A DNA stretch of 32,807 nucleotides from positions 1 through 32,807 of the forward strand of contig NZ_JAAALN010000018.1 of NCBI RefSeq assembly GCF_009906795.1, written 5' to 3'. Below, piece after piece: positions 1-32,807 of the stretch (position 1 is the stretch's first letter; each line of letters begins with the position of its first letter). The DNA comes from Kineococcus siccus. Its GTDB lineage: Bacteria; Actinomycetota; Actinomycetes; Actinomycetales; Kineococcaceae. Both the position numbers and the translations under genes were made by a program. The notes beneath the pieces are model-generated. The model saw only the letters and a list, made by a program, of their open reading frames with translations. It did not search any database and was not told the DNA's origin.

Positions 1-2
1 GC

Positions 3-176
3 GTCGACCTCGACACCCTCGTCGACGGGCTGCTGCAGCGCCTGCTGCCCCCGCACCCCGAGGACGACGTGGCCGTCATCGCCGTCCGCCTGCACCGCCA
101 GGACCGCCCCCGGCCACCCGAGGCCGGTCCGACACGCTTCCCCCCGCACGTCGAGCCCGAAGCTGGCGGGCGCTGA
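3..176 (+). CDS. C-terminal end of a PP2C/SpoIIE-type serine phosphatase (partial)
   Basis: Only the last 57 codons are inside the window; the gene enters from the left edge and stops with TGA at 174-176. The readable end contains LLPPHPEDDVAVIAVRL. The DDVAVIAVRL pattern is the typical final beta strand of PP2C/SpoIIE (PPM) phosphatase domains, where the DD pair belongs to the metal-binding site. Such proteins in actinomycetes usually dephosphorylate anti-sigma-factor antagonists and often carry GAF or PAS sensor domains upstream, but none of that is visible here. It converges on the next gene (minus strand) with a 34-bp gap. The family call rests on one motif. Confidence 0.6.
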   Translation, partial: VDLDTLVDGLLQRLLPPHPEDDVAVIAVRLHRQDRPRPPEAGPTRFPPHVEPEAGGR

Positions 177-210
177 CTCCCGAGCACCCACTGGTCCGGT
201 GTCCACGGCA

Positions 211-3200
211 TCACGTGAGGCGCGTCGTCAGCAGGGCGCCGATCGTGTCCACGGTCCGCGGGGAGATGACGGTGCTGCTGCCGAAGACCCACACGCGGCT
301 GACGCGACTGCCCGTCCGCAGCGCAGCACCGGTGGCTGGGGCGAGGACGGCGGGACCGGTGAAGAGCAGCGGTTCGCCGCGGCCGCTCATGGCCGCGGCT
401 CCGGTCGCGGCGGTTCGCCAGTCCTCGCCGGAGGCGATGCCCAGGCTGGCGGGTCGGGTGAAGCGACGGGCGACCAGGCTCGCGGTGGCGTAGCGGTCCA
501 CACCCACGATGGACGTCCCCGCCCGCGGGTAGGCGGCCGCCGCGGCGCCGCCGACGGTGGTGGTGCGGGCCCCGGTGGGGTCGTGGGCCGTGAGGTAGGC
601 CTCCGTGGCCGCCGGCAGCTGCTTGCCGGCCGTGAGCAGCACGACACCGCCGGTGGACCCGGCGAGAGCGGCCGCAGCCAGCCCGTCCGGGAAGTCCGCC
701 GCGGACGCCAGGTAGACCGGCGCGGCGGGGTTCGGGTCAGCGCTCAGGACGGCTGCGCTGATGCGCGCAGCCGTCTCGTACCGGTCCGCACCGCCCAGGC
801 GGACGACGTCGTACCCAGCCTCGCGCGTGAGGGCGTCGCGGACGGTGGGCGACAGCGCGTGGACGTCGCCCAGGACGTAGACGCGGCCGCCAGGCGCGAG
901 GAGGCGACGCAGCTCGGCGACGACGGTGGCGTCGAGGGCGGTGCCACCGGTCAGCAGCAAGGGTCCGCCGACGGCGGATGCGAGGCGAGCCCCCGCGAGG
1001 GAGTCCGCGTGACTACCGGACGTGGCGAGCACGGCAGCCGGGACACGAGTGCCGGCGGGGAAGAAGATCGCCGTGACCGAGGGGAGCCCCGTCTGCGGCG
1101 CGAGGTCGCTGACGCGCACCACCTGGGATGGCGCGGGCGGGGCCGCCCAGGTCGTCTGCACGGGGGCGGACGGCAGGCCGCGGCCGGCGGCGTTGACGGC
1201 AGTGACGGTCACGAGGTACGTCTGCCCCGCCGTCAGGCCGGCCACCAGCACGGGGCTGGTGCTCCCCGTGGCGACGACGGGCGCGGCCAGGCTCGCTCCG
1301 GTGACGCTCACGCGGTAGCCGGTGACGGGGCCCGACCCGGCGTCGGTGGGGGGAAGGAAGGTGACGCGCGCCGTGGTGCCCAATCCGGTCACCTGGACGT
1401 CCGTGGGGTTGCCGGGCACGGTGCCGGGCGTTCGCGGCGCGGGGGCGACGACGATGGTGACCGCCGCGGTGGCGGGCGGCGCGACCCCGTTGGCGGCGGC
1501 GACGACGACCCGGTACGCACCGGCGACCGTGGGAGTTCCGGTCAGAGCTCCGGTCACGCGGTCCAGCCCGAGGCCGGGCGGCAGGGCCCCGGCGGTGATC
1601 GTGTAGCTGACGGTGGGGACCCCGGTCGCCGCGATTGTGTAGGCGTAGGGCTGGTCGACGGTGCCGGCGGGCGGGCTCACGGCGGTAAACGCGGGCGCCA
1701 CCGGTGCAGGAGCGACCTCAAGGGCGACGGCCTGGTCGGCGGTTCCGGAGGCGTTCTCGGCTCGCACGGTGAACGTCGCGGGCCCCGCCGTGGTCGGGCT
1801 CCCGCTGATGAGTCCGCTGACGGGGTCCAGGCTGAGACCGACCGGGAGGCCGCCGCTGATCACCTGGAGGGTCGGTGCCGGGTACCCGGTCGCGGTGACG
1901 GTCTGGGCGTACGCGATCCCGACGGTCGCGGCGGGTGGGACCGCGGACGTGAAGGCCGGCGCCTGAGGAGCGAAGACGACGGTGGCGTTGACCGCCTGGT
2001 CGGCGTCGGCGCCGACACCGTTGCCAGCGCTGACCGTGAACGCCGTCGTTCCCGCCGACGTTGCAGTTCCGTCCAGCACGCCCGTGCTGCCGTTCAGGGT
2101 CAGCCCGGGCGGGAGCGCCCCGTTGCTCACGCGGAACGTCGGCGCCGGGTACCCGGCCGCCGTGAAGGTGTGAGCGTAGGCCGCGCCGACGGTCGCGGCC
2201 GGCGGCGCCGCTGAGGTGAACACCGGCGCTGCCGGTGCGGATGACACGACGATGCTCACCGTCTGACCCTCGTCGCCCACGAAGTTGCCCGCGACGACCG
2301 TGGCCGCGGCGCTCTGGGCGATGGTCGGAGTTCCGCTGAGGGTCCCGGTGACGGGGTCGAGGGTGAGTCCCGCGGGGAGGGCGCCGCTGGTCACGCGGAA
2401 CGTCGGCGCGGGGTCTCCCGTGCCGGTGAACGTGTGCGTGTACGGGGTGCCCACCGTCGCGGTCGCGGGCGCTGCGCCCGAGGTCATGCGGGCGGGCGTC
2501 GTGGTCGGTGGTAACGACAGCTTCTGCACCTGGTGGTTGTTCTGGTCGGCGATGTAAGCCGTCCCCGTCCCCGTGACGGCGACGCCGAGCGGGATCCGCA
2601 GCGCCGACGACGTGGCCGGGCCGGGCGTGACCGCACCGGACGAGCCGTTGCCCGCGACCGTGCTGAGGTAGCCGCTGCTGTGGTCGACCACGACGATGCG
2701 GTTGTTGCTGCGGTCGGCGATGAACACGTTGCCGCGGGCGTCGACGGCGACACCCGTCGGCTCTCGGAGGAGGGCGGCAGTAGCCGGGACATCGGTGGAG
2801 ACGCCCGCCGAACCGGCGCCGGCGACGACGCTCAACACGCCCGTGACCGCGTCGATCCGAGCGACCTGGTGGTTGTTGCGCAGCGCGACGAACAGGTTTC
2901 CGGCCGCGTCGACCGCGAGCCCGTTGGGAGTGTTCAACGGCGACCGCGCCGCGGGACCGGGCTGGACCGGTCCCGGCGCCCCCGTCCCGGCCACGAAGCT
3001 GAGCTGGCCTGCGGGGTCGACCTTCAGCACCCGGTGCGCGTTGCGGTCGGCGATGAAGACGTTGCCGGCGGCGTCGGCGGCGACGCCGAACGGGGAGAGG
3101 AACGGCGACGCGGTGGCCGTGCCCTCGACGGGTACCGCGGTGGCCCCCGTGCCCGCCACGACCGTGAGGACCTTCGTGGTCGCGTCGACCCGCTCGACCC

Positions 3201-3684
3201 GCCGGTTGGCGTCATCAGCGATGAAGAGGTTGCCGGCCGGGTCCAGGGCAATGCCGATCGGGTTGCTCAGGCTCGAAGCGGTGGCCAACGCCCCCGGAGA
3301 GGGAGGACCGGCCGTCCCGGTGCCCGCGACGAACGTCAGCAGTCCCGTGACCGCGTCGACGCGCTCGATGCGGGCGTTGTCCCGGTCGGCGATGAACACG
3401 TTGCCGGCGGAGTCGGTCGCCACAGCGAACGGGAGCTTCAAGAAGGAGGAGGCCGCAGGTCCCTCCGTCGCCACGCCACCCGTCCCCCGACCGGCGAGGG
3501 TCGAGAGGAGGAAGGGTCCCGGCGGAGCCGGAGCCGGAGCCGGCGCGGCGACGGCGGGTCCCGCACCGAAGGCGGGAAGGGCCAGAGCCAGGACAGCGCT
3601 GAGCGCGACGAGCACGACACGTCGCCGCGTCCAGGAGCGGCCGTCGGCAGACGCGGATCCCTCGCTCCGACGACGGACGTCCAC
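211..3684 (-). CDS. Secreted NHL-repeat / putative-Ig / Fn3 / cell-wall-binding repeat 2 protein
   Basis: A 1157-aa surface protein. The GTG start at 3684 follows an AAGGGGAA Shine-Dalgarno-like stretch. Residues 1-47 form a Sec signal: an Arg-rich start, a hydrophobic core near 22-40, then an Ala/Pro linker. Residues ~70-395 hold six NHL-type beta-propeller repeats with the recurring pattern GVAVDAAGNVFIADRxNxR, enough for one six-bladed propeller. Residues ~397-745 hold four putative-Ig (He_PIG) repeats with GALPPGLTLDxxTGxLxGTPT cores. Residues ~760-855 are a fibronectin type III domain. The C-terminal ~300 residues contain three cell-wall-binding repeat 2 units, including RLGGADRYETAARIS and GVDRYATASLVA. 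The likely role is display of an adhesive or ligand-binding propeller on the cell wall; the ligand is unknown. It lies 63 bp downstream of the GGDEF-EAL gene on the same strand, so the two could be co-transcribed. Confidence 0.88.
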   Translation of the reverse strand: MDVRRRSEGSASADGRSWTRRRVVLVALSAVLALALPAFGAGPAVAAPAPAPAPPGPFLLSTLAGRGTGGVATEGPAASSFLKLPFAVATDSAGNVFIADRDNARIERVDAVTGLLTFVAGTGTAGPPSPGALATASSLSNPIGIALDPAGNLFIADDANRRVERVDATTKVLTVVAGTGATAVPVEGTATASPFLSPFGVAADAAGNVFIADRNAHRVLKVDPAGQLSFVAGTGAPGPVQPGPAARSPLNTPNGLAVDAAGNLFVALRNNHQVARIDAVTGVLSVVAGAGSAGVSTDVPATAALLREPTGVAVDARGNVFIADRSNNRIVVVDHSSGYLSTVAGNGSSGAVTPGPATSSALRIPLGVAVTGTGTAYIADQNNHQVQKLSLPPTTTPARMTSGAAPATATVGTPYTHTFTGTGDPAPTFRVTSGALPAGLTLDPVTGTLSGTPTIAQSAAATVVAGNFVGDEGQTVSIVVSSAPAAPVFTSAAPPAATVGAAYAHTFTAAGYPAPTFRVSNGALPPGLTLNGSTGVLDGTATSAGTTAFTVSAGNGVGADADQAVNATVVFAPQAPAFTSAVPPAATVGIAYAQTVTATGYPAPTLQVISGGLPVGLSLDPVSGLISGSPTTAGPATFTVRAENASGTADQAVALEVAPAPVAPAFTAVSPPAGTVDQPYAYTIAATGVPTVSYTITAGALPPGLGLDRVTGALTGTPTVAGAYRVVVAAANGVAPPATAAVTIVVAPAPRTPGTVPGNPTDVQVTGLGTTARVTFLPPTDAGSGPVTGYRVSVTGASLAAPVVATGSTSPVLVAGLTAGQTYLVTVTAVNAAGRGLPSAPVQTTWAAPPAPSQVVRVSDLAPQTGLPSVTAIFFPAGTRVPAAVLATSGSHADSLAGARLASAVGGPLLLTGGTALDATVVAELRRLLAPGGRVYVLGDVHALSPTVRDALTREAGYDVVRLGGADRYETAARISAAVLSADPNPAAPVYLASAADFPDGLAAAALAGSTGGVVLLTAGKQLPAATEAYLTAHDPTGARTTTVGGAAAAAYPRAGTSIVGVDRYATASLVARRFTRPASLGIASGEDWRTAATGAAAMSGRGEPLLFTGPAVLAPATGAALRTGSRVSRVWVFGSSTVISPRTVDTIGALLTTRLT

Positions 3685-3747
3685 CTAGTTCCCCTTCACG
3701 CTCCCGTAACAGGGGCCGACTGCTTGACCCGTGCTCACCTCGACGGT

Positions 3748-6700
3748 TCACGTCACGGCCTCGCTCTTCGTCATCGGCCGGGCGATCGCCGACTTGAGGG
3801 GTGAGCTGCCGGCAGGGCGCATAGCCAGCAGGACGACCTGCTGCAGCTCACGGGAAAGTTCAGGAAGGTCGTGGCTGCGGTGGGCGTGGTCGGCCACGGC
3901 CTCCAGGATCTCCTGAGCGGTGCCCTGAAAGGTCCGCCGGCACCCGGCCACGACGTCGTGGCACGCCAAGGCGAGCGGTGTGGCGGCGTCCCGAAAAACA
4001 TCACCGGTGACGAGGGGTCCTGGTGCCGCCTGGAGGTGCTGCACGAGGGCGCCCTCGGGGCGCGGCGGGCTGTACAGGTACCCCTGCACGGTGTCACAGC
4101 CGTAGCGGCGCAGGAGCTCCGCCTGCTGCGGGGTCTCCACCCCCTCGGCGACCACCGACAGGCCGAGCGCCTGACCGATGCTCAGGATGGCGCGCACGAC
4201 CGCGTCGCAGCTGGCATCGATGCCGAGGCCAGCGACGAAGCTCAGGTCGATCTTGAGGATGTCCACCGGGAGTTCGGTCAGGCGAGTCAGACTGGAGTAC
4301 CCCGTCCCGACATCGTCGATGGCGATGCGCACGCCCCGGGCGCGCAGGCGCTGCAGGTCCGCGCGCAGGGAGTGCGCGATCTGCGGCATGTGCGTCTCGG
4401 TCAGTTCCAGCACCACGCGGTGACCGGGCAGGCCGTGCCGCTTCAGCGCGCTGATGACGTCGCCGTAGAGGTTGCCCGCTTCCAGTTGCCGGCCGGAGAC
4501 GTTGACGTGCACGTCCGGTGCGGCGGGGCCGAGGGTCTCCGACCAGGCGGCGGCCATCCGGCACGACTCCTCGAGGACCCGGCGGCCGATCCCGACCATG
4601 AGCGGGCTGGCCTCGGCGACGTCGAGGAACTCCGCGGGGGACAGCAGCCCCCGGGTGGGGTGCTGCCAGCGGATGAGGGTCTCCACCGCCACTGGGCGTC
4701 CGGTGACCAGGTCGAGCACCGGCTGTCCGTGCAGCACGAGCTCGTCGCAGGCGAGAGCCCGGGTCAGTTCGGGCAGCAGCCTGGCGAGGCGAGCGCCGCG
4801 AGCGTGCTCCTCGCCCTCAGCGGTGTGCGCCCGGTTCTTCCCTGCCCGCTTCGCGCCGTACATGGCCTCGTCGGCCGCGCTGAGCACCCGCTCGGCCGCG
4901 GTGACCAGGTCGGTGGTCGCGGAGTCGGCGACGCTGAGGCCGATGCTGGCGCCGACGACGAAGGTGCCGGAGACGAGTTCCACCGGAACGCGCAACGCGC
5001 TGAGCATGCGCTCGGCCACGACGCGCAGGTTCTTGCTGGCGTCGGAAGCCGAGTCGGCGTCCGTGTCGCCGCCGACGCCCGCGGAGCTCATGCCCGGACA
5101 CACGATGGCGAACTCGTCACCGCCGAGGCGGGCGAGCGTGTCGCCGGGACGGAGGCAGGCATGCAGGCGGGTGGAAACCTGACGCAGCAGCTCATCGCCG
5201 GCGGCGTGTCCGGCGGAGTCGTTGACGGCCTTGAACCCGTCCAGATCCAGGAAGAGCACGCCCACCCGCTCACCGGTTCGCCCCGCGGCCGCCAGGGCAT
5301 GCTGCAGGCGGTCGGAGAAGAGGGTGCGGTTCGGCAGTCCGGTGAGGGCGTCGTGCAGCGCCTGGTGCGTGAGGGCCTGCTCGGCCTGCTTGCGGGCTGT
5401 GATGTCCTCGATCAGCGCCAGGGAGTAGGGCTCCCAGTCGTGCGGGCGGACGGTCGTGGTGCTCACCCGGACCCAGACGGTGTGTCCGTCGGCGTGGAGG
5501 TACCGCGTGTCGACACGCGTGGCGTCGTGGTCCTCGCCCGCGTGCTCCGACGGTCCGGCGGCCGGGTCGTCGACGTCGTCCGGGTGGAGGAGATCGGCCA
5601 CGTTCATGGTGAGCAGCGCCAGTTCGTCGTAGCCCAGCAACCCGCACAGCGAGCTGTTCACCCGAAGCACGTTGCCGGCCGCACCGGGGCTCAGGGCGAG
5701 CATCATCATGCCCATCGGGGCGGTGTCGAAGGCGAGACGGAAGCGCGTCTCGGAGTCGGCCAGGTCGGCTTGCGCGGCCAGCTGGTCGGAGATGTCGCGG
5801 GAGGTGGCCATGAAACCGGTCAGCTGACCCGTGCCGTCGCGCATGGCGGAGTGCGCGGTGATGACCGGCACGGCTCGCCCGTCGCGGGCGAGCAGCGTGC
5901 TCTGCCGCGTCAGCGGCCCTGAGCCGGGCAGGACACCTTCGATGTCGAGGGGCGGCCCGGCGGGGCTGCTGCCTTCGGCGCGGTCGGCGTCCGTGGCGGC
6001 GAGCAGCGTGGGGACGTCGAGCCCGGAGGCCCGCGCCATCTCCTCCAGGTCCTCGGCGGTGTGCAGGAACCACGGAGTGCGGCCCAGCACCTCCTCAGCG
6101 CGGTAGCCGAGCATCTGCTCCGCCCCCGCGCTGAAGACGGTGACGCGGCCGCTCAGGTCGGTGGCGATGATGGCCAGGTCGGTCGCGGCGTCCAGCACGC
6201 TGCTCAGCAGGTCGTGCGCTCGCTCGACCTCCGCGGCGGCGGCGCGGGCCTCGGTCACGTCGTGGAACGCCATCACCGCGCCCCCGTTCCAGCCCGCGCC
6301 AGGGGCCGGCGGCATCGGGTGAGCGCTCATGTGCAGCACGCGTCCCTGCGGCCGGTGCGCGGTCCTGACCAGCAGGTCGACGCCCGGCACGGCGACGCCA
6401 CCCAAGGCCCGCGCCAACGGCAGGTCGTCGACGTCGACGACCGTCCCGTCCGGGGTGCACACGCCGTAGTGCTGGTCCCACTCCTCACGCGGCACCCCCG
6501 TCGGCGTGGGCCCGAACAGCTCCAGAGCCGCCGGGTTGCGCAGGATGACGTGGCCGGCGGCGTCGAAGACGCTCAGCCCGTCTCGCGTGGTGTCGATGAT
6601 CGTGCGCAGCAGCGTGGCCTGCTCGTCGGCGCGCTGATGGGCGTGCCGCGCCTCGACCACCAGCACCTGTCGCTCGTCGCGATGCAGGGCGAGGACGAGG

Positions 6701-7614
6701 GAGACGACCGCGATGACCGCGACGAAGGCCTGGGCCAGCAGGACCCGCACCACCACGGACTCCATCGTGAAGGGCCCGCGCCCGGCGAGCGTGGCCACGA
6801 CGACGAAGACGCCCACGACGACCGGGTAGCAGGCGGCGAAGGTGGTGGAGAAGCGCAGCGCCACCCAGAGGCTCAGCGGCACCAGCAGGAACGCGAGCGG
6901 CAGGTGCACGTTGAGGGCGAACACCGCCACGTAGGCCGCGCCGGTCACCACGCTGGACGTGAGCATCTCCATGGCCTCACGCCAGCTGCGGACGATGCGC
7001 GGCACGTCCGGGTCCAGCAGACGGACGGCGAGGGCAGTCAGGACGAAGGCGCTCGTACCTACCCGCATCACCCAGGCGACGAAGAGGACCGGCACCGAGC
7101 CCGCCCCTCCGGAGACGGACAGCGCGATCGAGCCGAGCAGCGCTGGCGCGACCGCGCCACTGTAGGAAGCGATGAGCAGCGCCCCCAGGTCCGCCGAGCG
7201 CCGCAAGCGCCAAGGCGTGCAGCCCCGCCGCCGCTGCAGCCGACGCATGAGCGCACAGCCCAGCACCGCTTGCGCGCCCGAACCCGCGCCGTAGACCGCG
7301 GCGAGCAGCCAAGGCGCACCCGTGGCGGCGTTGAGCGCTGCGGCCAGGACCGTCAGCACCGCGGCGTCGACGACCACGTGCTTGCGCCGGTGCCACGAGG
7401 CGGCCAACCACAGCATGCCCACGGCGCCGGCCGGCCAGACCAGCGCCAACGGCATTCCTCCCGGACGCGTCGCCCGGCCCACGACGACCGCCGCTGCGAA
7501 CAGCACCGCGAAGAGCGCACTCACGGCCGCGGGGTGACGCTGCGCCCACGTCAGCGCGGCGGCCGCCGCGCGCTGCAGAGGTGGGCGCTCCCCGACCAGC
7601 TGAACGGTCTCCAT
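3748..7614 (-). CDS. Membrane PAS-GGDEF-EAL protein (cyclic-di-GMP synthesis/hydrolysis)
   Basis: A 1288-aa bifunctional signalling protein. Residues ~20-310 are a MASE1-like sensor block of about eight hydrophobic segments. PAS domains follow at ~335-450, ~465-610 and ~625-755, the last ending in a PAC-like segment. The GGDEF domain (~755-915) carries DALTGLPNRT, FLDLDGFKxVND and an intact LGGDEF near residue 830, which predicts diguanylate cyclase activity. The EAL domain (~955-1185) has ETLIRW in place of the usual EALIRW but keeps the catalytic Glu, IDDVGTGYSSL, LKIDLSF, VAEGVE and QGY, so c-di-GMP phosphodiesterase activity is plausible. About 100 further residues follow EAL. Known biology of the family links it to motility and attachment switching. 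The ATG at 7614 lacks a strong ribosome binding site, so the exact start is less sure than the domains. Confidence 0.9.
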   Translation of the reverse strand: METVQLVGERPPLQRAAAAALTWAQRHPAAVSALFAVLFAAAVVVGRATRPGGMPLALVWPAGAVGMLWLAASWHRRKHVVVDAAVLTVLAAALNAATGAPWLLAAVYGAGSGAQAVLGCALMRRLQRRRGCTPWRLRRSADLGALLIASYSGAVAPALLGSIALSVSGGAGSVPVLFVAWVMRVGTSAFVLTALAVRLLDPDVPRIVRSWREAMEMLTSSVVTGAAYVAVFALNVHLPLAFLLVPLSLWVALRFSTTFAACYPVVVGVFVVVATLAGRGPFTMESVVVRVLLAQAFVAVIAVVSLVLALHRDERQVLVVEARHAHQRADEQATLLRTIIDTTRDGLSVFDAAGHVILRNPAALELFGPTPTGVPREEWDQHYGVCTPDGTVVDVDDLPLARALGGVAVPGVDLLVRTAHRPQGRVLHMSAHPMPPAPGAGWNGGAVMAFHDVTEARAAAAEVERAHDLLSSVLDAATDLAIIATDLSGRVTVFSAGAEQMLGYRAEEVLGRTPWFLHTAEDLEEMARASGLDVPTLLAATDADRAEGSSPAGPPLDIEGVLPGSGPLTRQSTLLARDGRAVPVITAHSAMRDGTGQLTGFMATSRDISDQLAAQADLADSETRFRLAFDTAPMGMMMLALSPGAAGNVLRVNSSLCGLLGYDELALLTMNVADLLHPDDVDDPAAGPSEHAGEDHDATRVDTRYLHADGHTVWVRVSTTTVRPHDWEPYSLALIEDITARKQAEQALTHQALHDALTGLPNRTLFSDRLQHALAAAGRTGERVGVLFLDLDGFKAVNDSAGHAAGDELLRQVSTRLHACLRPGDTLARLGGDEFAIVCPGMSSAGVGGDTDADSASDASKNLRVVAERMLSALRVPVELVSGTFVVGASIGLSVADSATTDLVTAAERVLSAADEAMYGAKRAGKNRAHTAEGEEHARGARLARLLPELTRALACDELVLHGQPVLDLVTGRPVAVETLIRWQHPTRGLLSPAEFLDVAEASPLMVGIGRRVLEESCRMAAAWSETLGPAAPDVHVNVSGRQLEAGNLYGDVISALKRHGLPGHRVVLELTETHMPQIAHSLRADLQRLRARGVRIAIDDVGTGYSSLTRLTELPVDILKIDLSFVAGLGIDASCDAVVRAILSIGQALGLSVVAEGVETPQQAELLRRYGCDTVQGYLYSPPRPEGALVQHLQAAPGPLVTGDVFRDAATPLALACHDVVAGCRRTFQGTAQEILEAVADHAHRSHDLPELSRELQQVVLLAMRPAGSSPLKSAIARPMTKSEAVT

Positions 7615-7993
7615 GTCGTCTGCATCGGCGCGTTGAGCACCGGACTGAATGAAGCCTCAACTCGTCGAGCCCGTGCAAAGCGTCCCGCCTGGTGAGTCGG
7701 CGCCGGGACGATGCCGACTCACCACCACGTCGTCGGCGGCCCGGACAGCTCGCGGCAACCTGCGGGGAACCGCGAGCCGCCCCCGGGCTGCCGTGCTGAA
7801 CCCAGTCACCGGTTGCGGTTTCGTCCACGTTCCGGCACCTTCGACCGTCCCAGACGCCTGCGACCTGTGCGAGGAGTGCCTCACAACTCAGAGACCTGCG
7901 GTGTGCGTGTCCACGACCTCCAGGCCATGATGATCCAGCAGACGGCGGTCCAACCTCGGCTGAGCTCGTCGGCACCGACCTCGGAGGCACGCC
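7615..7993. other. Divergent intergenic region between GGDEF-EAL and GAF-ANTAR genes
   Basis: This 379-bp gap separates two divergently transcribed regulatory genes and should hold both promoters. I see no convincing coding sequence in it. The only clear structure is the 12-bp inverted repeat at 7690-7724. A GGAGG ribosome binding site at its right end sets the GTG start of the next gene. Confidence 0.6.
7690..7724. promoter_or_regulatory. Perfect 12-bp inverted repeat (hairpin or operator)
   Basis: The arms TGGTGAGTCGGC (7690-7701) and GCCGACTCACCA (7713-7724) are exact reverse complements separated by 11 bp. The site lies 76 bp upstream of the minus-strand GGDEF-EAL start and about 270 bp upstream of the GAF-ANTAR start. 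Because both flanking genes point away from it, a terminator is unlikely. A dimeric-repressor operator or a leader RNA hairpin fits better. The repeat is seen directly; the function is inferred. Confidence 0.45.
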
Positions 7994-8776
7994 GTGTCGT
8001 CAGCGGAGGCTTGGCATCAGTCCGGCGACCTGGCTCGAGGCCGGGTGTTACCGGTCCTCGACACCTTCACGCGGTTGTGCCGTACCGAGGCGGGCTGCGT
8101 CGGCGACGCGGAGCTGCCCTCACTGCTGAGCCGGGCCGCGGCGCGCTCTCTGGGTGTCGACGGGGCGGCCGTGTGCATCGACGACCTCTCCGGGGTTCGG
8201 CTGCCTCTGGGGGCCAGCGACCGCCGCGCGGCGGTCGCGGAGCGTCTGCAGTTCACCATCGGGGAGGGACCGTGCTTCGAGGCCATGAGCACCGGACGCC
8301 CTGTCACCGTCGACGCGACGATCATGACGGACCGGTGGCCGGCGCTCGCCCCTCTGCACCATCAGAGGACACCCTTCAAGGCTGGCTTGTCGGTGCCCTT
8401 GCGCGAGGGGAGCGTGCCGTTCGGGGTGATGGACCTCTACGACCGGCGGCCGCAGCGGATGGGAGCGCACGACGTCATCGCTGCGCAGATGATCGCTGAG
8501 GTCATCGCCCAGCGGCTCCTCACGACTCTCGACAGCGGCCACCCAGAGGCCCTCGCGGCCGCCGAGGGCTCACCGGCGTGGCTGGACGCCGCACCCGCGC
8601 GCCGCCGGCGCGAGGTGTGGGTCGCGGTCGGGATGATCAACCTCGTCCTGGGCCTGGCGCATGACGACGCCCTCGCCACCCTCCGCGGGCGCGCCGTCGC
8701 AAGCGGGCAGACGCTGGACGCACTCGCCCACGCCATCGTCGTCGGTGACGTCGACCCGACGGAGCTTCGCGCGTGA
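7994..8776 (+). CDS. GAF and ANTAR domain-containing RNA-binding regulator
   Basis: A 260-aa protein starting at GTG 7994, six bases after a clear GGAGG. Residues ~30-175 form a GAF domain with features usual for this actinobacterial group (QFTIGEGPCFEAMSTGRPV, then GLSVPLREGSVPFGVMDLY). Residues ~198-255 form an ANTAR domain with the AVGMINLVLGL hallmark (usually AxGMIM) and the following three-helix pattern. ANTAR proteins bind paired RNA hairpins and act as transcription antiterminators; GAF would supply ligand or redox sensing. Its TGA overlaps the GTG of the next ANTAR gene by 4 bp, so the two are translationally coupled. Targets cannot be told from the sequence. Confidence 0.85.
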   Translation: MSSAEAWHQSGDLARGRVLPVLDTFTRLCRTEAGCVGDAELPSLLSRAAARSLGVDGAAVCIDDLSGVRLPLGASDRRAAVAERLQFTIGEGPCFEAMSTGRPVTVDATIMTDRWPALAPLHHQRTPFKAGLSVPLREGSVPFGVMDLYDRRPQRMGAHDVIAAQMIAEVIAQRLLTTLDSGHPEALAAAEGSPAWLDAAPARRRREVWVAVGMINLVLGLAHDDALATLRGRAVASGQTLDALAHAIVVGDVDPTELRA

Positions 8777-9165
8777 CCGTGCGGCAGGTACCCGAGCACC
8801 CCTCGCCAGGCGAGATGCCCCCGCTGCGGCCCCCGGCCCGGCGGACCATCGAGGACCTGGCCGCACAAGTGGCCGAGCTCGAAGAACGCGTCGAGCACCT
8901 GACGACCGCACTGGCGAACCGGCCCCGCATCGAGCACGCCGTCGGGATGATCATGTTGCTGATGCCCTGCGACGCCGATCTGGGCTTCCAGGCCCTGCGC
9001 TCGGTGTCCCAGCACACCAACCGCAAGGTGCGCGACGTCGCCGAGGAGATCACCAACTGCGCCGCTACTGGTCGCCCTCTACCGGCTGAGCTGATGGACG
9101 CGCTCACCGTGGTGCTCCCGCGGCGACCCACGCGCGCGACCGCCGCCTCGGATGAGCCGAGCTAG
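8773..9165 (+). CDS. ANTAR domain protein with N-terminal coiled coil
   Basis: A 130-aa protein starting at GTG 8773 inside a GTGA overlap with the upstream GAF-ANTAR gene. Residues ~24-45 (TIEDLAAQVAELEERVEHLT) form a short coiled coil suited to dimerisation. The ANTAR domain follows at ~46-100, with RPRIEHAVGMIMLLM and the downstream VSQHTNRKVRDVAEEI helix. There is no receiver or GAF domain, so its activity probably depends on the partner encoded just upstream, either by heterodimerisation or as a constitutive RNA-binding partner. Its TAG stop interlocks with that of the convergent next gene: both stops lie in CTAG at 9162-9165. Confidence 0.82.
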   Translation: MTVRQVPEHPSPGEMPPLRPPARRTIEDLAAQVAELEERVEHLTTALANRPRIEHAVGMIMLLMPCDADLGFQALRSVSQHTNRKVRDVAEEITNCAATGRPLPAELMDALTVVLPRRPTRATAASDEPS

Positions 9166-9488
9166 CGCTGCCTCCGCTGGGGATCGAGGTCGCCGAACGG
9201 CGTCCAGGCATCCCAAGCGGGGTCGTAGCCGCGATGCGTGCGGTAGCGGGCCGCCGAGGCCAGCATCGTGAGAGCCAGGTTGTCCGCGGTGACGCGGCGT
9301 CCCCGTGCACTGGCCTGCTCCCACTCGCGGATCAGCGCGAGCTGATCCCTCCAGTCCGCTGACCGCCTAGCGCTCACCCCGCCCCAGCGCTCGGCCTCCC
9401 CCAGACGGGCGCGCAAGAACGACGCCACAGCGACCGCGACCTCCGATGGCACGCCACCCCATGGCGCTTCCGGCTTCACCAGCCGCAC
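9162..9488 (-). CDS. Small protein of unknown function
   Basis: A 108-aa frame from GTG 9488 (or GTG 9479, residue 4; neither has a good ribosome binding site). The sequence has protein-like composition: an amphipathic N-terminal half (FLRARLGEAERW) and a C-terminal LTMLASAARYRTHRGYDPAWDAW. The ending, a leucine/alanine helix followed by Y-x-x-H-x-G-Y-x-x-x-W, recalls small actinobacterial DUF6221-type proteins, but this resemblance is from memory and weak. It is convergent with the ANTAR pair and overlaps its stop. No signal peptide or membrane segment is visible. It could also be non-coding. Confidence 0.45.
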   Translation of the reverse strand: MRLVKPEAPWGGVPSEVAVAVASFLRARLGEAERWGGVSARRSADWRDQLALIREWEQASARGRRVTADNLALTMLASAARYRTHRGYDPAWDAWTPFGDLDPQRRQR

Positions 9489-9763
9489 CGTAGACGGCTC
9501 AGGTGGATCACGCAGTGCGATCTGGAGTGGTCATCGGCGGAGCGACCCTTGGGCCACTCGGGAGGTCCGCGCAGCCGCGTTAACGCAGAAGCGCGCATCG
9601 CTGGCCCCCAGCGCAGTCGTCGCGGCCTGAGCGCGTGAGGCGCATCTGGTAGCGCCCTGCGTTGGTCAGGGACTCGCCTCGCCGCTGCGCCGGGTCTGGT
9701 CATCCGACTTCAGCTGCTCCAGACCGCGAAGTCAGCAGGCTTCGCCCCCTCCCTGATCCCACC
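9489..9763. other. Non-coding stretch
   Basis: About 275 bp lie between the small unknown gene and the hairpin that follows the glycoside hydrolase gene. Frames through it have no recognisable protein pattern. It should contain the promoter of the small minus-strand gene, but no convincing -35/-10 pair was found. Confidence 0.5.
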
Positions 9764-9808
9764 CCGCCCAGCTCGAGGATGGTCCCCGGATCACATCGAG
9801 CTGGGCGG
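9764..9808 (-). terminator. Strong hairpin directly after the glycoside hydrolase stop
   Basis: The arms CCGCCCAGCTCGA (9764-9776) and TCGAGCTGGGCGG (9796-9808) are exact 13-bp reverse complements around a 19-bp loop. The hairpin abuts the stop codon of the minus-strand glycoside hydrolase gene (stop at 9809-9811). There is no T-tract after it, which is common for actinomycete terminators, so a terminator or 3' mRNA-stabilising hairpin is likely. Confidence 0.7.
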
Positions 9809-11662
9809 TCACTCCAGCTCGACGTCTCGGTTGGCCAGGCGGGCAGCCCTGAGCGAAGCCGCGGAGGGGGGCATGGGGGGCGAGCTCCCTGCGCTCGTCA
9901 AGCTTCCCTCACCCTGCGCCGAATAGTCGGTGCTCGATCCAACGGACGGGGGAGTGATGGTGAGCACACTGACCCCGTCCTGCACCCTGAAGAGCACCTC
10001 CGTCGTGTCCTCAGTTTCGCTGACCGCTTCGCCGTCGCCATCGAGGTCGTCGACCCTGACGTCAGCGGCCTGGTCGAGGGTGAGGGTCATCTGCCGGGCG
10101 GCCAGGGTGCGGGCCGTGGACCCGTCCCAAGTCGGCTCTTGCTGCCACACGGCCAGCACGAAGGACCCGTCGCGCTGCGCGAGCAGCAACGTGCGGGTGT
10201 CCTCATCGACACCGTCGAGGTGGTAAGTCAGCGACCCGTCGACATCACCGGCGCCCTCGCCAGGGTCGGTGGTCAACGCCACCAGCTCCGAGAGCGCCCC
10301 GAAGGCAGGCTTGGGGCTGCCGTCGTTGTTGACTAGGCCGAAGGACCCCTCGAAGGAGCCGTCGTCCTTCTCGTCGAGCAGCTCGTAGGTGAAGGTGCGG
10401 GCGATGCCCTGCCGGAAGTGGTCCAGGAACAGCTTCGGCAGCTGCTCGGCGACCTGCGCTTCGGGGGTGCCGGGGTAGCCGCCGCCTGCGGAGCCGTTGG
10501 TGTAGCCGGTCTCGGTGACCTGCACCGGGACGTCGCCGGCGGTGATCTGGTTGTTCTTCAGCACGGTGTCGGTGATCGACTCGTTCATCACCCACTGATT
10601 GCCGGGGTAGTCGTGCGCGACGCCGTAGTCCACCCAGTCACTCAGGTCGCCCAGGGCCTCGTACTTCGCGGTGGTGTTGGTGTCCGCCAGGGAGGGGGCG
10701 AGGATCGGGATGTCCTTGGTCGCGGCGTCACCGTCGTAGGCCTCGGCGACCTGTCGAGTCCACTCGCGGGTCTCGCTCGCCCAGTCTCCACCCGCGAGGT
10801 CGTGCTCGTTGCGGCCCTCGACTGCGTCGATCGCGGTGGGCAGCTGCTCCTTGACCATGTCCTTCAGCGCTTCGGGGTCGGCGTTCTGGCGGGGGTCCTG
10901 CACCATCGTGATGCCGATGCCCAGCGGGGCCAGGTCGTCCTCGACGAAAGCGCTGGCGGCCTCGGAGCCGGTGCCCCACCCATCGCGCAGGTGCCGGAAG
11001 CCCAGCTCCTGCAGCCGGGCGCGCACCATGTCCTGCTTGGCGTAGGGGGTGTCGCCGTAGGTCAGGTGGGTACCCACACCGAGGGAGTCGGTGAAGCAGT
11101 CCGACGGCAACGCCTCGTGCACCTGTACGCCCTCCTCCGCGGCGCTCAGGGCCGCGGTCGCGGCCAGGGTCCTCGCCGGCCGGGCCATCTCGCTCAGCCG
11201 GGCGGGGTTGTCGCAGGTCTCAGCCCGACCGGGCAGCGACCCCGTCACCTCATCCGTCCCAGTACCAGGGACGGCGCCGTCTTCGGTGTCGGCACCGGTG
11301 CTGTCATCAGCGCGGGTCGCAGCTGCCTCGTCGTCGGCGATTGCCCGGCCCGCGCTCCCTTCGTCGCCGGTGACCAGCTTCTTGATCGCCGCCCACGCTG
11401 CCTCTAGCGCCTCTGGGTCGCCGGGGTCAGCCGCCGTCGGCGCTGGAGCGTCTCGGTCGAAGGTCGCACTCTCCCTGAAGTCCGTGACCTCTGGTCTCCT
11501 CGGCGAGGAGTTCGGCGTGGGCTGGGCCGCCGACACGTAGGCCGGCCTCGAGTCAGTGGCGGCGGCGGACGCCGGGCCGGCCAACGTGGCTGTTCCACCA
11601 GCGGCGACAGCCAGCGCCAGTGCGAAGCGGCCGGCGGCCGACGAGGGGTGTCGAGTGAACAT
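9809..11662 (-). CDS. Secreted glycoside hydrolase-like protein (clan GH-A, GH39/GH5-type fold)
   Basis: A 617-aa protein. The ATG at 11662 is chosen because a GGAGAG ribosome binding site lies just upstream and a Sec signal peptide begins there (FALALAVAAGGTATLAGPASAAA); a longer frame upstream to 11770 lacks both. Residues ~36-185 are an acidic, low-complexity Ala/Asp/Thr-rich spacer. Residues ~190-480 resemble a TIM barrel: GVGTHLTYGDTPY, then GFRHLRDGW, then EGRNEHD with Glu286 placed as acid/base, and QVTETGYTNG with Glu384 placed as nucleophile. The C-terminal ~130 residues look like a beta-sandwich accessory domain. Known GH-A enzymes cleave plant, fungal or bacterial polysaccharides; the substrate is not predictable here. 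A strong hairpin follows the gene. Confidence 0.72.
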   Translation of the reverse strand: MFTRHPSSAAGRFALALAVAAGGTATLAGPASAAATDSRPAYVSAAQPTPNSSPRRPEVTDFRESATFDRDAPAPTAADPGDPEALEAAWAAIKKLVTGDEGSAGRAIADDEAAATRADDSTGADTEDGAVPGTGTDEVTGSLPGRAETCDNPARLSEMARPARTLAATAALSAAEEGVQVHEALPSDCFTDSLGVGTHLTYGDTPYAKQDMVRARLQELGFRHLRDGWGTGSEAASAFVEDDLAPLGIGITMVQDPRQNADPEALKDMVKEQLPTAIDAVEGRNEHDLAGGDWASETREWTRQVAEAYDGDAATKDIPILAPSLADTNTTAKYEALGDLSDWVDYGVAHDYPGNQWVMNESITDTVLKNNQITAGDVPVQVTETGYTNGSAGGGYPGTPEAQVAEQLPKLFLDHFRQGIARTFTYELLDEKDDGSFEGSFGLVNNDGSPKPAFGALSELVALTTDPGEGAGDVDGSLTYHLDGVDEDTRTLLLAQRDGSFVLAVWQQEPTWDGSTARTLAARQMTLTLDQAADVRVDDLDGDGEAVSETEDTTEVLFRVQDGVSVLTITPPSVGSSTDYSAQGEGSLTSAGSSPPMPPSAASLRAARLANRDVELE

Positions 11663-11918
11663 CAGCTCTCCAGGACGGGATTGGACAGATGGGCGGAGGT
11701 ACGCGAGGAGCTCGGTGTCCGCACAGCGGGGCCGAGATCGAAAGTCAGCTGACGGCGCAGCCCACTGCATGCCTTCTGCGGCAGGGTTGGCCGGAGGGAG
11801 GCGAAGCCGTCGAGGTGGTCGAAGCGTCGGCGTTGGGCGCCGGAAGTGACGACGCGGGCCTCATCACTGCAAGACGACACGGGCAGGCTTTCCTCGCAGG
11901 CCCACTCGCGAGTGTCGA
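11663..11918. other. Intergenic, upstream of the glycoside hydrolase gene
   Basis: This 256-bp gap lies between two minus-strand genes and should hold the promoter of the glycoside hydrolase. Open frames cross it, but I see no start with a ribosome binding site and no recognisable protein pattern. No hairpin of note was seen after the upstream gene's stop. Confidence 0.45.
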
Positions 11919-13157
11919 TCACTGCGAGACCAAGCGGGAAGCGTTGATTACGGAGGCGTTGGACGGCGCGCGACGCCGAGACGCGTCGCCCGACATCGTG
12001 ACGACGAAGGCGGACAGGGCACGCTTCAGCTGTGGCGCATACAGGTCGCGCGCTGCCCGCCAAGCGTGACGTCCCTGTAGGTCCTCGACGATGGACGTCG
12101 TGACCCACGCTCCCGCACGGACCTGACGATCGACTGCCCGCTGCAGAGGTGGGACGAGACCCTTGATGTCCCTCGTTAGGCGTTCGATGTCCGCGGGAGG
12201 TGTGTGCGGTCGGCCCTGCAGGTAGCGCCAGCACTCCCCCGCTTGCAGCGCCGGACGGGGATCGGTCGACAACAGCGACCGGAGGTTGTTGTCGTCGCGT
12301 GACCACACCTCCGCCAGGCGTTGGGCGTGGTCCGACAAGACTCGGCTGGCCGTGACGAGGCGCGGATCGCCGGCAGTGCGTGCACTGGTTCGGGCTCCCT
12401 CCGCCACGAAGAGGCTCATGCGCACCTGTGCGCTGAGCAACAGCGCCACGTGCTGAGGGCTGACGGCGGCGCCGGCGTCGAGCTGGTCGTTGAGCCGCCG
12501 CAGGCCGGCATGCAGCGACGGGGTGCCCGACACAGGGATGACGGGGAGGTCGCTCAACCTCGGCCTGGCAGTGGCCGACCAGTCTCCTGTCGGTGACCAT
12601 CGCATCAGTCGTTCCGCGTGGAAGGACAGCGCTCCAGAAGCGCCTGGTTCCAGCGCCTCGGCGACGTCCTGGCGCCCGGCGTCACGGGCGGCTCGGCGCA
12701 GCGCGTCGTCCAGATTGACGGCCGAGAGCACGAGCACGGCGGCGTCACCGCCGGCAGCGCGCCCGCTGTCACCTCGGGGACGGTCAGCCGCGCTCGTCCA
12801 GTGACGGTGCGCCTCGGTCGCGAGCCCGCCGATGGCCTCCCACTCCCGTGCCAGCGAGCCAGGACGGGAAGACACGTGGACATCGAGCGGGCTCTCCCGG
12901 GCGATCGGCGCACTCGTGTCGCGTAGTGCGATCTGGAGGCCGAGGCGGGCACTCACCATCCCTTCGCGTAGCGCGACACCCCGTGTCGGAGTCCGGCCGC
13001 CGACGTCCTCGAGCATCTGGCGAGCCAGTGCGAACGTCGCTGCCCGCCCGTGCAGGGCGGCGTCGACGTCGCGGGATGTCGGTCCAACCGCACTGCTGCG
13101 CAGGGAGAGTCGCGCCAGCCGGTACGTCACCTCCGCCGAGGCCAGCTCGGCGCTCAC
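11919..13157 (-). CDS. Helical protein of unknown function, coupled to the gene before it
   Basis: A 412-aa protein. The open frame extends to 13391, but its first 78 codons overlap the upstream gene and look like shadow sequence. GTG 13157 sits in a GTGA overlap with that gene's stop and is the likely start (VSAELASAEVTYRLARLSL). The sequence is soluble, Ala/Arg/Leu-rich and predicted mostly helical, without signal peptide, membrane segment or known catalytic motif. Conserved-looking pieces are GLQIALRD, LVLSAVNLDDALRRAA, HVALLLSAQVRMSLFVAEGAR and LQGRHAWRAARDLY. It lies divergent to the conjugation operon across a 252-bp control region, so an accessory or regulatory role in that element is possible, but this is inference. 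No family was recognised. Confidence 0.62.
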   Translation of the reverse strand: MSAELASAEVTYRLARLSLRSSAVGPTSRDVDAALHGRAATFALARQMLEDVGGRTPTRGVALREGMVSARLGLQIALRDTSAPIARESPLDVHVSSRPGSLAREWEAIGGLATEAHRHWTSAADRPRGDSGRAAGGDAAVLVLSAVNLDDALRRAARDAGRQDVAEALEPGASGALSFHAERLMRWSPTGDWSATARPRLSDLPVIPVSGTPSLHAGLRRLNDQLDAGAAVSPQHVALLLSAQVRMSLFVAEGARTSARTAGDPRLVTASRVLSDHAQRLAEVWSRDDNNLRSLLSTDPRPALQAGECWRYLQGRPHTPPADIERLTRDIKGLVPPLQRAVDRQVRAGAWVTTSIVEDLQGRHAWRAARDLYAPQLKRALSAFVVTMSGDASRRRAPSNASVINASRLVSQ

Positions 13158-13468
13158 ACCGCGGTCCGCGGCAGTCGCGCCGTCAGCTCGTTGAGCGCAC
13201 GGACCGCCCGGCCGCGCTCGAGCGGATCCGGGTGACGTGTGAGTCGAGAGACAGCGCCCACGCAGGCCGACAGCATGTCGTGATGCGCCTCCGTCAACGC
13301 GGAAGCGTTGGCCGGAGGCCGTGGCGGTCGAACGTCCTCGAGGTGGGACAACGCGGCGATGTACATCAAGCGCTGGACCGCGTCGAAGCAACTCTCGATC
13401 AAGTTGGTCAGCAGCGCACGAGCGCGTTCGACCTCAGCGTCAGCGGTAGGGGCCGGGTGGCGTGTCAT
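13154..13468 (-). CDS. Small helical protein of unknown function
   Basis: A 104-aa protein starting at ATG 13468. The start is supported by AGGAGA six bases upstream; the open frame reaches 13660 but the extra 64 residues read like non-coding sequence. The protein is soluble and helical (ERARALLTNLIESCFDAVQ, then EAHHDMLSACVGAVSRLTRH), with no known motif. Its TGA overlaps the GTG of the 412-aa gene by 4 bp, so the two form a translationally coupled pair and may make a complex. It is the first gene on the left of the divergent region that drives the conjugation operon. Confidence 0.62.
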   Translation of the reverse strand: MTRHPAPTADAEVERARALLTNLIESCFDAVQRLMYIAALSHLEDVRPPRPPANASALTEAHHDMLSACVGAVSRLTRHPDPLERGRAVRALNELTARLPRTAV

Positions 13469-13582
13469 GTCGATCTCCTGATCTAGGGAGTAGGCGGTTT
13501 CGGCGGGCCGGCGATCGAACCTGCCGTCCGCATGCGGGGGTCGCGCGGCGACCGGTGTCGTCTGCTGATGACGCGTCCGGGC

Positions 13583-13617
13583 TCGTCCACAGGGCTGTGG
13601 ACGTGATGCCGTCCACA
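13583..13617. promoter_or_regulatory. Cluster of three DnaA-box-like GTCCACA sites, two forming a palindrome
   Basis: TCGTCCACA (13583-13591, plus), ACGTCCACA (13596-13604, minus) and CCGTCCACA (13609-13617, plus) lie within 35 bp. The first two form the perfect inverted repeat CGTCCACAG-GG-CTGTGGACG (13584-13603). High-GC actinobacterial DnaA boxes are close to TTGTCCACA, so the first and third differ mainly in the first two, tolerant bases. Lying in the divergent gap between the unknown pair and the conjugation operon, the cluster may be an operator for both promoters, a DnaA-responsive control site or part of a replication/transfer origin. No AT-rich unwinding region is visible beside it. 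Confidence 0.5.
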
Positions 13618-13653
13618 GTTCTTCGCCTCGGTAGGTGCCTGGCGTGCCGGGCC

Positions 13654-13683
13654 GTGACACAACGGAGGAACATCCGCTAGCGT
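13654..13683 (+). promoter_or_regulatory. Candidate promoter of the conjugation operon
   Basis: GTGACA (13654-13659) and TAGCGT (13678-13683) are spaced by 18 bp and lie about 40 bp upstream of the first operon start. The -35 matches five of six consensus bases; the -10 matches only the TA...T positions usual for actinomycetes. It lies just downstream of the GTCCACA cluster, which would suit repression or activation. This is a pattern match only. Confidence 0.3.
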
Positions 13684-13720
13684 CCGGCGTATCAACTCAC
13701 GTGGCTGGGGGTCATGTCCA

Positions 13721-14305
13721 GTGTCAACCGACATCAAGCAGTCAGGTGCCGTCGCGCTCGGTCCCAGAGCCAGTCCGACCGCGCAAGCCGGTACGTCGTC
13801 CAGCGAGGCACCTGGTCGGCTGGCCGTCCTGGTGCCGGCTCACGGCGGTTGTGGCGCCACCACACTGGCGACACACGCACGCCTACGTGCGGTGCTGACC
13901 GAGATGACGCTGGCACAGTCGTTGTCGCACACGGCGACGACCGGGCTCGCCTTCGTGGTCGTCGCCAGCGCCACGACGTGGGGAACGGCTAGGGCCGTGC
14001 GTTGTCTCCATCAGCTGGAACTCGCCGGCGTGGATGGCAGCGACCTGTATCTCGTCATGACGCGGGACGGTCGCGGACCGATACCCGTCGCGGCGCGAGC
14101 GAGGCTGCGCCTGTTGGCAGCGGTGGTTCGCCACATCGTCCTGGTACCGCACGTCGTTCGTTGGCGTTACGACGCGGGCGATCCACCGCAGCGATCCTCG
14201 CGCTACGACCGAGCGGTCGAGGACCTGCTGCGACATCTCACGTCCCGCCAATCCACCGGGACCGCGGCCCCGCCCGCGGACCCTTCGACAGGAGTCGAAC
14301 TGTGA
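13721..14305 (+). CDS. Degenerate P-loop ATPase-like protein of the conjugation operon (DUF6668-like)
   Basis: A 194-aa protein and first gene of the operon. It starts at GTG 13721 with a G-rich ribosome binding site about nine bases upstream. After a ~32-residue disordered N-terminus come a hydrophobic strand and HGGCGATTLATHARL (residues 41-55). This lines up with the ParA/MinD-type deviant Walker A (KGGxGKTT), but both lysines are replaced (His and Ala). The strand FVVVASATTWGTARAV and helical C-terminus fit a Rossmann-like fold. Proteins of this kind (DUF6668) often open actinobacterial conjugation operons, where they may localise or scaffold the transfer machine. Loss of the lysines argues against normal ATP hydrolysis. 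Its TGA overlaps the next start. Confidence 0.6.
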   Translation: MSTDIKQSGAVALGPRASPTAQAGTSSSEAPGRLAVLVPAHGGCGATTLATHARLRAVLTEMTLAQSLSHTATTGLAFVVVASATTWGTARAVRCLHQLELAGVDGSDLYLVMTRDGRGPIPVAARARLRLLAAVVRHIVLVPHVVRWRYDAGDPPQRSSRYDRAVEDLLRHLTSRQSTGTAAPPADPSTGVEL

Positions 14306-14607
14306 TGCTTCTCGACCTCGTGCACGCCGGAGACGTCTTGTCCCTCGTCCAGGGCGTGATCCCGGATCCGCCCGCCGTCGCGCCCCCTGGTGTCGGCGAG
14401 AAGGTGACCACCTTGCTCGGCTGGGCCAAGTGGGGCGGACTCATCGCCGGCATCGTGGGCCTCCTCGCTTGCGGCATCATGATGGCTGTCGGCCGACGGA
14501 ACCGCTCTTCGATGGCGGCGGATGGAGCCTCTGGCATTCCCTGGGTCCTTGCCGGCCTGACCGTGGTGTCCTTCTCCGCGAGCATCGTGTCGGCGACGGT
14601 GGCGTGA
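14305..14607 (+). CDS. Small two-TM membrane protein (VirB2/pilin-position gene)
   Basis: A 100-aa protein. ATG 14305 overlaps the previous stop (TGATG); GTG 14302, seven bases after AGGAG, is an equally good start and would add one residue. A short N-terminal region is followed by two hydrophobic segments, ~43-62 (GGLIAGIVGLLACGIMMAVG) and ~79-98, separated by a basic, polar loop (GRRNRSS). Size, topology and position before the single-TM and TrbL-like genes match small VirB2/TrbC-like subunits or unnamed membrane proteins in the same place in other actinobacterial clusters. There is no cleavable signal. The VirB2 comparison is inference from topology and context. Confidence 0.65.
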   Translation: MLLDLVHAGDVLSLVQGVIPDPPAVAPPGVGEKVTTLLGWAKWGGLIAGIVGLLACGIMMAVGRRNRSSMAADGASGIPWVLAGLTVVSFSASIVSATVA

Positions 14608-15464
14608 TGGCAGCCCGCGTCATCCAGCTTCGACCTGCGTCTCCGCCACGCCCGTCGCGTCCCATGACTGACGCAGACGTCGCGGCCCTCTACGCCCGGA
14701 CACCGGGTGCACCTCCCGGCCGCCCCCAGCGCACGCGTCGCCGCAGGTGGGCGTTGGTGGCCGGGATGTGCATCGTCCTGAGTGCAGCGGTCGTGGCCCT
14801 TCGCCCGGGCGGGGAGGACGCCGCCCATCCGAGTCCGTCGCCACCGGTGCACACATCGCCGGCGTCGACGCAGCTGCAGTGGCAACAGGTGGACGGCGTC
14901 TGGTTCCCGGTCTCGCCCGCAGCTGGCCCCACGACCCTGGACGAGGACCGAGCGGCGGGCTTCGACGGCTCTGACCTCGGTGCGGCGCTCGCCGCACTGC
15001 ACCTGGTCTACCGAGCAAGCGCCGCACCGGGACCGTCGTCGTTCGTCCCCACCTTGCGGGACCAGGTGGTGGGGCCCGCAGCCGCGCAGCTGACTGAGTC
15101 CGTCCGCCGTGACTACGACGAGGCAGGCGCTGTCGCGGGTATCCGCGAGGGCGAGCCGCTGCCTGCCGGCGCCGCCGCCTTCCTGGGGTACCGCGTCTCC
15201 TCCCTCCCCGACGGCAACCGCGCCGTGCAGATCGTCGAGCAGGCGCCCGACGCGAGCGGCGTCCTCCAGCCGTTCGCCTTCGACGTCGTCGTGACGCGCG
15301 CCCGCAGCACCAGCACAGGCGCAGGCGCGAGCGCGGGCGACTGGAAGGTCGTGGCGCCGGCGACGGGAACCTGGAACTCCGCCTTCAGCCAGCTGCCCCA
15401 CGTCCCCGGGGACATGGTGCCCTTCTCACCCGCGGCTCCGACCGCTGTGCTGGAGGCTCACTGA
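14607..15464 (+). CDS. Single-TM conjugation protein (VirB8-like candidate, DUF8175-type)
   Basis: A 285-aa protein starting at ATG 14607 in a TGATG overlap with the preceding stop; a longer open frame to 14430 is shadow. Residues ~1-45 are a basic cytoplasmic tail (RRRRW), ~46-65 one membrane helix (WALVAGMCIVLSAAVVAL), then a Pro/Ser/Thr spacer and an external domain. That domain contains GFDGSDLGAALAALHLVYRA and a later mixed beta region (LGYRVSSLPDGNRAVQIVEQ, DWKVVAPATG). This bitopic layout with a NTF2-like-sized external domain is that of VirB8/TcpC assembly factors, and proteins with the GFxxSxLGAALAAxH signature recur in actinobacterial conjugation loci. VirB8 equivalence is inferred, not shown by motif. 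Confidence 0.65.
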   Translation: MAARVIQLRPASPPRPSRPMTDADVAALYARTPGAPPGRPQRTRRRRWALVAGMCIVLSAAVVALRPGGEDAAHPSPSPPVHTSPASTQLQWQQVDGVWFPVSPAAGPTTLDEDRAAGFDGSDLGAALAALHLVYRASAAPGPSSFVPTLRDQVVGPAAAQLTESVRRDYDEAGAVAGIREGEPLPAGAAAFLGYRVSSLPDGNRAVQIVEQAPDASGVLQPFAFDVVVTRARSTSTGAGASAGDWKVVAPATGTWNSAFSQLPHVPGDMVPFSPAAPTAVLEAH

Positions 15465-16633
15465 TGCCTTGCACTCCGACCACGCCCCTGAGTTGCGCGA
15501 CCGACCTCGTGGGCGGTCTCGCCAGCTCTGCCGCCACGGCCGCAACGGCCTCCACCGGGAGCGCGTTCGCTGACGCGATGCGCGACGGCGCGACCTGGAT
15601 CATCAAGACGACCGTGGGCTGGTGGCTCGAGGTCCCGTCCATCGACTTGGCGGAGTCGCCCGCCGTCCAGCTCCGGGAGTACGTCTGGTGGCTCGCGATC
15701 GTCGTGGCAGCAGGGAGTGTGACCTGGCAGGGAGCGAGGATGGCCCTGACTCGACGTGCCGATCCCCTGCTGGACATCGGGCGCGGACTGCTCACCCTGG
15801 CACTCTGGGCCGGCGTCGGGATCACGGCGCCGGCTCTCGCGCTCCAGGCGGGTGACGCCTTCTCCCTCTACGTGCTCGACAAGGCGGCCAGCGGACGGGT
15901 GGCCGACCGGTTGATCCAGCTCGCCAGTCTGACCGGAGTGAACTCTGCCGGAGCCGTCATCATCCTGGGTCTGGTGGCCATGCTGGCCGGTCTGGTCCAG
16001 GCCGTGCTCATGATCTTCCGTGAGGGCGCGGTCGTCGTCCTGGCAGGAACGCTGGTCCTGGCGGCAGCTGGGAACGCGTCGAACTTCGGCAGGCCGTGGC
16101 TCATGAAGCTGATCAGCTGGATGCTCGCTCTCGTCTGCTTCAAGCCGGTTGCGGCACTGGTCTACGCGACGGCACTGGTGATGACCGGGGAGGGGACCGA
16201 CCCGAGGACGGTCATCGTGGGGTTGACGATGATGGTCCTGGCGGTCGCGGCCCTCCCTGTGCTCATGAAGCTCTTCAGCTGGGCGACGGGTAGCACCGGT
16301 CACTCCGGCAGCCTGGGCGGCGCTGCGGCGGCCGCCATGGGCACGGCGGCTGCCGGCGTTCAGGTAGCAGGTGCCGCCCGTTCTCGTTCCGGAGCGACGG
16401 CGGCGGGCGCCATGCCGGCCACCGGTCAGGCCCAGAGCATCTCCCGCGACCTGGGCGGTTTCGGCAGTGCACCGACAGGAGCCGCAGCGACGACGGGCGC
16501 CTCCGTGGCGGCAGGAGGCGTCGGGGTCGCCGCTGCCGTGGTCGGGCGCGCTGCGGACGTCACCAAGCAGGCCGGCAGTAGCGCCGCAGCCCCCCTCGCC
16601 GATCGACCTGAAGGGACGGACCGCAGCGCATGA
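15464..16633 (+). CDS. TrbL/VirB6-like polytopic conjugation channel protein
   Basis: A 389-aa protein starting at ATG 15464 (TGATG overlap; GGAGG seven bases upstream). About six membrane segments lie near residues 73-93, 104-127, 163-187, 188-206, 214-240 and 245-265, followed by a ~115-residue Ala/Gly/Ser/Thr-rich low-complexity tail. This pattern is typical of TrbL/VirB6-type inner-membrane channel subunits of actinobacterial and Gram-positive conjugation systems. It is placed between the VirB8-like candidate and the SCO6880/VirB4 genes, as expected for a channel component. The tail is probably cytoplasmic or disordered. Family assignment is by topology and context, with little sequence-motif support. 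Confidence 0.72.
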   Translation: MPCTPTTPLSCATDLVGGLASSAATAATASTGSAFADAMRDGATWIIKTTVGWWLEVPSIDLAESPAVQLREYVWWLAIVVAAGSVTWQGARMALTRRADPLLDIGRGLLTLALWAGVGITAPALALQAGDAFSLYVLDKAASGRVADRLIQLASLTGVNSAGAVIILGLVAMLAGLVQAVLMIFREGAVVVLAGTLVLAAAGNASNFGRPWLMKLISWMLALVCFKPVAALVYATALVMTGEGTDPRTVIVGLTMMVLAVAALPVLMKLFSWATGSTGHSGSLGGAAAAAMGTAAAGVQVAGAARSRSGATAAGAMPATGQAQSISRDLGGFGSAPTGAAATTGASVAAGGVGVAAAVVGRAADVTKQAGSSAAAPLADRPEGTDRSA

Positions 16634-18162
16634 CCACCGTCACCGGGCACTCGGGCACCAGCAGCCGCAAGGCTCAGGACGTGAGCGGCATCCGCACCTA
16701 CGGGGGCTGGCGCCGAACCCGCGGGATCGGACTCTTCGGTCTCGGCGCCACCGCGACCCTCATCGTCCTGGGATGTGCGGTGGTGCCGCTCCTCGGTCTC
16801 GCGATCGACGTGCGGACGGGCCTCACCCTCGCGGTCCCCTGCGCGCTCGTCACCCTCGTCACCTGCGCACGCATCGACGGTGTGCCGTTCAGCCACCTCG
16901 TTATCCGGCGCTGTCAGTGGCGATGGGCTGTCGCCCGCGGCTACACCTCCCTGCGAGCCGGAGTCGTCAGTGACCACCCCTCGGCCTGGCAACTGCCGGG
17001 AGTGCTCGCCCCGACGGAGCTGCTCTCCGTCGAGGACGGGCGCGGGGGGCGGTTCGGCCTGGTTCGCGATCGCTCATCGGGACTGCTCACCGCGACGCTG
17101 AGGTGTGCCTCGACGTCGACGTGGCTCGTCGACGGCGCCGACGCCGACGCCTGGGTCTCGAACTGGCACTCCTGGCTGGCCTCCCGAGGCTTCGACCCGC
17201 TGGTCGCCTGGGTGGCCGTCACCGTCGACACCGCGCCCGAGCCGGGGTCGACGCTGGCACGCAACGTCGGCGTGCGCCTCGACGGATCAGCTCCACGGGA
17301 CACGCAGATCCTCATGGCCGAACTGGTCGACGGCTCGCCCTCAGCCTCGGCCGACGTCGACACCCGGGTGTCCATCACCTTCGACCCGTCTCGGGCCGGT
17401 GACCGGCTCGACGACCTCGCCGACCAGGCCGCCGAGGTCTCCCGCGCCTTGTCCGGGATGGAGGCCGCCCTGAGCGAGTGCGGGGTGACGGTCCTCGCGC
17501 GGTGCTCGGCGACCGAGCTCGCCGGTTGCGTGCGCGTCGCCTTCGACCCCACCTCACGTGGTGACGTCGAGTCCGTCGTCGGCGCCGGCACGACCGTGGA
17601 GGAGGGTGGCCCCTTGTCCTGGGAGACGTCCGGACCCGTTGCCGCCGAGGAGGCGTGGGACCACTACCGCCACGACTCGGGAACCTCGATCACGTGGTCG
17701 TGGCACGAGGCGCCGCGCCAGCAGGTGACGTCGAACGTCCTCGTACGACTCATGTCTCCCTCCCGGTACCCGAAGCGGGTCACGATGCTCTACAAACCGC
17801 TGAGCGCAGGCTCCGCCTCCCGGCTGCTCGAGGGACAGGTCAACGCTGCCGCGTTCCGCGAGGCCTATCGGCGAAGTCAGGGACGCGACGCCACCGCTCG
17901 AGACCAAGCCGACCAGGAGCAGGCTCAGAACGCCGCCCGAGAGGAGGCGCTCGGCGCCGGAGTCGTCCTGATGAGCTTGTACGCGACGATCACCGTCACC
18001 GACCCCGACGACCTCCCCGCAGCGGTCGCTGATGTGGAGGCCCGTGCCGACCAGTCGAAGGTCCAGGTTCGCCGGATGTTCGGCGCCCAGTCGGTCGGCT
18101 TCGCCACCACCCTTCCCGCGGGGATCTACCCACCGTTCGTCGCAGGCAGGAGCACCCGATGA
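16630..18162 (+). CDS. SCO6880-family conjugation membrane protein
   Basis: A 510-aa protein starting in an ATGA overlap at 16630. The N-terminus has the family-typical start (YGGWRRTRGIGLFGLGATAT), with two membrane helices at ~32-59 and ~62-81 followed by a basic segment, like a PrgI/TcpE-type protein. The long soluble part (SHLVIRRCQWRWAVARGY, then DGADADAWVSNWHSWLASRG) resembles the N-terminal, non-ATPase domain of VirB4/TraE proteins. It thus looks like a PrgI-like membrane anchor fused to a VirB4 N-domain, while the motor domain is encoded separately by the next gene. Known members occur almost always beside VirB4- and VirD4-like genes in actinobacterial plasmids and integrative elements. 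No Walker motif is present. Confidence 0.8.
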   Translation: MTTVTGHSGTSSRKAQDVSGIRTYGGWRRTRGIGLFGLGATATLIVLGCAVVPLLGLAIDVRTGLTLAVPCALVTLVTCARIDGVPFSHLVIRRCQWRWAVARGYTSLRAGVVSDHPSAWQLPGVLAPTELLSVEDGRGGRFGLVRDRSSGLLTATLRCASTSTWLVDGADADAWVSNWHSWLASRGFDPLVAWVAVTVDTAPEPGSTLARNVGVRLDGSAPRDTQILMAELVDGSPSASADVDTRVSITFDPSRAGDRLDDLADQAAEVSRALSGMEAALSECGVTVLARCSATELAGCVRVAFDPTSRGDVESVVGAGTTVEEGGPLSWETSGPVAAEEAWDHYRHDSGTSITWSWHEAPRQQVTSNVLVRLMSPSRYPKRVTMLYKPLSAGSASRLLEGQVNAAAFREAYRRSQGRDATARDQADQEQAQNAAREEALGAGVVLMSLYATITVTDPDDLPAAVADVEARADQSKVQVRRMFGAQSVGFATTLPAGIYPPFVAGRSTR

Positions 18163-19658
18163 TCCAACGAGCCTTCATGCGCCCACCGCGCCGCTCCCCC
18201 GCCGCTGGAGACGTGGTCCCGCCCGCCTGGGGGTGGCGTGCACCCCGCGCCGGTCGCCTGGCCCACGTCGCGGCCGCACCCGAGTACCAGGCCACGACGG
18301 TGCAAGCGTGCGGCCTGTACCCGTTCGTGGCCGGCTCCGGGTCCCCCTCGGTAGGAGTTCCCGTCGGCCGCCACATGATGTGGGGGGAGGTGGTCTGCAT
18401 GGACCCCTTCGCCTGGCTCGACGCGGGGCTCGTCACCAACCGCGGCCTCACCGTCCTCGGGCAGCCTGGCACGGGGAAGTCCGCGATGCTCAAACGTCTC
18501 TCACGCGGGATGCTCGCGTTCGGCGTCCGACCGTTGTTCCTCGGTGACCTGAAACCCGACTACTCCGCTGTCGTGCATTCCGCCGGCGGGCAGGTTCTTC
18601 GGGTAGGGCGCGGCCTGGACCGCATCAACCCCCTGGACGCCGGCCCGCTCGGCGCCGCACTGGCCCGGATGTCCGGCCCCGGTGCCCAACGCCTGCGCCT
18701 GGAGGTTCGGGGGCGGCGTCTCTCGGCCACCCTTGCGCTGTGTTCGCTGGTTCGCCGCCACGCCCGGGTGACCAACGGGGAGGAGACCGTGCTCGGTGCC
18801 GCTGTCGACCTGCTGACGGAACGCGCGACAGAGGGCGTCGACCCCACGATCCCGGATGTGCTGCGGGTCATCCGGCAGGCTCCCGATCGGCTGGTGGCTG
18901 CCGCCGAGGTCGACGACGCGCCCGCCTACCGCACCGAGACGAAAGAACTCCGCCAGACGCTCAACCTGTTGTGCGAGGGCTCGCTGAAGGGCGTCTTCGA
19001 CGGCCCGACGTCGCACCCCATCGACCTCGACGCCCCGGCGGTGAGCGTGGACATCTCTGCCGTGGCCGCCTCGGGCGACACCCTCGTCGCGGCCGCGATG
19101 CTCTCGACGTGGTCGTACGGATTCGCCGTCATCGACGCCTCGACCGCACTGGCCGAGGCCGGTCTCGCGCCGCGGCGACGGTACTTCGCCGTGATGGACG
19201 AGCTGTGGCGGGCACTGCGCGGGGCCCCAGGTCTCGTCGACCACGCCGATGCCCTCACCCGCGTCTACCGGGGGCGCGACGTCGCTCACGCGATGGCCAC
19301 CCACTCCCTCGACGACCTCTCTGCGCTGCCGAGCGAGGAGGACCGTGCCAAGGCTCGGGGGTTCATCGAACGCAACGCCATCACCGTCCTTGCGGGCCTG
19401 CCCCCGCGCGAACTCGAGGAGGTGACCCGCGTCGTGCCGCTGTCCGGCCGCGAGGTGTCCATGGTCTCGTCCTGGTCCGCACCCGAGTCCTGGCAGACCG
19501 GCGCCCGCCACCCCGGGCGAGGGAAGTACCTGCTCAAGACAGGTCAGCGAGTCGGCATCCCCGTGGAGATGGAACTCGTCGGCGACGAGCCTGCCCTGTA
19601 CGACACCGACTCCAGCCACCGGCGCCCCGCGGCGCCGTCCTCTCGGGAGGTCCTGTGA
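18159..19658 (+). CDS. VirB4-like conjugation ATPase
   Basis: A 499-aa ATPase starting at ATG 18159, six bases after AGGAG and overlapping the previous stop (ATGA). It has a canonical Walker A, VLGQPGTGKSAMLKRL, near residues 100-110, and a Walker B, RRYFAVMDELWRAL, near 340-350. A later YRGRDVAHAMATHSLDDL and a C-terminal VSSWSAPESW complete the HerA/VirB4 motor pattern. Family members hydrolyse ATP at the inner membrane to power assembly or substrate transfer. The VirB4 N-terminal domain is apparently supplied by the upstream SCO6880-family gene, so the pair acts as a split VirB4. The GTG of the coupling-protein gene overlaps its stop. Confidence 0.85.
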   Translation: MIQRAFMRPPRRSPAAGDVVPPAWGWRAPRAGRLAHVAAAPEYQATTVQACGLYPFVAGSGSPSVGVPVGRHMMWGEVVCMDPFAWLDAGLVTNRGLTVLGQPGTGKSAMLKRLSRGMLAFGVRPLFLGDLKPDYSAVVHSAGGQVLRVGRGLDRINPLDAGPLGAALARMSGPGAQRLRLEVRGRRLSATLALCSLVRRHARVTNGEETVLGAAVDLLTERATEGVDPTIPDVLRVIRQAPDRLVAAAEVDDAPAYRTETKELRQTLNLLCEGSLKGVFDGPTSHPIDLDAPAVSVDISAVAASGDTLVAAAMLSTWSYGFAVIDASTALAEAGLAPRRRYFAVMDELWRALRGAPGLVDHADALTRVYRGRDVAHAMATHSLDDLSALPSEEDRAKARGFIERNAITVLAGLPPRELEEVTRVVPLSGREVSMVSSWSAPESWQTGARHPGRGKYLLKTGQRVGIPVEMELVGDEPALYDTDSSHRRPAAPSSREVL

Positions 19659-21424
19659 CCCGCCCGCTCGAGCCCGCCGGCGGACTCCTGCCCCCGGAGG
19701 GCCGGTTCCCGATGCTTCTCCTCGCCACCGTCTGGGGCGGCCTGGCCCTCGTCGCTGCTGCCTGGCTGGGTGGGACCACGGCGAGCTGGGCCACCGGGCA
19801 CGGCTGGCGCGGTCCCGCCTTCGGCGTGCAGTTCGCCCACGCACTGGTCACGGAGGGCCCTGGCTCGTCGTGGCCGCGAGTGCCCGGGGCCGCCGTCACG
19901 GCCGGCGTCGTGGTCGCGGTCGGAGGGGTCGCCGGCGTGACGGTCGCCGCGGTGCGCGCCGGGCGGACCAACGCTGCGCGTCCCTTCGGGCTGGCCGGGG
20001 CGCGTGATCTCGCGGTGCTCCTGACACCGGCCTCGACGACGCGTGCTCAGGCGTTGCGCCCGTCCCTGCCCGGCGGCGCATCGGGGGCCGAGACGGGTCT
20101 CGCCTTGGGTGTGATCGCCGGCACGCCGGCCCGTCGACGGGAGACGACGACGGTGAGGGCCTCCTGGGAGGACGTCCTCCTGGCCGTCATGGCGCCCCGC
20201 GCCGGCAAGACGACCTCTCTCGCCGTTCCCTCCGTCCTCGACGCTCCCGGCGCGGTGGTCGCCACGTCGAACAAGGCCGACCTGTGGGCCGCGACCGCCG
20301 CGGTGCGAGCTCGTGACACCTCCGAGGCGGTGTGGACCTTCGATCCCCAGGCGATCACCAACTCGCCCCGGACGTGGTGGTGGAACCCGCTGACCGCCGT
20401 CGACTCCGTCGAGGAAGCGTCACGCCTGGCTGGGCACTTCGTGCAGGAGGTCCGCGCGGAGAAGTCCGCCCGCGACTTCTGGTCCTCCGCTGCACAGGAC
20501 CTGCTCACCGCTCTCCTTCTCGCCGCCGCCACCTCCCGGCGCTCTCTGCACGACGTCTACGAGTGGCTCAACGATCCCGTCGTTCCGACGCCCGGCGTTC
20601 TGCTGCGCGAGCACGGCTACCCGGCGGTCGCTGCTTCCCTGACCGGTCGTCAGCACGGGGCCCCGGAGACCCGCGACGGCATCTACGAGACGGCGCGCAC
20701 CGCCGCCCAGTGCCTGCGTGACGACCGCATCATGGAGTGGGTCACTCCACCCGCCGGCGAGCTCCCCCAGCTCGATACCACGGCCTTCGCCACCTCCCGC
20801 GAGACGCTGTACCTGCTGTCCAAGGACGGCGCCGGGGCCGCTGGGCCACTCGTCGCGGCGCTCACCGATCGGGTGATGCGCGACGGAGTGCGCGCGGCGG
20901 AGCGCTGCGGTGGGCGTCTGGATCCGCCGCTGGTCGTCGTCCTGGACGAGGCCGCGAACGTCTGCCGCATCTCCGACCTGCCCGACCTCTACAGCCACCT
21001 CGGGTCGCGCGGGATCGTCCCGCTGACGATCCTGCAGTCCTACCGCCAAGGCGTACGCGTCTGGGGTGAGGCCGGGATGGACACGCTCTGGTCCGCGGCC
21101 ACGGTGAAGCTCCTGGGCGCGGGCATCGACGACGCCAAGCTCGCCGAGGACGTCTCGCGCCTCATCGGCGAGCACGACGTCACCATCCGCTCCTTCTCCG
21201 AAGGCGACCGGCGCCGCACCACGTCAACCTCGTTGCGCCGCCAACGCATCCTGCCGCCGGAGGACGTCCGCGCCCTGGCGCGTGGGCACGCCCTCCTGCT
21301 GGCCACCGGGCTCCGCGTCGGCCGCCTCGAACTGCTGCCCTACTACCAAGGCTCGCGCGCCGGGGACGTAGCCGCTGCGACCGCCGAGGCCACCGCCGCC
21401 ACTGTCGGGGGCGTCTCGCGGTGA
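19655..21424 (+). CDS. TraG/VirD4-family type IV coupling ATPase
   Basis: A 589-aa protein. Start chosen as GTG 19655, four bases after GGGAGG and inside a GTGA overlap; the open frame continues back to 18740 but only as a shadow of the ATPase gene. Two N-terminal membrane helices (~23-43 and ~75-100) precede the motor domain. Walker A is VMAPRAGKTTS near residues 177-187, with Met where the first glycine usually stands; Walker B is LVVVLDEAANVC near 424-435. Other family motifs are DLLTALLLAAATS, DLYSHLGSRGIVPLTILQSYRQG and the C-terminal LATGLRVGRLELLPYY. Such proteins bring the relaxase-DNA complex to the channel. Its presence indicates DNA transfer rather than a purely protein-secreting system, although no relaxase gene is visible. 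Confidence 0.88.
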   Translation: MTRPLEPAGGLLPPEGRFPMLLLATVWGGLALVAAAWLGGTTASWATGHGWRGPAFGVQFAHALVTEGPGSSWPRVPGAAVTAGVVVAVGGVAGVTVAAVRAGRTNAARPFGLAGARDLAVLLTPASTTRAQALRPSLPGGASGAETGLALGVIAGTPARRRETTTVRASWEDVLLAVMAPRAGKTTSLAVPSVLDAPGAVVATSNKADLWAATAAVRARDTSEAVWTFDPQAITNSPRTWWWNPLTAVDSVEEASRLAGHFVQEVRAEKSARDFWSSAAQDLLTALLLAAATSRRSLHDVYEWLNDPVVPTPGVLLREHGYPAVAASLTGRQHGAPETRDGIYETARTAAQCLRDDRIMEWVTPPAGELPQLDTTAFATSRETLYLLSKDGAGAAGPLVAALTDRVMRDGVRAAERCGGRLDPPLVVVLDEAANVCRISDLPDLYSHLGSRGIVPLTILQSYRQGVRVWGEAGMDTLWSAATVKLLGAGIDDAKLAEDVSRLIGEHDVTIRSFSEGDRRRTTSTSLRRQRILPPEDVRALARGHALLLATGLRVGRLELLPYYQGSRAGDVAAATAEATAATVGGVSR

Positions 21425-21906
21425 GCACCGATGCGGCGTACGGAGACGACCACGACTGGGCGGCGGAGGAGACCGCCGCCCGCATCGCCCGCCTTGAGCT
21501 GCGCGTCGACGAGCTGGATGCTTTGTTCCCCGACCCCGCAGGTGTCGGTGGGCAGTCCCCGCCGCCGGACGATCTAAGGGCCAGCGGTCTGGACGCCTGG
21601 GTGGAGGACTACTTCGCCACCACGTTCACCCGCCCCCTCGGCGGGGAGTGGCGCTGGTGCCGACGCTGGCGTGAGCACCCCGAGGCCGTCGTACGCCTCG
21701 ACGCGCTGTGGCACGCCTTCGAGACGCTCCGCCGCGACCCCGACACCGGTATGGCGGTCTGGTTGCGCGACCACCTCGACCACCACTTCGTGATCCTTCT
21801 CGGGTCACGGGGTCCCTTCGCGCAGTGCACCGCGGCCCGTCACGAACTACTGAGTTCACTGCCGACCGCCCAAGGGAGAGAGGCGGACCACCTGGCCGAA
21901 ACCTGA
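21421..21906 (+). CDS. DUF4913 protein at the end of the conjugation operon
   Basis: A 161-aa protein starting at GTG 21421 in a GTGA overlap with the coupling-protein gene. An N-terminal helix (ETAARIARLELRVDELDALF) looks like a coiled coil. The DUF4913 core follows, with WVEDYFATTFTRPLGGEWRW, the HPEAVVRLDALWHAFETLR helix and MAVWLRDHLDHHF, ending in GPFAQC. Members are small actinobacterial proteins repeatedly found next to TraG-like genes on plasmids and integrative elements; function is unknown. It closes the operon; a 243-bp gap to the convergent membrane-protein gene follows. Confidence 0.82.
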   Translation: MSTDAAYGDDHDWAAEETAARIARLELRVDELDALFPDPAGVGGQSPPPDDLRASGLDAWVEDYFATTFTRPLGGEWRWCRRWREHPEAVVRLDALWHAFETLRRDPDTGMAVWLRDHLDHHFVILLGSRGPFAQCTAARHELLSSLPTAQGREADHLAET

Positions 21907-22149
21907 CGGTGAGTGTGTCTTGTCCGCCGCTGGGATCGTGCGCTCAGCGGTCGCCCCGGACGACCACATCGCACCTGCGGGGCGCGGTCGTCGGCCCGGA
22001 GCGGACCTGCTGTGGCTGCTGTAGGCCGTCGACTACCTGCTCGAGTGCAGGCTCGCGACGACGTCTTGCTGCACGACCTCGTTCGTACAGAACGCCGCGC
22101 GTGTTCGCTGCCCGTGCCAGGGTGAGGCGACGCGCCCCGATCGCATTCA
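21907..22149. other. Gap between convergent genes
   Basis: This 243-bp gap follows the conjugation operon. The arms GACGACC (21958-21964) and GGTCGTC (about 20 bp further on) and a nearby CCGCTG/CAGCGG pair could fold into weak hairpins that end the operon transcript, but neither is strong enough to list as a terminator. No coding sequence was recognised. Confidence 0.4.
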
Positions 22150-22716
22150 TCAGCCGCGGAGATGGCCGGTGCGTCGCGCCTGCAGCAGCAAGACGCCTGT
22201 CGCGATGTTGAGCGCGGCGAGTCCTCGTCCGGGCGTGGTGACGAGCAGAGCGGTGAGCACCGACAGCGCGACCGGGGCCGCGACGCCGACCCGCCCGGGG
22301 AGTGTGCTGAGGTGGGACAGGCGCAGGTGGGCGAGGAGCAGCACGAGCACCGCGCCGAGAGCGGCGGTCAGGACCGCGGGCAGGAGGACGCCGCGACCGT
22401 CGAGGAGCAGCGAGACTTCACCAACCCCCCGCCAGGGCTGCAGCTGCGCAGCTGCGCCGCTGGGATTGGCCAGCACAACGGCCCCGGCCGCCAGCAGCAC
22501 GAGGTAGCGTCCGGCCAGGTAGAAGGCGGCGGTCCGCCAGGCCCAGGCGGGCACGACGTCGAGGGTGCGCCACAGCCGCGTCCACGCCTGGTCGGCGCGC
22601 TTCGGGGGGGCGACCGGGTCGACCATCAGGAGGCCGGGCCGCAGCCGGGTCGGGTCGGGGCGCGGGCGCGGCCGGGGAATGTTGGAGGGCGAACGTTGGG
22701 CGTGAAGCGGAGTCAT
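22150..22716 (-). CDS. Multi-pass membrane protein of unknown function
   Basis: A 188-aa protein starting at ATG 22716, with AGGTGA six bases upstream; an in-frame ATG at residue 31 is a weaker alternative. A Pro/Arg-rich cytoplasmic N-terminus (~60 residues) is followed by about four hydrophobic segments: AFYLAGRYLVLLAAGAVVLA, LLPAVLTAALGAVLVLLLA, VAAPVALSVLTALLVTT and LAALNIATGVLLL. No family was recognised. It converges on the conjugation operon and is not part of it. A perfect 14-bp palindrome lies 125 bp upstream of its start. Confidence 0.65.
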   Translation of the reverse strand: MTPLHAQRSPSNIPRPRPRPDPTRLRPGLLMVDPVAPPKRADQAWTRLWRTLDVVPAWAWRTAAFYLAGRYLVLLAAGAVVLANPSGAAAQLQPWRGVGEVSLLLDGRGVLLPAVLTAALGAVLVLLLAHLRLSHLSTLPGRVGVAAPVALSVLTALLVTTPGRGLAALNIATGVLLLQARRTGHLRG

Positions 22717-23140
22717 GGTCGGTCACCTCATCGTCGAGGAAGTCCGCCGGGAGAAGCTTCCACGGGCGGTGCGCCCGACGGTGCAGGCGCCTCGCGCTGA
22801 TGCGCAACCGTGTGCCGGTAGGCGGGTCCGCTAACGGGTGACGGGTCGACCCGTACGCGGCACCGCCTCCCGCGACAGCGACGGCCTGTCACTCATCGCA
22901 TTGCGACGTCGTCGATACGGCGGACGTGCGAGGACGCTCGACCGAGCGGCCTGAGGGTACGGAGTCCAGTCGGCCCCAATGGCGAACCATCGCGAGGCCG
23001 CTTGCTGAGGCGGTCCTCTGCTCCGTCCGGGTGAAGGCGACGGCGGCCGCGGCTCGAATTGTGGGCTGCCCGGTGCCGAGAGACGCGGGTGAGCACTCGG
23101 CGCCGGTCATGTCCCAGGAGCAGCGACTCGTCCGCGGCGA
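22717..23140. other. Non-coding stretch with a 14-bp palindrome
   Basis: About 420 bp between the membrane-protein start and the restriction-endonuclease remnant. No frame here has a ribosome binding site together with plausible protein sequence. The only structure noted is the palindrome at 22841-22854. Some of the right end may be the decayed N-terminus of the endonuclease. Confidence 0.5.
22841..22854. promoter_or_regulatory. Perfect 14-bp palindrome (candidate operator)
   Basis: ACGGGTCGACCCGT is its own reverse complement and is preceded by the related CGGGTG. It lies 125 bp upstream of the minus-strand membrane-protein start, a suitable place for a dimeric regulator. A palindrome of this length in high-GC DNA could also be chance. 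Confidence 0.3.
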
Positions 23141-23532
23141 GCCCGGGCGCGTGCGCGCCGGCAGGCCGAGCTGGAGCGCCGGGTCGCGTCCACCGACGGT
23201 CTGACCGGGCTGGCGTTCGAGCAGCTCGTGGCGCGCCTGCTGCGACGCGACGGCTGGCGGGAGGTGACGGTCTCCGGCGGTGCGGGCGACCTCGGGGCGG
23301 ACGTCACCGCACGCCACCCCGGCGACGGGTCGCTGCTGGTGGTGCAGTGCAGTGCATGCGCTACGCCGGGCGCGCCGTCAGCTCCCCCGACCTCCAGCGC
23401 TTCCTCGGCACCGTCTTCCACCACCACCGCGCCGACCACGCGGTGTATGTGACGCGCACGAGCGAGTGGCCGCGTCACCGCCTGGCCCGGCCCGTCGTCG
23501 CGGCACCATGTCGCGTTGATGCTGCCGCGTAA
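23141..23532 (+). pseudogene. Mrr-like restriction endonuclease remnant, frameshifted
   Basis: The frame running up to about 23350 reads LTGLAFEQLVARLLRRDGW, VTVSGGAGDLGADVTARHP and LLVVQC, which is the N-terminal part of the Mrr-type catalytic domain, with Asp of GADV as a PD-(D/E)xK residue. The rest of the domain continues in a different frame: MRYAGRAVSSPDLQRFLGTV and DHAVYVTRTSEW, to TAA at 23530-23532. Deleting one unit of the GTGCA triplication at 23342-23356 would restore one reading frame (VVQCMRYAG). Intact relatives have VVQCKRYA; the catalytic lysine is Met here, so even a repaired gene might be inactive. No start codon lies in frame after the stop near 23090, so the N-terminus is also lost. 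Confidence 0.72.
23342..23356 (+). repeat. Three tandem GTGCA units at the endonuclease frameshift
   Basis: GTGCA is repeated exactly three times (23342-23346, 23347-23351, 23352-23356). Two units would keep the Mrr-like frame open across this point, whereas three shift it. This places the inactivating change on a slippage-type duplication. Confidence 0.75.
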
Positions 23533-23837
23533 CGTGTCCACAAGGTTTCTGGTTGGTGTCCAGCTGGTCGAGCCCACGGACGGGTTGGCGTGTAACAGCT
23601 GGTCTGGCCCGCCGGGCTAGGAACGGGTGCAGGTGCCGCCGTGTGGGTGATGTCCTCTCCGCGCATCGTTTCCGGGGGCTGTTTCGTTACGAGTTCGGCG
23701 GGTGAGATTTGCCACGGTCGTCCACCAATCCGGCTCTGTACCAGGGGTAGCTGGGTGCGGCAGAGTCCTTGGCTGTGTAACACCCGAGTTCTTGGGCCGC
23801 GCGGACGCGGTTCCCTCGGGCGGCGAGGGGGGACCTC
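23533..23837. other. Upstream region of the RHS toxin gene
   Basis: This 305-bp gap should contain the RHS promoter. No confident -35/-10 pair or operator was found. A purine-rich GAGGGGGGA at 23825-23833 is the ribosome binding site for GTG 23838. No coding sequence was recognised on either strand. Confidence 0.5.
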
Positions 23838-26800
23838 GTGCGAGCTGCAGCCAAGCGCGCCAAGACTCAGACCAGTCAACGTTCGGAGGCCCCGAACGAC
23901 GCTGATCCGTCCACGAACCTCGCACCTCGCAGGGGCCTGTCACGGTGGGATGCCGGCCCGGTCGCTGGGGTCGTGACCGGTTGCGTCGCGGCTGGTGTCG
24001 CGGTGGCGTTTGCGGTCCCGGCGGCGGCCGCGACACCGTCCACCGCGACACCGTCCACCGGGGCGGCGTCGCCGAATCAGGGGCGGGCACCGCTGACGTC
24101 GGCGCAGCAGCCGTCGTCGGTGTACCCGAAGCTGTCGCAGGCCGCGAAGGATGCGCTGCTGAAGGCGACCGCGAAGACCGCCGGGGACGCGGTACCGGTG
24201 GAGGACGTCGCAGCGCGCACCGCGTACTCCACGACCACGGTGGACCCGGAGTCCGGAACCCACCGCACGGTGATCTCTCCGGATGCGGTGAACTACCGCG
24301 ACGCCTCGGGTGCGTTCAAGCCGGTGGACAACGACCTGGTCTCCGCGGCCGCGAAGGCGGGTGGGGCGAGCACCGGGTGGCAGAACGCCGCCGCCGGCTA
24401 CGACGCCGCGTTCCCCACCGACCTGACCAAGCCGGTCACCATCACCGACCAGAACGACGCCGCCCGCTGGGTGTCGCTGCAGCTGAACCCCACCCAGGCG
24501 GCGGCCCCCGCACCCGCCTCGCCCGCCGCACCTGCCTCGCCTGCCGCCTCGACCGCGACGTCGACCGCAGCTCCTGTGCCGGCCCCCACTGCCGAGGCGA
24601 CCGCGTCGGCGAAGGCGGCCAGGTCCCTGGCCTCGGCGCCGGCGTCCGCACCGGCCACGAGCACGATGTCCTCGAGCACGGCGGGGGCGCCGACTGAGGT
24701 GCCGGTCGCTGCGGCGCCGGGCGTGGTGTCCGGCGATGAGGTGGTCTACGACAACGTGCTGCCCGGTGCCGATGTGACGTTCCAGGCGCAGGGGTCGGGG
24801 GTCAAGGAAGCCATCACCCTGGACAGCGCTGCTGCGCTGCCCGGGGGTGCGCTGACCTACACGATCCGGACCGGCAAGGACCTGAAGCTCACCGAGACCG
24901 ATGACGTGGTCGCGGTGACCACGGCGGCGGGGGCGCCGGTGTTCGTGATCCCGGCCCCGTTCCTGGACGACGCGAAGGGCGCGCACTCCGACGACGTCGA
25001 CGTCACTATCGCCCCCGACACCGCTGCCGGGGCGGGGGTGTACGCGATGACGGTGACCCCGTCGAAGGACTGGCTCGCCGCACCGGAGCGGGTGTGGCCG
25101 GTGGTCTTGGACCCGACCATCCAGTACCCGGACCCGATGCTGGCCTGCTCGCTGCGCTCCGCGGCCCCGACGGTCAGCAACTGCAGCGGCTCCAGCGTCC
25201 CGCTGTCGTGGGATGCCAGCACCGGCACCCAGGAGCGCGCGATCCTGCGGTTTGAGTCCCTCGCCGATGCCGTCCCGGCGGATGCGATCATCGCCGACGC
25301 GCAGCTGCAGCTGAACATCGCCTCCCCGGCCGCGGGCACCACCGCGCCCACGGGGGCCGCGGCCAGCGTGGATGTGCGTGAACTCACGAAGTACTACGAG
25401 CCCGGCGCGTCGTGGAACCAGGCCACCAACACCACCGCGTGGGCCACCCCCGGCGGTGACCGCGCCGCCCTGGTCAGCGCCCGCACCCAGGTCGTCGCCA
25501 ACGGCACCTACCAGAACATCGGTGTCTCCGAGCTCGTGCAGCGCTGGGTGGAGGGCACCTCCACCGCCCACGGCTTCGTGCTGGAGAAGACCTCCGCCAC
25601 CGCCGGCGGCGCCCGCGTCGTCGTCGGCGCCCCCTCCGCGGGGGCCACGACGGCCCCGAAGTTGCAGGTCATCTGGGAGCCGCGGGTCGGTGACCGCAAG
25701 GGCAACTCCGCTCTGCTCACCGAGGAGCTCGACGACCGCACCACCGTGACCGTGAACCCGGCCACCGGCAACGCCGCCGTCGAGACCTCCGCCCTGGCCA
25801 TCGCCGGGGTCGGGCTGGACTTGAATGTCACGCAGACGTCGAACTCGCTGAGCACCAACTTCCGCACCGCGACCGGGTACGGGTGGAACTCCTCCATCGG
25901 TGACCAGCACCTGCAGCGCTACGGCAAGACCACCTTCTACCGCGACGGGGCCGGGACGAACTGGACGTTCTACCTCGCCGTCGACGGCACCTGGGTGCGC
26001 CCGCTCGGCCTGGACGTGGACCTGGTGCAGAACGCCAACAACACGTTCACGATGACCGACCGCCGCGCCAAGGTCGTGACCTCGTTCGTGGACATCGGCT
26101 CCCCGGCGGGTGAGTGGTACAAGCCGGCCACGATCACCGACCGCAACGGCAACGCGATCACCTTCGCCTACGACGCGACCGCCCGCACCCCCTACAACGG
26201 GTGGAAGATTCTCCGCTCGGTCACCGACACCCGCGGCCGGGTCCTCACCGTCGCCAACGGTGGCGCGTACAACGCCTTCATGGAAGACGTCCAGGGGCGG
26301 TCGGTGTACTACACCATCACCAACGACAACCTGACGACCTTCAGCAACGGCGCCGGCGGCGACACCACCTACACCTACGACGCCGCCCGCCGGGTCACCT
26401 CCATCACCGTCCCCGAAGGCCAGCGCACCGAGCTGACCTACGACCGGGGTGGCCGGGTCCTCACCCTGAAGCGGATCACCGCCGACGTCGGCACCAAGAC
26501 GTGGACCTTCGCCTACACCCCCTTCACCCGCACCGCGGGGGTGTCCTCGACGAAGACCACGGTCACCGATTCGAACAACCACAACACCGTCTACACCTCC
26601 GACGGCCGCGGCCGCGTCATGGACGCCACCGACGCCCGCGGCAAGAAGCGATCCGGCACGTACACCCCCAATGACGATGGGGCCACCGCCACCGGTGCCA
26701 CTGCGGGCGCGGGTGGGGCAGGCCAGACGACTGTCGACACCTACGACTCCGTTGGGTCGTCACCGCAGGCCGCGACGTGGAACCTCAGCTCCTCTCGACT

Positions 26801-29036
26801 CCCCAGCGGAGCCGGGATCAGCAACACCTACGGCACCGGCACCCGGCTCTACGACGTCATGACGTCCACCGACGCCCGCGGCAACGTCACGACCAACACC
26901 TACGACACCGTCGGCAACCCGACGTCGTCGACCACCGGTGGGCTGACCACGAAGAACCTGTACCAGGGCAACACCGATCCCGACTACGGCGGCACCGTGA
27001 ACTGCGGGCCCACCGTCAACAACGTCATCACCGCGACGAAGGCCGGGGTGCTGTGCGAGACCCGCGACGGCGCCTACGTCAAGGGCGCCACCGCCGCGTC
27101 GACCACCGCGCACCGCGTGGCCTACCGGTACAACGCCAAGGGTGAGCTCGTCACCCTGCTGCCCGGCACCCCGTCCGCGCAGCAGCAGCAGACCTTCGCC
27201 TACGACACCCTGTCCCGGCTCACCTCGACCACCGACGGGCGCGGGCAGGCCACCACCTACAGCTACGACGCGATGGACCGCGTCATCTCCACCAGGTACG
27301 CCGACGGGCGCGTGGTCAACACCTTCTACGGCGCCCCCGGCGGCAACGGCTGGCTGAAGGCCGTCGAGGAGTTCCCCTCGGCCACCGCCACCACTCCCGA
27401 CCGGGCCACCGACTACGTCCGCGACGGCCTCGGCCGGCTCAAGCGCACCGAGGCACCCGAGGACGTCATCTCCCTCGGCTACGACCTCGGCGGCAACCTC
27501 ACCAGCTACACCGACAACGGTGGCGCGGTCAGCTACGGCTACAACGACGCCGACCAGCTCACCTCCCTCGCCCTGCCCGGCGGCACCTGCACCGGGCAGA
27601 GCATCACCAACCCCGGCGCTGCGTCCACCAAGTGCGTCCTGTTCGCCGTCGACGACGACGGACGCCGCACCAACACCCGCTACCCCGGCGGGCAGAGCAT
27701 GGCCACCACCCTCGACGACTCCGGCCGCCTCAAGCAGGTCATCGGCACCACCCTCGCCGGCACGACCAGCACCCCGCGGCTGAACCTTGCCTACACCTAC
27801 ACCGACACCGCCGCCCCCACCTCGGCCACCAACCCGACCAAGGACACCGCCCTGGTGTCCTCGGTCACCGACGCCCTGTCCGCGGCGAAGACGACCTACA
27901 GCCACGACGGCCTGGACCGGCTCACCGCCGCCTCCACCGCGCCCACGGCCGGGGGAGCGGTCACCCGCTACGAAGGCTTCTGCTACGACGGCGCCGGTAA
28001 CCGCACCGCCTACCTCAACACCACCGCCACCACCTGCACCAGCGGCACCCCGGCCGCGTCGTTCACCTACAACGGCGGCAACGAGCTCACCACCGCCACC
28101 GGCGTCACCCCCACCGGCGCACCCCTCACCGGCACCGGGTACACCTACGACGGCAACGGCAACCAGACCAGCTCCAAGTCCGCGCCCGGCCTGAGCACCA
28201 CCTACAACGCTCAGGAAGCCGCCGCCAGCTTCACCCCCGCCGGCGGCACCGCCATCGCCCAGGCCTACGCCGCCGGCAACGGCGGCAACGGCGAACGCAT
28301 CCGCTCCGGCACCGGCGCCACCGCGACCAGCTTCGCGGTCAGCCCGCTCAGCCCCGCCCCCGCCTGGTCCAAGACCGGCACCACCTCCACCTGGACCGTC
28401 CGCGACCCCAGCGGCACACTGATCGCCGTGCGCATCGGCAGCTCACCCACCACCACGACGGAGTACTACCCCTTCACCGACAACGTCGCCTCCGTCCGCG
28501 CCATGGTCAAGGCCGACGGCACCCTCGCCAACACGTACAGCTACTCCGCCTACGGCAGCACCCTCAACGCCACCGAAGCCGCCGGCGCATCTCAGCCCTT
28601 CCGCTACGGCGGGGGGCACACCGACGCCGCCACCGGCCTCGTCAAGCTCGGCATCCGCTACTACGACCCCACCCAAGGCCGCTTCACCCAGCAAGACCCA
28701 ACCAGCCAGGACCGGTACGCCTACGCGTATGCCTTCGGAAGCCCTACCAGTCACGCAGACCCCACGGGCGCTATTCCCCCTCTTCTGATCGCCGCGGGAG
28801 TGGCCGCGGTTCGGGCGGCCGCGCCGCATGTTGCTCGGGCAGCGGCCCCGTACGTGCGCCAGGTGGTTCGAGTGGGCGGAGGTCGCGTGTCTCTGGGTCC
28901 GGCAAGGAATCACTGGAAGAGGATGAGTCCAGGGATGCAAAGTGTTGCTAGGTACCATGTGCACGTGGAGAAGCGTTACGGAGGGATCGACAACTGGGTT
29001 CGCGGGACGAACCGGACATGGTGGAAGAACGGCTGA
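23838..29036 (+). CDS. Exported DNRLRE/YD-repeat (RHS) polymorphic toxin with unrecognised C-terminal domain
   Basis: A 1732-aa protein starting at GTG 23838, four bases after GAGGGGGGA. The basic N-terminus and the hydrophobic stretch at ~41-65 ending in AVPAAAA form a Sec-type signal. A Pro/Ala/Thr/Ser-rich linker lies near residues 215-300. Residues ~460-615 are a DNRLRE domain (AILRFESLADAVPADAIIADAQL, split here as AILRFESL ... DAQLQLN). From ~680 to ~1600 run YD repeats such as TYTYDAARRVTSITV and TTYSYDAMDRVISTRYADG, which form the RHS shell. The conserved core end, GIRYYDPTQGRFTQQDPT, is followed by HADPTG at ~1644. The remaining 88 residues (nt 28770-29033) differ in composition and are the presumed toxin: a hydrophobic Ala/Val helix, GGGRVSLGPARNHW, YHVHVEKRYGGIDNW, then a Trp-rich end. 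I do not recognise this domain. The next gene overlaps by 19 bp. Confidence 0.9.
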   Translation: MRAAAKRAKTQTSQRSEAPNDADPSTNLAPRRGLSRWDAGPVAGVVTGCVAAGVAVAFAVPAAAATPSTATPSTGAASPNQGRAPLTSAQQPSSVYPKLSQAAKDALLKATAKTAGDAVPVEDVAARTAYSTTTVDPESGTHRTVISPDAVNYRDASGAFKPVDNDLVSAAAKAGGASTGWQNAAAGYDAAFPTDLTKPVTITDQNDAARWVSLQLNPTQAAAPAPASPAAPASPAASTATSTAAPVPAPTAEATASAKAARSLASAPASAPATSTMSSSTAGAPTEVPVAAAPGVVSGDEVVYDNVLPGADVTFQAQGSGVKEAITLDSAAALPGGALTYTIRTGKDLKLTETDDVVAVTTAAGAPVFVIPAPFLDDAKGAHSDDVDVTIAPDTAAGAGVYAMTVTPSKDWLAAPERVWPVVLDPTIQYPDPMLACSLRSAAPTVSNCSGSSVPLSWDASTGTQERAILRFESLADAVPADAIIADAQLQLNIASPAAGTTAPTGAAASVDVRELTKYYEPGASWNQATNTTAWATPGGDRAALVSARTQVVANGTYQNIGVSELVQRWVEGTSTAHGFVLEKTSATAGGARVVVGAPSAGATTAPKLQVIWEPRVGDRKGNSALLTEELDDRTTVTVNPATGNAAVETSALAIAGVGLDLNVTQTSNSLSTNFRTATGYGWNSSIGDQHLQRYGKTTFYRDGAGTNWTFYLAVDGTWVRPLGLDVDLVQNANNTFTMTDRRAKVVTSFVDIGSPAGEWYKPATITDRNGNAITFAYDATARTPYNGWKILRSVTDTRGRVLTVANGGAYNAFMEDVQGRSVYYTITNDNLTTFSNGAGGDTTYTYDAARRVTSITVPEGQRTELTYDRGGRVLTLKRITADVGTKTWTFAYTPFTRTAGVSSTKTTVTDSNNHNTVYTSDGRGRVMDATDARGKKRSGTYTPNDDGATATGATAGAGGAGQTTVDTYDSVGSSPQAATWNLSSSRLPSGAGISNTYGTGTRLYDVMTSTDARGNVTTNTYDTVGNPTSSTTGGLTTKNLYQGNTDPDYGGTVNCGPTVNNVITATKAGVLCETRDGAYVKGATAASTTAHRVAYRYNAKGELVTLLPGTPSAQQQQTFAYDTLSRLTSTTDGRGQATTYSYDAMDRVISTRYADGRVVNTFYGAPGGNGWLKAVEEFPSATATTPDRATDYVRDGLGRLKRTEAPEDVISLGYDLGGNLTSYTDNGGAVSYGYNDADQLTSLALPGGTCTGQSITNPGAASTKCVLFAVDDDGRRTNTRYPGGQSMATTLDDSGRLKQVIGTTLAGTTSTPRLNLAYTYTDTAAPTSATNPTKDTALVSSVTDALSAAKTTYSHDGLDRLTAASTAPTAGGAVTRYEGFCYDGAGNRTAYLNTTATTCTSGTPAASFTYNGGNELTTATGVTPTGAPLTGTGYTYDGNGNQTSSKSAPGLSTTYNAQEAAASFTPAGGTAIAQAYAAGNGGNGERIRSGTGATATSFAVSPLSPAPAWSKTGTTSTWTVRDPSGTLIAVRIGSSPTTTTEYYPFTDNVASVRAMVKADGTLANTYSYSAYGSTLNATEAAGASQPFRYGGGHTDAATGLVKLGIRYYDPTQGRFTQQDPTSQDRYAYAYAFGSPTSHADPTGAIPPLLIAAGVAAVRAAAPHVARAAAPYVRQVVRVGGGRVSLGPARNHWKRMSPGMQSVARYHVHVEKRYGGIDNWVRGTNRTWWKNG

Positions 29037-29455
29037 CGTGGGCGGAGCAGGAGGGCAGTGGGTTGGATCTGAGTGAGGTCGAGGACATCGTCAAGACTGC
29101 CGCCCAAGACGTCGGCGGGCTATCCATCAGTAGCGATAAGGACGCCGGATACATCAGAATCTTTATTGGTCCACCATCGGGTGACCCCGAATCCGTCTCT
29201 GGCGACCCGCAGGTGCGGATCTGGACTTCCGGTACTGAAGCCTTCTTCATTGATGTCCCCGGAGGGTTCGGGTACCAGGAGTTCGATGACGTGCCTGAAG
29301 GCCAGGTCGCGACACTTCACCTACTAGTCACGCTAGCCAGCAGGTATCTACACGGTCACTTCGAGGAGAAAGAAGAGCAACGCTCCTTTGGACGACGGAG
29401 ACGCTACCTAGAAATTTCTTCGAGAAACGAGGTCTATCGACTGTATCAGAGGTGA
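29018..29455 (+). CDS. Putative immunity protein for the RHS C-terminal toxin
   Basis: A 145-aa cytosolic protein starting at ATG 29018, 19 bp before the RHS stop and in another frame. It is mixed alpha/beta and acidic in its first two thirds: LSEVEDIVKTAAQDVGGL, YIRIFIGPPSGDP, VRIWTSGTEAFFIDVPGGFG, then a helix LHLLVTLASRYLHGHFEE and a basic tail. It has no signal peptide or membrane segment. Position directly after a polymorphic-toxin C-terminus, overlap with it, small size and visibly more AT-rich DNA than the RHS body all fit an immunity gene acquired together with the toxin tip. No immunity family was recognised, so the call is based on context. Confidence 0.68.
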   Translation: MVEERLTWAEQEGSGLDLSEVEDIVKTAAQDVGGLSISSDKDAGYIRIFIGPPSGDPESVSGDPQVRIWTSGTEAFFIDVPGGFGYQEFDDVPEGQVATLHLLVTLASRYLHGHFEEKEEQRSFGRRRRYLEISSRNEVYRLYQR

Positions 29456-29457
29456 GT

Positions 29458-29630
29458 TTAGGCCCTCCTGGCTCTCGAGACGCCATAAGCCGCGCCGCAC
29501 ACGGCGTCCGCGTCAGCCGACATCGGGGTGTTGACGAAGGTGCTCATCGGCTCCCGCAGCAAGTCCGGCGACGCCTGCGCCAGCTGCTCGTCCAGGAAGC
29601 GCGCAGGTCCATCATGGGGTTGGCGGTCAT
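29458..29630 (-). pseudogene. IS256-family (Mutator) transposase, N-terminal remnant
   Basis: On the minus strand an ATG at 29630, preceded by AAGGAG, begins MTANPMMDLRA; a one-base change then shifts the frame to FLDEQLAQASPDLLR and STFVNTPMSADADAVCGAAYG. This is the characteristic N-terminus of IS256 transposases (DLLRxMVxTFxxALMSAEADAVCGAxYG). Homology ends at about 29458, three bases after the immunity gene stop, so the catalytic DDE part is missing. Upstream sequence with AAGGTGGTGT (29733-29742 on the minus strand) resembles the leader between the terminal repeat and transposase of such elements, so the element's outer end probably lies near 29750. Non-functional. Confidence 0.72.
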
Positions 29631-29998
29631 CGCGTTGATCTCCTTCAAAGGCACTGTGAGAGGTCCTTCGAAGCATCACGCGGTGGCCGCCCTTTACGTC
29701 GTCGCCACGCCCGTCACGGGCCGGTCGTACACCACCTTGGGAGACTCCACTCCTTGTTGGCGCGCTCGACGCGGCCCGACCGTGTGCTGCCTCTGACCTC
29801 AGGAGAAGGCGTGGAAGTTAGGGCTTCAGCAGCGTCACCACGACGATGCTGGGCAACATGGACTCACTCGCCCGACCGTCACGCGGCGGACGTGATAATT
29901 GGGCAGCCGTCGTCTCGAGTACCGGGTGATCGGTGTAGACGCTGACGGCAACACAAGCCGGAGCTCGCATCCGGCCGCGATGCGTGGCGAATCGCAGC
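29631..29998. other. Degenerate sequence between IS256 and M23 remnants
   Basis: The left ~120 bp probably belong to the IS256 element's outer end (minus-strand leader). The rest contains no confident gene. A plus-strand frame near 29905-29965 reads EYRVIGVDADGNTSRSS, which resembles the last strands of a fibronectin type III domain, but it has no credible start or continuation and may be another gene fragment. Confidence 0.4.
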
Positions 29999-30376
29999 TC
30001 ACATCAGTAGAACTAACAGGGTTGCAGTCAGACCCCCTTGATCGCGCCGCTGACATGCGTGAGTGGCGCCGAAAGCCCAGTCGATGCAGCTGCACGCCTG
30101 GCGTAGGAAGGGCACAGGGTCGATCGCCGCGTTGGGGTTGTGCACTTCGAAGTGGAGGTGGCACCCAGTGCTCGTGCCGCCGTTGCCGACTCGGCTGATG
30201 AGTTGCCCGGCCGTCACAGTGGCGCCGACCTTCACCAGGAGATCCCGCGGCGCCATGTGCCCGTAGACGGTGCGGTACCCCCCGGCGTGCTCCAGGACGA
30301 TCCAGTGCCCGAACCCGCTCGCGGGCCCGCTGTTGACGATGCGTCCGGCTGAGGCGGCGTAGTTGTCATGGCCCAT
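29999..30376 (-). pseudogene. M23-type peptidase domain remnant
   Basis: The minus-strand frame from about 30415, with an ATG at 30376, reads HMGHDNYAASAGRIVNSG, then FGHWIVLEHAGG, TVYGHMAPRDLLVKVGATV and STGCHLHFEVHNPNAAIDP, ending at 29999. This is the LytM/M23 fold with both zinc motifs, HxxxD (HMGHD) and HxH (HLH). The roughly ten residues normally between HxGxD and YAAxxG (the GAPxGTPI segment) are missing, and no N-terminal domain or signal is present. The frame becomes unrecognisable near the ISL3 remnant. It is most likely the truncated end of a peptidoglycan hydrolase or of a toxin carrying such a domain. Its last ~30 residues (after PVPFLRQ) look non-native. Confidence 0.68.
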
Positions 30377-30520
30377 GTGAGGGGCTGGGCATCCCAAGGT
30401 GCTGGTGCTGCGGTCTCTCTGGACCACCTCCTGCGCTGTAACAGCACGCGGGATAATGTATGGAATCCCGTGCAATACCTGCGTCCCTGCGACGGTCATG
30501 ACGGCACCCCGAACCGTTGC

Positions 30521-31251
30521 GGTACAGGACCAGCCCGGTTGTTGGACATGGTCGAAGGCCGTTCCACGAAGGCGTTCCAGCAGTGGTTGGCCACCCGCCC
30601 CCAGGCCTGGCGTGACGCGGTCGAGGTCGTGGCCATGGATGGGTTCACTGGTTACAAGTCCGCTGCCACCCAGGAGTTGCCCGCCGCGGTCACCGTGATG
30701 GACCAGTTCCATGTCGTCCGCCTCGCCGGGGACACCGTGGCCGAAGTCCGCCGCCGGCGCCAGCAGGAAATGCACGGTCACCGCGGCCGGGTCGGGGATC
30801 CGCTCTACCCAGCGCGGCGGCTGCTGCACACCGGCGCGGACCTGCTCACCGCCCGCCAGCACGCCCGGCTGAACTCCGTGTTCGCCACCGACGACCACGT
30901 CGAGGTGGAAGCGACCTGGGGCGTCTACCAGCGGATGATCGCCGCCTACCGCGACCCCGACCGCCGCGCCGGCAAGCAGACCATGACCGCCCTCATCGAC
31001 ACCCTCAGTACCACCATCCCGGCTGACCTCGTCGAGCTCCGCCGCCTCGGGCGGACCCTGAAGCGACGAGCCGACGACGTCCTGGCCTACTTCGATCGAC
31101 CCGGTACGTCCAACGGCCCGACCGAGGCCATCAACGGACGACTGGACACCTACGCGGGTCCGCTTTGGGGTTCCGCAACCTCACCCACTACATCGCGAGA
31201 TTGCTACTCGAGTCAGGCGGGTTCAGACCTCGCCTACACCCTGCTTTGTGA
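30521..31251 (+). pseudogene. ISL3-family transposase, 5'-truncated and frameshifted
   Basis: From 30521 the frame reads GTGPARLLDMVEGRSTKAF, VVAMDGFTGYKSAATQELP and VTVMDQFHVVRLAGDTV, the DDE core of ISL3 transposases, with catalytic Asp in AMDG and VMDQ. It continues to RPGTSNGPTEAINGRLD, with the final Glu. Near 31151-31155 one base is lost: the proper ending, GFRNLTHYIARLLLESGG then FRPRLHPAL, lies in the next frame and stops at 31249-31251. The N-terminal zinc-finger/HTH region is absent; sequence left of 30521 does not match it. The remnant ends 8 bp from the stop of the convergent immunity-type gene, with no terminal inverted repeat seen. Confidence 0.82.
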
Positions 31252-31259
31252 AGAGCCCG

Positions 31260-31877
31260 TTAACGCCGCACTCGTCGCAATAGATGTGATGCTTCTTTAC
31301 CGAGCAAGGGGTGGAGTGCGAGGTCACCCAACACTTGGCGGCCAGACTCCCCCCCTAAGCGTCTGACGGCCTTGAGCATCATTAAGCGTTCACTACCCCG
31401 CCGTTCATCCGTTACGAGCCGCGTAAGCTCCGTGTAATGCCGCTTCGCGGCCAGCACCCCTAAAGCGTTGGCGAGTCCGGTGGCGGCCTCCGATTCGGGA
31501 GCCGTTTTGAGGTATGCGTCACGAAGATCGATCCAGTAAGCCGTGCCCTGGGGCTTCACCGTCAGTGCACGCGCAAGGCCATCTAGAACCCTGTCCGGAT
31601 ATCCACCTTTCTTAAGGTGATGCAGGAGTACTGGCAAGGCATCAGAATAGAAAGGGGGTCTAGATGTGGAATTAAGGAGATCCCACACCGAATCGACCCG
31701 TATCCCGACGTCGTCCAGATCGATGACGATCGGCCTCTCCGCGGCCGAAAGCTCGGCCATAGCTTGTGCTCGATCTACTTCATGTTTCGACAAGGCGGCT
31801 TGATACTCAGCATCACCCGCGAGCCTCCTCGCAAGGTCTACGGCAAGGATTGGGCCTTCTTGATTCGAGTCACTCAT
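31260..31877 (-). CDS. Putative immunity protein for the REase-7-like toxin
   Basis: A 205-aa, largely helical soluble protein starting at ATG 31877 in an ATGA overlap with the toxin gene's stop. After an acidic N-terminus (AELSAAERPIVIDLDDVGI) comes VWDLLNSTSRPPFYSDALPV, followed by repeated helical units (VLLHHLKKGGYPDRVLDGLA; ATGLANALGVLAAKRHYTEL; LMMLKAVRRLGGESGRQVL) like HEAT-type solenoids. Such helical-repeat proteins are common immunity proteins in polymorphic toxin systems. The DNA is more AT-rich than the core genes in the window. The immunity role is inferred from context; the gene is intact and therefore probably still selected. Confidence 0.68.
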   Translation of the reverse strand: MSDSNQEGPILAVDLARRLAGDAEYQAALSKHEVDRAQAMAELSAAERPIVIDLDDVGIRVDSVWDLLNSTSRPPFYSDALPVLLHHLKKGGYPDRVLDGLARALTVKPQGTAYWIDLRDAYLKTAPESEAATGLANALGVLAAKRHYTELTRLVTDERRGSERLMMLKAVRRLGGESGRQVLGDLALHPLLGKEASHLLRRVRR

Positions 31878-32728
31878 GAGATGAATCGTAGCTCCATCCT
31901 GTTCGCAGGGTTTTCGATGGCCCGGCGAAGTGGTTTACTGATCGTCGTGTCAGGTCGCACATACAGATGAAATTGCCGACCGGTTGATTGGGCATACTCC
32001 AGGCTATCCGTGAGCTGTCGCGTCAAAGCTTGATACTTCACGTTCTTAATCTCGGTCACGGCCTCCCTGCTTAGCCCGTCTAGGATTCGATTCCGCCCGC
32101 CGATCTTTTGGGCTGCCTTATCGCCGATTGCGTAGAACTCGCGCACGCGGGCCTCACCAGCTTGACCAGTTCTGACTGGCCCCGCACCGCCCCGCAGTTC
32201 TCGGCAGACTGCGATCTGGCGCTGTTGCAGGCTTTCGGTTGCGGTGGCCGAATGTTCAGCTCTGCCGGTTGCTTGTGCTCGTGCGGCGGCTTGGGCTGCT
32301 TTGCGAACGGACTGTGCTTGCTCCGCGGCTGTGGCGATGGCTTCTTCGGCTCGTTGCGCCGCGGAGCCGGCTTGGCTGGCGCCGCGGCCGAGTCCGCTGG
32401 CGGCGTTGCGGCCAATGGCGCGGGCGGCGGCCTCGGCTGTCTCCCGGGCCGCGTTGGCCGCGACTCGTGTGGCGGTCATGCCGAAGCGGGCTCCTGCCCC
32501 TCCTCCGGCGGTACCAAGGGAGACGATGGTGACGGCGGCGGTGGAGGCGCCGCAGCCGGCCAAGTAGGCGCCGGAGCTCTTGTTGACAGCACCAGGTGAA
32601 AGAGCGTCGTTGATGAGGTCAGTGGCGCCGAAGGTGGCGCAGCTGCCGAAGCCACCGAAGAAGTCGGCGACGCCTTGAAGGCTGGGGGCCTGCCCGGTGG
32701 TGTCGGCGTAGAGGAAGGGGTTGTTCAG
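31874..32728 (-). CDS. C-terminal end of an RHS-type toxin with Tox-REase-7-like nuclease domain (5' cut by IS)
   Basis: The open frame runs 284 codons from the IS junction to the stop at 31874; the frame has a TGA just inside the IS end (TTGACA). The first residues, LNNPFLYADTTG, match the end of an RHS repeat core (NNPxxxxDPTG). A spacer with Gly/Ala helices follows, then a long Ala/Glu-rich coiled coil (~90-160). The last ~100 residues hold the toxin: GEARVREFY, GRNRILDGLSREAVTEIKNV, LTRQLTDSLEYAQSTGRQFH and LYVRPDTTISKPL. D...ExK in ILDGL...TEIKNV is the PD-(D/E)xK signature of the Tox-REase-7 group, predicting a DNase. With no original start, it can be expressed only from an internal start such as TTG 32563 or by read-through. 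Confidence 0.78.
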   Translation of the reverse strand: MNNPFLYADTTGQAPSLQGVADFFGGFGSCATFGATDLINDALSPGAVNKSSGAYLAGCGASTAAVTIVSLGTAGGGAGARFGMTATRVAANAARETAEAAARAIGRNAASGLGRGASQAGSAAQRAEEAIATAAEQAQSVRKAAQAAARAQATGRAEHSATATESLQQRQIAVCRELRGGAGPVRTGQAGEARVREFYAIGDKAAQKIGGRNRILDGLSREAVTEIKNVKYQALTRQLTDSLEYAQSTGRQFHLYVRPDTTISKPLRRAIENPANRMELRFIS

Positions 32729-32729
32729 G

Positions 32730-32807
32730 TGTCAACGGCGGACGAAAACGGACCCTCTATCGACGGATGAAAGTTGACCCCCGGGGGTCAGGTGGGGCCT
32801 CGTGGGG
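32730..32807 (+). mobile_element. Left end of an IS21-like insertion sequence (continues beyond the window)
   Basis: The sequence changes abruptly at 32730 from RHS coding DNA to TGTCAACGGCGGACGAAAAC. Two imperfect direct repeats of 20 bp, offset by 25 bp, lie at 32736-32755 and 32761-32780 (15 of 20 bases match; shared core CGGAYGAAA...GACCC). A perfect 16-bp palindrome TGACCCCCGGGGGTCA lies at 32775-32790. Multiple transposase-binding repeats starting with TGT are the usual end structure of IS21-family elements. No transposase is visible inside the window, so the family call is provisional. Confidence 0.62.

Follow-up and report, generated by a model that had tools for sequence, protein, structure and literature searches.

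The window, that is, the whole 32,807-bp stretch of DNA analyzed here, is a complete contig (C99) of a 4.58-Mb, 495-contig Kineococcus draft genome (G000). It contains an operon of eight forward-strand genes (g1–g8; 13721–21906) in which, as an earlier note on this DNA had stated, stop and start codons share 1 or 4 bp at each of the seven junctions. The junctions at 14305, 14607, 15464, 16633, 18162, 19658, and 21424 read GTGATG, GTGATG, TGATG, ATGA, ATGA, GTGA, and GTGA, respectively; those at 14305 and 14607 permit an overlap of either length. Relatives share the arrangement, with overlaps at 7/7 junctions in Kineococcus sp. TRM81007 (G008), at 6/6 readable junctions in contig C352 of K. indalonis (G003), and at 5/7 in G019, a member of another family of the order (read from junction sequences); by this comparison the pattern is inherited. 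The closest named matches to g5 are from TRM81007 (88%) and K. indalonis (74%). Relative to G008, substitutions by codon position number 39/34/79, 10/3/32, 44/43/115, and 43/27/162 for g1–g4 and 53/30/187, 30/20/185, 81/60/234, and 16/12/49 for g5–g8. The third-position excess in all eight frames indicates that these are real genes, and the counts point to purifying selection on each since the split from G008, selection within the strain itself being undated.

The first gene, g1 (194 aa; 13721–14305), corresponds in position to the DUF6668/ParA-like genes of related plasmids. The previous description of g1 as DUF6668-like finds no profile support, its best Pfam match being TPR_9 below the cut-off (E 0.012); the same-position gene of a Xylanimonas plasmid is annotated DUF6668. 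The short membrane protein g2 (101 aa; 14302–14607), 88% identical in G008, matches T4SS_pilin at 15.3 bits, under the 26.6 cut-off; this weak match and its position make it a possible VirB2-like pilin. The g3 protein (14604–15464) has one N-terminal membrane helix and an NTF2/VirB8-like domain. Its model (m3cba373d2423; mean pLDDT 60) aligns to VirB8 (2bhm; Z 8.0, rmsd 3.1 over 116) and to TraM of pIP501 (4ec6; Z 7.7), which top the VIA-align ranking, while Foldseek with this model returns no match at E<=0.001. Because generic NTF2 folds trail by less than 1 Z unit, g3 is no more than probably VirB8-like. The polytopic membrane protein g4 (15464–16633), 82% identical in G008, lies in the VirB6/TrbL position and may tentatively be called VirB6-like on that position and its sequence.

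The g7 product (19655–21424) is a VirD4/TraG-type coupling ATPase, with matches to T4SS-DNA_transf (PF02534; 103.9 bits, cut-off 20.1) and TraG-D_C (110.4), an E value of 7.8e-7 to TrwB (1e9r), and the motifs APRAGKT and VVVLDE; its profile search gives no FtsK match. The final gene of the operon, g8 (21421–21906), encodes a DUF4913 protein (PF16259; 106.6 bits).

Between these lie g5 (16630–18162), a member of the SCO6880 family (NF042935; 478.2 bits), and g6 (499 aa; 18159–19658), a VirB4-type motor ATPase that lacks an N-terminal domain of its own. The g6 protein contains the Walker A motif GQPGTGKS and the Walker B motif FAVMDE, and its Pfam and NCBIfam matches to VirB4-type proteins are weak. 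The g5 model, built from a 15-sequence alignment (mean pLDDT 69), superimposes on residues 15–385 of R388 TrwK/VirB4 with Z 21.6 and rmsd 4.6 over 333 residues, and Foldseek places it with VirB4 at E 1.2e-6. Ranked after VirB4 come ESX type VII chains (best 6umm_A, Z 14.1) and, below 10, flavin oxidases. On this model g5 appears to combine membrane helices and a VirB4 N-terminal-domain-like fold in one protein, and we infer that g5 and g6 together provide VirB3/VirB4, split over two coupled genes. A VirB4 N-terminal part that stands apart has been described before, in TrsD of pGO1-type systems (PMC12102498, excerpted text). The VirB4-N-like model thus suggests a concrete, testable role for SCO6880, which NCBI names by family only.

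Divergent from the operon are two reverse-strand genes. One, a conserved companion gene (11919–13160), encodes a mostly helical protein (by sequence prediction) with no Pfam or PHROG match; its substitutions by codon position relative to G008 are 77/65/161. Its homologues adjoin the operon in both G008 and G019, and another accompanies a g1 homologue on C372, a small contig of K. indalonis. It was considered as a novel relaxase, had no plasmid or profile match, and was dropped once the actual relaxase was located. The other (13157–13480; start uncertain) is 62% identical over 92 aa in G008. The nucleotide match between the window and a 21.5-kb TRM81007 locus covers positions 12090–21828 only, and the flanks differ. 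The first 9.4 kb of the window match only multicopy gene families of the genus; nothing in the G008 element corresponds to them, and they could represent cargo or other DNA. Toxin genes adjoin the operon in the window, and RHS and Tox-REase-7 proteins are encoded on this contig. The toxin-region proteins searched, those at 29018–29455, 31260–31877, and 31874–32563, match nothing in G008:C40. An NlpC/P60 hydrolase had been noted as absent; a reverse-strand M23 peptidase fragment (29999–30376; PF01551, 79 bits), probably the remains of a cell-wall hydrolase, had been overlooked and overlaps an ISL3 transposase (30368–31366). No tRNA was found in the window. The right end of the contig (32728–32807) is the terminus of an IS21-type element, 85.5% identical over 55 bp to istB-adjacent sequence of Gordonia pGKT3, and is the site of the contig break.

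The same earlier note had reported no relaxase, integrase, or replication gene in the window, and this is borne out, as the corresponding proteins of the element described below match nothing there. Pfam profiles extended this apparent absence to the genome. The PF08751 relaxase profile has no match under the six genome handles searched, nor in the window's genome; PF03432, searched under six handles of which two are genomes reached twice, matches in G003 and G007 and has none in the window's genome or G008; and the one PF13814 match in the window's genome, at 19.4 bits, is below the 25.3 cut-off. The idea of a true absence was overturned by tblastn, in which the best matches to a 452-aa protein of G008 (54997–56355, on the strand opposite to the operon and 7.5 kb beyond it) are annotated mobilization proteins and relaxases of Streptomyces and Micromonospora plasmids at ~40–48% identity. 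This plasmid-type relaxase has no Pfam match itself, and sequence searches of the PDB with it gave nothing useful. Since PF03432 misses it in both genomes, the premise that lack of a Pfam relaxase means lack of a relaxase fails. When it is aligned with five other relaxases, Tyr17 and the motif H128-x-x-D131-H132-x-H134 are invariant in all six, and it is a member of a MOBP-like HUH clade that escapes the Pfam relaxase models.

A search with the G008 relaxase gives a single match in the window's genome (G000:C333:74889–76184; 69% identical) and one further match on C374 of K. indalonis. The window's genome thus contains a single relaxase of this type, and its SCO6880 locus is likewise the only one. 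On C333 the relaxase is the final complete gene, and an IS256-type sequence begins inside its 3' end, cutting it near residue 424 of ~452. For this reason the element may no longer transfer in this strain, and its integrity is doubtful. DUF2637 and HTH_36-type genes precede the relaxase in both genomes. The HTH match scores 26.5 in G008, above the cut-off of 25, and 21.6 in the window's genome, below it, so that "replication gene" is a label based on position.

In G008 and G019 the same operon faces the relaxase and replication-type gene(s) on unbroken sequence. The order in G008 is tRNA-Thr (14128–14201), integrase, SLT-domain gene, operon (39473–47478), relaxase, DUF2637, HTH, and a repeat. 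The gene abutting tRNA-Thr is 64% identical to the integrase on C14 of the window's genome, and the SLT-domain gene is next to it. Immediately beyond the HTH gene, at 59032, 17 bp of the tRNA anticodon arm recur exactly and continue as the 3' half of a tRNA-Thr; when the region was shuffled 100 times (first-order Markov), no shuffle reached 17 bp (maximum 14). The tRNA and this repeat define an element of about 44.9 kb that sits between them within a 145-kb contig. In G019 the operon, companion gene, HTH gene, and relaxase occur in the G008 order, the relaxase match contains one TAG, and no integrase homologue occurs in the 62 kb read.

In the window's genome the remaining parts are encoded on two other contigs: the relaxase and replication-type genes on C333, and the integrase and hydrolase on C14. 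On C14, tRNA-Phe is followed by a left module of integrase (PF00589, 93 bits), SLT (26 bits), Peptidase_M78, and DUF6545 genes that is 74% identical in nucleotides over 5.7 kb to the left end of the G008 element. A 61-bp att sequence is identical at C14 6813–6873 and C333 72121–72181, and the C333 copy adjoins the HTH/DUF2637/relaxase module. All five relatives checked have the tRNA-Glu-Asp-Phe cluster, which serves as a chromosomal landmark. C333 also contains a second integrase remnant by the att copy and an additional, degenerate att copy at 68.5 kb. In the parts of five relatives that were read, the outer genes of C333 do not follow tRNA-Phe, which speaks against their being its chromosomal side; tandem accretion is the likelier reading. 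The IS21-type terminus of C99 and the IS256-type end of C333 would explain the assembly breaks. We infer that C14, C99, and C333 are one element, which no read or contig joins; the five contigs checked have no terminal repeats.

Across 149 genomes of the order, 66 SCO6880 places of 144 bits or more were kept, in 50 genomes, as were 41 relaxase-alignment places (28 genomes) after five fragment rows were dropped from 46. The relaxase is convergent with and downstream of SCO6880 in 23 of 26 same-contig pairs (three differ), at a gap of 5.0–25.5 kb (median 8.0 kb); as three of the 23 (G008, G003:C508, and G007:C34) were in the search model, 20 are independent. Convergent downstream position is thus a usable annotation rule, and it was only by this position in the sister genome that the relaxase was located. 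Draft actinobacterial genomes can look relaxase-less by two routes, contig breaks at insertion sequences and a MOBP-like clade that evades Pfam. However, in 26 of the 50 genomes with SCO6880 no such relaxase occurs, which indicates that there are also different relaxases or loci truly lacking one.

Taken together, these observations make it very probable that the operon is the DNA-export machinery of a tRNA-inserted T4SS-based ICE with its relaxase on another contig of the genome. The set of components comprises a VirD4-type coupling protein, a VirB4-type ATPase with channel proteins, a relaxase (on C333 in the window's genome, whereas in G008 it shares a contig with the operon), and an integrase with att repeats (on one contig in G008, at tRNA-Thr, and on two contigs in the window's genome, at tRNA-Phe). 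Of the possibilities raised previously, a position at an edge is the one that fits: C99 is a complete contig that ends in an IS21-type terminus, and the missing parts are on C333 and C14. Neither mobilization in trans nor repurposing has positive support, and the layout that contradicts a relaxase-free or repurposed system, with relaxase and replication or integration genes next to the operon in their usual order, is present outright in G008 and largely, with relaxase and replication-type gene, in G019.

The best surviving alternative, compatible with the ICE assignment, is that insertion sequences broke the element and the operon merely persists in a decaying remnant. The IS256-type element in the relaxase end, the IS21-type terminus, and the ISL3 transposase beside the M23 fragment all point this way; nevertheless, all eight reading frames remain open with intact ATPase motifs, and the selection since the G008 split argues against decay, with its within-strain part undated, so we regard this as a minority possibility. 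It is less likely still that the operon belongs to a separate plasmid or second element with an unrecognized relaxase, C14 and C333 representing a different element without a T4SS. The contigs are unjoined, window positions 1–9.4 kb and 22–32.8 kb are unlike G008, and the nearest plasmid relatives carry this operon, but such an arrangement requires that a single genome carry both a relaxase-less T4SS and a relaxase with no T4SS, and each part is closest to one of the two halves of a single G008 element. Repurposing of the operon for protein or toxin export or for cell differentiation, suggested by the cmd cluster of Streptomyces coelicolor, which has homologues of SCO6878/6880/6881 and affects sporulation (PMC2782261, excerpted text), and by the toxin genes and truncated relaxase, is highly improbable, as is the related idea that the channel is kept to deliver, for example, RHS or Tox-REase-7 proteins into neighboring cells after the relaxase was cut: sister copies in G008 and G019 keep the relaxase, G008 also keeps integrase and att sites, and the searched toxin-region proteins have no match in G008:C40.

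For the ICE, transfer, present or past, can be outlined from knowledge of the family. The element, which occupies tRNA-Thr in its closest relative and is predicted to occupy tRNA-Phe in this strain, would be excised at the tRNA and later reinserted by the tyrosine integrase. The MOBP-like HUH relaxase, convergent and downstream with DUF2637 and the HTH replication-type gene, would nick the element, and g7 would dock the relaxosome and pass the nicked strand to a channel putatively composed of g2 (possibly the pilin), g3 (VirB8-like), g4 (VirB6-like), g5 (membrane anchor and VirB4 N-domain), and g6 (VirB4 motor), with the SLT transglycosylase opening the cell wall.

The literature search gave no match on DUF4913 and scarcely a mention of SCO6880; titles and abstract openings on Kineococcus and conjugative elements yielded none on these elements, and the excerpted texts of PMC13118837 and PMC12857230 have nothing on SCO6880-type systems. 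Ghinet et al. 2011 (PMC3218068, excerpted text) searched for T4SS-based ICEs by integrase, VirD4-type T4CP, VirB4-type ATPase, and relaxase, and found AICEs with tyrosine integrases mostly in tRNA genes. Their relaxases were restricted to MOBF (TrwC), whereas the one described here is detected by neither PF08751 nor PF03432. The element differs from TraB/FtsK-type AICEs in having a multi-gene T4SS and no FtsK/SpoIIIE-type dsDNA translocase in its place. In the cmdABCDEF differentiation cluster of S. coelicolor, cmdB, cmdC, and cmdD are reported to resemble SCO6878, SCO6880, and SCO6881, and the excerpted text reports no integrase or relaxase (PMC2782261). In pGO1/pIP501-type MPF_FATA systems, TrsD is remotely homologous to the VirB4 N-terminal portion and separate from the motor (PMC12102498, excerpted text); in contrast, SCO6880 appears to have membrane helices and the VirB4 N-domain in one protein. 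Rhodococcus, Thermobifida, Streptomyces, and Xylanimonas have plasmids with SCO6880-type conjugative operons in the same order: a small gene, a gene in the VirB8-like position, a larger one, and SCO6880, as well as ATPase, T4CP, and DUF4913 where the stretch shows them. In these plasmids an NlpC/P60 or lytic transglycosylase gene adjoins the operon, whereas the SLT gene of the present element lies at its integrase end. Those of Thermobifida and Streptomyces also encode relaxases or mobilization proteins, and the operon described here belongs to a known, ordinary kind of actinobacterial ICE.

Two companion genes on the reverse strand (window 11919–13480) adjoin the conjugation operon. Neither has a family match, and the larger also adjoins the operon in the sister element of Kineococcus sp. 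TRM81007 and in G019, a genome from another family of the same order. A secreted-looking protein of 653 aa (9809–11770, reverse strand) has no Pfam match; a gene with 84% nucleotide identity to its gene over 1.5 kb is found on contig C34 of genome G007, a further contig carrying a T4SS, and on K. indalonis contig C372 the counterpart of the larger companion gene is adjoined by a 31% relative of this protein. In the sister element, GmrSD_C-Excalibur, Excalibur, and CoiA-nuclease-like genes lie directly upstream of the operon (contig C40, 32850–36886).

At 23838–29455 the window also encodes an RHS-repeat protein of 1732 aa; the small gene of lower GC that comes after it could be its immunity partner. 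A Tox-REase-7 toxin-domain protein (62.5 bits) likewise precedes a small lower-GC gene (31260–32563, reverse strand), a possible toxin/immunity pair. A MASE1-PAS-GGDEF-EAL protein (3748–7614, reverse strand) matches DUF1059 at its C-terminus (32.6 bits), in what looked to be an unusual fusion.

On K. siccus contig C333 (68497–72181), the att copy is adjoined by a second integrase C-terminal remnant, and there is an additional, degenerate att-like copy, suggesting that elements accreted in tandem at tRNA-Phe.

In structure comparison, the predicted SCO6880 model (16630–18162) is similar to the N-terminal domain of VirB4 at Z 21.6 and, more weakly, to one ESX-3 type VII translocon chain (6umm_A, Z 14.1), hinting at a common fold in type IV and type VII systems.

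What the first reader, a model, noticed from the sequence alone, without database searches (positions are those of the whole stretch)
28770..29033. Unrecognised C-terminal toxin domain on a 1732-aa exported RHS protein
Sequence shows a complete RHS core ending in HADPTG, then 88 residues of different composition: a hydrophobic Ala/Val stretch followed by RVSLGPARNHW, YHVHVEKRYGG and a Trp-rich end. Polymorphic toxin theory (RHS/YD family) says the variable tip after the core is the toxin. His-Trp, His-x-His and Glu close together could be a nuclease or metal site, but I match it to no named toxin family. This is the best candidate in the window for undescribed biochemistry.
Basis: partly seen in the sequence, partly recalled or inferred. 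Interest (0 to 1): 0.8.

Follow-up and report, generated by a model that had tools for sequence, protein, structure and literature searches.

The report
Uncatalogued RHS toxin tip with immunity gene
The end of this large exported bacterial protein is a small, swappable toxin domain that belongs to no catalogued family and sits beside its probable antidote gene; it most likely poisons rival bacteria, perhaps by cutting RNA.

Summary
In detail: the RHS core of the 1732-aa protein (23838-29036 +) ends at residue 1644, and the 88-residue tail matches nothing in Pfam, NCBIfam, PHROGs, PADLOC or the PDB. The tail is very probably a real toxin module. Stepwise searching (downstream protein first, then a two-sequence profile) found six relatives in other genomes of the same order, defining an uncatalogued domain of about 60-74 residues: VR..., R-[VM]-S-x-G, W/Y, then H-x-H. 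Leave-one-out scores are 30-79 bits; no shuffled copy exceeded 15.4. Five relatives are tips of about 2,200-2,350-aa RHS proteins whose bodies barely match this one. The sixth directly follows a pretoxin HINT domain with no RHS body, limiting the toxin to about 72 residues and showing that the Ala/Val stretch is not part of it. All seven have a 117-145-aa gene within -19 to +41 nt of the toxin stop; three of these neighbours are homologous to each other, a fourth marginally. GC3 drops from 0.93 (body) to 0.67 (tail) and 0.63 (neighbour). Residues invariant in all seven (R, R, S, G, H) with pI 10.4-12 suggest a metal-independent RNase, which is inferred. Fold and toxicity are untested.

The parts
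23838..29036 (+). 1732-aa exported RHS/YD-repeat carrier protein; hydrophobic signal-like segment near the N-terminus, DNRLRE domain, a sub-threshold match to DUF6531, RHS repeats, RHS core
   Evidence: ORF; RHS_repeat 1e-17, TIGR03696 3e-17, DNRLRE 4e-15; DUF6531 just below its cutoff
28542..28769 (+). RHS-associated core, residues 1569-1644, containing DPTS-x17-DPTG, resembling the aspartyl autocleavage motif of Rhs proteins
   Evidence: TIGR03696 residues 1569-1644; paired Asp motif with 17-residue spacing described in PMC8636562; cleavage inferred
28770..28859 (+). Hydrophobic Ala/Val/Arg linker between RHS core and toxin core; not part of the conserved toxin domain
   Evidence: Length and sequence vary among RHS relatives and it is absent from the HINT-linked relative
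28860..29033 (+). Toxin core (58 aa), uncatalogued domain; conserved VR, R-V-S-x-G, W and R-x-H-x-H positions
   Evidence: Six relatives; leave-one-out 61.3 bits against a maximum of 15.4 over 1000 shuffles
29018..29455 (+). 145-aa acidic immunity protein candidate (net charge -11, pI 4.7); its ATG lies 19 nt upstream of the end of the toxin stop codon
   Evidence: homologues follow the same toxin domain in two other genomes (a third is marginal)

Best explanation
Residues about 1675-1732 are the warhead of a polymorphic (RHS) toxin. The protein is exported; the RHS shell probably releases the tail after the DPTG motif, and the hydrophobic linker may help entry into the target (inferred). In a neighbouring bacterium the small, very basic domain (pI 11.8) acts as a toxin, most likely a metal-independent ribonuclease using the invariant Arg, Arg, Ser and His (inferred). 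The 145-aa acidic protein encoded by the overlapping gene binds the toxin and protects the producer (inferred from synteny and homology). Shown here: a conserved domain family, modular transfer between carriers, a conserved downstream partner, and a cassette of different composition from the body. Not shown: toxicity, substrate, fold, delivery and neutralisation.
For: Seven members of one domain, each recovered by a profile of the others (30-79 bits; shuffle maxima 8-15). It occurs in three contexts: this RHS body, 2209-2352-aa RHS proteins whose bodies share only patches of 25-32% identity (plus one 23-residue stretch at 52%) with this one, and directly after a PT-HINT pretoxin domain (PF07591, 4.5e-14). 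All seven have a small gene within -19 to +41 nt. Homologous partners occur beside the G000, G631 and G409 toxins (leave-one-out Z 29.6, 11.9, 11.5), and marginally in G466 (Z 3.5). RHS-core matches stop at the tail boundary. GC3 drops at the boundary. Toxin cores have net charge +9 to +18; six of seven partners are acidic. R, R, S, G and H are invariant. Two-His or single-His metal-independent RNases are common among predicted tips of this kind (PMC3482391).
Against: No toxicity data. No confident structure: the single-sequence AlphaFold model has pLDDT 50.8. The catalytic class is inferred from seven sequences only. Partners in G657, G560 and G529 are not detectably homologous to P0003 (Z below 1). 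P0003-like proteins also stand alone without any RHS toxin nearby in several genomes, so that family is not exclusively an immunity protein or includes orphans.
Confidence: 0.52

Rival explanations
1. The same toxin module, but a metal-dependent nuclease (DNase or RNase) in which H-x-H and the following Glu/Asp bind a metal ion.
For: H-x-H is present in 6 of 7 members, and an acid follows the second His by two residues in 6 of 7 (alignment). Very basic domain.
Against: First His is Asn in G657 and the acid is Ser in G631, while Arg, Arg, Ser and one His never vary. No HNH, REase or GIY family matches in Pfam.
Confidence: 0.18
2. A toxin with a non-nuclease activity, such as modifying a protein or cleaving NAD+, using the conserved Arg/Ser/His.
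For: Polymorphic toxin tips include many such enzymes (PMC3482391); conserved Arg and Ser occur in several transferase families (own knowledge).
Against: At about 60-72 residues (limited by the HINT-linked copy) the domain is small for most such folds; no match to any in Pfam or the PDB.
Confidence: 0.2
3. A common inert RHS ending with an unrelated downstream gene.
For: No toxicity has been measured.
Against: Domain is rare (6 of 297 genomes of the order including this one; no convincing hit elsewhere in 375 of the class), moves between unrelated carriers, follows a HINT pretoxin domain, and carries a downstream partner homologous in at least three cases.
Confidence: 0.04
4. A toxin tip of this family that is truncated or inactive in this strain.
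For: Shortest core of the family (58 aa; the loop between the two Arg-bearing strands lacks about 5-6 residues present in the others); an IS element and a second, orphan RHS tip lie just downstream.
Against: All invariant residues are intact, the frame is open, and the immunity candidate is intact and overlapping.
Confidence: 0.06

Closest known systems
RHS/YD-repeat polymorphic toxins (WapA, RhsA, T6SS Rhs; Zhang et al. 2012, PMC3482391)
   Same: Large exported RHS carrier, conserved core end, variable C-terminal tip, small downstream gene, orphan tip nearby
   Different: Tip domain matches no described toxin family; no T6SS adaptor recognised on the carrier
BECR-fold RNase toxins (colicin D/E5, EndoU, Ntox7/19/35/50)
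   Same: Small basic C-terminal domain; conserved His with Arg and Ser; downstream immunity; HINT and RHS carriers
   Different: No sequence match to any of their Pfam models; fold not established
Ntox8, Ntox24 and Ntox30 (predicted RNase tips with His/Arg motifs in PMC3482391)
   Same: Described motifs combine His and Arg (or Tyr) residues on RHS carriers
   Different: Motif order differs (HxR/HxxxH; Y,H,H; RxH with THIP) and Pfam scans of this tail and its six relatives gave no toxin match

Membership tests
RHS polymorphic toxin | RHS repeats and RHS-associated core | tested here: met
   PF05593 1e-17, TIGR03696 3.3e-17
RHS polymorphic toxin | Sequence relatedness to other RHS proteins stops at the core end; tip variable | tested here: met
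   All 25 listed plasmid matches end at residue 1644-1651
RHS polymorphic toxin | Tip domain shared with other carriers | tested here: met
   Five other RHS proteins and one PT-HINT cassette
RHS polymorphic toxin | Adjacent immunity gene that neutralises the tip | tested here: inconclusive
   Adjacent gene in 7 of 7, homologous in three and marginal in a fourth; neutralisation not testable here
RHS polymorphic toxin | Autocleavage after the second DPxG-type motif | not testable with these tools
   Paired DP motif present; spacing as in PMC8636562
BECR-fold RNase | BECR fold | tested here: inconclusive
   Model confidence too low; no family or PDB sequence match
BECR-fold RNase | RNase activity | not testable with these tools
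   Needs biochemistry
HNH / metal-dependent nuclease | Conserved metal-binding His/Asp/Asn set | tested here: not met
   First His of H-x-H and the acid each vary in one member; no Pfam match
Known Ntox/Tox families in Pfam or NCBIfam | Profile match | tested here: not met
   No toxin family at E up to 10 for any of the seven tips

The most novel reading that the evidence does not exclude
An undescribed, very small (about 60-72 aa) toxin fold with a new Arg-Arg-Ser-His active site, spread as a cassette among RHS and HINT carriers in this bacterial order, with an undescribed immunity family.
Probability: 0.3. Interest if true: 0.68.

Novelty: new variant of a known kind. Interest (0 to 1): 0.5.

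Why it matters
RHS toxins in high-GC Gram-positive bacteria are little studied. This defines a compact toxin domain and a conserved partner that no curated library tested here holds, gives its minimal boundaries and its invariant residues, and makes activity and neutralisation directly testable with two short genes. It also shows that the downstream protein family exists apart from RHS toxins, which may be orphan immunity or another function.

Tried and rejected
Single-sequence searches with the tail found nothing in pattern scans of species genomes, plasmids, phages or viral contigs; class-level weak hits were chance: none of the loci read lay in an RHS protein. Hits in viral contigs L087 (a protein that reads like a methyltransferase) and L088 were rejected as chance. 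AlphaFold on the tail and on the neighbour alone gave pLDDT 50.8 and 52.5, too poor for a fold search, so none was run. A weak PDB hit (PACRGB, E 0.01) and nanobody hits to the two-sequence profile vanished with the six-member profile. A weak NCBIfam hit of the G560 partner (21 bits against a cutoff of 760) was ignored. Papers searched did not turn up this domain, but only open-licence papers are held and only a few searches were made.

Full report
OBSERVATION. The 1732-aa ORF (23838-29036 +) and its 88-residue tail (28770-29033) are as described. TIGR03696 covers residues 1569-1644 almost end to end. In tblastn of residues 1301-1732 against plasmids, all 25 listed matches stop at residue 1644-1651. 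GC3 falls from 0.93 in the body to 0.67 in the tail and 0.63 in the next gene, and GC skew changes sign there. The tail has no match in Pfam, NCBIfam, PHROGs or PADLOC and only chance matches in the PDB.

FINDING RELATIVES. The tail alone found none in pattern-based scans of species genomes and viral contigs, nor in plasmids or phages. Its weak hits among 395 genomes of the class were not in RHS proteins. The downstream protein P0003 was the key: among 396 genomes of the order it has relatives down to E 4e-15. One of them, in G631, lies directly behind a 2334-aa RHS protein whose tail reads FRVSWGNTRRKW...TRFHGHV, 33% identical to the query core. A two-sequence profile then found four more members at E 9e-10 to 2e-11, and the six-member profile one more at 4.7e-6 (read).

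THE FAMILY. Members are G000 (this window), G409, G466, G529, G560, G631 and G657. Each is recovered by a profile of the other six with 30.3-78.5 bits, while the best of 1000 shuffles reached 8.4-15.4. Pattern: x-[VL]-R-[VIMA]-x ... R-[VM]-S-x-G ... [WY] ... [HN]-x-H-[VIM]-x-[RKG]. Invariant in all seven: the first Arg, the Arg and Ser of RxS, the Gly after it, and the second His of H-x-H. The first His is Asn in G657, and the acid two residues after the second His is Ser in G631. All cores are strongly basic (net +9 to +18, pI 10.4-12.0). No toxin family in Pfam or NCBIfam matches any of the seven tips.

MODULARITY AND BOUNDARIES. In G409 the domain follows a pretoxin HINT domain (PF07591, E 4.5e-14, residues 27-157 of a 229-aa ORF) with no RHS body, so the autonomous toxin is at most about 72 residues. 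In the RHS members a hydrophobic linker of variable length separates the core end from the domain. The Ala/Val stretch of the finding is therefore linker. The body of the window's protein shares only patches of 25-32% identity (and one 23-residue stretch at 52%) with the bodies of the other RHS members, while the pairs of those that I compared are 31-52% identical over almost their whole length. The simplest reading is that the tip has moved between carriers.

THE PARTNER GENE. Every member has an ORF of 117-145 aa starting between 19 nt before and 41 nt after the end of the toxin stop codon. The partners of G000, G631 and G409 are homologous (leave-one-out Z 29.6, 11.9, 11.5, with stand-alone relatives in the training set); G466 is marginal (Z 3.5; no shuffle reached it); those of G657, G560 and G529 are not detectably related. 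Six of seven are acidic. Relatives also occur away from RHS genes, in one genus as several copies behind genes that read like RidA proteins (the RidA resemblance is my reading, not tested). This is what orphan immunity would look like, but it could also be a broader family with another role.

MECHANISM. Characterised T6SS Rhs proteins are cleaved after a second DPLGL-type motif by an aspartyl autoprotease and release the tip (PMC8636562). The pair DPTS-x17-DPTG here resembles that arrangement; cleavage here is inferred. The small basic domain with invariant Arg, Ser and His and no consistent metal-ligand set fits a metal-independent RNase, a class predicted to be common among such tips (PMC3482391). 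I put toxin function at about 0.93 and RNase activity at about 0.55 given that. The single-sequence AlphaFold model is too poor to use (pLDDT 50.8).

KNOWN OR NEW. The system is an RHS polymorphic toxin, a known kind. The warhead, and this partner family, are not in the curated libraries tested. That makes it a new variant of a known kind, not a new kind of system. Rarity (6 of 297 genomes of the order including this one, none convincing elsewhere among 375 of the class) may explain why it is uncatalogued; sampling was limited and the class search used only the weaker two-sequence profile, so the true range may be wider.

Noticed in passing
window 31260-32563 (-): A second RHS tip cassette on the opposite strand: Tox-REase-7 domain (PF15649, 4.7e-17) in ORF 31874-32563 with an overlapping 205-aa gene 31260-31877. 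The sequence before it reads like the end of an RHS core with an in-frame stop (R*HLNNPFLYADTTG), so it looks like an orphan tip.
   Followed up: partly
window 30368-31366 (+): ISL3-family transposase (PF01610, 2e-44) between the two RHS tip cassettes, with what reads like an M23 peptidase remnant on the - strand near 30000-30300 (remnant by eye).
   Followed up: partly
window 15464-19658 (+): Three consecutive ORFs (389, 510, 499 aa) with overlapping stop/start codons and no Pfam match at E 0.001.
   Followed up: no
window 211-3684 (-): 1157-aa protein with NHL repeats, putative Ig domains, fibronectin type III and cell-wall-binding CWB2 domains.
   Followed up: no
L079 1951-2238 (-) and 1563-1985 (-): Behind the G560 toxin lies a second candidate tip (96 aa, KGKFRIGWPNGRKKEG...) with its own overlapping 141-aa neighbour; neither matches Pfam.
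   Followed up: no
L051, L052 (G487): Three copies of the P0003-like family within about 14 kb, some downstream of genes that read like RidA-type proteins, with no RHS toxin seen.
   Followed up: partly
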